Source of the DNA: a virus
DNA length: 64,000 nt
Strand: one strand, 5' to 3'
IMG/VR virus record: IMGVR_UViG_3300023179_000096
Coordinates: 1-64,000 of that record
The translations under genes and the position numbers were made by a program. Below the pieces are notes generated by a model. The model did not search any database and was not told the DNA's origin. It saw nothing but the letters and a program-made list of their open reading frames with translations. Positions 1 to 64,000 of this stretch are shown piece by piece. Every line of letters starts with the position of its first letter. Positions within the stretch are counted from its first letter, which is position 1.

Positions 1-10
1 GAGGACTGTC

Positions 11-301
11 ATGGAACCCAGACAATATAAGGAATGGTCAGAAGAAGAACAGAAGCTTTTTCGTGACTGGGTCAGGAGCCATTTAAAATATGGCCCTACA
101 ACTATTTACTTTACTAAAAAAGACGGTACAGAGCGTAAAATGCTTTGTACCTTAAAGTCTGATGAGGTAAAAGATTATGAAAAGAAAACTGACAAGGTGA
201 AATCTATTAACGAAGAAACTTGCCCAGTTTTTGATCTTGATAAGAATGAATGGCGCTCGTTTCGCTTTGATTCAGTTACAAGAGTGGAGTTTACAATCTA
301 A
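11..301 (+). CDS. Sm-like SH3 (WYL_2/DUF2693-type) phage protein
   Basis: A 96-residue protein. Residues about 33-94 look like the small Sm-like SH3 beta-barrel domain (WYL_2, DUF2693) common in T4-like and other marine phages: FTKKDGTERKM near 34, then a WRSFRFDSVTRVEF ending. The first 30 residues are charged and probably helical. The family has no proven function; nucleic-acid or protein binding is only inferred from the fold. GAGGA at the first bases of the window is the ribosome binding site for the ATG at 11. The stop overlaps the next start (TAATG), so it is translated with the following gene. Confidence 0.7.
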   Translation: MEPRQYKEWSEEEQKLFRDWVRSHLKYGPTTIYFTKKDGTERKMLCTLKSDEVKDYEKKTDKVKSINEETCPVFDLDKNEWRSFRFDSVTRVEFTI

Positions 302-1368
302 TGAATCGCATTAAAGTAAGTGAGCCGCAGGTTACTTCTGATAATTATGTATCGGGTCTCTCCCGGGCCTTTAACTGGTATAATCAGGAAAAAGATAGAA
401 AAGACGCTCGTTCGTATCTTAAAGATTACATTACCCATCATCTTTCAAAAAATGATGTCAAAACATTTGATCGAGTACCTGATAAAAAGATCAGCACCAC
501 GTACGGGTGGATAGCTAGAATGGTAATGAATGGTGCGCTTACTCTAAAAGAAGCTGATTATATTAAGTTTAATACCTACCTCCAATCTATTCTTGATATT
601 TCTGATTTAGAACCAGAAATAGAACAAATAGAAAAACCTGTTCGTGTTTCCGTCAGGGATCACATGAAAGAAAAAGTATACGAGTACCTAGGGGAGCTCG
701 AAGGTGCTATCGATGATTATATCAATAATGATATTGAGTTTAATCTTTATAACGATTTAAAATCTAAAGCTATACCTCAACCCTATTGTCCCTATATTGA
801 GCAGTGGCTTAAAGAAAAAGCTTTTGAGTTCATTAGTGTGTATGATTCTACAGATGAAGATGTAAAAGAAGGTTATAGCAACCTAGGTAAACGTAAACTC
901 ACTTCACTCATTAAGTTGATTAGTTCCTGGACGGAAGATCTCGATCGTTATTTTCAATTTAAAAAAGCTAATCGCAAACCAAGAGTTAAAAAGGCAAAAC
1001 CAGCCGGTGTACAAGTATCTAAGCTTAAGTATAAACGAGAAGATGTTGAGCTTGGTATTAAATCGGTTCTACCTACCGAGATTGTAGGTGCTTCTCAGGT
1101 CTGGATTTATAATACAAAATACAAAAAACTAGCAGTTTATCGTTCCGAATCATCTAGCGGAATACAAGTTAAAGGTACTTCTTTGCAAAATTATGAACCT
1201 GAACTTAGTGAGCAAAAAACACTTCGTAATCCTAAAGAAACATTACGAGAAGTGCTAAACGCTGGGAAAGTACAACTTCGTAGAATTATTCCTGAACTTA
1301 CAACTAAAGAAACATCAGTTAATGGGCGTATTAACGAAGAATGCCTTATTGTAAAGGTTATTAAGTGA
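301..1368 (+). CDS. conserved hypothetical protein upstream of the RNase H-like exonuclease
   Basis: A 355-residue protein that I do not recognise by function. It is mostly charged and predicted helical, with no signal peptide or membrane segment. A basic stretch near residues 222-236 (KKANRKPRVKKAKP) could contact nucleic acid. The C-terminal 120 residues are more beta-rich and contain a segment like a small-molecule or RNA-binding fold (VGASQVWIYNTKYKKLAVYR). It starts on the stop codon of the gene before it and its TGA overlaps the GTG start of the exonuclease gene. A role in replication or repair is suggested only by this tight coupling. Confidence 0.65.
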   Translation: MNRIKVSEPQVTSDNYVSGLSRAFNWYNQEKDRKDARSYLKDYITHHLSKNDVKTFDRVPDKKISTTYGWIARMVMNGALTLKEADYIKFNTYLQSILDISDLEPEIEQIEKPVRVSVRDHMKEKVYEYLGELEGAIDDYINNDIEFNLYNDLKSKAIPQPYCPYIEQWLKEKAFEFISVYDSTDEDVKEGYSNLGKRKLTSLIKLISSWTEDLDRYFQFKKANRKPRVKKAKPAGVQVSKLKYKREDVELGIKSVLPTEIVGASQVWIYNTKYKKLAVYRSESSSGIQVKGTSLQNYEPELSEQKTLRNPKETLREVLNAGKVQLRRIIPELTTKETSVNGRINEECLIVKVIK

Positions 1369-2249
1369 TTATTATTGATTACAGTCAGACCATTATTTCT
1401 AATCTAATGGCTGAAATTGGAAATAGATCAGATGTAGAAATAGAAGTTGATCTACTCCGGCACATGGTTATCAATAATATTCGCAGCCATAAGCAAAAAT
1501 TTGGCCGTGATTATGGGGAAATAGTTATTGCATGTGACAGTAAGAAATACTGGCGCAAACAACACTTTCCCTATTATAAAGGTAATCGCAAAAAAGCTAG
1601 AGAAGAATCTGGTTTCAATTGGCCGCTTATTTTTGAAACTATAAATTTAATTAAAGAAGAGATCAAAGCATTTTTACCTTATCCGTTAATTGAAGTAGAA
1701 GGTGCCGAGGCTGATGATATTATTGCTACTCTTATTGAATGGTCAGAAGAAAATGATTTAAAAGAGGGTGCTCTTTATTACGAGCCTAATCCCTCCCTTA
1801 TTATCTCTGGTGACCACGATTTTATTCAGCTTCAGAAATATAGTCATGTAAAACAATTCTCACCCATTCATAAAAAATTTATTAAGCCAGATTCAACTCC
1901 TCAGGCGTATATTTTAGAACACATTATTAAGGGAGATAAAGGTGACGGGGTACCTAATGTGCTTACCGCGGATGATGCTATTATTAATGGTGAAAGACAG
2001 CGGCCCGTTTCATCTAAAAAATTAGAAATGTGGGTAAATGATCCTTCAACCATGCCCACCGATGTTTTGTTTCAACGTAATTTTCATCGAAATAAAACCC
2101 TAGTTGATTTTGAGTGTATTCCAAAAGATCTAAAAGAACTTATCATAAATACTTTTATGAATACACCACGGGGTGATAGAAGTAAAATGTTGGATTATTT
2201 CATCACCAATAAAATGAAAATGATGATTGAACATATAGGGGAATTTTGA
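1365..2249 (+). CDS. rnh: 5'-3' exonuclease / RNase H (T4 rnh family)
   Basis: This 294-residue protein belongs to the FEN1/T4 RNase H flap nuclease family, which removes RNA primers and short 5' flaps from lagging strands. Acidic metal-binding residues sit in the expected order: IIIDYSQT near 5, ACDSKKYWR near 64, the VEGAEADDIIATL motif near 117-129, SGDHDF near 149 and the helix-hairpin-helix part GDKGDGVPN near 191-199. Length is close to T4 RNase H (305). The start is GTG, overlapping the TGA of the previous gene. T4 also keeps rnh close to dsbA, 33, 59 and 32, and that order is kept here with insertions. Confidence 0.93.
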   Translation: MIIIDYSQTIISNLMAEIGNRSDVEIEVDLLRHMVINNIRSHKQKFGRDYGEIVIACDSKKYWRKQHFPYYKGNRKKAREESGFNWPLIFETINLIKEEIKAFLPYPLIEVEGAEADDIIATLIEWSEENDLKEGALYYEPNPSLIISGDHDFIQLQKYSHVKQFSPIHKKFIKPDSTPQAYILEHIIKGDKGDGVPNVLTADDAIINGERQRPVSSKKLEMWVNDPSTMPTDVLFQRNFHRNKTLVDFECIPKDLKELIINTFMNTPRGDRSKMLDYFITNKMKMMIEHIGEF

Positions 2250-2710
2250 TGAATTTACTATTTTCAGAAGTACTTGAGCAGGTTGACAAGCTTAAGTCAA
2301 AAGAAGAAAAAATTGGTTTTTTACGCAAGCATGGACATGCTGCTTATAAAGGTATTTTTCGTATTAATTTTGATGAATCAGTTTCAATGAATTTACCGGA
2401 AGGGGAACCTCCTTTTAGGAAAGAGGGAGGTAAACCTATCGGGTATCAAGAAACCAATCTTATACAAGAATTTAGACGATTTTATATTTGGTTAGATCCT
2501 AAACAAAATCTTACAAAAATCCGCAAAGAAAAACTTTTTATAGAGATGCTAGAAGGTCTCCATGTTTCAGAAGCTGAGGTTTTATGTTTAGCTAAAGATC
2601 GAAAGATTCAAAAGAAATATAAAAGTATAAATTACGAAATAGTTAGAGAGGCTTTCCCTGACTTACTTCCTATTAAAGAAAAAAAGGAAAAGACTGTCCC
2701 TTTATCCTAA
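2249..2710 (+). CDS. conserved phage protein, DUF6433-like
   Basis: A 153-residue protein resembling DUF6433 proteins of marine T4-like phages. Typical features are an N-terminal EVLEQV...EEKIGFLRKH helix pair, a central FDESVSMNLPEGEPPF segment, EFRRFYIW...RKEKLFIEMLEGLH, and an end near EAFPDLLP. Function is unknown. I start at the ATG at 2249 (TGATG overlap with the exonuclease stop, GGGGA five bases upstream) instead of the in-frame TTG at 2246. Family members seem to end soon after AFPDLL. Here the reading frame continues into an A-rich tail that contains the slippery heptamer at 2680-2686, so a longer frameshifted form is possible. Confidence 0.7.
   Translation: MNLLFSEVLEQVDKLKSKEEKIGFLRKHGHAAYKGIFRINFDESVSMNLPEGEPPFRKEGGKPIGYQETNLIQEFRRFYIWLDPKQNLTKIRKEKLFIEMLEGLHVSEAEVLCLAKDRKIQKKYKSINYEIVREAFPDLLPIKEKKEKTVPLS
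2680..2686 (+). promoter_or_regulatory. candidate -1 ribosomal frameshift site, A AAA AAG
   Basis: In the frame of the preceding gene the codons read GAA AAA AAG, which is the X XXY YYZ heptamer A AAA AAG best known from E. coli dnaX. A -1 slip here leads into an open frame of 48 codons ending at 2832. Downstream there is a short CTGGT/ACCAG hairpin about 32 bases away, but no clear upstream Shine-Dalgarno stimulator. Use of the site is inferred, not shown. Confidence 0.35.
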
Positions 2711-2832
2711 AGTCGCTCTGGTTAAAGTTACACCAGCCAAGGGTAAAGTGGGAGGCCAGTGGCGGCTATCTTCCTAATGATAAGTTTTTTAACGTAAAAT
2801 TAATTAACCGTAACCGTGGGCGTTTCGGTTAA
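2686..2832 (+). CDS. possible frameshift-encoded C-terminal extension
   Basis: This stretch has no ATG, GTG or TTG start, yet its translation after a -1 slip is 48 residues with a protein-like composition. It includes LWLKLHQPRVKWEASGGY, then LPNDKFFNVKLINRNRGRFG, and then TAA. Joined to the first 146 residues of the upstream gene it would give a 194-residue form. I do not recognise the extension. It could instead be a remnant of a lost small gene. It fills most of the gap between 2711 and 2862. Confidence 0.3.
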   Translation, partial: GKDCPFILKSLWLKLHQPRVKWEASGGYLPNDKFFNVKLINRNRGRFG

Positions 2833-2862
2833 TTTAGTATATAATATAATGACGAGGTGAAT

Positions 2863-3219
2863 ATGAAACTTATCTATACTAGTACTAAATCTCAGATTAA
2901 AGCAAAGAAGAAACCCGGTTGGCAGAAAGCCGAAGCTGATTATAACGAATGGCTTAAGAAGCATGGTATCGAACCGGGTAAGAAACGTAAGCGTGAGAAA
3001 GTAACTACTGTTAATAGCCCGGTTGTAGTATCGGGTATTGTAAGACGTGAGGTACCTCATTACCCTTCTTTGAATACTTTTTCAGGTAGTACTGCTCCTG
3101 CTGAAAAGAAAGTTTATACCGGGGATAAGATTGTAGGTATTGCAGCTATGCATAAGTCTAACCTTGTTCCTATTTTTAACGATGACGCTGCAAAAGACGT
3201 CGCATCCATGAGACGATAA
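2863..3219 (+). CDS. conserved hypothetical phage protein (SMRR ending)
   Basis: A 118-residue basic, probably partly disordered protein. It matches a small family that I recall from marine myoviruses and other phages: an N-terminal MKLIYTSTKSQ...KPGWQKAEADYNEWLKKHGI and a C-terminal YTGDKIVGIAAMHKSNLVPIF...AKDVASMRR. The function is unknown. The ATG at 2863 is chosen over an in-frame GTG at 2857 because GAGGTG lies at the right distance before it. An AT-rich TATAATATAAT stretch at 2840-2850 just upstream could be a -10 element for a host-type promoter, but no -35 is visible. The metallophosphoesterase gene follows after one base. Confidence 0.7.
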   Translation: MKLIYTSTKSQIKAKKKPGWQKAEADYNEWLKKHGIEPGKKRKREKVTTVNSPVVVSGIVRREVPHYPSLNTFSGSTAPAEKKVYTGDKIVGIAAMHKSNLVPIFNDDAAKDVASMRR

Positions 3220-3220
3220 A

Positions 3221-4132
3221 ATGAAGTTATATCTCTGCTCAGATGTTCATATTGAATTTGGGCCACTTGAAGTTCACAATAATGATAATGCTGATGTCCT
3301 GATTCTTTCAGGAGATATTGTTGTGGCATCTGCATTTAAAAATTGGGATAATTTTGGTATTAAGGGGGTTATTGAACCTTCTAAGCATGCTCAAAATTTC
3401 CTAAATTTCTTTCACCAGTGTTCTACAAAATTTAAAGACGTAATTTACGTCATGGGTAACCATGAGCATTACGATGGTGATTTTGCTACTTCAGCAAGTA
3501 TCCTGCGATCGGTTCTAAAAGAGTATACCAACATTCATCTTTTAGATAAAGAGTCAAAGACTATTGGTGATATTACTTTCGTAGGGGGAACTCTATGGAC
3601 TGATATGAATAAAGAGGATCCAAATACCCTTTATAGTATTTCTCGTATGATGAATGATTTTCGAATCGTATCTAACGGGAATCGTAATGTGTCCCATAAA
3701 GTTCCTATTTATAAGCGTGACGATAATGGTAATATTACCGACTACAACGACATAGAGCGCTGGGAGTTTAAAGAGTATACGGCTAGTTTCTCTCCCGAAG
3801 ATGCTGTTGAAGATCACAAAAAAATGCTACAATTCATTGATGAGGCAACAAAAGATCATACTAAGAAGTATGTTGTTGTGGGACATCATGCACCTAGTAA
3901 AGCATCTACTAAGCCAAGATATCAAAAAGATGTTTTAATGAACGGAGGTTATAGTTCTGAATTGTCAGAGTTCATTCTTGATCGTCCGCAGATTAAACTA
4001 TGGACACATGGACACACACATGATGTGTTTGATTATATGATTGGTTCAACTCGCATTGCCTGTAACCCTAGAGGGTACGTAAATTACGAAGGTCGAGCTG
4101 ATGAATTTAATTTTTTACTATTGGAGGTTTAA
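3221..4132 (+). CDS. calcineurin-like metallophosphoesterase
   Basis: A 303-residue enzyme with the full metallophosphoesterase motif set. SDVHIEF at 7-13 gives the DxH pair, SGDIV near 29 the second Asp, VMGNHEHYDG near 78 the GNHE/D motif, VVGHHAPS near 221 the third, and GHTHD near 265 the fourth. These ligands hold two divalent metals and hydrolyse phosphomono- or diesters. The substrate cannot be told from sequence; related phage proteins are often just called phosphoesterases. It has no signal peptide and so acts in the cytoplasm. It is tightly packed between its neighbours, with the DsbA gene directly after. Confidence 0.88.
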   Translation: MKLYLCSDVHIEFGPLEVHNNDNADVLILSGDIVVASAFKNWDNFGIKGVIEPSKHAQNFLNFFHQCSTKFKDVIYVMGNHEHYDGDFATSASILRSVLKEYTNIHLLDKESKTIGDITFVGGTLWTDMNKEDPNTLYSISRMMNDFRIVSNGNRNVSHKVPIYKRDDNGNITDYNDIERWEFKEYTASFSPEDAVEDHKKMLQFIDEATKDHTKKYVVVGHHAPSKASTKPRYQKDVLMNGGYSSELSEFILDRPQIKLWTHGHTHDVFDYMIGSTRIACNPRGYVNYEGRADEFNFLLLEV

Positions 4133-4133
4133 T

Positions 4134-4409
4134 ATGAGTTTACCGCAGGACCCTGCAGCCCGTAAAGCTATTAAGAAGTGTTTGGAGGAGCTTTCAGCAT
4201 CCATGACACGTATTGAAGGTGAGCGGGATTTTATTAAAGAGGCTATTAAGGATATTTGTGAGGAATATCAGCTTAGTAAAAAAACTTTCAGACGTCTAGC
4301 AAAGACTTACCATAAACAAAACTTCTCTATTGAAGTAGCTGAGCATGAAGAGTTTGAATCTATGTATGAACAGCTAACTAATGAGACCTCACTAGGTAAT
4401 ATTACATAA
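4134..4409 (+). CDS. dsbA: DsbA-like late-transcription dsDNA-binding protein
   Basis: A 91-residue protein similar to the T4 DsbA family, a small double-stranded DNA-binding protein that helps at late promoters. The most telling part is the C-terminal half, with KKTFRRLAKTYHKQNF followed by an acidic EHEEFESMYEQL. T4 DsbA has MFNRLLALYHKDN and a similar acidic end. The ATG at 4134 is preceded by TTGGAGG; a longer frame from 4101 lies inside the phosphoesterase gene and lacks support. Its place between rnh and gene 33 agrees with T4 gene order. Late boxes found elsewhere in the window fit a need for such a factor. Confidence 0.75.
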   Translation: MSLPQDPAARKAIKKCLEELSASMTRIEGERDFIKEAIKDICEEYQLSKKTFRRLAKTYHKQNFSIEVAEHEEFESMYEQLTNETSLGNIT

Positions 4410-4603
4410 TGATAATTTATAATCTTGAATATAGAATTTTAGATAAACTTGATCGTACTAAAAATTCAGTTCACGTAGGACTTTTTAAAAATACAGAAGA
4501 TGTAGACCATGCAAAAAAAGTAATTTATGAAAATAACACTGAACATAAGTTAGCTTTTGATGTTTACATAATTGATGATCCGTTTAATAAAATTTTTAAA
4601 TGA
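4409..4603 (+). CDS. small hypothetical protein
   Basis: A 64-residue protein with an alternating beta/helix pattern (IIYNLEYRILDKL, then VHVGLFKNTEDVDHAKKVI, then FDVYIIDDPF). It has no cysteine, membrane segment or known motif, and I do not recognise it. It starts in a TAATG overlap with dsbA and its TGA overlaps the next ATG (ATGA), so it sits in a translationally coupled run and is very likely expressed. Confidence 0.55.
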   Translation: MIIYNLEYRILDKLDRTKNSVHVGLFKNTEDVDHAKKVIYENNTEHKLAFDVYIIDDPFNKIFK

Positions 4604-5133
4604 ATATTTTTTATTTAAGTAGTAACCCCAAAGAGTGTGCTCAACAACATGTTGACAAGCATGTTGTAAAAATGATTCTTGAATACGGTCAGCTTATGTC
4701 CACTGCCCATCGGGTACTTGACGGAGAACCTTACTATGGGAAGACTGTTAATAACAGAAACATACAGCGCTGGTTGCTCCCCGACGAAAGAGAAAATAAA
4801 ATCTGGAAAGCCTCACACTTTAAACATCCATCTGGTATTTGGGTAAGAGCTTCTTCATCTCACTATCAATGGTTATTTAATCTTTGGTTAGAAATGCTTA
4901 ATGAGTACACATTTAGGTATGGTAAGGCTCACTCCGCAGAAAGAATGAAAGTCTGGTTTTCGAAACTACCTAACAACATTCCTCATAAAGGGTGGATATC
5001 AGACCCTACACCCGCCATGCCTGAGCACTATAAAACTAATAACTCTATAGAAAGTTACAGAAACTATTATTGTGGGGATAAAAAATCTTTTGCTAAGTGG
5101 AAAAATCGAGACACACCGGTCTGGTTTGTATAA
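4600..5133 (+). CDS. conserved phage protein with CxxxHxxKHVVKM motif
   Basis: A 177-residue protein of a family frequent in phages, starting MNIFYL then CAQQHVDKHVVKMILEYGQLMSTAHR. The Cys, two His and Lys in this N-terminal block and the later THR/HPSGIWVRAS and HKGWISDPTPAMP segments are conserved as I remember the family. Some automatic annotations call such proteins pyrimidine dimer DNA glycosylase, but I cannot confirm that and see no T4 DenV similarity. It is coupled to the gene before it through ATGA. Its 3' end holds the late promoter box at 5129-5136. Confidence 0.65.
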   Translation: MNIFYLSSNPKECAQQHVDKHVVKMILEYGQLMSTAHRVLDGEPYYGKTVNNRNIQRWLLPDERENKIWKASHFKHPSGIWVRASSSHYQWLFNLWLEMLNEYTFRYGKAHSAERMKVWFSKLPNNIPHKGWISDPTPAMPEHYKTNNSIESYRNYYCGDKKSFAKWKNRDTPVWFV

Positions 5134-5136
5134 ATA
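5129..5136 (+). promoter_or_regulatory. late promoter box TATAAATA with start at the ATG
   Basis: A perfect T4 late -10 box. With T4 spacing (box at -13 to -6) transcription would start at 5142, which is the A of the next ATG. No Shine-Dalgarno sequence is present, so a leaderless mRNA is predicted. Two further genes in the window show the same geometry. Confidence 0.5.
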
Positions 5137-5141
5137 AAAAT

Positions 5142-5390
5142 ATGCCAACATATACATTTCGTGATAAAAACACCGGAGAGGTGTTCGATAAATTAATGAA
5201 AATAGCTGACAAAGAACAATTTTTGTCGGATAACCCAAATTTTGAATCCATTATTTGCGGTGCACCTGTAATGGGTGACTCCGTGCGACTTGGAATAAGA
5301 AAAACCGATGACGGGTTCAAAGAAGTTTTATCTAAAATTAATTCTGCTAACTATAAAAGCAATTTAAAGGATAAGCTATCCAGGTCATGA
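5142..5390 (+). CDS. FmdB-like small protein without zinc cysteines
   Basis: An 82-residue protein. Its first 20 residues (MPTYTFRDKNTGEVFDKLMK) resemble the FmdB/CxxC zinc-ribbon regulators widespread in bacteria and phages, but the paired CxxC motifs are missing. The C-terminal part (KTDDGFKEVLSKINSANYKSN) is the form seen in T4-like marine phages. The function is unknown. I use the ATG at 5142 since it restores the family start; an ATG at 5097 in the same frame lies inside the upstream gene. A late promoter box exactly five bases before the ATG and the lack of a ribosome binding site suggest a leaderless transcript. Confidence 0.68.
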   Translation: MPTYTFRDKNTGEVFDKLMKIADKEQFLSDNPNFESIICGAPVMGDSVRLGIRKTDDGFKEVLSKINSANYKSNLKDKLSRS

Positions 5391-5418
5391 ACAACAATAA
5401 TAAAGTATTTCACCAACC

Positions 5419-5454
5419 AAAGGGACCCTAGTATACGCTATGGTCCCTTTTATT
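5419..5454 (+). terminator. rho-independent terminator-like hairpin
   Basis: AAAGGGACC (5419-5427) pairs perfectly with GGTCCCTTT (5442-5450) across a 14-base loop, followed by TTATTT. It separates the upstream small-gene run from phoH. Confidence 0.65.
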
Positions 5455-5471
5455 TCAAATAAGGGACATTC

Positions 5472-6251
5472 ATGTCAAAAAGAGTCGGAAGGTTAACCGT
5501 AGCTGAAGGCGAGACAGGCTACGATAACAATACAAAATCAACGACCAAAGTAACACCAGCTAATAATGGTTTAAGGATAAAAGCAGATCATTTAAAAACA
5601 TTTGATCCCTTAACAGAAAATCAAAAAAAATTTTATGAATCTTATAAAAGAGGGGATTATTTTATAGCGCTTCATGGGGTCGCAGGAACCGGTAAAACAT
5701 TTATTGCATTATATAAGGCGCTAGAAGAAGTACTTGATAAAGGAAACCCTTTTAATAAAATTATTATAGTTCGATCTGCAGTCCCATCAAGGGAGCTTGG
5801 CCATTTACCGGGTGATCTAGATGAAAAAACCGAAATCTATAGACAACCTTATCAACAAATATGCCATACTTTGTTTGGTCGACCTGATGCATATCAGCGC
5901 CTAGAAGAACAAGGTCATATAGAATTTATCTCTACTTCTTTTATTCGAGGCATGTCATTTGACGATGCTATCATTATAGTAGATGAAATGCAAAACATGA
6001 CGTTTGAAGAAATTGATACAGTTATGACTCGTGTGGGTTATCGCTCTAAAATTATATGGTGCGGAGACTACAGACAAACAGACCTAAATAAAAAGAAGAA
6101 TGATGTGAGCGGTATTCTTAAATTTTTTGATGTAGCACATCATATGTCAGCTTTTACTAGAATAGAATTTGAGCCTACAGATATTGTGAGAAGTTCCTTA
6201 GTAAAAGACTATATACTAGCAAAACTTAAACACGAGGATCACGAAAGTTAA
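5472..6251 (+). CDS. phoH: PhoH-like P-loop ATPase
   Basis: A 259-residue PhoH-family protein. The Walker A motif GVAGTGKT lies near 69-76 and the Walker B motif IIIVDEMQN near 167-174. VRSAVPS and GDYRQTDL are the usual helicase-like sensor segments. PhoH genes are very common in marine phages. In bacteria the family is tied to phosphate stress and RNA metabolism, but the phage role is unproven. The N-terminal 45 residues are a divergent, likely flexible tail. AAGGGA precedes the ATG. The iscU start overlaps its stop codon (TAATG), so phoH and the Fe-S genes form one operon. Confidence 0.9.
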   Translation: MSKRVGRLTVAEGETGYDNNTKSTTKVTPANNGLRIKADHLKTFDPLTENQKKFYESYKRGDYFIALHGVAGTGKTFIALYKALEEVLDKGNPFNKIIIVRSAVPSRELGHLPGDLDEKTEIYRQPYQQICHTLFGRPDAYQRLEEQGHIEFISTSFIRGMSFDDAIIIVDEMQNMTFEEIDTVMTRVGYRSKIIWCGDYRQTDLNKKKNDVSGILKFFDVAHHMSAFTRIEFEPTDIVRSSLVKDYILAKLKHEDHES

Positions 6252-6661
6252 TGGCATATTCAGATAGAGTAGTAGATCATTACGAAAATCCTAGAAATGT
6301 CGGGTCTTTTAATAAGGAAGACCCGACTGTAGGTACAGGCATGGTGGGAGCCCCTGCTTGCGGGGATGTTATGAAACTACAAATAAAAGTTAATGACCGT
6401 GGAATTATCGAAGATGCAAAGTTTAAGACTTATGGTTGCGGAAGTGCTATTGCGAGTAGCTCATTGGTTACAGAATGGGTCAAAGGAAAAACACTTGACG
6501 AAGCTGGACAAATTAAAAATGTCCAAATTGCGGAAGAACTTGCTTTACCTCCAGTCAAGATCCATTGTTCGATTTTAGCAGAAGATGCAATAAAGGCTGC
6601 TATCAATAACTACAAAGAAAAACATGCTAACAGTAACACAGAATGCGCATGCGCAAATTAA
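6251..6661 (+). CDS. iscU: IscU-type Fe-S cluster scaffold protein
   Basis: A 136-residue protein that appears to be a complete IscU, the scaffold on which [2Fe-2S] and [4Fe-4S] clusters are built. All functional residues are present: Cys37 and Asp39 in APACGD, Cys63 in YGCGSA, and His105-Cys106 following the LPPVK motif that binds the HscA chaperone. The numbering matches that of E. coli IscU. It has a nine-residue extension with two extra cysteines (ECACAN) at its end. No IscS, HscA/B or ferredoxin gene is nearby, so it must work with host partners. The last 38 bases overlap the start of the iscA-like gene. It was probably captured from a bacterial host. Confidence 0.93.
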   Translation: MAYSDRVVDHYENPRNVGSFNKEDPTVGTGMVGAPACGDVMKLQIKVNDRGIIEDAKFKTYGCGSAIASSSLVTEWVKGKTLDEAGQIKNVQIAEELALPPVKIHCSILAEDAIKAAINNYKEKHANSNTECACAN

Positions 6662-6932
6662 AGAGATTTTAACAGGTGAAAACTCTAAATATGTAAGAGC
6701 TTTTATTTCCGGTGGCGGTTGCGCTGGATTTAATTACGGTTTTTCATTAGAAGATGAAATGAGTGATGACGACTTTGTAATAGAAAATTTAATTGTTGAT
6801 GCTATGAGTATGCAATACTTCGATGGCGCAACAATCGATTATAAAACGGATAAACTATCTGGATCACAGTTTGTTATTTCTAATCCAAATGCAAAGACCA
6901 CTTGTGGCTGTGGTTCAAGTTTTTCAGTATAA
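6624..6932 (+). CDS. iscA: IscA/ErpA/HesB A-type Fe-S carrier
   Basis: A 102-residue A-type carrier, which takes an Fe-S cluster from a scaffold and hands it to target enzymes. The three cluster ligands are present: Cys33 in GGGCAGF and Cys94 and Cys96 in the TTCGCGSSF end. Length fits IscA/ErpA (about 105-115). The gene begins inside iscU, in another frame, which couples their translation. The reading frame in the overlap gives the expected N-terminus (MLTVTQNAHAQIKEIL), so I keep this start. Assigning it to ErpA or IscA is not possible by eye. Confidence 0.9.
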   Translation: MLTVTQNAHAQIKEILTGENSKYVRAFISGGGCAGFNYGFSLEDEMSDDDFVIENLIVDAMSMQYFDGATIDYKTDKLSGSQFVISNPNAKTTCGCGSSFSV

Positions 6933-6946
6933 AAAAGGAGACATTA

Positions 6947-7585
6947 ATGTCGTTTCAGTTTGACTTCACTATCGAAAAATTAAAACAACTAATTCCTAAT
7001 GCTGCAGGCGGAATACAAGCTTGGTATGATGGTCTATACGAAGCTCTCCCTCAATATGAAATTATTACTGTACCTAGAGTAGCGTCTTTTATAGCACAGT
7101 GTGCTCATGAATCGGGCGGTTTCAGACTCATGGAAGAAAATCTTAATTACAAAGCCGCAACATTAACTAAGCTATGGCCTAAGCGTTACCCCCCAGGTAT
7201 AGCAGAACAGTATGCTGGAAAACCAGAAGCTATTGCTAATAAATCTTATGGGGGTAGAATGGGTAATGGTGATGAAACCTCAGGAGACGGTTGGAAATAT
7301 CGTGGCCGAGGTATTCTTCAATTAACCGGAAAAGATAACTATCGTGCTTGCTCGAAGTATCTTTTTAGTGATGATACCTTGTTAGACAACCCCGACATAC
7401 TTCTTGACCCTTATTATGCTACTCATTCAGCATGCTGGTTTTGGAATCAGAACAAATTAAATCAGTTTGCCGACTCAGGGGATATTCTTACTATGACTAA
7501 ACGAATTAATGGTGGAACCATAGGTCTAGAGGATCGCATTAAACATTACAAACATGCAATGGATGTTTTAGAAGGAAGCCATTAA
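6947..7585 (+). CDS. GH19 (chitinase-like) endolysin
   Basis: A 212-residue glycoside hydrolase family 19 protein. In phages this family cuts the peptidoglycan sugar backbone during lysis. The catalytic glutamate is in the AHESGGF motif near 53-59. WKYRGRGILQLTGKDNY near 115-131 and the ACWFWNQNKLN / TKRINGG segments are typical of the fold. It has no signal peptide or membrane anchor, so release would need a holin. The ATG at 6947 follows AAAAAAGGAG at proper spacing; an upstream in-frame ATG at 6902 lies inside iscA. A second cell-wall hydrolase and a candidate holin lie 1.4 kb downstream. Confidence 0.9.
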   Translation: MSFQFDFTIEKLKQLIPNAAGGIQAWYDGLYEALPQYEIITVPRVASFIAQCAHESGGFRLMEENLNYKAATLTKLWPKRYPPGIAEQYAGKPEAIANKSYGGRMGNGDETSGDGWKYRGRGILQLTGKDNYRACSKYLFSDDTLLDNPDILLDPYYATHSACWFWNQNKLNQFADSGDILTMTKRINGGTIGLEDRIKHYKHAMDVLEGSH

Positions 7586-7594
7586 AATATTATT

Positions 7595-8275
7595 ATGAGT
7601 TTTAATCATGTACAGCTTGAATTAGAAGCACCTAAACTGCAGCAGATAAACGAAGATGGAACTCGTTATTATGTTACCCCGGAAGGTAACAAGTACCCTT
7701 CTGTAACTACCGTTTTATCTGCGTACAATAAAAAAGCAATTTTTGAGTGGCGTAAGCGTATAGGGGAAGAAGAAGCTAACAGAATATCAAAACAGGCATC
7801 TTCACGGGGTACTCGAATACATTCTTTATGTGAGTATTACTTAGCTAATAAGCAGCCGGAATTTAAATCTCCGCATGATTTAGAACTATTTAATAGTTTT
7901 AAACCGGTTCTACACCGCATCAATAATATTTACGCTCAAGAAATCAGAATGTATTCTGATCATCTTCGTATAGCTGGTACGGTTGATTGTATAGCAGAAT
8001 TTGATAGAAAGCTGTCTGTAATAGATTTTAAAACCGCACGGAAACCTAAACGAGAGGAAGATATTGAGAATTATTTTATGCAGGCAACTGCTTACGCCAT
8101 TATGTTTGAAGAGCGGTTTGGTATTCCTGTAAATAGAACCGTTATAGCAGTTGCTGTTGATGAAGATGAACCTCAAGTGTTTATAAACAAAAGAGATAGT
8201 TATGTAGAGCCTTTAATTTATTTTCGGGATCTTTATGAAAGTAAATCTGGATTTACATACGAGAATTCCTTATAA
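7595..8275 (+). CDS. RecB/Cas4-like PD-(D/E)XK exonuclease
   Basis: A 226-residue nuclease-family protein. YPSVTTVLSAYNK at 28-40 and GTRIHSLCEYYL are the usual N-terminal signatures. AGTVDCIAEFDRKLSVIDFKTARKPK near 126-151 supplies the active-site Asp and the DxK motif, and FMQATAYAIMFEE follows as the QxxxY-type helix. Homologues in T4-like cyanophages are annotated as exonucleases. It has only two cysteines (SLCEYYL, VDCIAE), fewer than the four that hold the Fe-S cluster in true Cas4 and AddB-type nucleases, so it is unlikely to be the client of the neighbouring IscU/IscA. The ATG at 7595 has a poor ribosome binding site. Confidence 0.8.
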   Translation: MSFNHVQLELEAPKLQQINEDGTRYYVTPEGNKYPSVTTVLSAYNKKAIFEWRKRIGEEEANRISKQASSRGTRIHSLCEYYLANKQPEFKSPHDLELFNSFKPVLHRINNIYAQEIRMYSDHLRIAGTVDCIAEFDRKLSVIDFKTARKPKREEDIENYFMQATAYAIMFEERFGIPVNRTVIAVAVDEDEPQVFINKRDSYVEPLIYFRDLYESKSGFTYENSL

Positions 8276-8317
8276 TTATAATATGTTAATATTTAACCTA
8301 AGCCTATATATTTTATT

Positions 8318-8630
8318 GCTGTATGAAGCGAAAAGAAAAGTGTTCTGGACGCGAGTTCGAATCTCGCCTGGTCCACCAAAAGGAGATATGATGAATCCAG
8401 CTTATGTAATATCAGGTATACTGTTATTAACGGCTATTCTTGTACATGTCTTTTTTTGATGGGCCAGTCATGGTTTCGACAGGGCAAAGAGTAACAGAGT
8501 GGACAGCACGGTAGGCGATGACCGTAAATCAAGCAAAACCACAGTCGCAAACGATGAAGTTTACGCATTAGCAGCTTAAACACTGCTTAGGGTTTCGATG
8601 GGTTTCCTCGTAACAGAATAACCCATCACA
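8318..8630 (+). ncRNA. ssrA: circularly permuted (two-piece) tmRNA
   Basis: The tRNA-like 3' half comes first. A T-arm (stem GCGAG/CTCGC, loop TTCGAAT) at about 8351-8367 is followed by the acceptor strand CTGGTCC (8368-8374) and ACCA (8375-8378). After an 82-base spacer the 5' half begins with GGGCCAG (8461-8467), pairing over all seven positions with the acceptor strand. The third pair is G-U, the alanine identity element. Then come TTTCGACAGGG, a pseudoknot-like CGGT/ACCG segment, and ACAGTC GCA opening a tag frame ANDEVYALAA-stop (8547-8579), almost the E. coli tag. A hairpin ATGGGTT/AACCCAT (8598-8626) marks the 3' end. ACAGC (8503-8507) can pair with GCTGT (8318-8322) as part of helix P2. 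The outer ends are estimates. Such two-piece tmRNAs rescue stalled ribosomes in Alphaproteobacteria. Confidence 0.93.
8388..8459 (+). CDS. 23-residue membrane peptide inside the tmRNA spacer
   Basis: Between the two tmRNA halves a reading frame of 23 codons encodes MMNPAYVIS followed by a continuous hydrophobic stretch (GILLLTAILVHVFF), which is a single membrane helix. AAAAGGAG lies at 8379-8386, directly after the CCA, but its GGAG ends only one base before the ATG at 8388. The second ATG at 8391 is better spaced. The stop ends two bases before the 5' end of the coding half. The frame therefore fills the segment that should be removed during tmRNA processing. It may be translated from the precursor; this is inference. 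Confidence 0.5.
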   Translation: MMNPAYVISGILLLTAILVHVFF

Positions 8631-8663
8631 ATACAACACTCATAACACACAAAGGAGATTAAA

Positions 8664-8933
8664 ATGAGTAATATGACCCCGTTCGAGATTCGCCTAGAAC
8701 TTTTAAAAATGGCGAAAGAAATGCTTTCAGAGGCTTATTATGGTGAAAGAGAGCGTATTTCAAATGACTGGTCAACGAAAGTAGATTCAGCCAAACACGC
8801 AGGGCAACCCGTCCCTGATCATCCAGGCTTTCCAGCCTATCCTACTGAATCCGAAATTATAAGCAAAGCGCAAGCTTTGAATGGATTCGTTTCACAAATC
8901 CCACTAGATACAAAAACTTCTACCAAGAAGTAA
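8664..8933 (+). CDS. conserved hypothetical protein (MSNMTPFEIRLELLKMA family)
   Basis: An 89-residue protein whose start (TPFEIRLELLKMAKEMLSEAYYGERE) and end (YPTESEIISKAQALNGFVS) match a small family that I recall from T4-like marine phages; function unknown. The N-terminal half is probably one long amphipathic helix. There is no cysteine or membrane segment. AAAGGAG lies eight bases before the ATG. It follows the tmRNA and is closed by a hairpin at 8946-8978, so it may be co-transcribed with the tmRNA. Confidence 0.68.
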   Translation: MSNMTPFEIRLELLKMAKEMLSEAYYGERERISNDWSTKVDSAKHAGQPVPDHPGFPAYPTESEIISKAQALNGFVSQIPLDTKTSTKK

Positions 8934-8945
8934 TCTGATGGTGTG

Positions 8946-8982
8946 GGGAGGTATTGTTTATTTTAAATTTTACCTCCCTTCA
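8946..8982 (+). terminator. terminator-like hairpin
   Basis: GGGAGGTA (8946-8953) pairs perfectly with TACCTCCC (8971-8978) across a 17-base AT-rich loop. Only a short T-tract follows, so termination may be partial. Confidence 0.5.
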
Positions 8983-8996
8983 AATAAGGAGAACCA

Positions 8997-9533
8997 ATGG
9001 TAAATTATATTTTTTACTGGGTACTAAGAATTGCAGCTGGTATTGCGGTATTTTATGCTGTGGTGCTTGTTACAAACTATAGATTTGATAATTTAAAGAC
9101 CAACAATAGTAATCAAAAATATGTAACAATGGCTGAGAGAGAAAAACAACTTGTTTGTTTAGCTAAGAATATATATTTTGAAGCAGCTACAGAGCCCTTC
9201 GAAGGTAAAGTAGCCGTAGCTCAAGTAACATTAAATCGCGCTGAGTCTGGAAAATTTCCTCAAGATATTTGCGATGTAGTTTTTCAAAAGACACGATTTT
9301 TAGATAAGGTGGTATGTCAGTTTTCTTGGTATTGTGAACCTGGGCCTAAGGTAGTAAGGTCTAATCAAAATTACACGGAATCTGAACTAGTAGCAAAGAA
9401 GGTGCTTCTTGAAAATTTTAGACTCCCTTCATTAGAAAAAGCTATGTATTATCATGCTGACTATGTTAACCCTAATTGGAACAAACCTAAAATTACTAAA
9501 ATTGGCCGACATATTTTTTATGGAGAACGATAA
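8997..9533 (+). CDS. SleB-type cell wall hydrolase with N-terminal membrane anchor
   Basis: A 178-residue protein of the Hydrolase_2/SleB family, peptidoglycan hydrolases known from spore cortex lysis and from phages. The core begins at CLAKNIYFEAATEP (near 52-65), where the Glu of YFEA is the presumed catalytic residue, and continues with GKVAVAQVTLNRAESGKFP and CQFSWYC. Residues 3-28 form one hydrophobic helix, a signal anchor that would place the enzyme on the periplasmic side of the inner membrane. This suggests a SAR-endolysin or spanin-like way of action. AAGGAG precedes the ATG. The next gene starts on its stop codon. Confidence 0.85.
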   Translation: MVNYIFYWVLRIAAGIAVFYAVVLVTNYRFDNLKTNNSNQKYVTMAEREKQLVCLAKNIYFEAATEPFEGKVAVAQVTLNRAESGKFPQDICDVVFQKTRFLDKVVCQFSWYCEPGPKVVRSNQNYTESELVAKKVLLENFRLPSLEKAMYYHADYVNPNWNKPKITKIGRHIFYGER

Positions 9534-9877
9534 TGACAGAGTTTAATAAAGAAATTTCTACTAAATTTGAAGAAAACCTAAATAATATCAGAGAAGGTGT
9601 TGTAAGGTTTTTTGAAAATTTTAGTAAAACCACGGCTGATACGTTTGCATGGCTTTCCGTTATCGTGCTTCATGCTGCAACTATACCTAGTTTTTTAGCG
9701 GTTAAAACCGGGTTATCTGATAGACTCCCCTCTTTAGATTTAATTGTATTACTTTGGGCAGGACTATTGCTTTATTTCATACGTTCAGCTATAATTAAAG
9801 ATATGCTGCAAGTGATTACCATTGGCATTGGATTTGCAGTTCAAGCTCTACTACTAGGATTTATATTTTTTCAATGA
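9533..9877 (+). CDS. three-helix membrane protein, candidate holin
   Basis: A 114-residue protein with a charged, amphipathic N-terminal 35 residues and three hydrophobic stretches near 37-57, 68-87 and 91-113. Size, topology and direct translational coupling (TAATG) to a cell wall hydrolase gene fit a class I holin, which makes the lethal hole in the inner membrane. I see no sequence match to T4 holin t, so the role is inferred from context only. Confidence 0.5.
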   Translation: MTEFNKEISTKFEENLNNIREGVVRFFENFSKTTADTFAWLSVIVLHAATIPSFLAVKTGLSDRLPSLDLIVLLWAGLLLYFIRSAIIKDMLQVITIGIGFAVQALLLGFIFFQ

Positions 9878-10143
9878 ATGATGAAGATGATTTAAAAGGG
9901 TTAACGGATACGCTTGTAATAACCAAGCGTTTTCGTTCCCCTAATGAATTTAGTATCTATATAGATGAGATAGTTAATCGGTTAAAAATTCCATATATGG
10001 AAGCTGTTATTAATTATTGTAATGAGGTAGATATTGATATTGAATCGGTTGGTCCATTAATTAATCTTAAACTTAAAGAAAAAATTCAAATGGAAGCTGA
10101 GCAATCTAACTTGATAAAACCAAGAGGCCATCTCCCGGTATGA
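9874..10143 (+). CDS. 33: late transcription coactivator gp33
   Basis: An 89-residue homologue of T4 gp33, which links RNA polymerase to the sliding clamp so that late promoters fire. Correspondence with T4 is clear over residues about 26-85: IDEIVNRLKIPYMEAVINYCNE against IEKMVEEFGMSYLEATTAFLEE in T4, then LKLKEKIQMEAEQSNLIKPR against GIIEKIQSEAIDENLLRPS. It overlaps the membrane protein gene by four bases (ATGA) and gene 59 by four bases. Its presence predicts late promoters with a NATAAATA box, many of which are found in this window. Confidence 0.85.
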   Translation: MNDEDDLKGLTDTLVITKRFRSPNEFSIYIDEIVNRLKIPYMEAVINYCNEVDIDIESVGPLINLKLKEKIQMEAEQSNLIKPRGHLPV

Positions 10144-10757
10144 ATATGGAACCATTTGAAGTCTATAGATATTACCTTGCCCTGAGACTTCACTTTACAA
10201 CTGACAAGTATGATGCAATTGAACAACAAGGTCGAGTCAAAGCTTCTAGACATGCCTTTCTAAAGCGTAATGACTTATTAGCTATACGTCGCGTTGCAGA
10301 AACCTATTCCGATAAAGAAATTGTAGATTTTTTAGTATCTAATTTTACCTCTGGTGATCGCTGGGGTGGAGTATTTGATTTAGAAGCCAAAGAAAGATAC
10401 ATGGGTTGGAAGAAACGTATCGAATCTCTTTCCTATACTTTTGAAAAAGAGATACAAAAAGTATTACATTTATGTGATAAAAATGGTATACTTTTTAAAA
10501 ACTGCTTAGAAGCTAACACAAAATCTCAACATCCATATATAATTAAGATGTATCTTCGCGGAGATGTGTCTATTGAAACTTTGGTTATATTAAATCAGCT
10601 GGTAAATTTTTCTAATAAACTTGACGAACAGCTGGTAGGTGATTTAGTTTGGCCAGATGTCTCTAGAATTATTAAAAAATATACCCCTTTCCTTGGGATA
10701 AAAAAAGAAAAGTATGATAGAATACTACGACGAGCAATTGGATCAAACCAAGAATAG
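10140..10757 (+). CDS. 59: helicase loader gp59
   Basis: A 205-residue homologue of T4 gp59 (217 residues), which loads the gp41 helicase on gp32-coated single-stranded DNA. N-terminal EVYRYYLALRLHFTTDKYDA corresponds to SVYKLYLMIKQHMNGKYDV in T4. Both share the DxW motif (SGDRWGGVFD here) and the C-terminal LDEQLVGDLVWPDVSRIIKKY block (HDEQTDNLVWNNYSIKLKAY in T4). It lies between 33 and 32 as in T4, with two small genes inserted before 32. Start overlaps the gp33 stop (ATGA); an ATG two codons further in is also possible. Confidence 0.88.
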   Translation: MNMEPFEVYRYYLALRLHFTTDKYDAIEQQGRVKASRHAFLKRNDLLAIRRVAETYSDKEIVDFLVSNFTSGDRWGGVFDLEAKERYMGWKKRIESLSYTFEKEIQKVLHLCDKNGILFKNCLEANTKSQHPYIIKMYLRGDVSIETLVILNQLVNFSNKLDEQLVGDLVWPDVSRIIKKYTPFLGIKKEKYDRILRRAIGSNQE

Positions 10758-10935
10758 AATTATTGAATTAGAAAAAAATATTTCAGTAATGCATGATAAT
10801 GTTATGACCGTTGCAGAACAAATTAAAGAAACTCAACTTTTTTTAATTAAGTTAGCTAAAAATCAGGCTGAGATATCTAAACGACTCTCACAATGGCCTT
10901 ATATTGCAGTACCCTCAAGAGAAGAAGGAGAATAA
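10714..10935 (+). CDS. small coiled-coil protein overlapping gene 59
   Basis: A 73-residue protein, almost all one predicted coiled coil (heptads from about residue 10 to 58), ending in SQWPYIAV, an ending I recall from small proteins of marine T4-like phages. The first 44 bases overlap gene 59 in another frame. The ATG has only a weak A-rich ribosome binding site. Function unknown; it may be an oligomerising partner of a replication protein. Confidence 0.6.
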   Translation: MIEYYDEQLDQTKNRIIELEKNISVMHDNVMTVAEQIKETQLFLIKLAKNQAEISKRLSQWPYIAVPSREEGE

Positions 10936-10937
10936 CG

Positions 10938-11057
10938 ATGTTAGAAACTTTTTTTTGGATTTTAGTTGGTGCATTTATTGGATGGCACATACCACAACCC
11001 CAATGGGCTGTCGTCCTTAAGGAAAAAATGTTGGGGCTATTTCGATCGAAAACGTAA
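10938..11057 (+). CDS. 39-residue single-helix membrane protein
   Basis: A short gene of 39 codons with AAGGAG nine bases before its ATG. Residues 5-16 (FFWILVGAFIGW) form the core of a membrane helix, and the C-terminal half is positively charged (KEKMLGLFRSKT), so it is likely cytoplasmic. Small proteins with the pattern MLETxFWxLxGAFIGWH seem conserved in marine T4-like phages. The function is unknown. Confidence 0.6.
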   Translation: MLETFFWILVGAFIGWHIPQPQWAVVLKEKMLGLFRSKT

Positions 11058-11073
11058 ATAATCGTAAAAATTT

Positions 11074-11274
11074 ATGAATCGTAAGTCTAACCCCGATAAC
11101 TCAGATTGGGAAAAGAAGCCTAAAAAACCAGTAAAAGGTACCAATAAAGCTGGTAAATATCGCAAAAACATATATAATATGTTATCAGACTACTACGAAG
11201 AGGATGATTTCTCTGATGAAGAGTTTGATAGCAATGTTAACGTGAGAAATACCCGTCACTATGATAAACGTTAA
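11074..11274 (+). CDS. small charged hypothetical protein
   Basis: A 66-residue protein with a strongly basic N-terminal half (KKPKKPVKGTNKAGKYRK) and an acidic middle (YYEEDDFSDEEFDS). It is probably disordered and I do not recognise it. No good Shine-Dalgarno sequence is seen. Its stop lies inside the first copy of the direct repeat found before gene 32. Confidence 0.5.
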   Translation: MNRKSNPDNSDWEKKPKKPVKGTNKAGKYRKNIYNMLSDYYEEDDFSDEEFDSNVNVRNTRHYDKR

Positions 11275-11301
11275 TACAACGCATATACTTTAATACAACG
11301 C
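11271..11301 (+). repeat. 12-base direct repeat in front of gene 32
   Basis: TTAATACAACGC occurs at 11271-11282 and again, without change, at 11290-11301, a 19-base period. It lies directly upstream of the gene 32 ribosome binding site (CGGAG). T4 gp32 represses its own mRNA by binding a structured leader, so a regulatory role is possible, but this is inference. Confidence 0.5.
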
Positions 11302-11317
11302 TATACGGAGATTATAA

Positions 11318-12241
11318 ATGGCACTAGATTTTTCTGCTTTGAAAAAGCAACGTGGATCTTTCGACAGTCTAATGAAGGAAGTTGAAAAGATTGCAACTCC
11401 TCAGACTACTGAAACTCAAAAAGATGATCGCTTCTGGTCATTAGAAGTAGATAAAGCCGGCAACGGTTATGCAGTTATTCGATTCCTCCCACCTACTAAA
11501 GGTGAAGACCTCCCATGGGTTCGTATCTGGAATCACGGCTTTCAAGGCCCTACCGGTAAGTGGTATATTGAAAATTCCCTTACAACCCTGAGTAAACCTG
11601 ACCCCGTTTCTGAACTGAATACCGAGCTTTGGAATTCAGGTACAGAAGCTAATAAGGAAATTGCTCGAAAACAAAAGCGACGTCTTACTTACATTGCGAA
11701 TGTTTATATTGTTAAGGACCCAGCCCACCCTGAGAATGAAGGTAAGGTCATGCTTTATAAATTCGGTAAGAAAATCTTTGATAAGATTAAGGACGTAATG
11801 CAACCTCAATTTGAGGATGAAGATCCAATTAACCCGTTCGATTTCTGGAAGGGTGCAAATTTTAAACTTAAGGCTCGTAACGTCGAGGGATATCGCAACT
11901 ATGATAAGTCTGAGTTTGAAACTTCTTCTCCTTTGTCGGAGGATGATGCATCTCTAGAAAAGATTTGGAATAAGCAATATTCTTTGAGTGAGTTTCTTGA
12001 TCCTAAGCACTTCAAGTCGTACGAAGAACTAAAATCAAAGCTTGAACAGGTGCTGTCAGCTTCTGGCTCTGCACCAGCTCGGGTTGATCGAGTAGAACTA
12101 GATGAAGATATTTCTCGTCAAGTATCTACAGGTTCTAAAATGACCTCTAAACCTATTAAAGCCGTTAAGCAAGAAGAAGTAGACCTTGATGACGAGGATG
12201 AGTCATTATCCTACTTTGCTAAATTAGCAAACGACGAGTAA
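11318..12241 (+). CDS. 32: single-stranded DNA-binding protein gp32
   Basis: A 307-residue homologue of T4 gp32, which coats single-stranded DNA in replication and recombination. The basic N-terminal LAST-like start (MALDFSALKKQRGSFDSLMKEVEK), the OB-fold core with RFLPPTKGEDLPWVRIW, FGKKIFDKIKDVM and NPFDFWKGANFKLKARNVEGYRNYD are all typical. The C-terminal 35 residues are acidic and would bind partner proteins. The core lacks the three cysteines of the T4 zinc site and has HGFQGPTGKWYIENS in that place, as I recall for marine relatives. Strong terminator after the stop. Confidence 0.94.
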   Translation: MALDFSALKKQRGSFDSLMKEVEKIATPQTTETQKDDRFWSLEVDKAGNGYAVIRFLPPTKGEDLPWVRIWNHGFQGPTGKWYIENSLTTLSKPDPVSELNTELWNSGTEANKEIARKQKRRLTYIANVYIVKDPAHPENEGKVMLYKFGKKIFDKIKDVMQPQFEDEDPINPFDFWKGANFKLKARNVEGYRNYDKSEFETSSPLSEDDASLEKIWNKQYSLSEFLDPKHFKSYEELKSKLEQVLSASGSAPARVDRVELDEDISRQVSTGSKMTSKPIKAVKQEEVDLDDEDESLSYFAKLANDE

Positions 12242-12252
12242 ATTATTACATT

Positions 12253-12280
12253 AAAAGGGGTTTAAAAACCCCTTTTTTTT
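12253..12280 (+). terminator. bidirectional rho-independent terminator
   Basis: AAAAGGGGTTT (12253-12263) pairs with AAACCCCTTTT (12266-12276), followed by a long T run. It separates gene 32 from the convergent minus-strand block; the reverse strand also has a T-tract after the stem, so it can serve both directions. Confidence 0.85.
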
Positions 12281-12470
12281 ATTTCTTTTTTTCTATCTTT
12301 TTAAGCTCGTGACAGTTATCCTTTTTAGGATCCTGACCGTCTTTACACGGCTTTTTTACCTCAGGTTTCTTTTGAGCTGTTACTGGAGGTTTTGATTCAT
12401 CTCTTTTAGCATCTGCTAATGCAACTGAAGCTGAAAAGACTAGGGTTAGAGCGATAAGTAAGGGTTTCAT
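12279..12470 (-). CDS. small exported lysine-rich protein
   Basis: A 63-residue protein with a clear signal peptide at 1-19 (MKP, hydrophobic LLIALTLVFSASV, then ALA before the cleavage site). The mature part is about 43 residues, very rich in Lys, Asp and Pro, with two cysteines near 42 and 53 that could form one disulfide in the periplasm. It is the last gene of the minus-strand structural block, with AAGGAG before its ATG. I do not recognise it. An exported phage protein may act in lysis control, superinfection exclusion or envelope interaction; nothing in the sequence decides between these. Confidence 0.6.
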   Translation of the reverse strand: MKPLLIALTLVFSASVALADAKRDESKPPVTAQKKPEVKKPCKDGQDPKKDNCHELKKIEKKK

Positions 12471-12479
12471 ATTTTCTCC

Positions 12480-14801
12480 TTAATAAGCGGCTATTCTATC
12501 ATTATAACGATCTAGTGAAGAGCCGGTCCTTTCTGGTCTAGGACTTGGTTTAATTGGAACAAACGATTGAGTATTTACATTATTTACACTACTGGACACA
12601 ATTGGAGTTGCAGCAGGCGGGGGTCTGCTAGCTGAACGAGTAAGATCGGCATTATCCGTAGATTCTTTTGCAACAACCGGTCCAGTTGATGGAGCTGCAG
12701 CTGGTGCAATAGAAGCTTGTTTTTGCTTGGCGTATTGAGCTTCTATTTCTGGTGAATACTTGTTGCCACTACCTTTAGATAATTCAATAGCAGCCATTTG
12801 ATTTTTTGAAAAAGGTTTGCCGGGTACAACCGGTTCATCCGCTATTGATATGCTTTCGGAAGATTTTTTTCTATTTAATTCTACTGGCCCAGTTTTAGGT
12901 AAAGCTGTTTCTGTCCCAGTTTTAGGGGTGACTGCTTTTTGAGACTCTGAAGAGCTTGGTGTTAGCTTTTCACCTTCACGTTTAGTTTCAATTTTACCAG
13001 CGCCAGCAGTTTCTATTTCCTTTTGAAATTTCTTAACTGCTTCTATTTTGGCTTTAGCTCCGGCCATTTCTCTAACTGTTTCTAATATTTGTGGGGGTGA
13101 TTTTTCTGTAAGTTTTCGATCTTCGAGTATTTTTTTATAAATTTCTTCAGTTTTTTGTTCTCTAAATTCTACAAACTTTTTATAATTTTCCGGGTCTTTT
13201 TTGGCAAATTCCATCTCACTAAATTGAATGTTAGTAGATTCTGTACCTGAAACCGCCTGTTTAGTTTTAGTACCTAGCTCTTCTTCCTTACCTAAGCCAA
13301 AAAAGCTTTTAACTGCATTTATACCCTCACCAACTTTTTCTCCTACTACTTTACCTGCTTTTGAACCTGCAAAAGCACCGAGCGCACCGCCAGCAATAGT
13401 ACCAATACCTGCCCCTACAACTGTACCTGCCGGGCCTCCAACAAAGGTACCAATAGTAGCACCTAATTTTGCACCGGCAAGTCCCCCAGCAACAGCGCCT
13501 GCTGCCATCCCAGAGCCTTCTCCAACCGCTCCTGATTTTTCAACCGTAGCAGTGTTTCCTATTTTTTTTCTTTCTGCAGATGCTTCTTCTGTAGATAACT
13601 CCCCTGAATCCACTTTCGCTTGTACTTCTTCTAACTTAGCTTGTTTGGAATCTTCTGCTGCAGAATAGCCTTTATAAGCTGTGTATGCTCCTATACCTAC
13701 AGCGGCTGCTGCACCTAACATTCTACCGGCGCCAGAGCCAGCAAATTTAGCCACTGTACCACCTAGAGATAATGCCCCTCGGCCTAACGACTTTGCACCA
13801 CCTAGTAAAGTTCTACCGGATTTTTTACCTAAATCACCTACATTCGATAAAATATCACCTAAACCTGATCCCTCTCCGCCTTCTGCTGCAGCTGATGCGG
13901 GCGAAGGTTTAAGCCTACCTTCCGGAAGATCGGAAGGAATTTTAGGCTCTAGAGCAGCACTTATTTTTTTTAATTCTGCGAGCTGCTGTTCTAATATGTT
14001 TTTATTTTCTTTGGTTAATTCGAGATCTTTTTCAGAAGAATCTGCTATGATTTCTTGAGAGGATTGAATATTATCAGCTTCCGGGTTTACACCTCTAACG
14101 CCTGGATCAGGTTCTTGCTTGTCTTTTTTTTCAACTTTATTAGTCATAAAGTCAAAAATACCTTTTACTCTTGAACCTATGGCTTTAGCTAAATCAATAG
14201 GTGTACCAAAACCGGTTATTTCTTCATCACCTTCTTTATTTTTTTCTTCTTTTTTAGGTTCAATACTCCCCGGAGTACCTTTTATAGCAGTTTTAGTACC
14301 AAGTTCTAAAGGCTTAAGTTTAATTTTATTAGTTTCTGACTCTCGCACTCTTTTACTTTGACCTGCTAATCTATTCCCTGCAGTTTCAAAATCAATGTAA
14401 CCACCTTCTTTAATAGTCTTACCAGAAACATCACTAGTTATTTCTCTACCGGAAGTATTTCTGTACTGAGCACTTTTTTTATCATATTCTAGACTACCTT
14501 CGGATATTTTACGAGCCAAAGTCTGTTCTTCTAAAGATTTTTTTAGTATTTGTGTTTGATTTTCTAAAGAAGATAAAACCGGTTTAAAATTTATACTAAC
14601 ACTTAGCCCTGTAATAGCATTTTCAATTTTTTCTAAACATTTAGCAATATCAGCAATTTGATCAGTTCGCTCTTCATTATTTTGCTGTACTGCTTCTTTT
14701 TCATCTTTAGAATGAAAAGCTTGGAATGCAAGACCTTCTTTATTTTGATCTAAAACTTTTTCTAGAAACTTTTGAAAAGCCTCGTCTTTGTTATTATACA
14801 T
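12480..14801 (-). CDS. large tail protein, tape-measure candidate
   Basis: A 773-residue protein. The N-terminal 130 residues are coiled-coil rich, followed by a long charged region. A glycine/alanine-rich hydrophobic part at about 340-510 contains two membrane-like segments (near 372-385 and 440-495), and the C-terminal 200 residues are Pro/Ser/Thr-rich. Such Gly/Ala hydrophobic segments inside a long helical protein are typical of tail tape measures, which set tail length and help DNA cross the membrane. Its gene directly follows the frameshifting chaperone-like gene, the standard order in tailed phages. It would be the counterpart of T4 gp29 although no direct sequence match is visible. 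Confidence 0.6.
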   Translation of the reverse strand: MYNNKDEAFQKFLEKVLDQNKEGLAFQAFHSKDEKEAVQQNNEERTDQIADIAKCLEKIENAITGLSVSINFKPVLSSLENQTQILKKSLEEQTLARKISEGSLEYDKKSAQYRNTSGREITSDVSGKTIKEGGYIDFETAGNRLAGQSKRVRESETNKIKLKPLELGTKTAIKGTPGSIEPKKEEKNKEGDEEITGFGTPIDLAKAIGSRVKGIFDFMTNKVEKKDKQEPDPGVRGVNPEADNIQSSQEIIADSSEKDLELTKENKNILEQQLAELKKISAALEPKIPSDLPEGRLKPSPASAAAEGGEGSGLGDILSNVGDLGKKSGRTLLGGAKSLGRGALSLGGTVAKFAGSGAGRMLGAAAAVGIGAYTAYKGYSAAEDSKQAKLEEVQAKVDSGELSTEEASAERKKIGNTATVEKSGAVGEGSGMAAGAVAGGLAGAKLGATIGTFVGGPAGTVVGAGIGTIAGGALGAFAGSKAGKVVGEKVGEGINAVKSFFGLGKEEELGTKTKQAVSGTESTNIQFSEMEFAKKDPENYKKFVEFREQKTEEIYKKILEDRKLTEKSPPQILETVREMAGAKAKIEAVKKFQKEIETAGAGKIETKREGEKLTPSSSESQKAVTPKTGTETALPKTGPVELNRKKSSESISIADEPVVPGKPFSKNQMAAIELSKGSGNKYSPEIEAQYAKQKQASIAPAAAPSTGPVVAKESTDNADLTRSASRPPPAATPIVSSSVNNVNTQSFVPIKPSPRPERTGSSLDRYNDRIAAY

Positions 14802-14804
14802 TGC

Positions 14805-15005
14805 TTACATATTCCTGGCGTTTTGTTGTAACATTCTTAACTTTTCATTTTCTTTTTTAATATGGTCTATTAATAAACCTACATAGATGTCCCTTTCCCA
14901 AGGCATCATTTCTTCGAGCTCTGTTAAACTATAATTATGATGTTGCATTAGAGAAAAATTTAAAGTATAGTGGTTAACGAGACTGTCTTGAGAAAGGGTT
15001 ATACG
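14805..15005 (-). CDS. frameshift-encoded extension of the gp26-like chaperone
   Basis: After a -1 slip at 15011-15005 the ribosome enters a 66-residue frame starting RITLSQDSLVNHYTLNFSLM and continuing through the block YSLTELEEMMPWERDIY. This pattern is typical of the second (T) part of tail assembly chaperones, where a conserved PWERDxYV block is followed by a basic helix. The fused product would be 296 residues. An internal ATG at 14948 could also give a 47-residue protein. The stop lies three bases before the tape-measure start, matching the G-GT-H arrangement of lambda and its analogues. Confidence 0.72.
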   Translation of the reverse strand, partial: RITLSQDSLVNHYTLNFSLMQHHNYSLTELEEMMPWERDIYVGLLIDHIKKENEKLRMLQQNARNM

Positions 15006-15694
15006 AAAAAATTACTAAGACCCTCGAGTTTAGAAATATTATGTCGCTTACACTTCGGGCAGTCGCTTTCTATTTCTTGAACTATTTTAGGTGCAGTAAC
15101 AAAGAAATTTTCTATTTTATCAAATTGTTCTTTAGTTAGAGAATAAACAAACTCTTCTAGCTCTTCTTTGGTTTGTTCTTTCGCATCCCAGTAATTTTCA
15201 TTATCAAACACACCCTTAATACAATTAATAATTAACTCTACTACTTTAGATGTATTATTAGATGCAAACACTCCTACCACATCTTCAAATACAGGGTAGT
15301 TCATTTCTACACCGTACATATCAGTTAGCATAATCTTATTAGAATGTGTAGAATCTCTAACTACTTTAAGATTATCTATAGTAAAATTAGCATCTATTTT
15401 ATTACCACATTCGCAGTTAACAATAACATCTACAGTTTCACTAATTGATTTTGCTCTAAGTTGTAAAAAAATATATTCAATATCAAAATGAGGGAGTGCT
15501 TGGACGTTAAGTTTATTAAATGTACATACATCTACTAATTCTGCAACTATTCTTGCTACTTCGGTATTATCTGCTTCTGCCATAGTTAAGAGAACTTTAT
15601 GCTCTTTTACTAAAAAAGGACGATATTTTATCTTTTTTCCAGTTGATGGTAAAATCAACTCAAATGTGGGTGTATTTAACTTTGGTAATGACAT
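14999..15694 (-). CDS. 26: gp26-like baseplate hub / tail assembly chaperone
   Basis: A 231-residue protein of the T4_baseplate (gp26/gp51-like) family. Signatures are FELILPSTGKKIKYRPFLVKEHKVLLTMAE at the start, a CNKLNVQALPHFDIEYIFLQLRAKS middle, zinc-ribbon-like pairs CECG (near 126) and CPKC (near 217), and the ending LEGLSNFF. In T4 these proteins assist hub assembly. Here the last codons hold the slippery T TTT TTC, and a tail chaperone-like extension follows in the -1 frame just before the tape-measure candidate. This suggests that the protein works as a G-type tail assembly chaperone. The two CxxC pairs may bind zinc. Confidence 0.78.
   Translation of the reverse strand: MSLPKLNTPTFELILPSTGKKIKYRPFLVKEHKVLLTMAEADNTEVARIVAELVDVCTFNKLNVQALPHFDIEYIFLQLRAKSISETVDVIVNCECGNKIDANFTIDNLKVVRDSTHSNKIMLTDMYGVEMNYPVFEDVVGVFASNNTSKVVELIINCIKGVFDNENYWDAKEQTKEELEEFVYSLTKEQFDKIENFFVTAPKIVQEIESDCPKCKRHNISKLEGLSNFFV
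15005..15011 (-). promoter_or_regulatory. -1 programmed frameshift site T TTT TTC
   Basis: Read on the minus strand the codons are AAT TTT TTC GTA TAA, so the canonical heptamer T TTT TTC sits two codons before the stop. An internal Shine-Dalgarno-like GAGGG lies nine bases upstream (15025-15021), the distance that stimulates -1 slippage in dnaX. The -1 frame continues for 66 codons with a conserved-looking protein. Confidence 0.72.
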
Positions 15695-15709
15695 AATAAC
15701 TCCTAATAA

Positions 15710-16399
15710 TTAAGCCGATGGAGGCAAATCTGACCCAGGCGCATCATCAAGAGTGCCGGTTTGCCAATTCCATTGTTTTTTAACTTGTGGTAGATCAACA
15801 TCATAAGATGGTACTTGAGGGTTAATTATTACCCTAGGTATATCTACCGCTGTTGTTTCTCGATTGTTGTTTACCCAATATCTATAGGCAAATAATACAT
15901 TCAGCCTATGAGTTTGATTAGATGAGCTGTTATTCAAATCCATTAAATTAAGATTTCTAGGGAAAGCTTCTATTAATTTAACTTCATTGGTAATATTGTC
16001 TTGCTCATCTAATTGGCGTATTAAAATATCAGTAATATAATTTTCTTGATAATTTACCGTAAATGTGTCTGGATCTATAATTAAATGCATCCAGTCTTCA
16101 AAAAATCTTCTAATTCTCATATTCTGATCAACGTGAAAAGTAATAGGTATACCTTCACCCCCATATTCAGAAGAAATTGGTCTTTGATAAGTTGGACCGA
16201 ATATTTTAAATTGTTTTGAAAAAATATTTAATAACGGTATACTAGCTTGTTCAACATATAAACTTGCAAGTTCTGCATCACTAAAGCTACTAGCTAGCCC
16301 TAGAGGGGGCGTGATAATTACTTCAAATCTATTATTTCTTGCTAACCCTGCTCCACTAAGAACTTGGGATCTAAAACGATCTAAGCTAAAATTAGCCAT
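15710..16399 (-). CDS. 54: tail-tube-like baseplate protein (gp54 candidate)
   Basis: A 229-residue protein with the tail tube (gp19-like) fold signature. It opens SLDRFRSQVL...LARNNRFEVIITPP, like MTTFNVERFKSAL...ARPNQFAVQL of the gp19 in this window. It continues with EQASIPLLNIFSKQFKIFGPTYQRPISSEYGGEGIPITFHVDQNMRIRRFFEDWM and EAFPRNLNLMDL. In T4, gp48 and gp54 are tube-like proteins that cap the baseplate and start the tube. Position beside gp26-like and gp48-like genes favours gp54. Start overlaps the stop of the gene before it by one base. Confidence 0.68.
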   Translation of the reverse strand: MANFSLDRFRSQVLSGAGLARNNRFEVIITPPLGLASSFSDAELASLYVEQASIPLLNIFSKQFKIFGPTYQRPISSEYGGEGIPITFHVDQNMRIRRFFEDWMHLIIDPDTFTVNYQENYITDILIRQLDEQDNITNEVKLIEAFPRNLNLMDLNNSSSNQTHRLNVLFAYRYWVNNNRETTAVDIPRVIINPQVPSYDVDLPQVKKQWNWQTGTLDDAPGSDLPPSA

Positions 16400-16974
16400 T
16401 AATATTTCTCTCTAGTATCTTGCCAAACTTTTTGTTTTGAAGCACCTTCAAAACGCTCTACTGGTAACAAAGAAGCCACTACCCAATCAGGATATTTTAT
16501 ATTTAAAAATCTGGACTGAACATGATCATCTAAGTAATGTTTAACACACCCTTTAACGGGTGCGATTCTTGATAGATTTACAAGTAATTTCCAATTAATT
16601 CTTAATCTGGTTTCCTCATTTAACTTATCATCTGATGCATATTGATGCAAAGCCCCTAGAAGTTTAAATCTTAAAGGATACGGCAAATAATGGAGATTAA
16701 TCCCATAAAACCCACCAGGTACTTTTCTAAAAGGAAGTACTAGTGGAAACTTATCCCAGTATGGGAGTTTATCTTTTAACTTAGCATCGTAAAAAAACAT
16801 ATACATCTTACCAGGAATTAAACGTGTAGTAAGATCAGGCACATTTTGCATTAATTTATTTGGGTTAGTTGCAGCAGACGCCAAAGCTTTTACCTGCACT
16901 TGGTACCAATTAAGAGATTTATCTGTATCTCCCGCTTTATTTCTAATATTTAAAAAAGGATTGGATGTAGCCAT
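16399..16974 (-). CDS. conserved structural-block protein of unknown function
   Basis: A 191-residue protein. PGKMYMFFYDAKLKDKLPYWDKFPLVLPF, GFYGINLHYLPYPLRFKLLGAL and the C-terminal DDHVQSRFLNIKYPDWVVASLLPVERF...KVWQDTR are blocks that I recall as conserved in T4-like marine and jumbo phages, without a proven role. In T4 the gene next to 4 is 2 (DNA end protector), but I see no basis for calling this gp2. It has no membrane segment. A late promoter box lies exactly five bases before its ATG and no ribosome binding site is present, so its mRNA may be leaderless. Confidence 0.62.
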   Translation of the reverse strand: MATSNPFLNIRNKAGDTDKSLNWYQVQVKALASAATNPNKLMQNVPDLTTRLIPGKMYMFFYDAKLKDKLPYWDKFPLVLPFRKVPGGFYGINLHYLPYPLRFKLLGALHQYASDDKLNEETRLRINWKLLVNLSRIAPVKGCVKHYLDDHVQSRFLNIKYPDWVVASLLPVERFEGASKQKVWQDTREKY

Positions 16975-16979
16975 TTAAA

Positions 16980-16987
16980 TATTTATT
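16980..16987 (-). promoter_or_regulatory. late promoter box AATAAATA with start at the ATG
   Basis: On the minus strand the box runs from 16987 to 16980, then TTTAA, then the ATG at 16974. T4 spacing places the first transcribed base on the A of the ATG. No Shine-Dalgarno sequence is seen. Confidence 0.5.
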
Positions 16988-17435
16988 ATGATGAAATTCC
17001 TAGATCATTTTCCGTAAGAATTAAAAATTTCATACCTTTCCTCTCACAAAATTCATTCGCAGCTTTCCATTTAGCTTGATTAGTACCATACAAGAAAACC
17101 TCTTCAATAAACTTTTTTGTTTGTTTTTTAGGTATAGAAGGGGGTTTAGTAAATCGATCCGGTTTAATTTCAACTAAATACTTTGTAAGATAACCTTTTT
17201 TATCCTTAATCTTTACATAAAAGTCAACAAAATACCTATGAATTTTAGAATCTACAGGAGATTTATAGGGAATAATAACTGTTTCTGACCCCCATTCTAA
17301 AACCGAGTGGTTGGTATCGCACCACTTCATAAATTTAAGTTCCCAGGAAGAACGATAAACAACCTCATTAAGATCACCTCTATACTTAGATGGGTTGATT
17401 ACTCTATAACGCCCTTTAAAAACACCTTTGTACAT
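16986..17435 (-). CDS. 4: head completion protein gp4
   Basis: A 149-residue homologue of T4 gp4 (gp50/65, 150 residues), a nuclease-fold protein added when the DNA-filled head is closed. FKGRYRVINPSKYRGDLNEVVYRSSWELKFMKWCDTNHSVLEWGSE matches the T4 start closely. Then IIPYKSPVDSKIHRYFVDFYVK and YLVEIKP supply the PD-(D/E)XK-like residues (E near 42, D near 76, ExK near 94). A C-terminal KWKAANEFCERKGMKFLILTE follows. The first gene of the minus-strand block, with a minus-strand late box at 17472-17465. Confidence 0.9.
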   Translation of the reverse strand: MYKGVFKGRYRVINPSKYRGDLNEVVYRSSWELKFMKWCDTNHSVLEWGSETVIIPYKSPVDSKIHRYFVDFYVKIKDKKGYLTKYLVEIKPDRFTKPPSIPKKQTKKFIEEVFLYGTNQAKWKAANEFCERKGMKFLILTENDLGISS

Positions 17436-17436
17436 G

Positions 17437-17444
17437 GATAAATA
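17437..17444 (+). promoter_or_regulatory. late promoter box GATAAATA for the plus-strand baseplate genes
   Basis: Match to NATAAATA with predicted start near 17450 and a 30-base leader before the gp48-like ATG at 17480, which has GGGA as ribosome binding site. It faces away from the minus-strand box at 17465-17472. Confidence 0.6.
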
Positions 17445-17464
17445 TTAAATTAAATTCTACTTAC

Positions 17465-17472
17465 TATTTATC
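17465..17472 (-). promoter_or_regulatory. late promoter box GATAAATA for the minus-strand block
   Basis: On the minus strand GATAAATA occupies 17472-17465. The start would be near 17459 and the gp4 ATG is at 17435. Together with the plus-strand box it forms a compact divergent, overlapping late promoter pair within a 44-base intergenic region. Confidence 0.6.
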
Positions 17473-17479
17473 GGGAAAT

Positions 17480-18616
17480 ATGGCTATAATAAATGACATC
17501 CAGAAAAGACTTGCCCAACAAGTTGTAGGTACAACTCCAAATGGAGAATCCAGTCGTTCGTCTGGGGGTGCTAAAGATAGGTTTAGCATAAATGTTTTTC
17601 AGTATCCTTCCGACCTAGGTTCTCAAGACCTTCTTCACTACATTGAATTTGGTATAAATGTTCGGGGTAAATCTGAATTTGATAAGACTAAACGATTATT
17701 TGAAGTAAGACGTAACCCAGATGCTGCTAATTTATCTCAAGAGCAGATAGGTACAGTAGCTACAACTGCTGGTGGGGTAGCGGCTGGTGTTGTCGCGGGT
17801 GGTATTACTAAAACTATTTTAGGTAAATTTGGAAAGACCGGTGCCGTAGCAGGTAATACTAAAACTCTCGGAACAACTAAAGCAGCGGATACCGCTATAG
17901 CAACCGGGGTGGGTGTAGGTGTAGGCTTAGCTACAGGAGCGGCTATTAACGCTAATAAGCTACTTAAACCAGATACATCCTATAGAATTTCTGATGTCAT
18001 AGCGCTATATGTAGATGGTCCTCCAACTGTTAGGTATTCTATGAATTATGCTAACAAAGAACTAGGGACACTTGCGGGTCTTGTTAGTGGGGGCTTGGTT
18101 GAATCTTTAGGTGCTTTAAATCCATTAGGGGAACAGGGTGCGGCAGCATTCGCTGCTTTTGCTAAATTACCAGGTGCATTTGGAACGGTAGACGTACAAT
18201 CTGCCTTAAGCGCTTCTTCAAAAACATCTTTAAACCCCTTTAAAGAAGTTATATTTGAATCGGTAGATTTTAGATCGTTTAATTTTAAATATAAATTTTT
18301 GCCTAAAAATAAACAAGAATCTGAAGCTGTTAGAAATATAGTTAAATTATTTAAATTTCATATGCACCCAGAAATGTCAGAGGGTAAATTATTTTTTATT
18401 TACCCTTCTGAGTTTCAAATAACCTATTACTTTAAAAGTGCTAATAATACTTACTTCCATAAATTAGCACCATGTGCATTGGAATCCATGGAAGTGTCTT
18501 ATGGTGGTGAACAATTCTCATCATTTGATGATGGTAACCCTACTGAAGTAAATATGACTTTAACTTTCCGTGAACTAGAAATACTGACCAAGAAGATGAT
18601 CGAACAGGGATATTAA
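17480..18616 (+). CDS. 48: baseplate tail-tube cap gp48-like protein
   Basis: A 378-residue protein like the gp48 proteins of marine T4-like phages. After a 30-residue flexible start comes FSINVFQYPSDLGSQDLLHYIEFGINVRGKSEF. A glycine/alanine-rich inserted region at about 95-160 holds two hydrophobic stretches, and a C-terminal tube-like domain follows (FESVDFRSFNFKYKFLPKNKQE...FKFHMHPE...LFFIYPSEFQITYYF). gp48 closes the baseplate and nucleates the tube with gp54. The Gly/Ala insert resembles that of the tape-measure candidate and may touch it. It is the first gene of the plus-strand baseplate operon. Confidence 0.72.
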   Translation: MAIINDIQKRLAQQVVGTTPNGESSRSSGGAKDRFSINVFQYPSDLGSQDLLHYIEFGINVRGKSEFDKTKRLFEVRRNPDAANLSQEQIGTVATTAGGVAAGVVAGGITKTILGKFGKTGAVAGNTKTLGTTKAADTAIATGVGVGVGLATGAAINANKLLKPDTSYRISDVIALYVDGPPTVRYSMNYANKELGTLAGLVSGGLVESLGALNPLGEQGAAAFAAFAKLPGAFGTVDVQSALSASSKTSLNPFKEVIFESVDFRSFNFKYKFLPKNKQESEAVRNIVKLFKFHMHPEMSEGKLFFIYPSEFQITYYFKSANNTYFHKLAPCALESMEVSYGGEQFSSFDDGNPTEVNMTLTFRELEILTKKMIEQGY

Positions 18617-18617
18617 A

Positions 18618-19115
18618 ATGTATTTTGAAAGATTTCCAACAACCTATTATACTTTAGATGATCAAAAATCGGTTCAAACGGTGCGAAATATTTTTCTTCG
18701 CATTGTAATAAATGATTCTATTAAAAATAATTTTAGTTTATTTGACGAATATGATATAGTAGAAGGCGAAACACCAGAAATAGTTGCAGATAGATTTTAT
18801 AGAAATCCTCAATATCACTGGTTAATCTTACATATGAATGACATATTAGATCCAAGATATGACTGGCCATTAACAACTAATAATCTAGTAAAATATTGTG
18901 AGGGTAAGTATACTAATATTTACGCAACCCATCATTATGAAAATGAAAACGGAGACCAGGTTAATTCAAACTACCCTAATGCGACAGCTATATCTAATTA
19001 TACTTACGAAGATAGAATAAATGAAAGTAAACGTAGAATTAAAATCTTAAAGCCACAGTACGTAGAAGCAGTATTACGTGAATTTACTAATAAACTTGAA
19101 GGTATAAATGGCTGA
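18618..19115 (+). CDS. 53: baseplate wedge protein gp53
   Basis: A 165-residue homologue of T4 gp53 (196 residues), a wedge component that locks neighbouring wedges together. The segment VADRFYRNPQYHWLILHMNDILDPRYDWPLTTNNLVKYC agrees with LANAIYGNPQLYWVLLMCNDNYDPYYGWITSQEA in T4. The C-terminal INESKRRIKILKPQYVEAVLREF corresponds to the LRQIKIIAKSDINSFMNDL block. It starts two bases after gp48 and overlaps the next gene by eight bases. Confidence 0.88.
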   Translation: MYFERFPTTYYTLDDQKSVQTVRNIFLRIVINDSIKNNFSLFDEYDIVEGETPEIVADRFYRNPQYHWLILHMNDILDPRYDWPLTTNNLVKYCEGKYTNIYATHHYENENGDQVNSNYPNATAISNYTYEDRINESKRRIKILKPQYVEAVLREFTNKLEGING

Positions 19116-20463
19116 AGATTCAGTGCAAAAAGCAGGCTCAGTAAAACTAACTGAGTTAAAGCTTATTTCTAATAATAACTCAATTTGGGATCTAACAGAA
19201 TTTTTGGTAGAACTTAATATCTATGAAGATATGTTTTCTAATTATCTTTACGGTAGTATGGTTTTGTCAGATAGCAGAAACCTAATAGAAAATGTACCGC
19301 TTATAGGTGAAGAGTATTTAGTAGTAAAGGTTAACACCCCTACTTTTGATTCTAGAATTTCTAAGACATTTAGAGTGTTTAAAATAAGTGATAGAAATAT
19401 AGTAAGAGATAATAACACTCAGGTGTTTACTCTTCACTTTGCTTCTATAGAATTATTTTATGATATTCTTTTACCACTATTTGTACCTTTTCAAGGCAAT
19501 ATTACCGATGTAGCGGGTGAGATATTTTCTAATTATATTGCAACTAGCCGTGAATTTCAAATTAGTGAATCTACAGATGAAATTAAAGAACTAGAAACCG
19601 AAACACCTCTTGTTGTTCTTAACGATACCTCTAATAAAGTTAAATTTGTGGCACCCGGGTGGACCCCGTTTAAATGTTTAAACTGGCTAGCATCTAAAGC
19701 AATTCCAAAGGATGGTAAAGCTAAAAACTTTCTATTTTTTGAATCTAATAAAGCTTTTTATTTTGGTTCTATTGAGCGCATTTTTAAAGAAGCAGTTCAA
19801 AATGAATTAGTAATCGGTAAATATTCTATTTCTGCCTCAAATATACGTGATGGAGAAAATATCCCCGATATTAATAGAGAATATTTCATTGCTAAAGATG
19901 TGGAAATGGTTGAAACAACCGATCACATTAAAAACTATACCAACGGCTATCTTGCAAACCGGCTTATAACTTTAGATGTGTACAATAAAGAATATAAAAT
20001 TACAGATTATGATTATGTTAATGAGTATAAGAATCAATTTCATACCTCAGGATCTGGGCCAACTTCGATACCCCCTTTTTCTTCAGATAGCTTAAGAAAT
20101 TTTGCTACCAGTATTAGTTTTTATCCAATTAACCCTAAATTGCACGATTCGTTTGAAAACAATATTAACGAAAAAATGCCTGAAATCTATGGTAATAGAA
20201 AATCAAGTCTGTTAGATTTAACCAATATAAAAATGCATATTACAGTACCGGGTCGAACAGATATAGAAGTAGGCAGAGTTTTGTATTTCTCTTATCCTGC
20301 TTTAGGCCCTAAAAATGATACTAATGAAGAGGGTAAAGAAGATAAGAGCTATTCTGGTTATTATTTAATAACAGCAATTCACCATAAAATTAATAAAATA
20401 GATCATTCAATGAGAATGGAAATTATTAAAGATTCTCTTTATACAGACCCTGAGGCCAAATAA
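19108..20463 (+). CDS. 27: baseplate hub protein gp27-like
   Basis: A 451-residue protein of the gp27/gpD-type hub family, the ring that carries the spike and joins tube and baseplate. Residues 13-130 (LTELKLISNNNSIWDLTEFLVELNIYEDMFSNYLYGSMVLSDSRNLIE, then FRVFKISDR and FTLHFAS) form the first tube-like domain. WTPFKCLNWLASKAIP near 190 and DVEMVETTDHIKNYTNGYLANRL mark the second. IEVGRVLYFSYP and GYYLITAIHHKINKIDHSMRMEI mark the last. Length is near that of T4 gp27 (391) plus loops. It directly precedes the spike genes. Confidence 0.82.
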   Translation: MAEDSVQKAGSVKLTELKLISNNNSIWDLTEFLVELNIYEDMFSNYLYGSMVLSDSRNLIENVPLIGEEYLVVKVNTPTFDSRISKTFRVFKISDRNIVRDNNTQVFTLHFASIELFYDILLPLFVPFQGNITDVAGEIFSNYIATSREFQISESTDEIKELETETPLVVLNDTSNKVKFVAPGWTPFKCLNWLASKAIPKDGKAKNFLFFESNKAFYFGSIERIFKEAVQNELVIGKYSISASNIRDGENIPDINREYFIAKDVEMVETTDHIKNYTNGYLANRLITLDVYNKEYKITDYDYVNEYKNQFHTSGSGPTSIPPFSSDSLRNFATSISFYPINPKLHDSFENNINEKMPEIYGNRKSSLLDLTNIKMHITVPGRTDIEVGRVLYFSYPALGPKNDTNEEGKEDKSYSGYYLITAIHHKINKIDHSMRMEIIKDSLYTDPEAK

Positions 20464-21563
20464 TGCAAAGAATTTTTAACAAAGACGGGTTCAATTGGTG
20501 GATAGGTGTTGTAGAAAACAGACATGATCCAGAAAAATTAGGTCGCTGCAAAGTAAGAATATTTGGCTATCATACTGATAGCAAAGAGCTTTTACCTACA
20601 AAAGACCTCCCCTGGTGTATACCAATACAACCAATTACATCGGCTGCTACTTCAGGGCTTGGGTCTTCTCCTCTAGGTCCAGTCGAAGGTACCTGGGTTA
20701 TAGGGTTCTTTCTTGATGGGGAGGATGCCCAGCAACCGGCGATGTTTGGAACTATTTCTACAAAAGCAGCTAAACAAGCTTTTGCGGCTGAAAGTGCTGT
20801 AAGTAAGCCGAGAGAAGAAACAAATAATCCTAATGACGGAACCTTAAAAGACGGTCAGGGGAAGATAGTAACCGACTCTCAAGGGGAGCCAGTTAGAGCA
20901 GGTACACCAAAAATAGAAGGTTGGGAGTTAGGAAAAACTTCAGAAAAATATGAGTCTGGGGGCAAAGGACCTGGTGTAATAAATGATTATAACGGCGCCG
21001 CGGAAGGCGACTTAGGGGGTGCTTCTTACGGTACCTACCAGCTAGCTTCCTTTTTACCTGAAATGAGAAAAAACGGTAAAGCTAGACCCTCCTCTAAAAA
21101 TTCACCAGTTGAACAATTTATAAAAAATAGTAAATTTAAAGATAAATTCGACGGGCTTACCCCTGCTACTCCAGCTTTTGATAACAAGTGGAAAGAAGTT
21201 GCATCACAAAATTCAAAAGATTTTAAAGATGATCAACACGATTACATACAACGTAAATATTACAATGTAATGATAGCTAACCTACAGCGTGCTGGTTTAG
21301 ATTTAACCAAATATGGACCGGGAGTGCAAGATCTAGTCTGGTCGACTGCAGTACAGTTCGGTCCAGCTCGTGTTTCAATATTTACTGATCCTTTAAAAAA
21401 TAAGAGCGAGTTGTCGGAAAAAGATATTATTAATTTAGTTAGTGATTATAAAATTGCAAAGGTAGAAGATCTGTTTAAATCCAGTTCACCGGATATAAGA
21501 GCAGGTGTTAAAAAACGTTATGAAACAGAAAAAAAAGATTTACTCGGGTTGGTTAAGTCATGA
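20463..21563 (+). CDS. 5: spike base: gp5 OB-fold plus lysozyme-like domain
   Basis: A 366-residue protein. Residues 1-105 are a gp5/VgrG OB-fold that sits on the hub (WWIGVVENRHDPEKLGRCKVRIFGYHTD, DLPWCIPIQPITSA, GPVEGTWVIGFFLDGEDAQQPAMFGT). After a linker the C-terminal 200 residues carry YESGGKGPG (candidate catalytic Glu164) and GGASYGTYQL near 184, a pattern that I associate with lysozyme-like domains in VgrG-related proteins. It replaces the T4 lysozyme domain of gp5. There is no beta-helix here; that part is encoded by the next gene. Assignment of the enzymatic domain is by motif only. Confidence 0.78.
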   Translation: MQRIFNKDGFNWWIGVVENRHDPEKLGRCKVRIFGYHTDSKELLPTKDLPWCIPIQPITSAATSGLGSSPLGPVEGTWVIGFFLDGEDAQQPAMFGTISTKAAKQAFAAESAVSKPREETNNPNDGTLKDGQGKIVTDSQGEPVRAGTPKIEGWELGKTSEKYESGGKGPGVINDYNGAAEGDLGGASYGTYQLASFLPEMRKNGKARPSSKNSPVEQFIKNSKFKDKFDGLTPATPAFDNKWKEVASQNSKDFKDDQHDYIQRKYYNVMIANLQRAGLDLTKYGPGVQDLVWSTAVQFGPARVSIFTDPLKNKSELSEKDIINLVSDYKIAKVEDLFKSSSPDIRAGVKKRYETEKKDLLGLVKS

Positions 21564-23872
21564 TTGATATTCTTTCCGCTCAAATTAAAGGTGTTATTGA
21601 AAATTCTGTTTTTAATCAAGTAAACGGTCTAGGTTTAGGTGTTTCTAATCCTATTCTTAGAGCTATATCTTCGAGAGCTGCAGAAGAACTATCTGTTATA
21701 GTTGCTCAATCAGTAAATTTAGGTACCAATAGACAGATTAATACTATACCTCAAAATCTTATTGGACCTAAAAACCCGGTAAATCTTACCACGGGTAATT
21801 TAGGTAGTACAGGTGTAGCAGGTAACCTTGGTAACCTTCTTAATACTCAATTAAATTTACAGCTGACCGATAAATTAGTTACTATAATAGAAAGAGAATT
21901 AAAACTTTCTCTTCCCGCGGATAAACGAGGTATAATTAATTTTTCCGCCGTAGCAGCTACTTTAACCCAAGTACTAACCCCTACAGTAAGCAGCTCTATA
22001 GATACTGTTTTAAATGGTGTAACTGGGGCTATTTTTAGCAGAAATCAATCTACACCATTAACCCTGCCTAACGCTTCTAGTCTGTTTAGTTCTTTTTTGG
22101 GTGGGAGATCAGGATTATCTTTTAATCAATTACAAGGTCAAATTACTAGACAATATTCTCAGTCCACAGCTACAAAGTATCTTGGTCAGGCAAAAACTTT
22201 TAATATAAACAATTCTCTTAACCAAGAAAAATTAGTTTCTTTAAAACAAGGTTTTATCGATCCTGAAGCTAATTACCCTACAAAAGAATACGCAGGGTTA
22301 TCTGAGACAAATAAACTAGCTCAAGGGGATGTCAAAGGTACTATAGTTCAATCAAAGAATTTAAATCGAATGATTGGAGCTAAACTTCCGGGAGGAGAAT
22401 CCTGGGAGCAACCTGAATCTCCTTACAAAGGGGAATACCCTTACAATAAGGTCACACAAACAGAAGGTGGCCATATTTTAGAAATGGACGATACACCAGG
22501 TGCAGAAAGAATTCATTTATATCATAAATCTGGAACTTTCGTAGAAATAGATGTAAACGGCTCAGTTGTGATGCGTACTAAGGGTTCAAAATATGAAATA
22601 ATTGATCGCAACGGTAAGATAGCTATAACTGGAAGTGCCGATATCTCTGTAAATGGTGCTTGTAATATTTTTGTAGGCAATGATGCAAATATAGAAGTTG
22701 AGGGCGATACCAATATAATTTGTCATAACGATATTACCGCTCAAGCCGGTGGAACATTTAACTTGTCAGCTGTTGAAGAATTTAATATTTCTTCAGGTAA
22801 TGTAAATATAGAAGCTTATAATGCTATGAATGTAAAGTCTAACGTTGCACTTATAGTAAGTACAACAAAAGATTTGTCGTTTCGTTCAAACACTAATGCA
22901 TATTTGCAAGCTACAACATTATTTCAAAATACTACCAACAGCTATCATCAAACTATAGCAAGTATATATGAAAAACTCGGTGGTTCGAAATTTACTCAAA
23001 CTGTAGGCGCAGTTAACTATCAAATAGGTGAAAATTTTAATGCTGACACCGGAGGAGAAATATATCTCAACTCTGGTAACGCTGTTGACTCTAAGGACAG
23101 TAAATCTGCTAATGTTGCTGGACCATCAAATATAGGTATTATTTCTGGCAGAAGAGATGTTACTGATAATTCTATTGATGATCCTGTAACTTTAACACTT
23201 GCTGACCCATATGCTTTAAAATTAGAAGAAGAGCCCGCTGCATCTGGGGAATATTCTGCTCATAAGGATCTGATACTTACATCAGGGTTTGCTACTGCAG
23301 AAGAATTTGATACTGAACCAATATCTATTGAAACATTTAATGAATCTAGCACACAAAGTGAATTAATAACTCCATCAGAAGATATTAAGAAATTTACTGA
23401 TCTCCCGGGTAATTTTAATTTATCACCTAATTTTACAGTAGAGATGCTTTCCTCTAAAGCTGCGCTTACAAAGAATTTTATTGAAGAAGATCCTCAAGGT
23501 CTTAAATTTGGTGAGATAATTTACAATCTTGCTTCTGTTTCTTTAAATATTTTAGAACCAGCATATAACATTTATCCTAAACTATTCGTAGCATCCGGAT
23601 ATAGATCAATCACGGCAAGCTCAAAGAATTCTTCCCATCCTTTAGGTAAATGTGTTGATATACAGTTTCAGGGTGCAACGAAAGATGACTATTATATCTT
23701 TGCTAAAGAACTAGTTAAAGTTTTAAATTATGATCAGTTGATTCTCCATTATTGTAACTATACTAACAACCCATGGATTCATATTTCCTTTGATGGTTCT
23801 AATAATAGAAAAGAAGTATTAACGTTTTGGAATAATAAGAAATTTTCTAGCGGATTGGCAAAGTTAGTGTAA
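21560..23872 (+). CDS. spike needle: gp5C-like beta-helix with M15 peptidase domain
   Basis: A 770-residue protein. Residues about 285-500 contain the VgrG/gp5C pattern. GGHILEMDDTPGAERIHLYHKSGTFVEID is followed by many short beta repeats (ISVNGACNIFVGNDANIEVEGDTN and on), which form a triple-stranded membrane-piercing helix. The C-terminal 150 residues look like a D-Ala-D-Ala carboxypeptidase (M15/VanY-like): SGYRSITASSKNSSHPLGKCVDIQ and WIHISF supply the zinc ligands (His near 693, Asp near 700, His near 741). A spike that carries its own peptidase would help cut the cell wall on injection. The gene overlaps gp5 by four bases. Confidence 0.78.
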   Translation: MIDILSAQIKGVIENSVFNQVNGLGLGVSNPILRAISSRAAEELSVIVAQSVNLGTNRQINTIPQNLIGPKNPVNLTTGNLGSTGVAGNLGNLLNTQLNLQLTDKLVTIIERELKLSLPADKRGIINFSAVAATLTQVLTPTVSSSIDTVLNGVTGAIFSRNQSTPLTLPNASSLFSSFLGGRSGLSFNQLQGQITRQYSQSTATKYLGQAKTFNINNSLNQEKLVSLKQGFIDPEANYPTKEYAGLSETNKLAQGDVKGTIVQSKNLNRMIGAKLPGGESWEQPESPYKGEYPYNKVTQTEGGHILEMDDTPGAERIHLYHKSGTFVEIDVNGSVVMRTKGSKYEIIDRNGKIAITGSADISVNGACNIFVGNDANIEVEGDTNIICHNDITAQAGGTFNLSAVEEFNISSGNVNIEAYNAMNVKSNVALIVSTTKDLSFRSNTNAYLQATTLFQNTTNSYHQTIASIYEKLGGSKFTQTVGAVNYQIGENFNADTGGEIYLNSGNAVDSKDSKSANVAGPSNIGIISGRRDVTDNSIDDPVTLTLADPYALKLEEEPAASGEYSAHKDLILTSGFATAEEFDTEPISIETFNESSTQSELITPSEDIKKFTDLPGNFNLSPNFTVEMLSSKAALTKNFIEEDPQGLKFGEIIYNLASVSLNILEPAYNIYPKLFVASGYRSITASSKNSSHPLGKCVDIQFQGATKDDYYIFAKELVKVLNYDQLILHYCNYTNNPWIHISFDGSNNRKEVLTFWNNKKFSSGLAKLV

Positions 23873-24534
23873 TGACAATTTTAGGTGCATCCATCAGTGG
23901 CGGTTTTTCGGATCCAGAACTATTTGGAACTGAGCCCCCTGGTACAAATTTAAATGCGGTATATGAGTATAGTGATTTTGTAGATAAAATAACCGTTACG
24001 TTAATTAATGAAGATCCTTTGTTACCCCCGTATACTAGACTGGATAATCTAAGAGCTAATGTTTCTGTTAATGGGACTCCCATCACTCTAGGAGAAATAT
24101 CTGCTAATGGAAATGTAGTGTTGAATATAACTTACAATTCCCCTAATACTAACTCTGTTAGTGGGTTGTTCGTTACAACGACTATAGAAAGCTCCAATAC
24201 TATAGGTAACATTTATATTACAGGCAACATACAAAATGCTTTTCCGGACAAGTACTGGGAATATAAAGATTTTGTAAGTAAAGAAAGCATAGTTGTTGAC
24301 TCTACATTTGATATTCCAGATAGCGATGTAGGCATTTATACCTATAAACCCTCTTTCATGCGGTATATTAATATTGAATTTAATGTAGTTGCAGGGTTTA
24401 ATTCTGGGACTGTATCTAAAACTATTCTTAAAAAAGTTTATAATGATTGGGATATAAATAGAATAGCCCTTATTTCCCAGGTAACAAGAGAAGAAAGTTA
24501 TCGATCCAATAATTACCCGAAGGGGGGAATTTAA
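23872..24534 (+). CDS. hypothetical virion protein between spike and PAAR tip
   Basis: A 220-residue, beta-rich, acidic protein without cysteine, with Ig-like-looking segments (ITVTLINEDPLLPPYTRLDNLRANVSVNG, then GLFVTTTIESSN). I do not recognise it. It starts on the last base of the spike gene's stop and overlaps the PAAR gene by one base, so it is almost surely part of the baseplate or spike operon. It may be a spike-associated or tail-fibre-anchor protein. Confidence 0.55.
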   Translation: MTILGASISGGFSDPELFGTEPPGTNLNAVYEYSDFVDKITVTLINEDPLLPPYTRLDNLRANVSVNGTPITLGEISANGNVVLNITYNSPNTNSVSGLFVTTTIESSNTIGNIYITGNIQNAFPDKYWEYKDFVSKESIVVDSTFDIPDSDVGIYTYKPSFMRYINIEFNVVAGFNSGTVSKTILKKVYNDWDINRIALISQVTREESYRSNNYPKGGI

Positions 24535-24833
24535 TGGCAGCTGCATCTAGAAGAGGGGATATGAGTGCCGGGCACGGTTGCTTCCCGCCTACTGCATGTG
24601 TAGATGCTTTAGCATCAAAAACATATATTAATGGTATTCTTGCACAAAAGCTAGGTTCAAAATTTAATACTCATCGTTGTGGTAAAACCGTTCATCCTAC
24701 ATCAGCAAGAACGACCTCATCAGGTTCTAGCAAGGTTTTTATAGAAGGATCACCTGCGATTAGAATAGGAGACCCCATAACTTGTGGGGATACAGTAGCG
24801 CAAGGTTCCCCTAACGTTCAAATTGGTGGATAA
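24534..24833 (+). CDS. PAAR-repeat spike tip protein (gp5.4 type)
   Basis: A 99-residue PAAR protein, the sharp conical tip placed on the beta-helix spike in T4 (gp5.4) and in type VI secretion. Typical marks are GDMSAGHGCFPPT, VFIEGSPAIRIGDPITCGDTVAQGSPNVQIGG and the spaced His/Cys residues (His14, Cys16, His44, Cys46 or Cys75) able to hold the metal ion at the tip. It follows the spike and hub genes as expected. Confidence 0.88.
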   Translation: MAAASRRGDMSAGHGCFPPTACVDALASKTYINGILAQKLGSKFNTHRCGKTVHPTSARTTSSGSSKVFIEGSPAIRIGDPITCGDTVAQGSPNVQIGG

Positions 24834-24836
24834 ATA
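24829..24836 (+). promoter_or_regulatory. late promoter box GATAAATA with start at the ATG of gene 25
   Basis: The box overlaps the stop codon of the PAAR gene, followed by ATTAA and the ATG at 24842. T4 spacing puts the transcript start on the ATG itself, and there is no well-placed ribosome binding site. Third example of this geometry. Confidence 0.45.
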
Positions 24837-24841
24837 ATTAA

Positions 24842-25243
24842 ATGTCAACCATTAATAGAAAAACAAGACAGTTCACGGATATAAATTTGTTATTTTCAAT
24901 ACATCCGTCAACTGCTGATATCACTAAAAAAACAGACGAAGAGGCTGTTAAGGCTTCTATACGTAATTTAATTCAGACAAAAAATTATGAAAGACCTTTT
25001 CACCCGGAAATTGGATGTCAGGTTTTCAGCCTATTGTTTGAAAATTTTACCCCTATTACAAAACAGGTAATGAAAAAAACGATTTTTGATGTTATTGATA
25101 AATTTGAACCCAGAGCTCAAATAATAGATGTAATAATTAGAGACAGGCAGGATAATAATTCTATAGATATTGACATTATTTTTAAACTTCTTAATTCCGA
25201 GAAGCCCGTTACCCTAAGAACCGCAATTTCACGAGTAAGATAA
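24842..25243 (+). CDS. 25: baseplate wedge protein gp25
   Basis: A 133-residue gp25/VipB-like (TssE) protein with the lysozyme-like fold of contractile-tail wedges, which starts sheath assembly. KTRQFTDINLLFSIHPSTADITKKTDEEAVKASIRNLIQTKNYERPFHPEIGCQV holds the conserved EPR-like core (here ERPFHPEIG), and VIDKFEPRAQI follows. Length matches T4 gp25 (132). The stop overlaps the gene 6 ATG by one base. Confidence 0.93.
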   Translation: MSTINRKTRQFTDINLLFSIHPSTADITKKTDEEAVKASIRNLIQTKNYERPFHPEIGCQVFSLLFENFTPITKQVMKKTIFDVIDKFEPRAQIIDVIIRDRQDNNSIDIDIIFKLLNSEKPVTLRTAISRVR

Positions 25244-27084
25244 TGGCCAACCTTAGAATATCAGAGTTAGATTTTGACACTATCAAAACTAACCTAAAAA
25301 CCTATTTACAATCTCAAAACGAATTTTCCGATTACGATTTTGAAGGTTCGGGTCTTTCTATTCTAATTGACCTATTAGCATATAACACCCACTATAACGC
25401 ATATCTTGCTAATATGTTAGCAAATGAAATGTTTTTAGATTCAGCGGTAAAAAGATCCTCAGTTGTTTCTATTGCCAAGCATTTAGGATATACGCCGCGG
25501 TCAGTAACGGGTTCAAAAGCATTTCTTAATATTGTAGTGAATAATCCTACCGGTACACCGGCAACTCTAACTATGGATAGATATACTTCTTTTACTTCGT
25601 TAATAAACGGTACATCATATACGTTTTTAACAACAGAGCCTTATACTATTCAACCGTCTGGAGGGATATACTCTTTTTCCAATATTCCTGTTAAAGAAGG
25701 AAAAATACTTGAATATTTTTATACTGTTGTTACACCAGGACCAGATGAAAAATATGAAATACCCAACTCTGCAGTAGATACGTCTACTATGTTAGTAACG
25801 GTTCAAAATTCCTCAACGGATAATTCTACAATAACTTATACGTTAGCAACTGATATAACTACAATCACCGACGTATCTACCGTTTATTTTTTAGAAGAAA
25901 ATCCGTTAGGAAATTTTCAGATTTATTTTGGAGATGGGATATTAGGTAAGAAACTAACTGCTGGTAATATTATAAAAATTCAATATCTTACAAGTTCTGG
26001 ATCAATATCTAACGTTTCGGGTAATATTTCTCAAAGCTTTACTGCTGATAATACTATTGGTGGTTCAAGTAATATAGTTGTAACAACCGTTTCAAATTCT
26101 ACCGGGGGCACAGAAAGAGAACCTATTTCATCAATTAAATTTAATGCTCCTAGATCAAATATAGCTAAGAGCAGAGCGGTGACTAAAGCTGATTATTCTT
26201 CTATAATCAAAGCTCAATACTCTTCGGTAGAATCAATATCAGTGTGGGGTGGAGAAGAGAACGATCCTCCAGTATACGGTAAAGTTTTAATTTCTCTAAA
26301 ACCCTATGCAGGTTTCTTTATTGATGATATAACTAAGACAAATATTAAAAATACTATACTTAAAGATAGAAACGTACTTACTGTTTTTCCGGAATTCGTT
26401 GACCCAGATTATATCTATGTTAACCTGACAGCTAACGTAAACTATAATAAAAATATAACGACTCTTAATCAATCTCAAATAAGTAATTTAATAAGACAAC
26501 AAATTAATACCTATTTTAATCAAAATTTACAACAGTTTGAAAAACCTTTTTATTATTCTCAATTAATTGAAGCTCTTAATAATGTAAATGATTCGGTTTT
26601 ATCTGTTTTATTAAATATAAAAGTACAAAAACGTTTAGTCCCTATACTAAATGTTCAAAATGCTTATATTAATGAAAATGTTTTAAGGTTTAATAACAAA
26701 TTAGAACCAGGTAATATCGAATCTACTAGATTTTTTATTGTAAGAAACGGTACTACAATAACCACCAGAATACATGATGTACCTGATATAATGCCTCCTG
26801 ATAGTAACGGAACAGGTACTTTAAGAATTTATAATGTTGCTGATAATACCGATCTAGGTGCTATAGGAACGGTCAATTATTCCTCCGGGATAATGTCTAT
26901 TACTGGGATAACACCTGTAGGCTATCCTGCCAATCAGTTTGAAATAATTATTACTGCTAGTGCTCAAGAAGACAGCTACAATATTTCTTCAGCGCGCAAT
27001 CAAATTATTGTTGTTGATGACAGTACAGAAAACCCATCTTCTAGTCGATTGCCTGGAATTACAATTAATGTAACTGCAGTATAA
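25243..27084 (+). CDS. 6: baseplate wedge protein gp6
   Basis: A 613-residue homologue of T4 gp6 (660), the main wedge protein of the inner baseplate ring and a relative of J-type and TssF wedge proteins. The N-terminal LRISELDFDTIKTNLKTYLQSQNEFSDYDFEGSGLSILIDLLAYNTHYNAYLANMLANEMFLDSA is the most conserved part of the family. RAVTKADYSSIIKAQYSSVESISVWGGEENDPPVYGKVLISLKP near 310-355 is the typical second block. It forms an operon with gp25 and the following wedge gene. Confidence 0.93.
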   Translation: MANLRISELDFDTIKTNLKTYLQSQNEFSDYDFEGSGLSILIDLLAYNTHYNAYLANMLANEMFLDSAVKRSSVVSIAKHLGYTPRSVTGSKAFLNIVVNNPTGTPATLTMDRYTSFTSLINGTSYTFLTTEPYTIQPSGGIYSFSNIPVKEGKILEYFYTVVTPGPDEKYEIPNSAVDTSTMLVTVQNSSTDNSTITYTLATDITTITDVSTVYFLEENPLGNFQIYFGDGILGKKLTAGNIIKIQYLTSSGSISNVSGNISQSFTADNTIGGSSNIVVTTVSNSTGGTEREPISSIKFNAPRSNIAKSRAVTKADYSSIIKAQYSSVESISVWGGEENDPPVYGKVLISLKPYAGFFIDDITKTNIKNTILKDRNVLTVFPEFVDPDYIYVNLTANVNYNKNITTLNQSQISNLIRQQINTYFNQNLQQFEKPFYYSQLIEALNNVNDSVLSVLLNIKVQKRLVPILNVQNAYINENVLRFNNKLEPGNIESTRFFIVRNGTTITTRIHDVPDIMPPDSNGTGTLRIYNVADNTDLGAIGTVNYSSGIMSITGITPVGYPANQFEIIITASAQEDSYNISSARNQIIVVDDSTENPSSSRLPGITINVTAV

Positions 27085-29135
27085 TGACAAATAGAATTAA
27101 AGAAAAAATATCAACTTTAGTTTCATCACAACTGCCGGAATTTGTCCGGAGTGATTACACTACTTTTGTTACTTTTTTGGAAGCATACTATGAATTTCTT
27201 GAACAAGATCAGAATGCTCAAGAACTTATTCAAAATGCAAGATCTTATAGTGATATTGACAGAACTGTCAATAGTTTTGTAGAATATTTTTTAAAGCAAT
27301 TTTCTAATGACATTCCTAGATCGGTACTAGCTGATAAAAAGTCTTTAGTTAAACGAATAAAAGATCTTTACGAAAATAAAGGTAACGAAAAGTCATATAA
27401 GTTACTTTTTAGAATTTTATTTAACAAACCTGTTGAAGTATTTTACCCATCCACGCAAATATTAAAAGCATCAGATGGTAAATGGGTTCAAGAAACTTCT
27501 ATATTTTTGCAAACTGTTGTAGGTAATCCTAATTTAGCTGTAGGAAAAAATGTTGAGGTAATCTCTCCTTCTTCAAAGTACCCGTTATTTGTTCAGAAAA
27601 AAAGAATAGCGTCCAACTATCAAGGTATTATCCCTAATACATTTGAATTTATTATTAATAATAATAAAAATATTCCTATAAATGTAGGTGATTTTGTTGA
27701 AGTATATGGTTTTAAAGGTGTGGTTATAGGAGTACCGGCTGCAGCTACCATAATACAAAAAGGCTCGGGGTTTAAGGTTGGTGATATTTTACCTCTTACA
27801 TCAGGTCTAGGTATAGGGGCGAAATTAAAAGTAACTAAAGTAGATGGAAACGGTGGTGTACTTAACGTTCAACTTCTAAGTTTTGGTGCAGGCTACGCCG
27901 GGGATTTCTATAATTTTTTCTCTGCCGAAACAAATTCAGTTTCTAATACTTCATTTACTTTTGGAGGCGGGGTTGCAACTTTAAGAGATTCACTTTCAGG
28001 TTTTGTTGAGAGAGGATCTATAACTAAACCGTCATACTCAGCAAGCAATTATTTTGCTGAAGATTATGATGGTTCTTTAATTTCAGAATTTTTTAATAGT
28101 ACCTCTTTGACTTCATCGACAGGGAGACAGTCAGGTTCTATATCAGCATCTTCAGGGTTACCTTCCGATTGTGCGGTTTATATAAGAATAGGGTCAAAAG
28201 CTTTTTACCCTGGTCATTACCAAAATAATGATGGATTTTTAAGTGATGATATATTTCTTGAAGATGGAGTATACTATCAGCCATTTACTTATGTAATAAA
28301 AGTAGAAGAGACTATTGAAAATTATCGAAAAGCTGTGCTCGATATATTGCATCCAGCAGGTACTAAATTATTAGGGGAGCTTACTTTAGATACCAACATA
28401 GATGTGAGCTCGACTATTACAGCAGCTATTCGCTACCTAGTCAGTCATTTTCAAGATGTTTCAGGTGTCTTAGATAGTGGCGACTCAAAACATATCTTTA
28501 AAAATCTAGCAAATAATTTTTCTACCAGTGAATTTATTGCTAAAGATATTACCAAGCCGCGATCCGATATTATTAATGAAATACTAGATAATACTGCGCT
28601 CTTATTATCTAAATCTTTATCAGATAGCACCTCTAATGCTGATTCAGACAATAAAGATTATGATAAACGGTTAGGTTTTGGAGAAGGGTTACCTTATTCA
28701 CAAGCAGGTTATTTTGCTGAAGATTACACCGAAGTTGCTGGTTTTAATTTAATTGTTTTAGAGGATAATTATTTTGAAGCGGTATTAGGTCGATTGCTGG
28801 ATAATAACTTTTCATTATCTGAAGTAGTTGAGATAGAGCATGTTATACCGTTACCAGAAATCTCATTATCAGTTGAAGATATAAGTCAAAACACTTTAGT
28901 TAATAAAAATTTAAATAACACAGCGAATATAATAGATACAGATATTCAAATCACTGGAGCGATTAATTACTTTATTAATTTTAGTACAGCTTCAGATACA
29001 AATGTGGTATCTTACTTGGATAAATATTCTGAAATAGAACAGATAGCAGACTCAGGAACTATTTTTGTAACTGATTATGCTGATTTTACTTACTTTGCCG
29101 ATGATTATGTCGGTACTACGCTCTATACCTTTTAA
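27084..29135 (+). CDS. large baseplate wedge protein (gp7 position)
   Basis: A 683-residue protein. Its N-terminal 140 residues (LPEFVRSDYTTFVTFLEAYYEFLEQD..., then LVKRIKDLYENKGNEKSYKLLFRILFNKPVEVFYPSTQILKASDGKWV) are a block common in virion proteins of marine T4-like phages. It lies between 6 and 8 as gene 7 does in T4, but no T4 gp7 similarity is visible, so the name is not given. A motif YFAEDY / YFADDY occurs three times (near 332, 545 and 676), perhaps a binding peptide for a partner subunit. No cysteine-rich or membrane parts. Confidence 0.7.
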   Translation: MTNRIKEKISTLVSSQLPEFVRSDYTTFVTFLEAYYEFLEQDQNAQELIQNARSYSDIDRTVNSFVEYFLKQFSNDIPRSVLADKKSLVKRIKDLYENKGNEKSYKLLFRILFNKPVEVFYPSTQILKASDGKWVQETSIFLQTVVGNPNLAVGKNVEVISPSSKYPLFVQKKRIASNYQGIIPNTFEFIINNNKNIPINVGDFVEVYGFKGVVIGVPAAATIIQKGSGFKVGDILPLTSGLGIGAKLKVTKVDGNGGVLNVQLLSFGAGYAGDFYNFFSAETNSVSNTSFTFGGGVATLRDSLSGFVERGSITKPSYSASNYFAEDYDGSLISEFFNSTSLTSSTGRQSGSISASSGLPSDCAVYIRIGSKAFYPGHYQNNDGFLSDDIFLEDGVYYQPFTYVIKVEETIENYRKAVLDILHPAGTKLLGELTLDTNIDVSSTITAAIRYLVSHFQDVSGVLDSGDSKHIFKNLANNFSTSEFIAKDITKPRSDIINEILDNTALLLSKSLSDSTSNADSDNKDYDKRLGFGEGLPYSQAGYFAEDYTEVAGFNLIVLEDNYFEAVLGRLLDNNFSLSEVVEIEHVIPLPEISLSVEDISQNTLVNKNLNNTANIIDTDIQITGAINYFINFSTASDTNVVSYLDKYSEIEQIADSGTIFVTDYADFTYFADDYVGTTLYTF

Positions 29136-29147
29136 CAGGAGAATTAA

Positions 29148-29609
29148 ATGAATTTCGTCAGCAATGATTTTACCGGGGTAATTAATTTAACTGGTGATCT
29201 AATTATTACAAAAACAGCAGAAGATGGTACACAAGAAATTTTTGAAAGAAAAAATCTAGTAGTCTCAACCGGAAAAACAAATATTGCAGCAAGAATGGCT
29301 GGTAATACCGTTGCAGTTATGAGTCACATGGCTGTAGGAACTGGTAATACATCTGCAGTGGTTGGGGATACAACCCTTGCAACTGAACTTGCTCGAGTAG
29401 CTTTGACAGTTCAAGGCGGTACACCATCATCTAATACAGTAACTTACTCTGCTGCGTTTCCGGCTGGTACCGGTACAGGTGCATTAGCTGAAGCAGGTGT
29501 TTTTAATGACCCGGCATCAGGTACTATGCTATGTAGAACGGTATTCCCTGTAATTAATAAACAGGCTGCAGATAGCATTACTATTACATGGGTAATTTCT
29601 ATCACTTAA
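29148..29609 (+). CDS. small virion / tail-fibre-associated protein
   Basis: A 153-residue beta-rich protein of a family that is frequent in marine phages: ITKTAEDGTQEIFERKNLVVSTGKTNIAARMAG, then MSHMAVGTGNT, then the Ala/Gly/Thr-rich end with TGALAEAGVFNDPASGTMLCRTVFPVINK. These proteins are found among phage tail and fibre components and lie here between wedge genes, so it is probably a peripheral baseplate or fibre-connecting subunit. AGGAG precedes the ATG. The exact role is not known. Confidence 0.65.
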   Translation: MNFVSNDFTGVINLTGDLIITKTAEDGTQEIFERKNLVVSTGKTNIAARMAGNTVAVMSHMAVGTGNTSAVVGDTTLATELARVALTVQGGTPSSNTVTYSAAFPAGTGTGALAEAGVFNDPASGTMLCRTVFPVINKQAADSITITWVISIT

Positions 29610-29610
29610 T

Positions 29611-32175
29611 ATGCCAGTTTCTACTTTAGTTAAGCCGCTTCTTCATAATAGTATTGCGGATGCAGTTTTTAGCGAAATAAGCTCTAGAACTGGGAGATAC
29701 TATTATTTTTTAGGGTCTGCTATCGATTGGGTAGATCCTTTGAATCCCCCCACCCCTGTAGATTCATATAAGTACGAGCTTGATACTCGTGCAAATATTA
29801 TTATTATAAAAGAAATACAATCCAATGATGTTTCATATATTATTGATAGAGTGGATTGGACATCTGGTACCGTTTATGATATGTACGATGATATTTACTC
29901 AACTCAATTGGTTGGTATAAACCTAGAACAGGGTGGAGTTAACTATAGCTCAAATACTACAGTTTCAATAAGCGGTGGGGGTGGTTCCGGTGCTTCAGCT
30001 AATGCATCGATTTCAAATGGTAAAGTAGTATCTATAACTCTTAATCAACCGGGTATTAATTACACTTCTAAGCCTAATGTTACAATAACAGATAGTTTTG
30101 GAAGTGGGGCTGTAGCTAATGCTGTTTTAGGTTATTCTTACACCGGAGAGTCTAACCTTCAAAATTCTTTATTTTATGTAATAACAGATGATTTTAACAT
30201 ATATAAATGTCTAGATAACAGTAGTAATAGCCCCTCTACTGTAAAACCTGTAGATGTAGGAGCTGATGCGTTTGTTACTGATGACGGGTACAAATGGAAG
30301 TTTTTAGGTAATGTGCCTGTTTCATTAAGAAATAAATTTTTAACTTCATCTCAAGTACCGGTAACAACTGCTCTAAATTCACAATTTTATTCCCGCGGTG
30401 AAATAAAAAATTTAATAATTAAAAACACCGGTAATAACTATAATTATGCAAGACTGGTAGTACAAGGAGATGGTTATTTAGAAGATGAACCATATATTGT
30501 TGTTCAAGCTAATATAATTTCCGGTGGTTCTGGGTACACTACAGCAAACATAATTATCGATCCACCAGTAGAAGGTGCTATAGATTGGGAAAGTCTAGTT
30601 CAGTATAATCAGGGTGAATTATTACAGCATGAAAATAACATATATGAAGTAATTTTAGGGGGAACTACGGCGAGTTACCCCCCGGTTCATACCAAAGGTA
30701 TATATTCAAATGGAACCGTAGCATTAAAGTATCGAGGTACACAAATTACTGCTAATGCAAACGTGTCTGGGGGATCTATAATATCTCTAGATAATTTAAA
30801 TGGTATGGTAAAAGAAGTAGTAATTACAAATAATGGCGCAGGGTATATTCAGGCTCCAAGTATAAATTTTTCAGGAGACGGGTCAAATGTTTCCGCATAC
30901 TGTACTCTGTCAGGTAATACTATTAATAGAATTTATTTTATAGATTATGGAAAAAACTATTCCACTGCTCCTACAGTTACTTTTGGAGAGCAGTGGCAGG
31001 CTAATACTACATACACTTTAAATAGTCAAATATTTTATAATGCTCGACTTTACACAGTGACAACTGCTGGTACAACTAATACCACGGCTCCTACCCATGT
31101 TACCGGTACTCGATTACTAGGTACAGCTAATCTAACTTATGCTGGTGTACAAGCAACTGGTTATTCAGTTTTAAAATACGGGTCCGGGTATACAAAAGCG
31201 CCCTCCGTATCGGTTAACGGGGTCAGTCTATCTGCAGCTAATATTAAATTTGAAGCGGAGAAAACCGAAGCTATTCTTTACCCTTATATAGAAGATGGTA
31301 AGATTATTAATGTAATTATTGAAAACGGGGGTACCGGATATACTTACGCAACTATAACTACCGTAGGTGATGGAACTAATGCGGAATTTTTGGTTAATTT
31401 ATCTCAAGGGGATTTAGATACAATACAATCAACTAGTGAGTTGCTTTCTGTTTCAGGGGCTATTCATGCTATAAAAGTTGTCTCAGGGGGGTATGACTAT
31501 ACTGGGGCTAATGTAACTATTTCCGGTGATGGGTCTGGAGCAACAGCAAATGCTACTATAGTGAATGGTAAAATAACTAAAGTAAATGTTTTAAGTGAAG
31601 GTTCTGGTTATACTAAAGCCAATGTTTCTATTTCAGGCACTGGTAATGGTGCGACAGCCCGTGCAATAATTTCTCCCATAGGAGGGCACGGCAGGGACCC
31701 TATATCAGAACTTTATGCTAAGAAACTTGCTTTTTATTCAAATATTAATAGAGAAAAAAACCAAGGGTTTGACGTTACAAATGATTACAGACAGTTTGGA
31801 ATTATTAAAAATATTAGAAACTATTTAAATAACAAATACTATGCAGGTTTGACCGGGTCTGCTTGCTGGTTAGTGAGCGGTAATGTAGATATAAATTTAT
31901 TCACACCTGATACAGTTATTTCATCAGAAGGTAAAAAATATATAATAATTGCTTCTGATAACAACGGTATTTTAATAAGCTCTATTGACGGTAATACTAA
32001 TCCTCCAAGTACAGGGGTCTATACCCACCCACAAGGTACTACTTTTACATCAACAGGAATTGTTGAGCCAGACGTAGATAAATACTCTGGTGAACTTTTA
32101 TTTATTGATAATCGACAAGCATTTACATCTACTGAAGATCAAGCAGTATCTATTAAGACAGTATTTAATTACTAA
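29611..32175 (+). CDS. 8: baseplate wedge protein gp8 enlarged by inserted repeats
   Basis: An 854-residue protein against 334 in T4. N-terminal LLHNSIADAVFSEISSRTGRYYYFLGSAIDW, DRVDWTSGTVYDMYDD, then FYVITDDFNIYKCLDNS and YKWKFLGNVPVSLRNKF, and the end YSGELLFIDNRQAFTSTEDQAVSIKTVFNY (T4: HSGEMIYMENRPPIIMAMDQTEEINILFTF) show gp8 homology. The middle is filled with about ten copies of a short beta repeat around GSGYTxAxVxISGDGSGAxAxA and with two segments like small carbohydrate-binding modules (near 330-385 and 463-510). The inserts may stick out from the baseplate and bind host glycans. Confidence 0.82.
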   Translation: MPVSTLVKPLLHNSIADAVFSEISSRTGRYYYFLGSAIDWVDPLNPPTPVDSYKYELDTRANIIIIKEIQSNDVSYIIDRVDWTSGTVYDMYDDIYSTQLVGINLEQGGVNYSSNTTVSISGGGGSGASANASISNGKVVSITLNQPGINYTSKPNVTITDSFGSGAVANAVLGYSYTGESNLQNSLFYVITDDFNIYKCLDNSSNSPSTVKPVDVGADAFVTDDGYKWKFLGNVPVSLRNKFLTSSQVPVTTALNSQFYSRGEIKNLIIKNTGNNYNYARLVVQGDGYLEDEPYIVVQANIISGGSGYTTANIIIDPPVEGAIDWESLVQYNQGELLQHENNIYEVILGGTTASYPPVHTKGIYSNGTVALKYRGTQITANANVSGGSIISLDNLNGMVKEVVITNNGAGYIQAPSINFSGDGSNVSAYCTLSGNTINRIYFIDYGKNYSTAPTVTFGEQWQANTTYTLNSQIFYNARLYTVTTAGTTNTTAPTHVTGTRLLGTANLTYAGVQATGYSVLKYGSGYTKAPSVSVNGVSLSAANIKFEAEKTEAILYPYIEDGKIINVIIENGGTGYTYATITTVGDGTNAEFLVNLSQGDLDTIQSTSELLSVSGAIHAIKVVSGGYDYTGANVTISGDGSGATANATIVNGKITKVNVLSEGSGYTKANVSISGTGNGATARAIISPIGGHGRDPISELYAKKLAFYSNINREKNQGFDVTNDYRQFGIIKNIRNYLNNKYYAGLTGSACWLVSGNVDINLFTPDTVISSEGKKYIIIASDNNGILISSIDGNTNPPSTGVYTHPQGTTFTSTGIVEPDVDKYSGELLFIDNRQAFTSTEDQAVSIKTVFNY

Positions 32176-32183
32176 GGTAAAAT

Positions 32184-35100
32184 ATGGCAATTGATTTTAA
32201 TACAGCACCGTATTACGATGATTTTGAAGAATCAAGTAATTATTATCGCATTCTGTTCAAACCAGGAAGGGCTGTACAGGCAAGAGAACTAACCCAGCTT
32301 CAATCTATTTTGCAAAATCAAATTGAACAGATGGGTAGGAACGTATTTAAAGATGGTTCCCTTATCACCGGGGGCAAGTCTTTTTTGAGTACTGGTTCGT
32401 ATATTAAAGTACAGGAAACCTCAGATATTAGTATTTTTGAAGGAAAAACCGTTATAGGTGCAATATCTGGCGCTAAAGCTATTGTTAGAAAAATAACACC
32501 CCTGCAATCTATAAATTCTGTTTCTTATCCCGCTGCTTTGCATTTAGTTTATATTTCAGGAAAATTCTCTGAAGGGGAAACTATTACTATTGATGGCACT
32601 ACAACATCAGTAACAGCTATTGCATCTCCTTCAGTATATACTGGTCAAACTTTATTTTATAGTATAGATACTGGGGTATTTTTTACCAAAGGTCATTTTG
32701 TCTATTGTCCACAACAAACGGTAGTCGTATCCCCAACTTTTAAATTTCAGCCTTCAGCCAGAATTGGTTTAAAAATTTCTGAGGGTATTAAAACATCAGA
32801 AGATGACTCTACTCTATTAGATCCGGCGGTTGGTACCAACAATTATTTTGCACCAGGGGCAGATCGTTATTATATTGATTTAACCTTAGACACTATTGAA
32901 TATGATGCTACTATTGAAGATTCAGATACTACAGTTATAGAAGAGTTTATAGAAATTTGTAATGTAAGACGTGGTGAAATCTCGTCAATAAATGCTGTAA
33001 CTCAATTTAATGAAATAGAAAACGCGCTAGCTAGAAGAACTTATGATGAGTCTGGAGACTATACTATCAGACCTTTCGTTGCAAAATTAAAAGATCATTT
33101 GTTTGGTAATCCAGAATTGCTAACTATGGAAGTTTCTCCTGGAAAAGCCTACGTAAGAGGGTTTGAATTTGAAACCATATCTCCTTCGTATATTTCTCTA
33201 GGGAGAGCAAGAGATGTAGATACCAAGAATGGATATTCTTTATCTTTAGATTACGGGAGCTATATTACCGTATCTAATGTTCGTGGGTTTTTTAATTTTA
33301 CTAACGCACAAGAAGTTGTACTACACCGTGTTTCGGATAATTTAGCTAATGCTGCTACTTCTCAATCTTACTATGAAACTTCTGTAGGAAACGCAAGAGT
33401 GCGGTATGTAGAATATGAAAATAGCAACATCTATAATCTATATTTATTTGATGTGCGTCTTAATTCTGGTAATACATTCAGTGAAACAAGATCTCTTACT
33501 GTTGCCAACCTTACATCATCTGCTGTTGTAAGTAGTTGTAATGTTTATGGTAATACTGTAATTACATACGGTGTGGATGATACGTTTTTATTCCGCGTAC
33601 CTCAAGAAAATATTAAAACTTATGCGAACGTTAATGGCGCAGGCTCGGGTGTTACTGATACTACTTATCAAGCCGCTCGTAATTTTTCAAGCATAAATTT
33701 TGCTCCTGGTACTGGTGCTTATTCAGGTAATTCAGTAGCTACTATTTCTGTAACGGGAAATGACAGTTTTCTCGGTTCTGGAATTTTATCTGATATTTCA
33801 ATTAAAGATCGATTCTATGCTGTTGTAACGGCTGTAAGCGGTGGGGCTACTCATCCTGCTGTGGGTCAGGTGTTAGATTTTTCCGGAGCAAACGGTGAGA
33901 TTGAAATTTCTGGACAAAATGCTTTATTAAGATATAAATCTGGCAATACATTTAGTGCTAACGTAATTACAATTATCTCATCTTCTCAAGCTACTTCAAA
34001 AGTAAAAACTTTAACTTCAGCTAACGTAGAATGGCTAGCTGCCAACGGTAATGCTTATATTAATCTTTTCCGTTCAGATATCTATGATATTGTAAGTATT
34101 CAAGATGCTACAGGTAACAATTTTCTTTCCGCTTATCAGCTCGATAACGGTCAAAGAGATGATTATTATGATCATGGTAATTTAATACTTAGAGCCGATG
34201 CTATCGGCCCGGTTTTAGGGAATACTAATCCTAATGTTGTAGTACAATTTAGATATTTTGATCATTCTGGATCCGGATATTTTGATGCAGATTCTTATAC
34301 TAAGGGCGGGTTAGATTGGGGTGATATTCCTACCTTTAACCGAACAAAAGGTAATCCTGTTAGATTATCTGACGTGATTGATTTTAGACCGGTTCGAGCT
34401 CCTTTTAGTTCCGAATTTTTAGCTGGCAGATCACCTAAACCAGGAGCAATTTTTACTGCTGATTTTGAATATTATTTACCTAGAAGAGATAAATTAGTTC
34501 TTACTAAAGAGCGCAAGCTTGCAATAGTAAAAGGAGTTCCATCTCAATCTCCCTCTTTACCGGCTGATTTAGTTGATTCGATGACGCTGTATACGCTTGA
34601 CATACCTCCCTACACTTCTAAACCTGGGGATGTAAAGCTTACTTATGTAGATAATAAACGGTATACCATGCGTGATATTGGTAAAATAGACAAACGTGTT
34701 GGTCGACTAGAATATTATACCGCATTAAGTTTACTTGAAAAAATCGCAGCAGATGAAAAGATACCATCTGCTATTCCTGGTATAGATAGATTTAAAAATG
34801 GTATTTTAGTAGATTCTTTTGCGGGGCATTCAGTTACCGACGTTAATAACGGTGATGTTAAATGTTCGATTGATTTTGAGAATAGAATTTTAAGACCCCG
34901 TTTTGTTTCTGAATCTTATCTTTACTCTGTAAACACAGTAGAGTCTATTGACTATAGGAAAGCTTTTGATATTCTTACAATGGATTATACTGAAGAGCCA
35001 TTTATTTCTCAAACTAAAGCTACTAATACCGTTTCACTAGTACCGTTCGAAGTTTTTACTTGGAACGGTACCATGACTCTTACTCCTTCGACCGACATAT

Positions 35101-38100
35101 GGGCTGATACTGTTACCAATCCAGCGGTAACAGTTAATTTAAATGGGGAAAATGACGCATTTACACAAATAACCCTAGATTCAACAGGGCTTACTCCATG
35201 GGGTACGCGTTGGAATGATTGGCAATCGGTATTTAGGGGATTAACAGATGTTAATGTAGATGTTCAATCGTCAACTTTTGTTGATAACAAGGTATCTGTT
35301 GATGAAGCAGGTACTATTTCCGTAACTCCTACTGCTAGAACTGAAACCACAACTTCGGTTACTAAAACTTATGAGGAGTCTTTTGCAAGATCGGGCTTAC
35401 AATTTAACTCTAAAGCAAAAACTATTACTGCCAGGCTCGGTGAAAAAGTAATTGATTCTTCTATTATTCCTTATATTAGATCAAGAACAATTAACTTTGT
35501 AGCTAAAAATTTAAAACCAGACACACCTTTGTTTGCAACTTTTGATGGGTATGAAGTTACATCTTATTGTACACCGGGGGTGTATGTTAAGCTAGCTGGA
35601 AATATAGCTGGAAATATTTCAACTCTCACTGTTTCATCTGGTGGGACTACTCGAAGTCAAGGTTCCGTTATATTTCAAAAAGGTAACGTTTTATATTTAA
35701 ACCCGAGTATACAATTGAACTTACCTGAAGTAGGTAATGTAGCAACACTGGTTTCTGCAACAACTACTACTACCGCAAATATTATAGATGTAGAAACATA
35801 TACTAATCTAATTACCAATTCTTCAGGGGATATTGCGGGTACTTTTAGAATACCCAACGATGATAATCTAAAATTTAATTTAGGTGAACGCGCGTTTAGA
35901 TTAGCTGATAGCTTGGATAAAAGGTTTATCACAACAGTAGCAGAAACAAAATATTTGGCGTATGGTCTTTCTCAAACTAAAGAAGATACTATTCTTGCTA
36001 CTAGAATGAATTTAGTATCTATAGACCCATTATTAGAAGTTAGAAAAAGCGGTGCTTCTACTTCAACCAGTCAAAGCTTTAATCAAGGCGTTTCTACTGT
36101 AGGTACATCTAATCAAGGGCAGATTGTTACTAATATAACAAATATTACTAATGAAATACAAAATATTACTAATAATGTAGTAAATAATATTACAAATAAT
36201 ATTATTAATACACCTCCTGCAGTAGACGAAAATGTACAGACATTATTCTGTGGTGAAACTGTAAAGACTACTGGTAAAAATGGCGTTCATCACTTTAAAA
36301 TAAACTTAGGATCAGGTGTCGGCCCGGCTAATGTAATTTGTAAAACCGGTACCATACCAGACAGATTTACACTCAATTATAATGGACAAGAAATAACTTC
36401 TGGATTCCAAACTAGTACTAATAGCAATAATGATATTTCTAATTTTAATCAGAGATTAAAAAACTTAGGGTACCCTGAAATCACTCGAAAAAATGTGGGT
36501 AGCTATAAATTAGAATTTGTTAAACAAAATGCTGGTGTTGAATATGCATATTTAACTGTTGACGCTCCCCTGAAAGGTACAGGGTGGAATATTGAAGTTA
36601 AATGCCCATCTGGTACTGCAAATCCGGCTCCTGGTAATCTATCTCTTTCTCTTACAGACACCATAATAGCTTTAGTTGATACCGATACAGGGAGACAAGG
36701 CTGGGCAGATACCATTCTCACACAAACTGCAGCTACTGATATAGGAATTAGAGGAACAATTACTAATACCTCTAATAACAGCAGATGGACAAAAGATGGT
36801 ATTGATAAAACAGTATATATTACTAGTATAAGTCTAGATAAAACTGACCTATTGCTTGATGAAGGAACCTTAACCGTTGTTACAACTGGAACCGGGCAAG
36901 GTTTATATAACGGGCAATATCCAAATAAAACTAATAGAACTTATAATAATACCCCTCTCCCTGTTCTTTTACAACCAGGAGAAGAAGCAACATTTACAAT
37001 TAGAGTTCAAAAAGGTGCTACAAATCGTATATCCGGTTCAGTAAAAGTTTTAGTAACTGCTGTGGGCCCGGGTGCGGGGGGTACTCAAACTGTTTCAGTA
37101 AATGTGCCTGTGGTTGAATTTACTACTACTGGGCCCCCTCAATATGTTCATCAAGACCCTCTTGCACAAACTTTCTTTGTTAATGAGAGGACATTTCCAA
37201 ACGGGCTATTTATTTCATCTGTAGATCTTTGGTTCTACGAAAAAGATAATATACTCCCTGTTTCCTTAGAATTAAGACCCGTAGTTAACGGTTATCCTAG
37301 CTCAACAGAATTGATACCTTTCGCGTATAAAGTATTAGATTCTCAAGATATTATAACTTCAACTACTTTTGAAAAAGACAAGTATACAAGATTTTCATTC
37401 CCAGCACCGGTTTATTTACCTAGTGGGCAGTATTCTATGGTGTTGAGAGGAAATTCTAAAAAATATAAAGTTTATTCAGCTATACTTGGAGAATTTAGAC
37501 TAGATGAGCCTGATATTAGAGTATCTGAACAACCATATATTGGTTCATTATTTAAATCTCAAAACGCGTCTACTTGGACAGCAGAACAATTAGAAGACTT
37601 GACTGTTAGATTTAATAAGTGTAAATTTAGTACTGATAACCCTACCGTTGTAACCTTGAACGCAGTCGCACCGTCAAATAATGTTGAGTACGATGTGTTC
37701 TTTACAACTGGTGAAACGGTTGAATTTGCAGATACTGCTATCACATATGCATATCGAGGAACAAGTGAAGCTACTGGTATTGTTGACGGTTCGTATAGAA
37801 GATACTTGCTAGGCTCAAATCTACCATTAGAAGAGCGCAAAATAGTTAAAGCTAACACCGGTGACACACTTAAATTTAATGCGGTTCTTCAAACCTCAGA
37901 TTCTTCAATTACACCGGTGCTGGACCTAGAACGCCTAAGTTCAGTACTTATTCGTAATATCATTAATAATGATTCTACTGGGGAAGATAGCTATTCAGGT
38001 GGTAATGCTTTAGCTAAATATATAACTAGAAGAGTAACTCTTAATCCTGGTTTCGAAGCTCAAGATCTAAAAGTTTATTTAAACGCTTATTGTCCAGGGC

Positions 38101-38369
38101 CATCGAGTATTAAAGTATATTATAAGGTTAATGCTCCAGGAACAATTCAGTTTGATGCAGAGAATAAATACGTAGAGATGGCTGTAACAGGTGTAAGCGG
38201 AGATACAAAAGCTGGTTTTGCTGAATATACATTTGAAAATTCTACAGATACTTGTTTACCTGACGGGGCTCGTTTTAATACATTTACAATTAAAGTTGTA
38301 ATGTTATCGTCAGATACTACTCAAGTTCCAATTATCAGAGATCTTAGAGTGTTAGCGTTAGATGGATGA
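32184..38369 (+). CDS. giant DUF4815 virion protein (baseplate/fibre hub)
   Basis: A 2061-residue protein. The N-terminal DUF4815 part (YYDDFEESSNYYRILFKPGRAVQARELTQLQSILQNQIEQMG...) is common to virion proteins of marine T4-like phages and lies where T4 has genes 9 to 11, which attach fibres. Near 1312-1345 an Asn/Ile/Thr-rich stretch (NITNIT... repeated about eight times) probably forms a trimeric coiled coil. After it come Ig-like and jelly-roll-like beta domains. The C-terminal 350 residues start with QYVHQDPLAQTFFVNERTFPNGLFISSVDLWFYEKD, a block often seen in this family. Likely a trimeric spoke that carries tail fibres. Confidence 0.8.
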   Translation: MAIDFNTAPYYDDFEESSNYYRILFKPGRAVQARELTQLQSILQNQIEQMGRNVFKDGSLITGGKSFLSTGSYIKVQETSDISIFEGKTVIGAISGAKAIVRKITPLQSINSVSYPAALHLVYISGKFSEGETITIDGTTTSVTAIASPSVYTGQTLFYSIDTGVFFTKGHFVYCPQQTVVVSPTFKFQPSARIGLKISEGIKTSEDDSTLLDPAVGTNNYFAPGADRYYIDLTLDTIEYDATIEDSDTTVIEEFIEICNVRRGEISSINAVTQFNEIENALARRTYDESGDYTIRPFVAKLKDHLFGNPELLTMEVSPGKAYVRGFEFETISPSYISLGRARDVDTKNGYSLSLDYGSYITVSNVRGFFNFTNAQEVVLHRVSDNLANAATSQSYYETSVGNARVRYVEYENSNIYNLYLFDVRLNSGNTFSETRSLTVANLTSSAVVSSCNVYGNTVITYGVDDTFLFRVPQENIKTYANVNGAGSGVTDTTYQAARNFSSINFAPGTGAYSGNSVATISVTGNDSFLGSGILSDISIKDRFYAVVTAVSGGATHPAVGQVLDFSGANGEIEISGQNALLRYKSGNTFSANVITIISSSQATSKVKTLTSANVEWLAANGNAYINLFRSDIYDIVSIQDATGNNFLSAYQLDNGQRDDYYDHGNLILRADAIGPVLGNTNPNVVVQFRYFDHSGSGYFDADSYTKGGLDWGDIPTFNRTKGNPVRLSDVIDFRPVRAPFSSEFLAGRSPKPGAIFTADFEYYLPRRDKLVLTKERKLAIVKGVPSQSPSLPADLVDSMTLYTLDIPPYTSKPGDVKLTYVDNKRYTMRDIGKIDKRVGRLEYYTALSLLEKIAADEKIPSAIPGIDRFKNGILVDSFAGHSVTDVNNGDVKCSIDFENRILRPRFVSESYLYSVNTVESIDYRKAFDILTMDYTEEPFISQTKATNTVSLVPFEVFTWNGTMTLTPSTDIWADTVTNPAVTVNLNGENDAFTQITLDSTGLTPWGTRWNDWQSVFRGLTDVNVDVQSSTFVDNKVSVDEAGTISVTPTARTETTTSVTKTYEESFARSGLQFNSKAKTITARLGEKVIDSSIIPYIRSRTINFVAKNLKPDTPLFATFDGYEVTSYCTPGVYVKLAGNIAGNISTLTVSSGGTTRSQGSVIFQKGNVLYLNPSIQLNLPEVGNVATLVSATTTTTANIIDVETYTNLITNSSGDIAGTFRIPNDDNLKFNLGERAFRLADSLDKRFITTVAETKYLAYGLSQTKEDTILATRMNLVSIDPLLEVRKSGASTSTSQSFNQGVSTVGTSNQGQIVTNITNITNEIQNITNNVVNNITNNIINTPPAVDENVQTLFCGETVKTTGKNGVHHFKINLGSGVGPANVICKTGTIPDRFTLNYNGQEITSGFQTSTNSNNDISNFNQRLKNLGYPEITRKNVGSYKLEFVKQNAGVEYAYLTVDAPLKGTGWNIEVKCPSGTANPAPGNLSLSLTDTIIALVDTDTGRQGWADTILTQTAATDIGIRGTITNTSNNSRWTKDGIDKTVYITSISLDKTDLLLDEGTLTVVTTGTGQGLYNGQYPNKTNRTYNNTPLPVLLQPGEEATFTIRVQKGATNRISGSVKVLVTAVGPGAGGTQTVSVNVPVVEFTTTGPPQYVHQDPLAQTFFVNERTFPNGLFISSVDLWFYEKDNILPVSLELRPVVNGYPSSTELIPFAYKVLDSQDIITSTTFEKDKYTRFSFPAPVYLPSGQYSMVLRGNSKKYKVYSAILGEFRLDEPDIRVSEQPYIGSLFKSQNASTWTAEQLEDLTVRFNKCKFSTDNPTVVTLNAVAPSNNVEYDVFFTTGETVEFADTAITYAYRGTSEATGIVDGSYRRYLLGSNLPLEERKIVKANTGDTLKFNAVLQTSDSSITPVLDLERLSSVLIRNIINNDSTGEDSYSGGNALAKYITRRVTLNPGFEAQDLKVYLNAYCPGPSSIKVYYKVNAPGTIQFDAENKYVEMAVTGVSGDTKAGFAEYTFENSTDTCLPDGARFNTFTIKVVMLSSDTTQVPIIRDLRVLALDG

Positions 38370-38583
38370 CACTAAATTTTTGCCTGTAATAGATAACAAA
38401 GATTTAGTTAGAGATACTGAATCTAAGGCGTTGCTTTTTACTAATAGAAATAAGTTAGAAGAGCACAGACAAAAAATATTGTTTTTTTCAAAATTATCAA
38501 GTCAGACCGAAGAAATAGAAAATATTAAAAGTGATATTAAAGAAATTAAAAACCTTCTTTATACTCTTTTAAATAATAAATAA
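38362..38583 (+). CDS. small coiled-coil protein after the DUF4815 gene
   Basis: A 73-residue protein. The C-terminal half (SQTEEIENIKSDIKEIKNLLYTLLNNK) is a strong coiled coil; the first half is charged. The start overlaps the giant gene by eight bases. Such small helical proteins next to fibre genes may act as trimerisation or attachment partners. I do not recognise a family. Confidence 0.6.
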   Translation: MDDTKFLPVIDNKDLVRDTESKALLFTNRNKLEEHRQKILFFSKLSSQTEEIENIKSDIKEIKNLLYTLLNNK

Positions 38584-38586
38584 ATA
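38575..38586 (+). promoter_or_regulatory. two overlapping late promoter boxes AATAAATA
   Basis: AATAAATA occurs at 38575-38582 and 38579-38586. Either would start transcripts 23-27 bases before the fibre gene at 38615, which has GAGAG as ribosome binding site. Confidence 0.55.
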
Positions 38587-38614
38587 ATTAAAGCTCAATG
38601 TAGAGAGACCACAC

Positions 38615-39457
38615 ATGGCAACATTAGTTCTTAGAACAGTTAAAGGTACCCCGTTAACTAACACGGAGGTGGATGGAAATTTTGCAAATTTAAATTCCGA
38701 TATCGGATTCGTATTTACCCGTGCAAATACTATCAATTCGAGCGTTGGTGTTCTTTCTAATTTAGCTACTACTGAAAAATCTAATCTAGTTGCTGCAATT
38801 AATGAGGTGGCTTCTGAGTCTACATCTAATGTTGCTATTACTGCAGGCACTGTTTCCGGTGTTGTAATTAGTAATTCAACATGGTCTGGTAATACAATAG
38901 CTATTGCTCAAGGAGGAACAGGGCAAACAACCAGAGCAGCAGCTATTAATGCCCTATTACCCTCTCAAACATCTAATACTAATTATTTTTTAAGAACCGA
39001 TGGTAGCGATCTAACCTGGGCCCAGGCTGCTATTACTATAACTGATGATACGACAACAAATTCAACATTCTATATTCCTCTAACAACTGCATCAACTGGA
39101 ACCATTACCACTGCTAACGTTTCTACCACCAAATTATTTTTTAATCCTAGCACAGGATTGCTATCTTCTACTGACTATAATTCAACTTCTGATATTTTAT
39201 TAAAAGAAAACATAACTTCTATAGAAAATCCTCTTGAAACAATTTCAAAATTAAATGGAATTAAATTTAATTGGAAAGATTCCGGTAGCGAAGCCTTCGG
39301 TTTATCAGCTCAAGAAGTAGAAAAAATTATACCAGAAATTGTTAGAACTAACCCTAGTGGTTACAAAGGTATTAATTACCTAAATATTATAGCTTTCTTA
39401 GTAGAAGCAATAAAAGATTTAAAATCACAAGTACAAGAGCTTAAAAACAATAAATAA
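38615..39457 (+). CDS. short tail fibre with S74 chaperone domain
   Basis: A 280-residue fibre protein. The N-terminus (MATLVLRTVKGTPLTNTEVDGNFANLN) is the usual start of T4-like marine fibre proteins. The C-terminal 110 residues are an intramolecular chaperone of the Peptidase_S74 type (TDYNSTSDILLKENITSIENPLETISKLNGIKFNWKDSG...AFGLSAQEVEKIIPEI...YLNIIAFLVEAIKDLKSQVQEL), which trimerises the fibre and cuts itself off at the Ser-Asp site. The same module occurs at the end of the 902-residue fibre at 49095. The final 25 residues are a coiled coil. Confidence 0.82.
   Translation: MATLVLRTVKGTPLTNTEVDGNFANLNSDIGFVFTRANTINSSVGVLSNLATTEKSNLVAAINEVASESTSNVAITAGTVSGVVISNSTWSGNTIAIAQGGTGQTTRAAAINALLPSQTSNTNYFLRTDGSDLTWAQAAITITDDTTTNSTFYIPLTTASTGTITTANVSTTKLFFNPSTGLLSSTDYNSTSDILLKENITSIENPLETISKLNGIKFNWKDSGSEAFGLSAQEVEKIIPEIVRTNPSGYKGINYLNIIAFLVEAIKDLKSQVQELKNNK
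39449..39456 (+). promoter_or_regulatory. late promoter box AATAAATA
   Basis: The box overlaps the stop of the short fibre gene. Start predicted near 39462, giving a 29-base leader before the cysteine-rich gene, whose ATG has AAGGAG. Confidence 0.55.
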
Positions 39458-39490
39458 TAAATTAAAAAGCTGAGTTCTTAAGGAGCGAAG

Positions 39491-41980
39491 ATGGCAATCA
39501 AAATAGGCGGAATAACCGTCATCGACGACAGTCGTAATCTATGTAATGCTGCAAATGTTAATGCAACTTCAATTTGCGCAACTAATTTTTATGGAAGCGG
39601 TGCAGGTCTTACTGGGCTAGCTACAGCAGGTGGGGGAGAACTAGTATGTGGTACCACCAGATACACTCTCACTAGTAGTAATCAACGTAGCGTTTCAATT
39701 TGTCTTACATCCACACCTTCCTCGGGGGATATAACCCTACCTAACGCAACTACACTGTCAAAAGGTTCACCGACCTTTACAATTAAAAATGTAAATTGTG
39801 CAACATCTATGGTTATAAGGGATGCAAATAGTTGCATATTAGCGGTTGCTCCTGCATGTTCAACTGTCCAGTTATCGTTATACGATAACTCCTTCTGTCA
39901 AGGTAGGTGGCAAGTCGGCTCTTTTACTTCTCAAGCCCAGATTGTTGATGTTACCTGTGCAAGTTATGGTAATCCTTTCTCTTGTTATTGTTATTATGTA
40001 GACGAAAATTGCAATTGGCATGGTATCTTTTTTAACCCTAATTGCTGCTGTATTTGTTATAGAGCAGTAAAGAAATCTGCTTCAGGCTTCACAGTTAACA
40101 GTAATACATTTACTATACCAGCCACATATTCAACAATTCCTTTTACCATATACTGTGCTTGTTGTAAAGGTGGTTGGATCCTTATACAAGGCTCTAGTTG
40201 CCATACCGGGGGTGGTACTTTAGGATGTAACGCTGTATACTACATAGTAACCAATTGTGACGGTACGTATAGTAGTGCTCCATTCTATGACTGCACAAAA
40301 CAATGTTGTTATGTTGCTCTGGGTTGTAACTCTTCTTGTGGGGAATGGTGGTCAGGTTATAATGGTATATGCCATTTTTTAAATAAGTGGGTGGTAAATT
40401 ATGATACCATTATGAATAACACCACGGATACCTGGTTCTCTACTCGCATTCATTGTTATAATAATCAAACTACGGGTGTCCCAACTATTTGTCAGGCTCT
40501 TTATAGAGGAGGAGCTTACCCTTCCGGTTCATGTAGACTTTGTAGTGCTAGTTTTGGTTGGCAATCACTTTGCTATGATGAAGGATATTTTTTCAATAGA
40601 ACATATGGTTATACGCAGGATGGTACTAATAGGGTAGCAGATTATTTCTGCTTCTGTAATAATGGAAATGTCTGTTACTACTGTTTGTGTGGTGCAAACG
40701 CTGCAGCTTTGAGTACATTTACTGACTACATGATTACCTATATTACATGTGCACATAGAATAGGGTGTGGTGTAAATGCTAGACCACTAGTAACTATAAC
40801 TAAATTTAACCCTGGCCAGGATGGTTTCCAAAACCAGATGGCATTTTCAGCTAATATTTGTGGTACTACTGCACTCTCAGGTTGCTTATTCTGCCCAACA
40901 GGTCTATGTTTTACTCATTCCGGTCAAGAAGGTAATCGTGGAAACGCAGTCTTTTATAGAGTATCCTGTGGATTATTTGCAATTTCAGATTGTGATTGCG
41001 TTACTCAATCATACAAAACAGGTTTCTCTTGGCTTGCAACTGTTTGCCCCCTAACCTTCTGTCCAACCGGTACTTGTTGCACATATGCTTATTATGATAT
41101 GGTAAATCAAAATTGTTGGAGGGCGTTTAATTGCGGCTGTAAAATACCAGGTGATTATAATCAACAAGTATGTGATATGGATTGTGGATTTACTATTGCA
41201 CCATTTGCCTTTAAACAATATCATCTTGTCTGTAATTCGTCCTGCTGTACTATTTACTGGTCACGTGGGTGTGTTATTGGTGACACCTGCTGGCACCTAG
41301 TAAGAATGGGTCATTGTACGGTAGCTGGTGCTTCTGCTTTAAATTGTGTTTGTAGATGGATTATATGTACCTCACCTCATGTCCCCGGTGCTACATCTTG
41401 TTCTTCATTTTATTGCATGGGTACTGCCGATTGTCTATGTTTATATACCTTAAGCGGTATTAGGTATAGATTCTGTGTTTCTGGAGGAGGTACATGGGCT
41501 ACCAACTGCTGTATATCATATGATTGCTGTTTATGTTGTAATTATGGATGTACTAGTTCATGCCCTATTAATGCTTGCTATACCTTCTGCGCATGTGGGG
41601 GTGATAAAGGGGTAACATTTGGTTGTAATACCAATTGTGCAGTACACTATTATGATTTTGCTACATGGCCAGCTGTAATGGCTATAGCAGGATGTATTGA
41701 TAATAAAACCAGATATTCTATTGCCTCATACGACAAAGAAACTTGTCGATTTATGTCGGTTTATAACTGTTGTTCAGCTAGTGGTGCTTTAGATACGGAA
41801 GTTGCTGTAGGTTCCTGGGATCCTAGCACATGTAGTCTTTCTTACCAAAAGGGTGTGCTTATATCTTCATTATCTTTTAATTGGGATACCCTTATACCGT
41901 GTACTTATTCAATACTTTATTCTTGTTCCAATGCTTCATTACTTTTTACTAGAACACTTGGAAAGGTAACATTACTATGA
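39491..41980 (+). CDS. extremely cysteine-rich tail fibre/adhesin protein
   Basis: An 829-residue protein with about 90 cysteines by hand count (near 11 percent), many as CC, CxC or CCCxC (for example NPNCCCICY near 182 and YDCCLCCNYGC near 678), spread over the whole chain. The first 60 residues follow the plan of phage fibre proteins (MAIKIGGITVIDDSRN, then YGSGAGLTGL). It is followed by a fibre-assembly-chaperone-like gene, so it is very likely a tail fibre or adhesin. It is also rich in Tyr, Trp and Gly and has few Lys and Glu. Neighbouring structural proteins have hardly any cysteine. Disulfides after export or lysis, or metal binding, could explain this. No known domain recognised. Confidence 0.75.
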   Translation: MAIKIGGITVIDDSRNLCNAANVNATSICATNFYGSGAGLTGLATAGGGELVCGTTRYTLTSSNQRSVSICLTSTPSSGDITLPNATTLSKGSPTFTIKNVNCATSMVIRDANSCILAVAPACSTVQLSLYDNSFCQGRWQVGSFTSQAQIVDVTCASYGNPFSCYCYYVDENCNWHGIFFNPNCCCICYRAVKKSASGFTVNSNTFTIPATYSTIPFTIYCACCKGGWILIQGSSCHTGGGTLGCNAVYYIVTNCDGTYSSAPFYDCTKQCCYVALGCNSSCGEWWSGYNGICHFLNKWVVNYDTIMNNTTDTWFSTRIHCYNNQTTGVPTICQALYRGGAYPSGSCRLCSASFGWQSLCYDEGYFFNRTYGYTQDGTNRVADYFCFCNNGNVCYYCLCGANAAALSTFTDYMITYITCAHRIGCGVNARPLVTITKFNPGQDGFQNQMAFSANICGTTALSGCLFCPTGLCFTHSGQEGNRGNAVFYRVSCGLFAISDCDCVTQSYKTGFSWLATVCPLTFCPTGTCCTYAYYDMVNQNCWRAFNCGCKIPGDYNQQVCDMDCGFTIAPFAFKQYHLVCNSSCCTIYWSRGCVIGDTCWHLVRMGHCTVAGASALNCVCRWIICTSPHVPGATSCSSFYCMGTADCLCLYTLSGIRYRFCVSGGGTWATNCCISYDCCLCCNYGCTSSCPINACYTFCACGGDKGVTFGCNTNCAVHYYDFATWPAVMAIAGCIDNKTRYSIASYDKETCRFMSVYNCCSASGALDTEVAVGSWDPSTCSLSYQKGVLISSLSFNWDTLIPCTYSILYSCSNASLLFTRTLGKVTLL

Positions 41981-42408
41981 TAATTACAGCTTTAGTCGAT
42001 AATTCTAGAGTAATACAAAAAATAAAAACAGATAATACACCTTTTTTCATAGAGAAACCAGGTCAAGAAAATGTTTTAATTAATACTGAACATATGCCTG
42101 ATGATTTAAAAGAAAGATATAATTATGCAATTCCGTTTCATTCTATGATGTCTAACACCGGCTTTGTTACTCCTCTCTTTGATTTAAAAGATACTGAAAC
42201 AATAACGGAATTATTAAAGGATGAATTTATAATTTTACGTTCTATTCGTAATTTGAAATTATCCGAATCCGATTGGACACAACTTGGTGATGTGCAGTTT
42301 ACTGAGGAAAAAAAACAAGAATGGTTAAATTATCGTCAAGCACTTAGAGATTTACCAGGTAATACACCAAATCCACATTTAGTCGTGTGGCCTGAAAAAC
42401 CGCTTTAA
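41977..42408 (+). CDS. tail fibre assembly chaperone-like protein
   Basis: A 143-residue protein. The C-terminal 60 residues (LRSIRNLKLSESDWTQLGDVQFTEEKKQEWLNYRQALRDLPGNTPNPHLVVWPEKPL) are the tail-assembly-chaperone domain that often follows a fibre gene and helps the tip fold. The N-terminal part (VDNSRVIQKI, FIEKPGQENVLINTEHMPDDL) differs from known ones. It overlaps the cysteine-rich gene by four bases (ATGA), which supports the idea that the cysteine-rich protein is its client. Confidence 0.78.
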   Translation: MIITALVDNSRVIQKIKTDNTPFFIEKPGQENVLINTEHMPDDLKERYNYAIPFHSMMSNTGFVTPLFDLKDTETITELLKDEFIILRSIRNLKLSESDWTQLGDVQFTEEKKQEWLNYRQALRDLPGNTPNPHLVVWPEKPL

Positions 42409-42411
42409 TAT

Positions 42412-42427
42412 ATAATAACGTTATTAT
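42412..42427. repeat. 16-base perfect palindrome
   Basis: ATAATAACGTTATTAT lies in the 53-base gap between the chaperone-like gene and the glycosyltransferase gene. It could be an operator or a weak RNA hairpin. No T-tract follows, so it is not a standard terminator. Confidence 0.4.
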
Positions 42428-42461
42428 TCGTTTTGTTGAAATATTGTAATAAGGAAAAAAA

Positions 42462-43394
42462 ATGCGTAAAGTGATCGTTATTGACGGAGGCGCAGGCCGC
42501 GCCATCGCCGCAATCCCCTCCTTAGAAAAATACGTACGTAATCACCCAGATGAAGACGTACGTATTTTGGTTTTTGGTTGGGATAACTTATACTGGGGTA
42601 ATACTCTCTTACAAGACATTACATATAGTGCCGACACAAAAGGTATCTTTGATAGTTTTATAAAAGATGCTGATGTTATTATATCTCCTGAACCATACCG
42701 CATACCTGGTTATTTTAATCAAAAATTAACTCTTGCTCAAGCTTTTGATAAAGAAATTAATAATACTGACGACCACTCAGATATAGGTCCTCCTAAACTT
42801 TATCTTAGTAAGGGTGAGGAAAAAAATGCTGCTAATATCATTGCTGACTGTAAGGCCCAGCAAAAAAAACAAAAAACTATAGTTATTCAGCCATATGGTC
42901 GTTCAGCTAGAGTTGATAGGGGAGATGTAATTGATGACAGTACCCGAGGGCTTGATTCTAGATCTTACCTTCAGCTAGTAAAGAAATTATCTACAAAGTA
43001 TAATCTTATTTTATTTGCAGAAAAACAATTTCATATCCCAGAAGACACTTACACTCAAAAATTAGAAGCCGATCTTCGCATATGGTCAGCTATTATTGAG
43101 GGCTGTGATTATTTTGTAGGATGTGACTCTGTTGGACAGCATATAGCGCGTGCCTTCAATAAACCAGGTACCGTTATTCTTGGTTCTACTTTTGCAATTA
43201 ATGTTACCTACCCGGACTGGTTTAATATAATAGAAAAAGATGATCTTCCTAAAAAATACTCCCCTATACGGCTTTGCGGTCTTGACTGTCACTTAGCTGA
43301 CAGATATAATGATAAGTTGATGGATTTTTCAGAAAAAGAAATCGATCAAATCTTTATGGCAGTTGTTAATGATATAGAAAAAAAGGTTAAATAA
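42462..43394 (+). CDS. GT9-like (heptosyltransferase-type) glycosyltransferase
   Basis: A 310-residue protein resembling glycosyltransferase family 9 (ADP-heptose:LPS heptosyltransferases). The N-terminal MRKVIVIDGGAGRAIAAIPSLEKYVRNHP and the C-terminal ADLRIWSAIIEGCDYFVGCDSVGQHIARAFNKPGTVILGST fit the two Rossmann halves, the latter being the donor-binding CDSGxxHxA region of GT9. The donor and acceptor cannot be told. It may modify the fibre, capsid or host lipopolysaccharide. AAGGA precedes the ATG, and the carbamoyltransferase follows with one base overlap, so the two act together. Confidence 0.75.
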   Translation: MRKVIVIDGGAGRAIAAIPSLEKYVRNHPDEDVRILVFGWDNLYWGNTLLQDITYSADTKGIFDSFIKDADVIISPEPYRIPGYFNQKLTLAQAFDKEINNTDDHSDIGPPKLYLSKGEEKNAANIIADCKAQQKKQKTIVIQPYGRSARVDRGDVIDDSTRGLDSRSYLQLVKKLSTKYNLILFAEKQFHIPEDTYTQKLEADLRIWSAIIEGCDYFVGCDSVGQHIARAFNKPGTVILGSTFAINVTYPDWFNIIEKDDLPKKYSPIRLCGLDCHLADRYNDKLMDFSEKEIDQIFMAVVNDIEKKVK

Positions 43395-45178
43395 TGGCAT
43401 ATAATATTTTAGCGGTTAACCCTGGACATAATGGAGCCGCAGCATTACTATCAGATGGAGAAGTTGTTTATTATTTGGAAGAAGAGCGTCTTTCAAGGTT
43501 AAAATACGATGGTAACCCGTTCAGAGCAATTTTAGACATTGTTAGTAAATGGCATGTTGATGAGATTGTAATAGGTGGTACTTCAGGACAATTACCTCAG
43601 TTACCATGGACAGGAGAAGATCCTTACACAGCCCTAGTGCGTAAATTTTACCCCGATGTAAAATCGGTTAATCTAGGTAATGAACATCATCTCGGTCACG
43701 CAGCATGTGCGTTTTATAATTCAGGATTTGACAAAGCTATTATTTTAGTGGTTGATGGTGCGGGTTCATATCGGGTTGAACAGCTAGACGAGGAAGGGAA
43801 AGTAAAGGCAGAAGGATTTGAAACTGAGTCATTATGGGTAGGGAGTATAGAAACTCCCCATATATTTGATCTACTTTATAAAGTGTATGGAAATAACACT
43901 GGTATAAAGACGAGTAATGGTAGATTAGAATTTGATAATGCTGTTACGGTTACAAAAGCATATGAGGCTGTAAGCCACTATTTAGGTTTTGGTTTTATAG
44001 AAGCAGGTAAAACAATGGGATTGGCTCCTTATGGAAAAGAATCTTCTGAAATTCCACCTATGTTTGTAAGTAATAGAGGCTCAAAAGATATTTTTGTTCC
44101 TAGTTATCCTGCAGGCGCATTTATAGATACTGCACGATTCCCACATCTACAACAAAAAAATGATCCTAGAGAGTGGCATACGGACCCTAGTTCTCTTTCT
44201 GAAATAGAAAAAGATATTGCATGGCGGGTACAACAAGATACTCAACGTATTGTAGGTGACTACATTGATCTAGCAGTTAGATCCACAGGAATAAAAAAAG
44301 TCGCTATTGCTGGAGGTTATGGTTTAAATTGCGTAGCTAATTATTATTTCCGAAAACGTTTTCCGGATGTAGAATTTTATTGTGAACCTATCGCACACGA
44401 TGGGGGTACAACAATAGGTTTGGCAAAAATGGCATGGTATCAAAATGAAGGAAGTAAAACCCTACCTACATCACCTCAAACTTCTATTTATTATGGGCCT
44501 ACTTACTCCAAAGAGTCAGTTCAATCTGTTTTAGATAGTAATAAAGATAAAATAAAAATAAAAACAGTAACAACAGAAGATATAGCGAAATTAATCGAAG
44601 AAAAGAATATTGTAGCTCTTTACCAGGGAAGATCTGAAGCAGGGCCTCGAGCTCTTGGTAATAGATCTATACTTTATGACCCACGGGATATTAATGGTAA
44701 AGAGATAGTTAATAAAGTGAAAGGCAGAGAATGGTTCAGACCTTTTGCGGGTACTATTCTTAAAGAACATGCAAACGATTGGTTTGATATGGCAGGCATG
44801 GAAGAATCCCCATTCATGATGTATGCTGTTAATGTGGCTGCAGATAAAATTTCAGAGATACCGTGTATTACACATGTAGATGATACCTGCAGGGTTCAAA
44901 CAGTTACGATAGAGCAGAATTTTCATTATTATAATTTAATACAAGAATTTTATAAACTTACAGGTGTGCCAGTCTTGTTTAATACTTCTTTTAATCTTGC
45001 GGGTGAGCCGTTAGTTGAAAAAATAGAAGATGCTCTTGATGCATTGTATAATTCTGAGCTTAAATATCTCTATTTACCAGAATTAGAAGTATTAGTAACT
45101 AAAACAATAGAGGATCCAGTAAAAAATAAAAAAGTAAATAGTATCGATGAACTTTCTGATATTATTATAACTGATTAA
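43394..45178 (+). CDS. NodU/TobZ-type O-carbamoyltransferase
   Basis: A 594-residue enzyme of the carbamoyltransferase family (NodU, CmcH, TobZ), which forms carbamoyl-adenylate and passes carbamoyl to a sugar hydroxyl. The N-terminal Kae1-like part has NPGHNGAAALL near 9 and EHHLGHAACAFYNSGFD near 96-112 with metal-binding His residues. VVDGAGSY, GGYGLNCVANYYFRKRF near 304 and CEPIAHDGGTTIGLA are nucleotide-binding blocks. The C-terminal domain contains YQGRSEAGPRALGNRSIL near 412, which binds carbamoyl phosphate. Related genes occur in marine T4-like phages. Linked to the GT9-like gene, it probably decorates a glycan. Confidence 0.92.
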   Translation: MAYNILAVNPGHNGAAALLSDGEVVYYLEEERLSRLKYDGNPFRAILDIVSKWHVDEIVIGGTSGQLPQLPWTGEDPYTALVRKFYPDVKSVNLGNEHHLGHAACAFYNSGFDKAIILVVDGAGSYRVEQLDEEGKVKAEGFETESLWVGSIETPHIFDLLYKVYGNNTGIKTSNGRLEFDNAVTVTKAYEAVSHYLGFGFIEAGKTMGLAPYGKESSEIPPMFVSNRGSKDIFVPSYPAGAFIDTARFPHLQQKNDPREWHTDPSSLSEIEKDIAWRVQQDTQRIVGDYIDLAVRSTGIKKVAIAGGYGLNCVANYYFRKRFPDVEFYCEPIAHDGGTTIGLAKMAWYQNEGSKTLPTSPQTSIYYGPTYSKESVQSVLDSNKDKIKIKTVTTEDIAKLIEEKNIVALYQGRSEAGPRALGNRSILYDPRDINGKEIVNKVKGREWFRPFAGTILKEHANDWFDMAGMEESPFMMYAVNVAADKISEIPCITHVDDTCRVQTVTIEQNFHYYNLIQEFYKLTGVPVLFNTSFNLAGEPLVEKIEDALDALYNSELKYLYLPELEVLVTKTIEDPVKNKKVNSIDELSDIIITD

Positions 45179-45200
45179 TAGATCAAATTTTAAACTTGCC

Positions 45201-45238
45201 AGGGGAAATGATTTTTATAAAAGATCTTTCCCCTTTTT
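45201..45238 (+). terminator. rho-independent terminator-like hairpin
   Basis: GGGGAAA (45202-45208) pairs with TTTCCCC (45227-45233) across an 18-base loop, followed by six T. It would end the glycan-modification operon, but the same bases also open a 43-codon reading frame. Confidence 0.6.
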
Positions 45239-45339
45239 TCGATTTTTCTGAACTAGATACAGCTTTTAATACTTTTTTTAATGGGAATGTGGGTACTTTA
45301 AATAATCCGTTAGACTCTATTTGCTATAATATTAGCTGA
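45208..45339 (+). CDS. possible 43-residue small protein
   Basis: A 43-codon frame with GGGG just before its ATG, encoding an acidic, Phe-rich peptide (starting MIFIKDLSPFFDFSELD and ending NNPLDSICYNIS). It ends inside the last codons of the convergent minus-strand gene. The composition looks protein-like, but the start overlaps a terminator-like hairpin, so it may be chance. I do not recognise it. It covers most of the gap after the carbamoyltransferase. Confidence 0.3.
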   Translation: MIFIKDLSPFFDFSELDTAFNTFFNGNVGTLNNPLDSICYNIS

Positions 45340-45976
45340 GAGTTGCAACAAACTTTTGTAAGTTATCGAACATATTTACTTTGTTTTTTAATTCTTTATT
45401 TGCAAAAGTGTCGAGTTTTTTAAGCACTGTATCTTGTTTTTCAGAGTTTATTAAAATAGGTCTAGCGCCTACTGAGTAGCCTGCTTTTATTCCGTTGTAA
45501 TTATTTGTAACGAAATACCCCCCTTTATAGTTTTGATTAAATTCTTTTTCGGCTCTTTTTAGCATTCCAGCGTTAGGAAATGCAAATAAATCCTCTTTAA
45601 AATGGGTGGTAGAATATAAAATACCTTCAATTGAAAGTATGCCAGCTTGACCAAATATTTGCATTAGATGCTGAATCCGAGCATCTACATCGTTTTGAGT
45701 AAGTCTACCTTTAGAAATAAGCGGTTCGTTAAAGTATAAGAAAACTTTATAACCGTTTAGTCTCATATTTCGTACAGCTTCTAGCGAACCTGTAATAATA
45801 CTAATATCAGTAGGATTCAATATTTCTTTATCATCCCATACAACCCCTGGTAACTCGATACCGATAGATTCCTTTGAAAAGACTTGCGGCCAATTGGTTA
45901 AAAAGTTAGGTGTACCAGGTTGTGAATTAGTTTGTTGAGGGTTGTTCAAGCTTTTTTCAATAGAAAAACGTCCCAT
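45332..45976 (-). CDS. degenerate HAD-fold (GmhB-like) protein, probably not an enzyme
   Basis: A 214-residue protein whose middle follows heptose-bisphosphate/histidinol phosphatase of the HAD superfamily. GSLEAVRNMRLNGYKVFLYFNEPLISKGRLTQNDVDARIQHLMQIFGQAGI aligns with the GVIEALRELKxAGY...TNQSGIARGxFTE region of GmhB, and FAFPNAGMLKRAEKEF with the KPxPGML block. The active residues are missing: the DRDG nucleophile region reads ELPGVVW, TNQ reads FNE, and the MVGDxxxD metal loop reads FVTNNYNG. It is the only minus-strand gene among the fibre genes. GGAG precedes the ATG. It may have become a binding or structural protein. Confidence 0.62.
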   Translation of the reverse strand: MGRFSIEKSLNNPQQTNSQPGTPNFLTNWPQVFSKESIGIELPGVVWDDKEILNPTDISIITGSLEAVRNMRLNGYKVFLYFNEPLISKGRLTQNDVDARIQHLMQIFGQAGILSIEGILYSTTHFKEDLFAFPNAGMLKRAEKEFNQNYKGGYFVTNNYNGIKAGYSVGARPILINSEKQDTVLKKLDTFANKELKNKVNMFDNLQKFVATLS

Positions 45977-46100
45977 AAAATCTCCATAGTTTAGTTTAGA
46001 ACATTATAATTGCAAAGTTAATACATTGCTACTAAATATATAGGTAATCAAAAAATTTACAAAAAAGTTAATCTACATCTCATTTCTATTTTTCGTTTCT

Positions 46101-46108
46101 TATAAATA
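46101..46108 (+). promoter_or_regulatory. late promoter box TATAAATA
   Basis: A perfect T4 late box with predicted start near 46114, 16 bases before the ATG at 46130; AAGGA serves as ribosome binding site. It drives the second fibre cluster and lies in the gap between the divergent minus-strand gene and the fibre genes. Confidence 0.72.
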
Positions 46109-46129
46109 AAGGGTAAATTAAGGACTACT

Positions 46130-46465
46130 ATGGCAGCTTATTCTAATCTATTCATTGATCAGGGCGCTACTTTTACTTTATCATTTACTGTTTATGATGA
46201 TGATGGGTTGCCAAGAAATCTTACCAACTTCACAGTCAGATCACAGATGAGGCGGTCGTATTATTCTTCCGCTAACACAACAATTACAGCCACAGTTTCA
46301 AATCCTGCAGAGGGGGAAGTAATGTTAGATCTTTCCGCTACACAGACAACTGTTCTTAAACCTGGGAGGTATGTTTATGATGTTGAGCTGGTCAGTACAA
46401 ATTCTTTAGTTGTTGAAAGACTTGTTGAAGGCATTATTACAGTATATCCAGAGGTGACTAGATAA
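46130..46465 (+). CDS. small Ig-like virion protein
   Basis: A 111-residue, almost all-beta protein (QGATFTLSFTVYDDDGLPRNLTNFTVRSQMRRSY...VMLDLSATQTTVLKPGRYVYDVELVSTN...VERLVEGIITVYPEVTR). It resembles the BppU-like N-terminal fold used at bases of fibres in many phages, and similar proteins precede fibre genes in marine T4-like phages. A fibre adaptor role is likely but not proven. It overlaps the next gene by one base. Confidence 0.65.
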   Translation: MAAYSNLFIDQGATFTLSFTVYDDDGLPRNLTNFTVRSQMRRSYYSSANTTITATVSNPAEGEVMLDLSATQTTVLKPGRYVYDVELVSTNSLVVERLVEGIITVYPEVTR

Positions 46466-46692
46466 TGGTAACACGTAGAGCAAATTCAGTAAATATAAAT
46501 ATAAAGAAGTCTTCTGGGGGTACTCTTCAGTCGTTATCTAATGTGATATCCACGGATCTTCAAAACGGTGACACACTAGTATATGACTCTAACACTAATA
46601 AATGGATATCACAGCCTGTTGCAGAAATTGTAGCAGGTGCGCTCGGAAACACCGTGCCTATTCCATCTCTTTTGGATGGCGGGGCATATTAG
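46465..46692 (+). CDS. small fibre-associated protein with DGGAY end
   Basis: A 75-residue protein. LQNGDTLVYDSNTNKWIS near 32-49 is the short beta motif often seen in marine phage fibre proteins. It ends in LLDGGAY, almost the same as the LDGGSY end of the next gene. The shared C-terminal tag may be a docking or assembly signal. Function otherwise unknown. Confidence 0.6.
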   Translation: MVTRRANSVNINIKKSSGGTLQSLSNVISTDLQNGDTLVYDSNTNKWISQPVAEIVAGALGNTVPIPSLLDGGAY

Positions 46693-46718
46693 TACAATGA
46701 CTTAAAAAAAGGACTAAA

Positions 46719-48137
46719 ATGGCAACAATTTTTCAAATTAAACGTTCAGCGAACGTAGCTTCCCCAACAACAAGCGACCTAGCTGAAGGCGAATTAGCAT
46801 ACTCGTTTGATAAATCGAACGACGGTGCAGGTGCTAAGCTTTATATTGAAGCGAAAGATAATTCTAACACCCCCGTTATTCATGCAATCGGTGGTAAATA
46901 TTATACAGACGCTATTGACACTGCTACGGCTTCAAATACTGGTGGTAAAATTGTTAAGCGTGACAATAACGGTAACTTTTCTGCTAACGTAGTTACTGCT
47001 ACAACATTATATGGTAATATTTATGGTACAGTTGTCGGGGAAGCTGCATCGGCTGCAGTTGCTAGCACTGCTAATGCTCTTACCACTGGTAGAGTTATTA
47101 ATTTAGCAGGTGATTTACAAGGTAACGTCACATTTGACGGTAGCTCGGATGTTACCATTTACGCAAACGTTATTTCTGATTCTGTCGTTCTTGGTACCGA
47201 TACTACAGGCGATTACGTTGCTAACCTTTCTGCTGGTACAGGTATTACTATTTCTGGTTATGCCGGGGAAACATCAACCCTTACAGTTGGTCTAGATTCT
47301 ACTGGGGTATCAGCTGGTACGTATGGTACCGCTTCTTCGGTTGCTCAAGTTGTAGTTGACGCTCAAGGTCGAATCACATCTGCTTCAAACGTTTCTATTT
47401 CAATCCCTTCTTCAGCTCTTAATACTGATGTTGCCCTAGGTTCACAAACTTCAGGTGACTATGTTGCTAACATTACCGCTGGTACGGGTATTGGAGTTAC
47501 TAACGGTACTGGTGAAACATCGCAACCTACCATTACCAACCTTGGTGTTACATCTCTTTCAGGTACAGCAAACGAAATTACTGTTTCAGCTGCTAACGCT
47601 GCTGTAACTATCGGGTTACCTGCTGACGTTACCATTCAGAACAACCTGACCGTTTCTGGAGACTTAATTGTTACTGGTAATACTACCACGGTAAATACCG
47701 CTACCATTACTCTCGAAGATCCTCTAGTTAAGTTTGGTAATGCTAATCCTACTGATGTTCTAGACCTTGGTTTCTACGGTGAGTATTCAAGCAGCGGCAC
47801 AAAATACGCCGGTTTGTTTAGAGATGCTTCTGATTCAGGCAAATTTAAACTTTTCGTTGATTTAACAACTGACCCTACAACTAATGTCGTTAATAGCGCT
47901 AATTATACTGTAGCTACTTTAGTTGCCAACCTAACCGGTGGAACAGTTACCAATCTAACATCAGCAATTGCTGTAGCTGATGGTGGTACTGGAGCTAATA
48001 CATTAACACTAAACGGTGTTGTTTATGGACAAGGTACAAGTGCTGTTGCTACTGCAACCGGTACATCTGGTCAAGTTCTTCAGATAAATGGTTCAGGTGT
48101 TCCTGTATTTGCTGATCTTGACGGTGGTTCTTATTAA
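46719..48137 (+). CDS. tail fibre protein with repeats, DGGSY end
   Basis: A 472-residue fibre protein starting MATIFQIKRSANVASPTTSDLAEGELAYSFD, the usual N-terminal shaft-attachment motif. Two repeats of about 65 residues (ALGSQTSGDYVANITAGTGI and VLGTDTTGDYVANLSAGTGI, each with an SxGTYGxASSVAQVVVDAQGRITSASNVSIS-like part after it in the first copy) build the shaft. TTTVNTATITLEDPLVKFGNANPTDVLDLGFYGEY near 325-360 is a domain common in these fibres. It ends VFADLDGGSY. The gene uses markedly more GTA/GTT-type codons and looks repetitive. Confidence 0.78.
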   Translation: MATIFQIKRSANVASPTTSDLAEGELAYSFDKSNDGAGAKLYIEAKDNSNTPVIHAIGGKYYTDAIDTATASNTGGKIVKRDNNGNFSANVVTATTLYGNIYGTVVGEAASAAVASTANALTTGRVINLAGDLQGNVTFDGSSDVTIYANVISDSVVLGTDTTGDYVANLSAGTGITISGYAGETSTLTVGLDSTGVSAGTYGTASSVAQVVVDAQGRITSASNVSISIPSSALNTDVALGSQTSGDYVANITAGTGIGVTNGTGETSQPTITNLGVTSLSGTANEITVSAANAAVTIGLPADVTIQNNLTVSGDLIVTGNTTTVNTATITLEDPLVKFGNANPTDVLDLGFYGEYSSSGTKYAGLFRDASDSGKFKLFVDLTTDPTTNVVNSANYTVATLVANLTGGTVTNLTSAIAVADGGTGANTLTLNGVVYGQGTSAVATATGTSGQVLQINGSGVPVFADLDGGSY

Positions 48138-48161
48138 TATTGTTTAATATTGGAGTTTTAA

Positions 48162-48350
48162 GTGGAAATTGATCAAATTAAATTTATGAACTTGGTTATG
48201 GAAAAAACCAATAAAAAACTAAACGAGCTTCAGGCACAAGTAATTGTGCTTGAAGCTCAACTCCAGCTAGCAGTTGATATAAATAAACAACTTCAGGAGC
48301 AAGCTGAAAAGATTAAAAAGAAAGAACCAAAATCAGAATTTACAAACTAA
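48162..48350 (+). CDS. small coiled-coil protein
   Basis: A 62-residue protein with a GTG start after TTGGAG. From residue 3 to 55 it is one long coiled coil (FMNLVMEKTNKKLNELQAQVIVLEAQLQLAVDINKQLQEQAEKI). It sits between fibre genes, so it may be a helical fibre partner or chaperone. Small proteins of this kind are frequent in marine T4-like phages, without a known function. Confidence 0.6.
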   Translation: MEIDQIKFMNLVMEKTNKKLNELQAQVIVLEAQLQLAVDINKQLQEQAEKIKKKEPKSEFTN

Positions 48351-48392
48351 GTATATACTTAGTAACAGCTACATAGCAAGGGTTTGAGCCAC

Positions 48393-49085
48393 ATGGCAAA
48401 TATTGTTCAATTAAAAAGATCTTCTGTATCAGGAAGAATACCTGATGCATCTAATGTTTCTATCGGTGAACCGGTTATTAATTTAGCCGATAGAATCATC
48501 TTTACCAAGAGTGGTACAGGTAATGTTATCATTATAGGTGCAGGAACTACATCTAATATTTCCGAAGGTACAAATCTTTATTTTACAAATACCCGCGCTA
48601 TATCAGCTTTTACCAGCGGTTCTGGTATAGATATTAGCTCTAACGGCTTAATTTCAGCAGAAATAACTTCATCATATTTTCAATCCATTGGTGGAAATGT
48701 TGTACCGTCTATTGATAGTGCATATAATTTAGGTTCACCAACTCATCGCTGGAAAACTCTTTATCTGGCAAATAATACCATCGATCTAGGTGGTGCTCTT
48801 ATCAGCTCGGATGGTACCGGGGCTATACAAATCTCCGCAAACGGAGCAGTTCTCCCTCCCAATTCAAGAGTTGATATTGGAAATTTTCAAAAAGAAATTG
48901 CTACTATAAGTGGAAAAGGTGCTACTCAAAGAATAGTACCTTTTTATACTCGTGATACTGGATTAAATTCAGTAGCTAAACTTTTTGAATTTTCTGTCAA
49001 TAACGACTTTTATGTATTTAAATCATTTACTCTTGCAAACGGTTCTTCTGTTGCAGAAACTAATACAACCCTATTTAAATTCTGA
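48393..49085 (+). CDS. tail fibre protein, short
   Basis: A 230-residue fibre protein. MANIVQLKRSSVSGRIPDASNVSIGEPVINLADRIIFTKSG is the fibre start motif shared with the gene at 46719. A single NISEGTNLYFTNTRAISAF repeat at about 53-71 has several copies in the next gene. The ATG at 48393 is preferred over an in-frame TTG at 48384 because it gives the conserved start. The C-terminal 80 residues are a separate beta domain ending ETNTTLFKF. Confidence 0.72.
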   Translation: MANIVQLKRSSVSGRIPDASNVSIGEPVINLADRIIFTKSGTGNVIIIGAGTTSNISEGTNLYFTNTRAISAFTSGSGIDISSNGLISAEITSSYFQSIGGNVVPSIDSAYNLGSPTHRWKTLYLANNTIDLGGALISSDGTGAIQISANGAVLPPNSRVDIGNFQKEIATISGKGATQRIVPFYTRDTGLNSVAKLFEFSVNNDFYVFKSFTLANGSSVAETNTTLFKF

Positions 49086-49094
49086 GTGTAAAAA

Positions 49095-51803
49095 ATGACC
49101 GTAAAAATCCCAATTAGAACAGTTTATGATGCTCAAAACGACCCTACAGGTCTTGCTGAGTTTCAAGTCGGTGAAGTTATAGGTATTGAGACCGGAGGAA
49201 CGGGTGCTAATACCATAGCTGGTGCTAAAACTACTCTAGGCGTTGATAACAGTAATATTCGAAATTTATTTAGCGTCACCGGGAGCGGATCATATAATAG
49301 CACCACCGGGGTTATTACTATAAATGGAGGCGTGTCTTCTGTTGGAGGTGTATCCGGAGAAGTATCTAATGCACAACTTTCAGCTGCTATTTCTACTTCT
49401 GGAATTTTAAATACTTCAAATGTAGCGGAAGGAACAAATCTTTATTACACTAATGCAAGGGCAAGACAAGCTATATCAGTATCTGGTGCGGGTACTTATG
49501 ATTCTTCCACCGGTGTAATAACCGTTACTGGAGGAGTAACGTCTGTTGGGGGTGCTACAGGCGCGGTTTCCAACGTTCAACTAGCTTCTGGAATAAGTCA
49601 AACTGGTGTTTTGACTACTGCTAACGTTTCAGAAGTTTCCAATCTATACTTTACTGATACAAGAGCTAGAAACGCGTTAAGCCAGGGTACTGGTATTTCA
49701 TACAACCCTAGTTCTGGTTCTATATCCGCTAATGTAACTTCAGTTGCTGGAAAAACTGGAGCGGTTACCCTAACTAATGCAGATATTTCGGGATTAACCA
49801 CTGCTAACGTATCAGAATTAAATAATCTTTATTATACAAATACAAGAGCTAATTCAGCTATCGACGGAAAAGTAACTAAAGCTTTTGTTGAAAATTTAAG
49901 TATTAATATTGCTAACTCTAGTATTACTGGTAATATAATTGCATCACAATTGCAACCTACCGGGGTTTCTGCTTCAACATATGGTGGGTCAGGGAATGTT
50001 GGTGTATTTGTTGTTGACCAACAAGGTCGTTTAACTTCTGCTTCTAACGCTGCTATTGGAGGCTCACTAACAGGTATTACTGGTGTTGGTACTATAGCAA
50101 CCGGTACCTGGCAGGGCTCGTCTATCTCAACTGCGTATACCGATGCAAAGGTAACTTCTGTAAACGGAGATACCGGTGCTGTTTCTGGGTTAGCAACTAC
50201 TGCTGCTAATTTAAGACAATTTGCTTCTACCACATCAGCAGATCTAGCCGCAGTAATTTCTGATGAAACTGGCTCCGGGGCATTAGTATTTGCTAATACC
50301 CCTACGCTAACCACTCCTAATATAGGGGCTGCTACTGGTACCTCTCTGGTTCTTTCAGCTAATGTGGTTGCAAAAGATGTAGTCGTACAGGGTAATCTAG
50401 TTGTTACCGGTACTCAAACAATTATTAATACTGAAACTATTGAATTAGCAGATAACAAAATTGTATTAAATTCTGATTTAACTGGAATACCTACACAAGA
50501 TGCAGGTTTAGTTGTAAACCGAGGCTCATCTGCTAATGTAGAGCTATTCTGGGACGAAACAAACGATCGGTGGTCGATTAATACTGGCGCCGCTACTCAC
50601 ATTTTACATAATACCGGAAGAGATGTTGTTTTAGGTACTGAAACTTCTGGCGCGTATATAGGTAACATTACTGCAGGTACAGGTATAACAACCACAGGAA
50701 CACCCGAAGAAGGGTGGTCTGTTGCTGTTGCATTAGCCACATCTGGTGTATCTGCATCTACTTACGGAGGTGCCGCTGTACAACCTGTAATTACTGTCGA
50801 TACCTACGGTAGAATTACATCGGCATCTAATGTTACTAGTACGGTTGCTAATTCCCAAATAACCGGTAACATTATTGCATCACAAATCCAACCTACCGGT
50901 GTTACAGCAAGTACTTATGGTGGTGCGGCTTCGGTACCGGTATACACCGTTGATGCGCAAGGTAGATTAACCAGTGCAGCAAACGTTAGTATTGCAATTG
51001 CTTCTGGAGCGGTCTCTGGATTAGCAACATCTGCGACTACTGATACTACAAATGCAACTAATATTAGTTCTGGTACTTTAAATGCAGCCAGACTAGATAC
51101 ATCTGGTGTAACTGCCTCAACATACGGTGCAGCAGCAGTTCAAACAGTTATTACTGTTGACACCTATGGTAGAATTACTTCTGCTGCTAACGTTACATCT
51201 ACTGTTGCTAATAGCAATATTACTGGTAATATTATTGCAAGTCAAATTCAGCCTACAGGTGTTACATCTGGCACTTATGGTAATGCAACTATTATTCCTA
51301 TTATTACTATTGACCAGCAAGGTAGAATAACTTCTGCTGCTAATGCTTCCGTTTCAAGCGGTACAACTATAACTGATGATACTTCTACTAACACTACACA
51401 TTACGTTCCATTTACAACAGCTACCAGCGGTTCGATTTCTTCCGCGAAAGTTTCAAGTTCTAAACTAACTTTTAACCCATCTTCTGGACTTTTAACTTCA
51501 ACAGATTATAACTCATCATCTGATAAGAGACTTAAGAAAGAAATTAAAACTTATAAGGATGCATTAAGTAAAGTAACTCAGTTAAGAGGTGTAAGTTTTA
51601 AATGGAAGGAGTCGGATCAGACGGGATTTGGTTTACTAGCTCAAGAAGTTTTAAAGGTGATTCCCGAAATTGTTGTTAAGGATGAATCTGGTTACCTTGG
51701 TATTAAATACATGAACTTGATCGGGATTTTAGTTGAAGCTATTAAAGAACAACAAGACCAAATTGATACTCTTAAAGATCAAATTAATAAATTAAATGGC
51801 TAA
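49095..51803 (+). CDS. long repetitive tail fibre with S74 chaperone end
   Basis: A 902-residue fibre. The first half has three or more copies of TANVSExxNLYYTNxRAxxAI together with SVGGxxGxVSN segments. The second half repeats ITGNIIASQIQPTGVTASTYGGA...VxTVDxxGRITSAANV four or five times. This is a long beta-structured shaft. The last 110 residues form an S74 chaperone (TDYNSSSDKRLKKEIKTYKDALSKVTQLRGVSFKWKES...YMNLIGILVEAIKEQQDQI), paralogous to the end of the protein at 38615. The Ser-Asp pair is intact, so self-cleavage is expected. The repeats invite recombination and length variation. It overlaps gene 13 by eight bases. Confidence 0.85.
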   Translation: MTVKIPIRTVYDAQNDPTGLAEFQVGEVIGIETGGTGANTIAGAKTTLGVDNSNIRNLFSVTGSGSYNSTTGVITINGGVSSVGGVSGEVSNAQLSAAISTSGILNTSNVAEGTNLYYTNARARQAISVSGAGTYDSSTGVITVTGGVTSVGGATGAVSNVQLASGISQTGVLTTANVSEVSNLYFTDTRARNALSQGTGISYNPSSGSISANVTSVAGKTGAVTLTNADISGLTTANVSELNNLYYTNTRANSAIDGKVTKAFVENLSINIANSSITGNIIASQLQPTGVSASTYGGSGNVGVFVVDQQGRLTSASNAAIGGSLTGITGVGTIATGTWQGSSISTAYTDAKVTSVNGDTGAVSGLATTAANLRQFASTTSADLAAVISDETGSGALVFANTPTLTTPNIGAATGTSLVLSANVVAKDVVVQGNLVVTGTQTIINTETIELADNKIVLNSDLTGIPTQDAGLVVNRGSSANVELFWDETNDRWSINTGAATHILHNTGRDVVLGTETSGAYIGNITAGTGITTTGTPEEGWSVAVALATSGVSASTYGGAAVQPVITVDTYGRITSASNVTSTVANSQITGNIIASQIQPTGVTASTYGGAASVPVYTVDAQGRLTSAANVSIAIASGAVSGLATSATTDTTNATNISSGTLNAARLDTSGVTASTYGAAAVQTVITVDTYGRITSAANVTSTVANSNITGNIIASQIQPTGVTSGTYGNATIIPIITIDQQGRITSAANASVSSGTTITDDTSTNTTHYVPFTTATSGSISSAKVSSSKLTFNPSSGLLTSTDYNSSSDKRLKKEIKTYKDALSKVTQLRGVSFKWKESDQTGFGLLAQEVLKVIPEIVVKDESGYLGIKYMNLIGILVEAIKEQQDQIDTLKDQINKLNG

Positions 51804-52743
51804 ACCTTCCTCAAGACAAGAACTTATTGATTATTGCCTTAGAAAACTAGGACATCCAGTTCTTGAAATTAATATTGATGACGATCAATTAGAAGATCGA
51901 ATCGATGAGGCGTTCGAGTACTATAGAAACTTTCACTTTGACGCGGTTGAAAAAGTATATTTAACAGAAAAAATTACTTCTTCAACAATTTTAATAAGTG
52001 GGGTAAATGCCTCATCTTTTAGTGATGGTACTCAAATAACCGGAGCAACATCCGGGGCCAAAGCTATAGTTAATGGTAACTTATCTACCAACAAAATTTC
52101 TGTATTTAAGGTTTCAGGGACATTTACTTCCGGTGAGACAATTACGAATGGTAATGCTTCTGCCACTCTTACAACTATTACCCTAGGTAATTATGATAAC
52201 AAATATCTTACTTTAAACGACGCGGTAATTAGTGTATCAAGAGTACTCCCCTTTACATCTCGTACACGTGGTATAGATTTATTCGATGTTCGTTATCAAA
52301 TTTTACTTAATGATTTATATTCAATACAATCTACTGATATAATTTATTATTCTCAAGTAAAAACTCAATTACAATTAATAAATGATTTATTAGTAGGTAT
52401 TAAACCAGTTAGATTTAATAGACATCAAAATCGATTGTATATTGATATGAGTTGGGAAGATGATGTAGCTATCGGTGAATATATTATTGTAGAGGCTATG
52501 AGAGTTTTAGACCCTAATACTTTTACAGATATATATGATGATGACTGGTTAAAAAAGTATGCTACAGCATTAATCAAGCAGCAATGGGGTACGAATCTTA
52601 AAAAATTCGAAGGCGTACAACTTCCGGGCGGAGTTACCTTAAACGGGCAAATCATATATAACGAAGCAACGGAAGAAATTAATACTCTTAAACAAGAAGT
52701 ACAGAATACCTATCAAGAACCTATCGATTTCTTCACTGGATAG
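51796..52743 (+). CDS. 13: neck protein gp13
   Basis: A 315-residue homologue of T4 gp13 (309), which joins the filled head to the tail. SSRQELIDYCLRKLGHPVLEINIDDDQLEDRIDEAFEYYRNFHFDAVEKVYL is the family start. LYIDMSWEDDVAIGEYIIVEAMRVLDPNTFTDIYDDDWLKKYATALIKQQWGTNLKKFEGVQLPGGVTLNG is the main conserved block. A beta insertion at about 70-125 (GTFTSGETITNGNASAT) is typical for marine members. The start lies inside the end of the fibre gene. Confidence 0.9.
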   Translation: MAKPSSRQELIDYCLRKLGHPVLEINIDDDQLEDRIDEAFEYYRNFHFDAVEKVYLTEKITSSTILISGVNASSFSDGTQITGATSGAKAIVNGNLSTNKISVFKVSGTFTSGETITNGNASATLTTITLGNYDNKYLTLNDAVISVSRVLPFTSRTRGIDLFDVRYQILLNDLYSIQSTDIIYYSQVKTQLQLINDLLVGIKPVRFNRHQNRLYIDMSWEDDVAIGEYIIVEAMRVLDPNTFTDIYDDDWLKKYATALIKQQWGTNLKKFEGVQLPGGVTLNGQIIYNEATEEINTLKQEVQNTYQEPIDFFTG

Positions 52744-52813
52744 ATTTTCTCAACCGCCCACATATGCATTTTACTATCAAAGCAATAGCTAATCAATAAG
52801 CAGTTTACCAATT

Positions 52814-53554
52814 ATGCCTACGAACTTTTATTTTCAGTCCGGTGTGCCGGGTGGGCGAACATCCGAACAACTGCTTATGGAAGAAATTATTATAGAATGT
52901 CTAAAAATTTATGGTTTTGATGTTGAGTATATTTCTCGGCAAAGCGCAAGCCCTGATGAAATACTTAATGAAGATGTTTTAAATACCTACGAAGATGTTG
53001 TACCATTAGAAATGTATTTAAGTAACGTAACGGGATTTGAAGGTGAGGGGGATCTTTTAACAAAATTTGGTGTTGAAATAAGAGACACCGCTACATTTAT
53101 CTTATCTGTAAGAAGATGGGAAGAAGCGGTAGCGAGAAACATACACTCGACACTACTTACAAGACCTTCGGAAGGGGATGTTTTATATTTTCCGCTTACC
53201 CAATCTTATTTTGAAATAAGAAGAGTAGAGACTAGAGACCCGTTTTTTCAAGGCGGTCATTTATATGTTTACAAGCTAGAATGTGAACTGATGCAATTCT
53301 CTTCCGAGCGCTTCACTACAGGGGAAGGCGTAGATGATCTTGCAAACTCCTACTCCCTTGATATGACGTCATATGAAATTTTACTTGAAAACGAAAAAGG
53401 TTTCCTATTAGAACATTACACCCCATCAAAACTTATATTAGAAGAATTTAAGTTATCTGATATAGACCCCTCCGCACAAAACGATGCATTTAAGAAAGAA
53501 ATAGATATTCTTGACTTCTCTGAACGCAATCCTTTCGGTGAAATAAATGCCTGA
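52814..53554 (+). CDS. 14: neck protein gp14
   Basis: A 246-residue homologue of T4 gp14 (256), partner of gp13 in the neck. MPTNFYFQSGVPGGRTSEQLLMEEIIIECLKIYGFDVEYISRQ, EMYLSNVTGFEGEGDLLTKFGVEIRDTATFILSVRRWEEAV and YFPLTQSYFEIRRVETRDPFFQGGHLYVYKLECELMQFSSERF are diagnostic. The 70 bases before it hold no recognisable signal. It lies in the standard order 13-14-15-16-17. Confidence 0.92.
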   Translation: MPTNFYFQSGVPGGRTSEQLLMEEIIIECLKIYGFDVEYISRQSASPDEILNEDVLNTYEDVVPLEMYLSNVTGFEGEGDLLTKFGVEIRDTATFILSVRRWEEAVARNIHSTLLTRPSEGDVLYFPLTQSYFEIRRVETRDPFFQGGHLYVYKLECELMQFSSERFTTGEGVDDLANSYSLDMTSYEILLENEKGFLLEHYTPSKLILEEFKLSDIDPSAQNDAFKKEIDILDFSERNPFGEINA

Positions 53555-53574
53555 AAACATAAAGGAGAGCTAAA

Positions 53575-54327
53575 ATTTTACAACAAAAATTTTACTGGGG
53601 TACAATTCGCAAATCTATAGTGGCATTCGGTAACCTTTTTAACAATATTCATATTGATAGGAGAGACTCTCAAGGAAATGTTGTTCAGACATTAAAGGTA
53701 CCTTTATCATATGCACCACGCCAAAAATTCTTAGCCAGAATTGCGGCTGAACCTAACCTTCCTGAAGAAACATTTCAAACCATAATTCCTAGAATGGGTT
53801 TTGAAATGATAGGTATTACATATGATCCTAACAGAAGAGTTAGCTTAGTTCAACAGAATAGAGCTATAAACAATACTACTACCACATTAAATACGCAGTA
53901 TGCCCCGTCACCCTATAACATTGATGTAAATCTGTACGCGTACACAAAAAATCAAGATGATGGGTTACAAATTATAGAACAAATACTCCCATATTTTAAT
54001 CCTGATTTTAATCTTTCCATAAACGCAATACCAGCATTAAACATAAAAAATGATCTTCCAATTTTATTAAATAGTGTAAATTATGATGATGATTACGAGG
54101 GAGATTTTAGAAACAGACGTGCTATTATTTGGACACTTAATTTTACTCTTAAACTTAATTTCTTTGGTCCTATTAATAAGCAAGGTATAATTAGAACATC
54201 AATAGCTAATACATTTACAAATGAAGAATTAACTCAGCGTCTTCAACAATACAACGTTACCGTAGACCCTAATAACGCAATACCTGGAGATAATATTGAC
54301 TTTGTAGAAACGTTTGAGGATTTCTAA
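53575..54327 (+). CDS. 15: tail terminator / sheath stabiliser gp15 with AUU start
   Basis: A 250-residue homologue of T4 gp15 (272), the ring at the tail top. The first ATG, GTG or TTG in frame (GTG at 53620) would lose a conserved N-terminus: upstream the frame reads LQQKFYWGTIRKSIVAFGNLFNN, which family members begin with. The only codon placed correctly is ATT at 53575, seven bases after AAAGGAG (53561-53567). I therefore place the start there. FLARIAAEPNLPEETFQTIIPRMGFEM and DPNRRVSL follow. AUU starts are rare and known mainly from infC, where they allow control by IF3. Confidence 0.85.
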   Translation: MLQQKFYWGTIRKSIVAFGNLFNNIHIDRRDSQGNVVQTLKVPLSYAPRQKFLARIAAEPNLPEETFQTIIPRMGFEMIGITYDPNRRVSLVQQNRAINNTTTTLNTQYAPSPYNIDVNLYAYTKNQDDGLQIIEQILPYFNPDFNLSINAIPALNIKNDLPILLNSVNYDDDYEGDFRNRRAIIWTLNFTLKLNFFGPINKQGIIRTSIANTFTNEELTQRLQQYNVTVDPNNAIPGDNIDFVETFEDF

Positions 54328-54755
54328 TGAAAATGGATGATAATTTGAATAAGCTATTTAATATTGAACCTATTCAAGAAATAAAAAAAGAAGATCTTCT
54401 TCCAATAGCAACCGTGGACAGCGTTGAACGCAAGGAAGATGATTTTGATCTTGCTCGCAATACCATGCGAAATCTAATTCATAAAAATGAAGCTGTATTA
54501 ACTGATTTAGTAGATTTGGCTAGAAATTCTGAGAGTGCAAGAGCTTATGAAGTTGCGGGACAATTAATTAAGACACAAGCTGAAATGGCTAAAGATCTTA
54601 TGACACTCCACAAACAAAAGAAAGATATAGACGGGGAAAGATCCGACAGTCAGCAAAATATTAAAACTCAAAATAACATAGTTTTTGCAGGATCAACAGC
54701 TGATCTAATGAAATTGATAGCATCTGAAAGAGCAAAAACAATTGACTCAAAATAA
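54327..54755 (+). CDS. 16: small terminase subunit gp16
   Basis: A 142-residue homologue of T4 gp16 (164), the ring that recognises DNA and stimulates the packaging motor. The central coiled region DFDLARNTMRNLIHKNEAVLTDLVDLARNSESARAYEVAGQLIKTQAEMAKDLMTLHKQKKDI is the oligomerisation core, followed by the NNIVFAGSTADLMKLI motif near 116-131 conserved in marine relatives. The ATG overlaps the stop of gene 15, and the end overlaps gene 17 by 14 bases. Confidence 0.9.
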   Translation: MKMDDNLNKLFNIEPIQEIKKEDLLPIATVDSVERKEDDFDLARNTMRNLIHKNEAVLTDLVDLARNSESARAYEVAGQLIKTQAEMAKDLMTLHKQKKDIDGERSDSQQNIKTQNNIVFAGSTADLMKLIASERAKTIDSK

Positions 54756-56403
54756 AAATTCCTATAATGGTAATAGATCTCTCAAGCAAATAGGTTTTGA
54801 GATTGAATATACTGTTGATGAAATCAAAGAAGTTTTAAAATGTAAAGATGATCCTATCTTCTTTATTAAAAAATATTGTAAAATAATATCGCTAGATAGC
54901 GAGCAGCTTGTACCGTTTGATCTTTTCCCATATCAAGAAAAATTTATTAATACACTTCAAGATAATAGAAGAGTAATAAGCATGCAACCCAGACAAATGG
55001 GTAAATCTCAAACTGTAGCTGCTTATATTCTTTGGTATACTCTATTTAATAACAATAAAACAGTAGCTATTTTAGCGCATAAATCAGATGCAGCTATGGA
55101 AATTTTATCCCGCTATCAATTAATGTATGAGAACATTCCTTTATGGATGCAACAAGGAATAAAAACTTGGAATAAAGGTGATGTGGAATTAGAAAATGGA
55201 TCTTCTGTATTTACAGCTGCAACATCATCAGCAGGTATTCGTGGTAAATCAGTAAACTTATTATATGTAGATGAAGCGGCTATTATTCCTAACAATATAG
55301 CAGAAGCATTCTTCACATCTGTTTATCCTGTAGTTTCTGCAGGTGAGACTACAAAGATCGTACTTACGTCCACACCACTAGGTTACAACCATTTTTGGAA
55401 ATTCTGGAATGACGCTGAAACCGGAACTAATGGTTTTAAAACTCTACGCGTGGAATACAACGAGCATCCAAAACGCGATGAAAAGTGGGCTGCAGAACAA
55501 AAGGCTATTCTTGGTGAACTAAAATTTAACCAAGAAGTACTATGTGCCTTTCTAGGTTCATCTAATACTCTCATAAGCCCCGATACAATTGCAAGACTCT
55601 CACCAAAACCATATGCATATTCAAAAGACGGTCTTGACATTATAGAAGAACCGGATAGAAAAAAAGCCTACTTTATAACTGTTGATACATCTCGGGGTGT
55701 TGGAGGAGATTACTCTGCATTTACAGTGGTTGATACAACCACTTATCCATTTTCAATAGTTGCTAAATATAGAGATAATAAAATTTCTCCTCTCCTATTC
55801 CCAACCATTATTCATAAAGTAGCTAAAGATTACAATAACGCTTTTATTTTAGTAGAGATTAATGATATTGGACAACAAGTAGCAGATATTATTTACAATG
55901 AACTTGAATATGAAAACATGATTTGGGTAGGAAGTGACTCAAGATATGGGCAATATCTTTCTGGTTCAGGTAAGAATGCTAATCTTGGGGTAAGGACAAC
56001 AAAACAGATTAAACGAATCGGGTGCGCTTCTTTAAAAACACTGGTTGAAAATAATAAACTTCTAGTGTTCGATAAAGATATTATTTCAGAATTCTCAACT
56101 TTTATTGAACATCATGGATCATTTGAAGCTGATGAAGGATATAACGACGATTTGACTATGACCCTTGTTCTATTTGCATGGGCTTCAAATGATCCTCTCT
56201 TCAAAGATTTAATGAATAGTAATAATCGAGAAGCCTTATTTAAGCAACAAATGATTAATATAGAAGAAGAACTTACTCCATTTGGATTTATAAATGATGG
56301 GTCGCCAGATGACTTTAAACCCGAAGTAATTGATGGTGATCTTTGGTTAACTGAAAAATATCAAGGTGATTTAAAAGATTTTATCAAAGAACAGTCGTGG
56401 TAG
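54742..56403 (+). CDS. 17: large terminase subunit gp17
   Basis: A 553-residue homologue of T4 gp17 (610), ATPase and nuclease of the packaging motor. Walker A is QPRQMGKS near 82-89, Walker B is LLYVDEAA near 173, and the coupling motif is LTSTPLG near 211. The C-terminal RNase H-like nuclease has VDTSRGVGGDYSAF near 314, LVEINDIGQQ near 372 and DEGYNDDLTMTL near 464, giving the three acidic metal ligands. The start is TTG at 54742: the first in-frame ATG lies in the Walker A region, far too late. The start overlaps gene 16. Confidence 0.95.
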   Translation: MTQNKNSYNGNRSLKQIGFEIEYTVDEIKEVLKCKDDPIFFIKKYCKIISLDSEQLVPFDLFPYQEKFINTLQDNRRVISMQPRQMGKSQTVAAYILWYTLFNNNKTVAILAHKSDAAMEILSRYQLMYENIPLWMQQGIKTWNKGDVELENGSSVFTAATSSAGIRGKSVNLLYVDEAAIIPNNIAEAFFTSVYPVVSAGETTKIVLTSTPLGYNHFWKFWNDAETGTNGFKTLRVEYNEHPKRDEKWAAEQKAILGELKFNQEVLCAFLGSSNTLISPDTIARLSPKPYAYSKDGLDIIEEPDRKKAYFITVDTSRGVGGDYSAFTVVDTTTYPFSIVAKYRDNKISPLLFPTIIHKVAKDYNNAFILVEINDIGQQVADIIYNELEYENMIWVGSDSRYGQYLSGSGKNANLGVRTTKQIKRIGCASLKTLVENNKLLVFDKDIISEFSTFIEHHGSFEADEGYNDDLTMTLVLFAWASNDPLFKDLMNSNNREALFKQQMINIEEELTPFGFINDGSPDDFKPEVIDGDLWLTEKYQGDLKDFIKEQSW

Positions 56404-56420
56404 CTTAAAAATCTTGTATT

Positions 56421-56428
56421 TATAAATA
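56421..56428 (+). promoter_or_regulatory. late promoter box TATAAATA before the sheath gene
   Basis: A perfect T4 late box, preceded by TATT. Predicted start near 56434 gives a 45-base leader with AAGGAG before the ATG at 56479. Confidence 0.75.
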
Positions 56429-56478
56429 TAGAAGTAGAGATTTTTGTTATGCACGAATAACATTATAAGGAGAATAAG

Positions 56479-58152
56479 ATGGCATTTCAGCTTTCACCAG
56501 GTGTGGTGGTAACAGAGAGAGACCTTACTGCGGTCGTTCCTGCGGTTGCTACTACAGCCGGCGGTTTTGCTGGCGCCTTCCAATGGGGACCCGTTGATCA
56601 GGTTGTTACTGTAGATTCGGAAAATCAGTTAGTAGAAAGATTTGGCAAACCAAACGATACCGTTTTCAAGTCATTCTTTACTGCAGCTAATTTTTTATCT
56701 TACGGTAATAATCTTCAAGTAATCCGCGTTGTGAATAAAGCCACAGCAAAAAATTCAGCAGTCGTTTCCGCCAACGCTGTACTAATTACTAACGAAGATA
56801 ATTATCTATTAACTTACGCAGACGGTTCTGGAACATTCGGAGAATTTGCTGCAAAGTACCCCGGAGTGCTAGGAAACTCTATTAAAGTTTCTGTAGCTGA
56901 TGGTAACGTATATTCAGGCTGGGCTTATTCAGGTCAGTTTGATGCAGCCCCTAATACTTCTGACTATACCGCTGGGTTAGGCGGTTCCAATGACGAAATG
57001 CATATTATCGTTATTGATAATGACGGGTTATGGACAGGGACTGCCGGCACAGTTCTAGAAAAATTTGCTTATGTTTCTAAGGCATCGGATGCTAAAAAAG
57101 CAGACGGTTCATCAGCATACTATAAAGACATTATTAATAATTCATCTAAGTACCTATGGTGGGGTGATCACCCAACTATTGGTGCTAACTGGGGATCGTC
57201 AGCTAAAAGCGTTGCATTTGCTAACCTAGCCGCTAACGTTACAGTGACTTTAGCAGGTGGTGTTTCTGCTGATTCCCCCACCGATGGAAATATCACATCG
57301 GCACTGTCAGTTCTTTCTAATGATGAAAAATATGATATCTCGCTGCTACCTCTAGGAGCCGCTTCTTCAACCGTTGTTACCTACGCCATTAATTCAGTAG
57401 CAGAAGTTCGAAAAGATTGCGTAGTATTCGCTTCGCCTGAACTTACCGATGTTTTAGATAACGTAGGTGATGAAGCAAACGATGTCGTATCTTTCCGTGA
57501 GTCATTACCGTCAAGTTCATACGCGGTTCTTGATTCAGGTTGGAAATATCAGTACGACCGCTACAACGATGTGTATCGCTGGATCCCATTAAACGGGGAT
57601 ACTGCAGGTACAGCTGTCAGAACTGATTTTACTGCTGACCCTTGGTTCTCTCCCGCAGGCTTTAATCGCGGTCAAATTAAGAATGTAGTTAAGTTAGCTT
57701 ACTCTCCATCTAAGACAGACCGTGATACTTTATACAAGAAAGGTGTTAACCCTATAGTTTCATTCCCTGGGTTAGGCACTATTCTTTATGGTGATAAGAC
57801 TCTTCTGTCGAAGCCCTCGGCATTTGATAGAATCAATGTTCGTCGCCTGTTTATAGTTCTTGAAAAAGCAATTGCTACAGCGGCTAAATATCAATTATTC
57901 GAATTTAACGATCCTTTCACTCGTGCTCAATTCCGTAATCTGGTCGAGCCATTCCTTAGAGACGTTCAAGGTCGCCGTGGTATTACTGATTTCAAGGTAG
58001 TATGTGATGAGTCTAATAACACAGGGGAAGTAGTAGATAGAAATGAATTCGTAGCTGATATCTATGTTAAACCTGCTCGCTCCATCAACTTCATTCAACT
58101 TAACTTCATCGCGACCCGTTCGGGAATCTCGTTTGAAGAAGTTGGCGCTTAA
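56479..58152 (+). CDS. 18: tail sheath protein gp18
   Basis: A 557-residue homologue of T4 gp18 (659), the contractile sheath. FQLSPGVVVTERDLTAVVPAVATTAGGFAGAFQWGPVDQVVTVDSENQLVERFGKPND is the family start. The C-terminal domain (NRGQIKNVVKLAYSPSKTDRDTLYKKGVNPIVSFPGLGTILYGDKTL, RINVRRLFIVLEKAI, KPARSINFIQLNFIATRSGISFEEV) forms the inner, most conserved layer. Codon use is richer in C-ending and G-ending codons than in the small-gene region, as is usual for highly expressed virion genes. Confidence 0.96.
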   Translation: MAFQLSPGVVVTERDLTAVVPAVATTAGGFAGAFQWGPVDQVVTVDSENQLVERFGKPNDTVFKSFFTAANFLSYGNNLQVIRVVNKATAKNSAVVSANAVLITNEDNYLLTYADGSGTFGEFAAKYPGVLGNSIKVSVADGNVYSGWAYSGQFDAAPNTSDYTAGLGGSNDEMHIIVIDNDGLWTGTAGTVLEKFAYVSKASDAKKADGSSAYYKDIINNSSKYLWWGDHPTIGANWGSSAKSVAFANLAANVTVTLAGGVSADSPTDGNITSALSVLSNDEKYDISLLPLGAASSTVVTYAINSVAEVRKDCVVFASPELTDVLDNVGDEANDVVSFRESLPSSSYAVLDSGWKYQYDRYNDVYRWIPLNGDTAGTAVRTDFTADPWFSPAGFNRGQIKNVVKLAYSPSKTDRDTLYKKGVNPIVSFPGLGTILYGDKTLLSKPSAFDRINVRRLFIVLEKAIATAAKYQLFEFNDPFTRAQFRNLVEPFLRDVQGRRGITDFKVVCDESNNTGEVVDRNEFVADIYVKPARSINFIQLNFIATRSGISFEEVGA

Positions 58153-58171
58153 TAGATAAGGGAGAGAAAAA

Positions 58172-58753
58172 ATGACAACATTTAATGTAGAGCGTTTTAA
58201 ATCAGCTCTTACTAACGGTGGTGCTCGCCCTAATCAGTTTGCGGTTCAACTTTCGTTTCCAACGTACGTTGCATCGCAATCTATTGCAGTAGCTCGTGCT
58301 CCGTTTTTAGTAAGTATTGCAGAACTACCCGGTCAAACCGTTAACCCTGCTATTGTTCAATACCGCGGTCGCGAAGTAAAATTCGTAGGCGATCGTATTT
58401 TTGCACCCTGGACTATTACTGTATTAAACGATGCAGAAATGTCAATCCGTAACGCTGTTGAGCAATGGATGGGGGGAATGGAAGACAACGCAGCTAAATT
58501 CGGAAGATTACAACCTTCCGAATATCAACGCGACCTAGATGTACTCCAGCTAGATCGTAATGGTAATATACTTAAATCTTATAAACTAGTTAATGCCTTC
58601 CCAGTTGATTTATCACCTGTAGGTTTAGATTTTGGTGCTAATGATCAAATTTCAACATTTCAAGTGACCTTTCAATATCAGCATTTTACAACTTCTTCTA
58701 ATCCTCTAGGCGGTATAGTTAACTTTGGTGGTATTTTTAACGGCATAGCTTAA
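58172..58753 (+). CDS. 19: tail tube protein gp19
   Basis: A 193-residue homologue of T4 gp19 (163), the inner tube through which DNA passes. MTTFNVERFKSALTNGGARPNQFAVQLSFP, SIAELPGQTVNPAIVQYRGREVKFVGDRIFAPWTITVLNDAEMSIRNAVEQWM and LVNAFPVDLSPVGLDFGANDQISTFQVTFQYQHF match the family. AAGGGAG precedes the ATG. Co-transcribed with the sheath gene. Confidence 0.95.
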   Translation: MTTFNVERFKSALTNGGARPNQFAVQLSFPTYVASQSIAVARAPFLVSIAELPGQTVNPAIVQYRGREVKFVGDRIFAPWTITVLNDAEMSIRNAVEQWMGGMEDNAAKFGRLQPSEYQRDLDVLQLDRNGNILKSYKLVNAFPVDLSPVGLDFGANDQISTFQVTFQYQHFTTSSNPLGGIVNFGGIFNGIA

Positions 58754-58768
58754 GACTAAAAGTATATT

Positions 58769-60346
58769 ATGGCGATTAATTTATTTGGCTTTACAATCGG
58801 GCGTGAAGATAAGCAACCGGAGTTAAAAAGGCAATCTTTTATAACTCCGGTTTCAGAAGACGGTGCAAGTACCGTACAAGCCGGTGGATATTACGGTACT
58901 TATGTAGATATAGACGCATCAGCTCGGAATGAATCCGAGCTGATTACTCGTTATCGTGAAATATCAAACTACCCTGATTGCGATAATGCTATTGAAGAAA
59001 TTGTTTCTGATGCCATCGCTGCTGTAGACAGCGAGGCCCCCGTATATATAAATCTCGATGACCTTGAGCAGCCTAATAATATAAAAGAGGCTATAAGAGA
59101 TGAGTTCGATGAGATCTTATCTCTTCTAGACTTTAAAGATAAAGCGCATGATATTTTTAGACGTTGGTATGTAGATGGGAGAGTTTACTATCAAAAAGTA
59201 ATCAATCAATCTAAGCCTAAATTAGGAATACAAGAACTTAGATATATTGATCCTAGAAAGATTAGAAAAGTACGTGAAGTTAAGAAAGAACGTCTTAATG
59301 ATACTGGGGTAGAAGTAGTAAAAGAAATAAATGAGTTTTTCATCTATAACGAAAAAGGACTTAACTACACTCCCGGTGTATCTCCTACAAACGGTAATCA
59401 GACAGGGTTAAGAATAGAAACCGATACTATCGCTTTTTGTCCTTCTGGTTTGCTAGATCTAGATCGTAATGTAATTGTAGGATATTTACATAAAGCAATT
59501 AAACCTGTAAATCAATTAAAGATGATGGCCGATTCTTTAGTAATTTATAGATTATCTAGAGCACCAGAAAGAAGAATATTTTATATTGATGTAGGTAATC
59601 TACCTAAAATCAAAGCCGAGCAGTACATGAAAGACATAATGGCTAGATATCGTAATAAAATAGTTTATGATTCTGCCACTGGTGAAATTAAAGACGATCG
59701 TAAGTTTATGACCATGTTGGAAGATTTTTGGTTACCTCGACGTGAAGGAGGTCGCGGAACAGAAATCACTACTCTCCCAGGTGGAGAAAATCTAGGTCAA
59801 ATTGCTGATATAGAATATTTTCAAAATAAAGTATATCAATCTTTAAATGTACCGGTTTCTAGATTTCAGCAAGGCTCAGGATTTAATTTTGGAAGAGCAG
59901 CAGAAATTTCACGCGATGAATTAAAGTTTGCAAAATTTATTTCTCGAATTCGCAGAAAATTTAATGTTTTATTTGACGATCTACTTGAAACTCAACTAGT
60001 CCTTAAGGGAATTATAACCCCTGAAGACTGGGTTGGAATGAAAGAAAAAATTAACTACGAGTATGCACAAGATCAATATTATGAAGAAATTAAAACTGCT
60101 GAAAATTTGCGCAACAGAATTGATGTGCTTAATCAAATGAGTCCATATGTTGGAGTATATTTTAGCAAAAACTATATTCGTAAGAACATTTTAAAGCTAA
60201 CCGATCAAGAGATAGAACAAATAGAACAAGAGAACGAAAAAGATCCTGATTCTATTCCAGGAGGTGCTCCTGGTTCACTGCAAGCAAGCGAATTGTCAAG
60301 AGAATTACAAGGCAATCCAACTGCAGATCAACAGTTACAGCGATAA
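58769..60346 (+). CDS. 20: portal vertex protein gp20
   Basis: A 525-residue homologue of T4 gp20 (524), the dodecameric portal at which head assembly starts and through which DNA is packaged. SARNESELITRYREISNYPDCDNAIEEIVSDAIA, IFRRWYVDGRVYYQKVI, LDLDRNVIVGYLHKAIKPVNQLKMMADSLVIYRLSRAPERRIFYIDVGNLPKIKAEQYMKDIM and QKVYQSLNVPVSRFQQGSGFNFGRAAEISRDELKFAKFI are the main family blocks. The ATG has a poor ribosome binding site. Confidence 0.96.
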   Translation: MAINLFGFTIGREDKQPELKRQSFITPVSEDGASTVQAGGYYGTYVDIDASARNESELITRYREISNYPDCDNAIEEIVSDAIAAVDSEAPVYINLDDLEQPNNIKEAIRDEFDEILSLLDFKDKAHDIFRRWYVDGRVYYQKVINQSKPKLGIQELRYIDPRKIRKVREVKKERLNDTGVEVVKEINEFFIYNEKGLNYTPGVSPTNGNQTGLRIETDTIAFCPSGLLDLDRNVIVGYLHKAIKPVNQLKMMADSLVIYRLSRAPERRIFYIDVGNLPKIKAEQYMKDIMARYRNKIVYDSATGEIKDDRKFMTMLEDFWLPRREGGRGTEITTLPGGENLGQIADIEYFQNKVYQSLNVPVSRFQQGSGFNFGRAAEISRDELKFAKFISRIRRKFNVLFDDLLETQLVLKGIITPEDWVGMKEKINYEYAQDQYYEEIKTAENLRNRIDVLNQMSPYVGVYFSKNYIRKNILKLTDQEIEQIEQENEKDPDSIPGGAPGSLQASELSRELQGNPTADQQLQR

Positions 60347-60352
60347 TAAATA
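60345..60352 (+). promoter_or_regulatory. late promoter box AATAAATA before the prohead core genes
   Basis: The box overlaps the stop of gene 20. Predicted start near 60358 and CGGAG ahead of the ATG at 60374. Confidence 0.6.
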
Positions 60353-60373
60353 TTACATTATTCGGAGAAAAGA

Positions 60374-60568
60374 ATGGAAAACATACAAGTTTCAAGCTTA
60401 ATTGATAAAATTATTGCAGGGGATAGTGTCTCAGCTAAAGAAGATTTTGATGCTCTTTTAGCTAATAAAGTAACCGCTGCATTAGAGGTAAGAAAACAAG
60501 AAATAGCACAGTCACTTTATGTAGATCAAGTATCTAACACAGAGGAAGAATCTGAAGAAAATGTCTAA
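60374..60568 (+). CDS. 67: prohead core protein gp67-like
   Basis: A 64-residue acidic protein. MENIQVSSLIDKIIAGDSVSAKEDFDALLANKVTAALEVRKQEIAQSLY is the pattern of small prohead core proteins (gp67) in T4-like phages. It lies between 20 and 21, as in T4, and ends in a run of acidic residues. gp67 fills the core of the prohead and is cut by the gp21 protease. Overlaps the next gene by eight bases. Confidence 0.75.
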   Translation: MENIQVSSLIDKIIAGDSVSAKEDFDALLANKVTAALEVRKQEIAQSLYVDQVSNTEEESEENV

Positions 60569-61583
60569 TTTAAAAGAGACCAAATCAGCACCTAAGGGTT
60601 TTCATTTTACTAAAGATGGTAAACTTAAAAGAGGTGATGCAGATAGGGATGGGCCAGGCGGCCCTATGTTTCGTTCTGACCCTCTCGACAAGCAGCGCTC
60701 CAAAGTTCCTCCTGTTTCAGAAGCTACTTCTCGTGCCCAGCAAGCAGCGATAGCTATTGCTTTACAGAAAGCAGGAAAAAAACCAAAAAACGAAAGTACA
60801 TTTAAAAACTTTAGAAATAGTTTAGAAGAAAAAACTCTAACCCCTGCAGAAAAGAAAAAACGTGAAGAGGTTGCTAAAGCTATTGAGCGAGAGAATCCAA
60901 ACATGCCTATGGGTATGAAAATGGCTATAGCTACTAAGACGGCTAAAAGAGTTGCAGAAGACTCTGAAGTTATAGGGGAAGTATCTTCTAAAATGGCTTT
61001 ATCTTATTCTAAAGCCGCTCAACAAGACATGGCCAACAGTGCCTCGCTCGCTAAACTTTCTAGAATTAGCAAAGGTCCAGGTAGTGAAGAAGAAAAAAAG
61101 CATGAATTTGAAGGACAGCGCCGGGAAAAAGGTCTTGAGATGGCGATGAAAAAAATTAAAGAAGATATAGATGAAGAAGGTAAAATGGCGAGAGGTCAAT
61201 TAATGCGTATGGCTAATCAAGCCTCTGCTCTTGCTCAAATGATGGATGATGATAAGCAGTTGGACGGCTGGGTACAATCTAAGCTTACTATGGCATCCGA
61301 TTATCTTGATTCTGTTCATGATTACCTTATGCATAATAAGCAAGATGTAGATGAAATGGATGAAGAGACCCATTTTTGTGCTAAGCATGTCTACTCATCT
61401 ATGCTTGGAGAAGGTATAGTATTAGAAGCCCAGCATGCTGATCCGGATGAATATGGAGATATTGAATGGTATCTAGTTGAGTTTAAAAATGGAATCCATA
61501 AAGTTTACACTGAAGATTTGCAAATAATGGTTGCAGAATATCACGGTAATCATAAAAAGAAAAAGAGAATGACAAATGGCTGA
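60561..61583 (+). CDS. prohead-associated multi-domain protein
   Basis: A 340-residue protein. Near 93-128 it has EKKKREEVAKAIERENPNMPMGMKMAIATKTAKRVAED, a short helical motif that recurs in many marine phage proteins. A helical part (MARGQLMRMANQASALAQMMDDDKQLDGWVQSKLTMASDYLDSVHDYLMHN) lies near 209-260. The C-terminal domain (IVLEAQHADPDEYGDIEWYLVEFKNGIHKVYTEDLQIMVAEYH) is a small beta domain. It stands where T4 has the gene 68 core protein, so it is probably a core or head-assembly component. The name gp68 cannot be supported by sequence. Confidence 0.62.
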   Translation: MSNLKETKSAPKGFHFTKDGKLKRGDADRDGPGGPMFRSDPLDKQRSKVPPVSEATSRAQQAAIAIALQKAGKKPKNESTFKNFRNSLEEKTLTPAEKKKREEVAKAIERENPNMPMGMKMAIATKTAKRVAEDSEVIGEVSSKMALSYSKAAQQDMANSASLAKLSRISKGPGSEEEKKHEFEGQRREKGLEMAMKKIKEDIDEEGKMARGQLMRMANQASALAQMMDDDKQLDGWVQSKLTMASDYLDSVHDYLMHNKQDVDEMDEETHFCAKHVYSSMLGEGIVLEAQHADPDEYGDIEWYLVEFKNGIHKVYTEDLQIMVAEYHGNHKKKKRMTNG

Positions 61584-61965
61584 TAAAAGAATATTAAAAG
61601 TAACAGCTAGACAAGCCGCTGTAGCTGTGGTGGGTACCGGCACCGCTACCATTAGTGTTTACGATCTAATACATACCCGTCAAACTATCGACGCAGCTAA
61701 CGTTGTACTTACTATTTCTGATATTGCATATGATGTTGGTAATTCAGCTAATATTAAAAGAGGTGGTAATTTAGTGTTCGCGGCTAGCGCAGGATCTGGT
61801 GAGCATAATTTTACTGATAATATGGGGTTAGTTCTAAATGATAAACAATCATCTAACGTAGATGTAAATTTAGGAGCTGTAGAAGGCACTATGGTAATTC
61901 AGTTTACCAAGGGCGATGGCTACCTAGACCCCGATAGACAAAATCAAGGACCAGGTTCACTATGA
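61576..61965 (+). CDS. small head virion protein, possible decoration protein
   Basis: A 129-residue, all-beta protein (MADKRILKVTARQAAVAVVGTGTATISVYDLIHTRQTIDAANVVLTISDIAYDVG, then IKRGGNLVFAASAGSGEHNFTDN). The family is common in marine T4-like phages between portal and protease genes. It has neither catalytic residues nor membrane parts. A capsid or neck structural role is likely from its location. It overlaps both neighbours (eight bases before, ATGA after). Confidence 0.65.
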   Translation: MADKRILKVTARQAAVAVVGTGTATISVYDLIHTRQTIDAANVVLTISDIAYDVGNSANIKRGGNLVFAASAGSGEHNFTDNMGLVLNDKQSSNVDVNLGAVEGTMVIQFTKGDGYLDPDRQNQGPGSL

Positions 61966-62606
61966 AATTAATAAAAGAAATTTCACAAGACCTTAACTAT
62001 CTTACCGAAGCTAATGAAAATGGTAAGAAAGGTATCTATATCGAAGGCATTTTTATGCAAGCCGATAAAGAAAATAAAAATGGTCGAATCTACCCCAAGC
62101 GTATTATGGAAACTGAACTAGGTAGATATCAAAACCTTATTAAGGAAAAAAGATCCTTAGGTGAGTTAGGCCATCCTCCTAACCCCGCTATCAATTTAAA
62201 TCAAGTCTCACACCTTATAACTAGTTTAAAATTTGAAGGTAATGACATTATAGGTAAAGCTAAAATTTTAGATACTCCTATGGGAAAAATCGCTCAAAAT
62301 TTTATTGAAGAAGGTGTAAGATTAGGAGTATCTTCACGCGGTTTAGGTTCTTTAAAAGAAAGAAATGGTGTTAACGAAGTTCAAGATGACTTTCATCTAG
62401 CCACAGTTGACATAGTAGCTGACCCGTCAGCTCCTGATGCTTTTGTGCAAGGAATAATGGAATCAGCAGAATGGATTTTAGAGAACGGTGTGTGGAAATC
62501 AATTGATGTTGAAAGCGCACAAAATACTATTAGAAAAGCCTCAAAAATTAATTTACATGAAGCTAAATTAAAAATATTTGAGCAATTCTTAGGTAGTATC
62601 AAATAA
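61962..62606 (+). CDS. 21: prohead maturation protease gp21
   Basis: A 214-residue homologue of T4 gp21 (212), a serine protease inside the prohead that removes the core and trims capsid proteins. GIYIEGIFMQADKENKNGRIYPKRIME near 24-50, the catalytic His in SLGELGHPPNP near 67-75, and the catalytic Ser in RLGVSSRGLGSL near 123-134 with a following LATVDIVADPSAPDAFV are the usual signature of herpesvirus-assemblin-like phage proteases. It starts within the stop of the gene before (ATGA). Confidence 0.95.
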   Translation: MKLIKEISQDLNYLTEANENGKKGIYIEGIFMQADKENKNGRIYPKRIMETELGRYQNLIKEKRSLGELGHPPNPAINLNQVSHLITSLKFEGNDIIGKAKILDTPMGKIAQNFIEEGVRLGVSSRGLGSLKERNGVNEVQDDFHLATVDIVADPSAPDAFVQGIMESAEWILENGVWKSIDVESAQNTIRKASKINLHEAKLKIFEQFLGSIK

Positions 62607-62614
62607 TTCAACCT

Positions 62615-62622
62615 TATAAATA
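62615..62622 (+). promoter_or_regulatory. late promoter box TATAAATA before gene 22
   Basis: Perfect box in the 50-base gap after gene 21. Predicted start near 62628 and TTAGGAG before the ATG at 62657. Confidence 0.75.
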
Positions 62623-62656
62623 TTAACGTTAAACAAAACCTCTTAGGAGAATACGG

Positions 62657-63757
62657 ATGTCAGTCGAACAAAAAATTAAAGAGTTGCTTAGCCGTTCTGG
62701 TGCTAAGCAACAACTGACTGAAGAATCTAAAGAAGACCTTACTGCAAGCGGTATGGCCGATACAGGTGCAATGGCTGCTATGAAAATGTCTCGTGACACA
62801 TCAAAAGCAGGAAAACCAGCAAATGCAGGTGACACAACAGCACCTAAGCAAGGTTCTTCACAAGATGCTTCATACAGTGAATGGGATGAAGACGAGGCTA
62901 ATCAAGGCGCAAAAGCTTCAGCATCAGTTTCAAAAGATAACACACTTCCAATGTCAAAGGGTGACGCAAAGTCGGTAAAAGTCCCAGCTATGGAAGAACA
63001 AGAAAATGAAGGTGAGATTGTTGTTGAACAAGATATTGATGTTCAATCGCAACTTAATTCCATTTTTGGCGAAGAACTTTCTGAAGAATTTAAAACTAAA
63101 GCTTCTTCTATTTTTGAAGCAGCAGTTATTGCTCGTGTAAATAACGAGATGGAAAAGGTAACCGCTCGTTTAGAAGAGCAAGCAAATCAACAACTACAAG
63201 ACTATAAAGATGGTCTAGTTGAAAAAGTCGATTCATATCTCAATTATATTGTTGAGCAGTGGATGGAAGAAAATTCTTTAGCTGTTGAGTCAGGTTTACG
63301 AACCGAAATAGCTGAAGATTTTATTTCAGGCCTTAAGACTCTATTTAAAGAACATTATATCGAAGTACCTGATGAGAAGTTTGACGTACTAGAGGAGCTT
63401 CAGACGAAAGCTCAAGAACTAGAAGATAAACTGAATGAAGAAATTGAAAAAAATGTTTTAGCTTCCAAAGAACTTAGTTCAGTAAAACAATCTAAGATTT
63501 TTGAAGAGCAGACAAAAGATCTAGCGGCTACAGAAGTTGAAAAACTAAAAAAGCTAGTTGAGGGAGTAGAGTTTGAAAATGAAGATCTTTATCGTGAGAA
63601 AGTTGCCGTAATTAAGGAAAACTATTTCCCTAAAGCTGCTTCAAAATCACCTGAAAAAGTTTTAGTGGAAGAAAGCGGTACTAACCCAGCTGCTTTTGAT
63701 AATTCTGTCATGACAAAGTACGTTCAGGCTTTATCTAGAACAGTCAAAACTCGTTAA
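62657..63757 (+). CDS. 22: prohead scaffold protein gp22
   Basis: A 366-residue homologue of T4 gp22 (269) with the N-terminal extension usual in marine relatives. Residues 1-120 are low-complexity and acidic. From about 130 the protein is helical and strongly charged: VQSQLNSIFGEELSEEFKTKASSIFEAAVIARVNNEMEKVTARLEEQANQQLQDYKDGLVEKVDSYLNYIVEQWMEENSLAVESGLRTEIAEDFISGLKTLFKEHYIEVPDE is the conserved scaffold core. It forms the internal core that shapes the head and is degraded by gp21. Confidence 0.94.
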   Translation: MSVEQKIKELLSRSGAKQQLTEESKEDLTASGMADTGAMAAMKMSRDTSKAGKPANAGDTTAPKQGSSQDASYSEWDEDEANQGAKASASVSKDNTLPMSKGDAKSVKVPAMEEQENEGEIVVEQDIDVQSQLNSIFGEELSEEFKTKASSIFEAAVIARVNNEMEKVTARLEEQANQQLQDYKDGLVEKVDSYLNYIVEQWMEENSLAVESGLRTEIAEDFISGLKTLFKEHYIEVPDEKFDVLEELQTKAQELEDKLNEEIEKNVLASKELSSVKQSKIFEEQTKDLAATEVEKLKKLVEGVEFENEDLYREKVAVIKENYFPKAASKSPEKVLVEESGTNPAAFDNSVMTKYVQALSRTVKTR

Positions 63758-63759
63758 TT

Positions 63760-63767
63760 TATAAATA
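63760..63767 (+). promoter_or_regulatory. late promoter box TATAAATA before gene 23
   Basis: Perfect box two bases after the gene 22 stop. Predicted start near 63773; AAAGGAG before the ATG at 63798. A separate strong late promoter for the major capsid gene is also the T4 arrangement. Confidence 0.78.
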
Positions 63768-63797
63768 TAACAGAACATTTCCATAAAGGAGAAGGTA

Positions 63798-64000
63798 ATG
63801 TACCTATCAGAACAACTACAAGATAAATGGGGCGCAGTTCTCAATCATACTGAGCTTCCAGAAATTAAAGACAGCTACAAGCGCACAGTAACTGCTGTTC
63901 TTCTAGAGAACCAAGAAAAGGCTCTCCGTGAAGATCGTCAGATGCTATCCGAATTAGCTCCCGCTAACAACTCGTTTGAAACAGCCGGTATCGATCGTTA
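63798..64000 (+). CDS. 23: major capsid protein gp23, N-terminal part (cut by window end)
   Basis: The first 67 codons of gene 23. MYLSEQLQDKWGAVLNHTELPEIKDSYKRTVTAVLLENQEKALREDRQML followed by SELAPANNSFETAGIDR matches the N-terminal pro-region of T4-like gp23, which gp21 removes during head maturation. The cleavage site should lie at about the end of this fragment. The rest of the gene lies beyond the window. Confidence 0.93.
   Translation, partial: MYLSEQLQDKWGAVLNHTELPEIKDSYKRTVTAVLLENQEKALREDRQMLSELAPANNSFETAGIDR

Follow-up and report, generated by a model that had tools for sequence, protein, structure and literature searches.

A conserved -1 frameshift site that very probably gives a T4-type tail assembly chaperone its long form

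The locus described here raises the question of whether a single gp26-like gene supplies two products, one ending at its own stop codon and the other extended through the -1 frame. It lies on the minus strand of the window, by which we mean the whole 64,000-nucleotide stretch that was analysed, itself part of a 69,934-base IMG/VR virus record. Along that strand, a tail-tube-like gene (15710-16399; phrog_45 tail tube, E 1.5e-35) is followed by the gp26-like ORF (14999-15694; 231 aa), an extension in the -1 frame (14805-15011) and a tape-measure candidate of 773 aa (12480-14801). The short ORF thus has a tail-tube-type gene on its 5' side and the tape-measure candidate directly after its extension. 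Relatives have, at the tail-tube-like position, a gene annotated as tail tube or as baseplate tail tube initiator (gp54). Genes for a DNA end protector (gp2-like; phrog_429, E 3e-54) and a head closure protein (gp4-like; phrog_218, E 2e-59) occupy 16399-17435 of the same strand. Elsewhere in the window, the gene for the hub lysozyme (gp5) is seemingly split into two overlapping plus-strand ORFs (20463-21563 and 21560-23872), the first matching the N-terminal part of phrog_430 and the second matching the needle part of that family, with an endolysin-like C-terminus.

The slip site and its conservation

The gp26-like ORF ends, on the minus strand, with CTC GAG GGT CTT AGT AAT TTT TTC GTA TAA. 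This contains the slippery heptamer T_TTT_TTC (15011-15005) in the gp26-like frame, one codon (GTA) ahead of the TAA, and nine bases separate it from an SD-like GAGGG (15025-15021), which we propose as a frameshift stimulator. The -1 frame product reads FF RITLSQDSLVNHYTLNFSLMQHHNYSLTELEEMMPWERDIYVGLLIDHIKKENEKLRMLQQNARNM, that is, FF plus 66 codons, with its stop at 14807-14805; three bases lie between this stop and the ATG (14801) of the 773-codon ORF. The predicted fusion has a length of 230 + 66 = 296 aa. The heptamer, the GAGGG nine bases upstream, the 66-codon -1 frame and the three-base gap had all been pointed out in an earlier note on this DNA, and all are present in the sequence. A -1 stop codon sits immediately 5' of the heptamer, so that a shift is possible only between that point and the gp26 TAA, a stretch of about 10 nt.

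Against the background of the window, it is the arrangement rather than the bare heptamer that stands out. TTTTTTC occurs 53 times versus 36 expected, and GAGG-N10-TTTTTTC occurs once in the 64 kb versus 0.04 expected. Within window ORFs of 150 codons or more, T_TTT_TTC is found in frame only three times in 18,182 codons; the other two copies lie more than 1,200 nt from their stops, and the copy in the chaperone gene is the only one near a stop. Folding of the 50-70 nt after the heptamer gave nothing beyond shuffled sequences in the window or in two relatives (L003 and L004), and was weakly better than shuffles in another (L012; z -1.4). The lack of a stable RNA structure 3' of the heptamer leaves the SD-like element on its 5' side as the sole stimulator observed.

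The same site was read at the ORF end in eighty IMG/VR sequences related to the gp26-like protein at 38-75% identity. The 75 distinct ends counted comprise the window, S-PM2 and environmental IMG/VR relatives; one relative with a stop codon before the site (L014), one that runs off its contig (L038) and Pelagibacter phage Mosig were set aside. The heptamer is present and in phase in every distinct end, as TTTTTTC in 74 and as TTTTTTT in one, and its distance to the stop is the same in 74 of the 75. An SD-like element precedes it by 9-10 nt in all of them. The A-site Phe codon is TTC in 74/75, against 23% of the Phe codons elsewhere in these genes, and the base before TTT TTC is invariably T, against 57% T in comparable third positions. 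These distinct ends are related and the counts are not independent events; the comparison of codon columns within the gene serves as the control for kinship. In a codon alignment of 74 of these sequences, 231 columns were scored and the two Phe codons of the heptamer alone showed no synonymous variation, although synonymous sites elsewhere are near saturation, with dS above 1 for pairs that include the window. In Mosig (L002, around 4000-4035), the heptamer is present and the 0 frame continues for several codons before stopping; the site is thus not tied to an adjacent stop codon.

The -1 extension and how it is expressed

The extension is a coding sequence under purifying selection. Its median dN/dS in the -1 frame is 0.14 over 76 pairs, compared with 0.21 for gp26 itself, and third-position differences are dominant. 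It matches phrog_634, the 'baseplate hub assembly catalyst', with E 2.5e-26, and also the C-terminal end of phrog_150, the family to which the gp26-like ORF belongs by profile (E 3e-64). Cyanophages carry the same pair, annotated as gp26 and gp51 or without gp51. In four cyanophage records (L084, L085, L086 and L101), the extension is unannotated and appears as a gap between gp26 and the next gene.

We judge it highly likely that the gene is a tail assembly chaperone gene expressed in two forms via a -1 frameshift, and that the conserved site is very probably a functional programmed frameshift signal making the long form of a T4-type chaperone. Most ribosomes would stop at the TAA and release a gp26-like short form of 231 aa (TAC-N). 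A minority would slip by -1 on T_TTT_TTC, stimulated by the upstream SD-like GAGGG, and produce the 296-aa long form (TAC-NC) carrying a gp51-type C-terminal domain (TAC-C). If lambda G/GT is a guide, the tape measure encoded just downstream would be coated by many copies of the short form and few of the long one, with the extension bringing in tube subunits. What was computed is the site, its conservation, the coding selection on the extension and the homology to T4 gp26 and gp51; from these we infer slippage, the ratio of the forms, their binding partners and chaperone action. The two-form reading draws on conservation of the site, its phase and its spacing, on the frozen Phe codons and the coding extension, and, as discussed below, on the gp51 fusion, the fold match, the gene position and the literature. 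Weighing against it are the missing downstream RNA stimulator, a modest fold match, the failure to detect a sequence relation to lambda G or T, the heptamer-less Ackermannviridae and Vibrio phage K356, and the kinship of the sampled relatives.

The strongest of the competing explanations, which we nonetheless regard as improbable, is that the extension is a separate small protein, the 'gp51' of cyanophage annotation, made from a start codon of its own or by ribosomes that re-initiate beyond the gp26 stop. The annotations of S-PM2, Mosig and others treat it this way, 50 of 76 loci have an ATG 5 nt past the gp26 stop, and in several distant phages an ATG overlaps the stop. Set against this, none of the 76 loci examined has an SD-like element before the first -1 frame start codon, the Met is not conserved whereas the heptamer is, and conservation also covers those residues of the extension that come after the heptamer and before any ATG. 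A separate protein would also leave unexplained the freeze of the TTT TTC codons and the SD-like element ahead of them. For the window itself, standalone expression of the extension was considered and rejected, as there is no start with an SD and the first -1 ATG lies 53 nt past the gp26 stop, within the conserved domain.

Less probable still is that the fusion arises at transcription, through polymerase slippage on the T run, and not by ribosomal frameshifting. A run of six T, or seven in phages Cr30, phiM19 and pf16, could in principle slip; however, the near-universal TTC in the A site limits the run to six T, though TTT is the commoner Phe codon (77%), and an exact phase together with a fixed distance to an SD-like element is used by ribosomal and not by polymerase slippage. 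Finally, a poly-T run might close an AT-rich gene by chance, with an unrelated ORF behind it. The abundance of TTTTTTC in the window could suggest as much, but we give this reading a negligible probability and consider it already refuted by the conservation of the heptamer among sequences with near-saturated synonymous sites and by an extension that is both under purifying selection and homologous to the gp51 C-terminus.

Relation to T4, HK97 and lambda proteins

Under the proposed frameshift, the window phage would make from one gene what T4 makes from two. The gp26-like ORF scores 201 bits for PF12322 against a curated cut-off of 24.5, and both T4 gp26 and T4 gp51 match this family over the whole profile; T4 gp51 additionally has a match to phrog_634 and covers phrog_150 up to its C-terminal end. 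When the window gp26 family was aligned by profile with T4-type gp51, the result was 97.4% (E 1e-11), and hhalign of the extension with residues 200-251 of T4-type gp51 gave 96.6% (E 5e-10). BLASTP of T4 gp51 against the window gp26 returned nothing significant, the relation being visible only with profiles. AF2 models of gp26 and gp51 (mean pLDDT 86 each) have their elements in an almost identical order, with further C-terminal helices in the gp51 model that correspond to the extension. In a tree that is unrooted and has bootstrap values not fully settled, the gp26 proteins of the T4 group make up one supported cluster and its gp51 proteins another, both separate from all single-gene forms. 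Because of these profile alignments, models and tree, T4 gp51 is best described as a gp26 paralogue with the extension attached, the two parts being naturally fused in frame.

The comparison with T4 is close in its products and different in its decoding. T4 gp26 ends where the short form of the window ends, and the C-terminus of gp51 carries the extension, whereas T4 genes 26 and 51 are separate, divergently transcribed and involve no frameshift. T4 obtains the short and long forms from two genes; the window phage would frameshift instead. PMC3004832 lists T4 gp26 and gp51 as chaperones of hub assembly and describes gp51 as essential for assembly yet absent from the particle. The earlier suggestion that these T4 proteins descend from, or act as, tail assembly chaperones is supported by our analysis, with the amendment that gp51 is not just the extension but a whole gp26 paralogue that bears it.

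Structural comparison points, modestly, to the family that gene order and decoding predict. In a VIA-align search with the AF2 model of gp26, the HK97 tail assembly chaperone 2OB9 ranks first with Z 6.9, which is below Z 8, and the next row has Z 4.5. The match covers 84 of 104 residues with an rmsd of 4.1 and 10% identity and involves model residues 1-88; this part may share the 2OB9 fold, and the second part of the window protein (about residues 90-226) falls outside the match. A Foldseek search of the PDB with the gp26 model found nothing significant, the VIA-align results for the T4-type gp51 model listed no tail chaperone, and profile sequence searches of the PDB with gp26 and gp51 returned no relative.

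With lambda, the likeness is one of gene order and decoding: a short ORF, a -1 extension and then the tape measure, as in G/GT-H. Our earlier reading of this layout, built on a gp26/gp51-type protein, gains support from the conservation of the site, the profile matches, the T4 gene comparison and the modest HK97 structural match. The comparison it proposed, of the extension with T4 gp51 and lambda T, gave a match to the T4 gp51 C-terminus and none to lambda T: hhalign of the window proteins with lambda G or T gave a probability of 0.1% each (single lambda sequences as targets). The lambda slippery sequence differs from that of the window, and the lambda T domain is longer than the extension. 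The window chaperone genes would, by analogy, work like G/GT, but we do not file them in the lambda G/T families.

The tape-measure assignment of the 773-aa ORF is tentative and leans mainly on position and composition. The position three bases after the extension agrees with the earlier proposal that this protein is the tape measure, but its profile matches are weak and cover a glycine-rich segment (phrog_794, E 1e-4; phrog_167, E 0.007). Candidates in relatives have similarly weak matches, and three relatives have ORFs of 825-893 aa at this position. Directly 3' of the candidate lies an ORF of 63 aa (12279-12470, minus strand) with a signal-peptide-like hydrophobic N-terminus (MKPLLIALTLVFSASVALA).

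Distant lineages and the place of the finding

Beyond the close relatives, TTTTTTC is also found in VH7D, Mendera, Aeromonas phage 65, S-H34, SRB7757 and IC12, and variants of the heptamer occur in other distant T4-like phages, as TTTTTTT in Cr30, phiM19 and pf16, TTTTTTG in AF3 and TTTTTTA in XG4. The ATG that overlaps the gp26 stop in several distant heptamer-bearing phages, as read from sequences and translations, means that re-initiation could add free extension there. The kind of relative that the earlier note had named as telling against its reading, lacking a slippery site and keeping the downstream frame with a start codon of its own, occurs in part and in distant lineages only: Ackermannviridae (PhaxI, KZag1, Ag3 and Limestone; L099, L100, L116 and L117) and Vibrio phage K356 (L098) retain the -1 extension without an X_XXY_YYZ heptamer, the site reading ATT TTC or CTT TTC. 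PhaxI, whose junction reads GAG ATT TTC ATT TAA, and KZag1 have no stop-overlapping ATG, and with neither heptamer nor overlapping ATG they would need a non-canonical slip or another mechanism. We tentatively suggest, as a possibility we rate below even, that several lineages have replaced or modified the frameshift, by duplication and fusion in the T4 group and by a degenerate site in Ackermannviridae and K356 that acts through a single-tRNA slip or stop-start re-initiation. The replacement in the T4 group is already published; the degenerate-site variant may not be.

The abstract of a 2022 study by Vladimirov and colleagues reportedly names genes 26 and 51 and describes frameshifting as conserved in several T4-like groups. 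The papers that cite this study (Vladimirov, Gautam & Davidson, 2022, Virology 566:9-15) credit it with identifying the T4-like tail chaperone genes: in PMC12846349 it is the source given for poly-T -1 frameshift signals in T4-like TAC-N genes, and in PMC10274946 for T4-like phages that pair a short gene with a longer, fused one. The same layout is seen at the window locus, and we found no difference in kind from the chaperones as these citing papers describe them. The idea of a frameshifted T4-like chaperone is thus right but, judging from these accounts, was already published in 2022. According to a 2016 review (PMC5009743), G-T frameshifting is conserved widely among long-tailed phages, with T4 as the exception.

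In public records, these proteins are still called baseplate hub or baseplate hub assembly catalyst, and gp51 is started at an internal Met or omitted, so the practical gain would be that many genomes of cyanophages and pelagiphages could be annotated better. The window locus adds strong comparative evidence that T4-like phages share the two-form tail chaperone logic of lambda-type phages, and that the T4 'hub assembly' proteins gp26 and gp51 are, on this comparative evidence, the short and long chaperone forms.

Follow-up and report, generated by a model that had tools for sequence, protein, structure and literature searches.

Sugars are attached to cysteine thiols by the glycocin S-glycosyltransferases SunS and ThuS, enzymes of the GT2 type that modify a small bacteriocin at one or two Cys. 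Modification of many sites is known from the BAHT systems TibC and AAH, in which a dedicated enzyme encoded beside a surface adhesin carries out hyperheptosylation on Ser residues; in TibC, Asp110 was recognised as the catalytic base by superposing the enzyme on WaaC, and mutating this residue leaves TibC inactive (PMC4358343). WaaC, WaaF and WaaQ themselves belong to family GT9. Carbamoylated heptose in Pseudomonas LPS has been attributed to WapO, whose gene clusters with those for HldE and heptosyltransferases (PMC8005017). Among phage tail proteins, the Gly-rich tips of the Gly_rich_2 family (PF21722) include Pam3 gp24 and phage S16 gp38, and the Gly-rich domain of the Pam3 fibre is a proposed host-receptor-binding domain (PMC9608196). 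Finally, the "LPS clusters" of phages P-SSM2 and S-SSM7 (T4-GC 302-308), which consist of the same genes as those considered here, were interpreted as LPS genes or as stuffer DNA (Sullivan 2010, PMC3037559), and the available portion of that account makes no mention of Cys-rich neighbours. In the open-access literature we found no prior description linking carbamoyltransferase or heptose genes to glycosylation of Cys in phage tails.

The locus analysed here lies in a 64,000-nucleotide stretch of viral DNA (the window), which encodes a Cys-rich tail protein in an operon with a glycosyltransferase (GT) and a carbamoyltransferase (CT). The GT shares the GT-B fold of TibC and AAH, and we propose a parallel with these systems in which neighbouring genes imply ADP-heptose as the donor. 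The phage system would differ from BAHT in having a tail protein as its substrate, Cys rather than Ser as the proposed acceptor and a coupled CT, and from SunS and ThuS in relying on a GT9-like enzyme and in modifying Cys en masse. The explanation that we favour, and hold to be rather probable though well short of firm, is that the Cys-rich protein forms the distal, receptor-binding part of the fibre in a T4-like marine phage, and that the GT S-heptosylates its Cys residues and the CT caps the heptose, yielding a hyperglycosylated receptor-binding tip. Comparative genomics and modelling form the evidence base for this proposal: they establish the gene and its locus, the link between Cys density and the GT in unrelated tail proteins, the folds of the GT and of a tip, and ADP-heptose genes in relatives, while the S-linkage, the sequence of the steps and the benefit to the phage are inferred.

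The Cys-rich gene lies in a tail-fibre operon

The Cys-rich open reading frame (ORF; Table 1) begins with ATG, contains no internal stops and encodes a protein with 10.86% Cys (66 TGT and 24 TGC codons). By comparison, Cys accounts for 0-1.6% of residues, mostly less than 1%, in the other 24 window ORFs that were counted, and the binomial probability of finding at least 90 Cys at the highest of these rates (1.6%) is 4e-45, which bears out the initial annotation of a protein with about 90 Cys among nearly Cys-free neighbours. The residues cover the whole length of the protein, with successive densities of 4, 12, 12, 10, 7, 16, 19, 8 and 2 per 100 aa. Recoding of TGT and TGC was considered and rejected, since the same codons are used sparingly in other genes and the standard code gives an open frame. 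With AAGGAG in front of it and a 4-base overlap with the downstream chaperone gene, the ORF reads as a translated gene of an operon. Within this operon, 33 nt separate the S74 fibre gene from the Cys-rich gene and 53 nt separate the chaperone gene from the GT gene, while the stop of the GT gene overlaps the start of the CT gene (TAATG).

Table 1. Features of the window discussed in the text
Feature	Position	Strand	Remarks
iscU	6254-6628		Real gene, 33 kb from the Cys-rich ORF
Large baseplate/fibre-locus protein (DUF4815, "VrlC"-like)	32184..38369	+	PF16075 E=1.6e-61; phrog_358
Fibre protein with C-terminal S74 intramolecular chaperone	38615..39457	+	PF13884 E=5e-13; PHROG tail fibre / baseplate wedge initiator; 0 Cys
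Cys-rich tail-fibre protein	39491..41980	+	829 aa, 90 Cys; proposed S-linked heptose acceptor
Tail-fibre assembly chaperone (Phage_tail_APC)	41977..42408	+	PF16778 E=5e-20; phrog_8716/4912
GT9-fold glycosyltransferase (GT), 310 aa	42462..43394	+	AlphaFold2 fold; proposed thiol-directed heptosyltransferase, Arg13 replaces catalytic Asp
NodU/CmcH-type carbamoyltransferase (CT)	43394..45178	+	PF02543, PF16861, NodU profile; proposed heptose carbamoylation

The surroundings of the gene agree with the earlier view of its product as a fibre-type protein followed by a fibre-assembly chaperone: the latter is confirmed by its PF16778 match, an S74-chaperone fibre gene lies upstream, and the DUF4815/VrlC gene upstream in this tail-fibre locus, a baseplate gene of T4-like marine phages, has its best isolate relatives in Pelagibacter phage HTVC008M and cyanophages. 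The window protein itself matched no family in Pfam (including PF21722), PHROG or NCBIfam, whole-protein homology searches returned no matches, and no database homologues extend past its first ~67 residues. Overall, the Cys-rich protein is of the fibre type and probably exposed on the virion, as previously suggested, given that many of its Cys-rich relatives are Gly-rich tips of PF21722 and that one model matches the Pam3 fibre (see below).

Relatives of the Cys-rich protein and the tip domain

A search based on the DUF4815 neighbour identified a locus (L002) with a 773-aa, 99-Cys ORF at the same place, and a further counterpart, in L019, has 650 aa and 74 Cys. The window, L002 and L019 proteins have only their N-terminal ~45-67 residues in common and cannot be aligned over the rest, and all three contain 11-13% Cys. 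Taken together, the Cys-rich tail proteins form about 10 clusters without mutual similarity in composition-adjusted BLAST. PF21722 was matched by 19 of the 42 members of a Cys-rich tandem tip family, and a model of a Cys-rich tip (pLDDT 71.5) had the Pam3 fibre (7ypx) as its best match (E=4e-8). The residues that most often stand in for Cys in this family are T, S, G, N, R and Q.

Many Cys-rich proteins thus share their family with the Gly_rich_2 tips of Pam3 and S16, to which the window protein itself shows no match. The initial annotation had looked to homologues lacking most of the Cys as grounds for rejecting its reading, and here the outcome depends on the GT: PF21722 proteins of GT-less phages are Cys-poor (0-1.1%, with one moderate exception in S-WAM1), whereas GT-adjacent homologues keep ~10% Cys. 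This contrast is also seen within single genomes, as the two GT-adjacent tip genes of P-SSM2 encode 10.1% Cys and its distant PF21722 copy 0.4%, with the same values for the GT-adjacent and remote copies of P-SSM5. The exception, a moderately Cys-rich (3.5-5%) Gly-rich ORF in the GT-less S-WAM1, counts against the association.

Cys density follows the GT gene

We tested this association from three anchors in viral contigs, expressing Cys density per 100 aa in place of a threshold of at least 8% over whole ORFs, which undercounted loci that are Cys-rich at the C terminus only. In S-RIM4 and S-WAM1, some Cys-rich ORFs lie antisense to longer genes that they overlap, and these were discarded. Starting from the CT, 80 loci were obtained, in which Cys-rich ORFs were frequent, only where a GT homologue adjoins the CT. 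Starting from a Cys-rich tip family (L057-type, 74 viral contigs), a GT gene was present in all 61 contigs with at least 1.26 kb of downstream DNA, and the 13 GT-negative contigs all end less than 950 nt downstream; 58 of the 61 GT-positive loci also contain the CT, and the remaining 3 contigs end within 2 kb. Starting from the GT, which has at least 587 relatives in viral contigs, a neighbour with at least 10 Cys/100 aa was found in 54 of 67 loci with room for one, and the CT was present in 77 of 84. When 205 GT loci were clustered, 71 of 82 clusters with room at 90% identity, and 34 of 36 at 70% identity, had a Cys-dense neighbour, though these loci are related and their counts non-independent, a dependence that identity clustering lessens without removing. 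Within the fetched flank, about 11 clusters with room (90% identity) had no dense-Cys neighbour, some of them being intermediate, and for L402/L403 such a neighbour was absent from the fetched flank at the 70% level too; in these clusters the Cys-rich gene may lie further off.

Loci in which the genes are separated indicate which of them accompanies the cysteines. CT-only loci reached a maximum of 6 Cys/100 aa (n=15) against a median of 14 in GT loci (Mann-Whitney P=3e-6, a statistic that ignores relatedness). The tip-domain (Gly-rich) gene beside the CT of P-RSM4 encodes 2 Cys in 388 aa, and S-SM2, which carries heptose genes without the GT, has no Cys-rich tail. Conversely, L397/L398 (probably one phage) carries the GT without the CT and is Cys-rich, at 14 Cys/100 aa. 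It is thus the GT that goes with the cysteines, and neither the CT nor the heptose pathway.

These patterns bear on other roles that the Cys residues could have. One possibility, already raised in part by the initial annotation and in our view unlikely, is that disulfides formed after lysis, within or between subunits, stabilise the tip, with the GT and CT glycosylating other residues or the host LPS. Disulfides are common in secreted and exposed proteins, and in the tip family no residues are better conserved than C and G, with ten columns exceeding 90% Cys; a structural role would also explain these columns, which count to that extent against Cys as sugar anchors. However, 23 of the 42 family members have an odd number of Cys (19 an even number), so that full pairing is disfavoured while inter-subunit disulfides stay compatible, and Cys spacing in the window protein is random, without periodicity. 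Disulfides also leave unexplained why Cys density follows the GT across unrelated tails, and why one and the same domain lacks it where there is no GT.

A second possibility, to which we give still less weight, is that the CT carbamoylates the thiols directly, producing S-carbamoylcysteine, a glutamine look-alike, while the GT modifies something else. Enzymes of the HypF type (HypF/HypE) do carbamoylate a Cys thiol, the phage CT has a weak HypF profile match, and it adjoins the GT in nearly all of the GT loci counted above. Nevertheless, its profile fits NodU, an O-carbamoyl enzyme, better than HypF, GT-less CT genes are not found beside Cys-rich proteins even where, as in P-RSM4, they adjoin a tip domain, and the phage with a GT and no CT is Cys-rich all the same.

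The GT has a GT9-like fold without the catalytic Asp

An AlphaFold2 model of the window enzyme (pLDDT 93.2) gave VIA Z scores of 24.2 against the GT9 structure 3tov, 21.7 against WaaF, 21.4 against TibC (263 residues, 2.9 A) and 19.5 against WaaC, compared with 12.3 and below for other GT-B folds, and Foldseek returned TibC as its top match (E=6e-10). A plant NDH-supercomplex subunit also reached a Z score of 19 against this model. Sequence profiles were weak: TIGR02201 matched with E=4e-4 and 19.6 bits, below its cut-off of 170, and the P-SSM2 copy matched PF01075 with E=0.011, short of the curated cut-off. A GT profile search against PDB sequences returned no matches, the kinship being visible by fold comparison, and hhalign aligned the GT profile to E. 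coli K-12 WaaC/F/Q with E=1.5e-6.

In common with WaaC, WaaF and WaaQ, the phage GT has the fold and keeps the donor-site motif of the C-lobe (DS/DT-x-x-x-H-x-A). Unlike them, it is encoded in tail-fibre loci and has Arg13 (GGAGR) aligned on their catalytic Asp13 (MGD). Arg13 is found in 205 of 205 phage GTs, so that the catalytic Asp of the N-lobe is lacking throughout, although some of these sequences were fetched by a pattern containing Arg13 (the 39 in alignment A1 were not). Further differences separate the phage GT from TibC. The N-terminal beta-barrel of TibC (~97 aa) is absent, residue 1 of the model aligning to TibC residue 97, and alignments A1 and A3 contain no conserved Cys tetrad corresponding to its four-Cys iron finger. 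Because barrel and finger are absent, the GT is not a strict member of the TibC family. Loss of the Asp would fit a thiol acceptor, which should need less help from a base than a hydroxyl does; alternatively, it could mean that activity has been changed or lost.

Carbamoyltransferase and ADP-heptose supply

The CT contains both NodU domains (Carbam_trans_N, PF02543, E=3e-22; Carbam_trans_C, PF16861, E=1e-59). By description it can be likened to WapO, which offers a precedent for carbamoyl-heptose (7-O-carbamoylation) from a heptosyltransferase/HldE cluster; WapO acts on LPS heptose, whereas the phage CT is proposed to act on protein-linked heptose. In isolate phages the CT is followed by genes for an adenylyltransferase, a kinase, a HAD-IIIA phosphatase, a cupin and an epimerase, and in P-SSM2 the heptose-1-P adenylyltransferase (TIGR02199, 1e-30), heptose-7-P kinase (TIGR02198, 3e-43) and ADP-heptose epimerase (TIGR02197, 5e-62) are identified by NCBIfam profiles. 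The ADP-heptose route in these GT-CT clusters is complete except for the first isomerase; the phage gene annotated as "phosphoheptose isomerase" is a HAD phosphatase without the SIS_2 (GmhA) domain, even in P-SSM2. ADP-heptose genes were present in all 9 isolates and SAGs fetched (L095-L103); among close relatives of the window locus, L019 has most of them and L016-L018 have some. None were detectable in the window record, a 69.9-kb fragment, and ADP-heptose for this phage would have to come from the host or from the missing part of its genome.

Such gene content could also point to the host surface, with the GT, CT and heptose genes altering LPS in superinfection exclusion and the Cys-rich tail hitch-hiking with host-range modules. 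The earlier annotation of these genes as LPS genes of unknown function (PMC3037559) and the precedent of WapO-type carbamoylation of LPS heptose (PMC8005017) speak for this scenario. We nonetheless judge it improbable, as it predicts neither ~10% Cys in unrelated tails nor the within-genome contrast of P-SSM2, and the heptose genes of the GT-less S-SM2 come without a Cys-rich tail. Least credible is the iron or Fe-S loading of the fibre put forward in the initial annotation, for although that annotation was right about iscU in the same genome, this gene lies 33 kb away, enrichment of CC, CxC or CxxC was looked for in the window protein and none was found (autocorrelation z 0.8 at +2, -0.9 at +3), and Cys density tracks the heptosyltransferase-fold gene and its CT instead.

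A proposed route to S-heptosylated fibre tips

The comparisons above, together with the models, suggest that the Cys residues anchor a dense layer of S-linked sugars and act neither as metal sites nor in disulfides. Inside the infected cell, where the cytoplasm is reducing, the GT would move heptose from ADP-heptose onto the thiols of the fibre, and the coupled NodU-type CT would then carbamoylate the sugar, in the manner proposed for WapO and LPS heptose. The outcome would be a fibre tip bearing dozens of small S-linked (carbamoyl-)heptoses. Such a coat would guard the thiols, screen the tip or make it more stable, and influence how it binds receptors. We take the thiol as the likely acceptor from the way abundant Cys accompanies the GT in sequences that are otherwise unrelated, and from the lack of the general base that serves hydroxyl acceptors. 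Carbamoylation of the heptose is proposed because the CT comes after the GT in the operon, yet does not suffice for Cys-richness and in one case is not needed for it, and tip protection or receptor tuning because of the position of the tip. A more far-reaching version, which we would back only a little beyond an even chance, is a phage-encoded system of mass S-heptosylation, in which a GT9-fold enzyme with Arg in place of the lost catalytic Asp has become thiol-directed and modifies tens of Cys on receptor-binding tail proteins with (carbamoyl-)heptose, a pressure under which unrelated fibres would have converged on ~10% Cys.

If this proposal is correct, it accounts for the presence of ADP-heptose and carbamoyltransferase genes in some marine phages, and dense S-linked heptose would represent a new class of protein glycosylation on the part of the virus that contacts the host. 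Such tips could be overlooked by phage proteomics in its standard form, where Cys is expected as carbamidomethyl-Cys.

Distribution among isolate phages

A search of 50,697 phage records found the GT in S-CAM1, S-CAM3, S-SSM6a, S-SSM7, Sf-FS3, P-SSM2, P-SSM5 and single-cell viruses, and homologues of two Cys-rich tips occurred only in GT-carrying phages. A census of ORFs of at least 200 aa with ~8% or more Cys found none in HTVC008M, P-SSM7, S-WAM1, S-SM2, P-RSM4 or Bellamy, nor in P-RSM6 up to its last 1.5 kb. In P-SSM2 (2 ORFs), S-SSM7 (3) and S-CAM1 (3), by comparison, all such ORFs are at the GT locus. The resulting genomic rule, a GT9-like gene beside a Cys-dense tail protein, is testable in the culturable phages S-CAM1, S-CAM3, S-SSM7 and P-SSM2. 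The same 50,697 records also included a weak match to the GT in Vibrio phage SBP1.

Cysteine content and gene neighbourhood

The largest strongly cysteine-rich protein seen (136 Cys in 1383 aa; contig L016, 505-4653) matched no Pfam family, and its gene adjoins both a putative heptosyltransferase gene of the GT9 fold (GT) and a NodU-type carbamoyltransferase gene (CT). The GT neighbour in L397 and L398, which are probably one phage, is also Cys-rich (40 Cys in 537 aa), and no carbamoyltransferase was found within 7 kb of GT in these contigs. Among the control phages, which do not carry GT, the sole exception to low cysteine content is a Gly-rich ORF of moderate content (11 Cys in 315 aa) in S-WAM1 (KU686210.1, around 27811-28755).

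In P-RSM4 (L202 1968-4742), a CT without GT adjoins a Cys-poor, Gly-rich gene for the distal end (tip) of the fibre, with 2OG-Fe(II) oxygenase and ferrochelatase genes also beside it; this neighbourhood is possibly another tail-modification arrangement. Prolyl-4-hydroxylase-like/2OG-Fe(II) oxygenase genes are also found near the GT-CT-heptose cluster of P-SSM2, and several are interspersed within that of Sf-FS3 (L099 11251-20532), where they may point to further modification of the tip.

Annotation of related loci

Two cyanophage gene names are apparently wrong. T4-GC306 genes annotated 'phosphoheptose isomerase' (L095 15976-16320 and homologues) match HAD-IIIA phosphatase profiles and not GmhA in profile comparison, and the adjacent cupin gene is labelled 'cysteine dioxygenase' in S-CAM1/S-CAM3. 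Four contigs with GT-CT-Cys-rich loci carry archaeal MAG labels (L320, L322, L324, L325); L322 is similar to the cyanophage-type locus L035, and all four look like misbinned phage contigs.

Other features of the window

The phage does encode IscU, as the initial annotation claimed, at a distance from the Cys-rich fibre locus.

Additional features annotated in the window
Feature	Position	Basis or remark
IscU-type Fe-S scaffold gene	6254-6628	NifU_N, E=8.5e-55
tmRNA gene, tag ANDEVYALAA	8286-8670	ARAGORN
Second fibre/spike locus	48384-51803	
Endosialidase-type tail-spike	48384-49085	Weak match; part of second locus
S74-chaperone fibre	49095-51803	0 Cys; part of second locus
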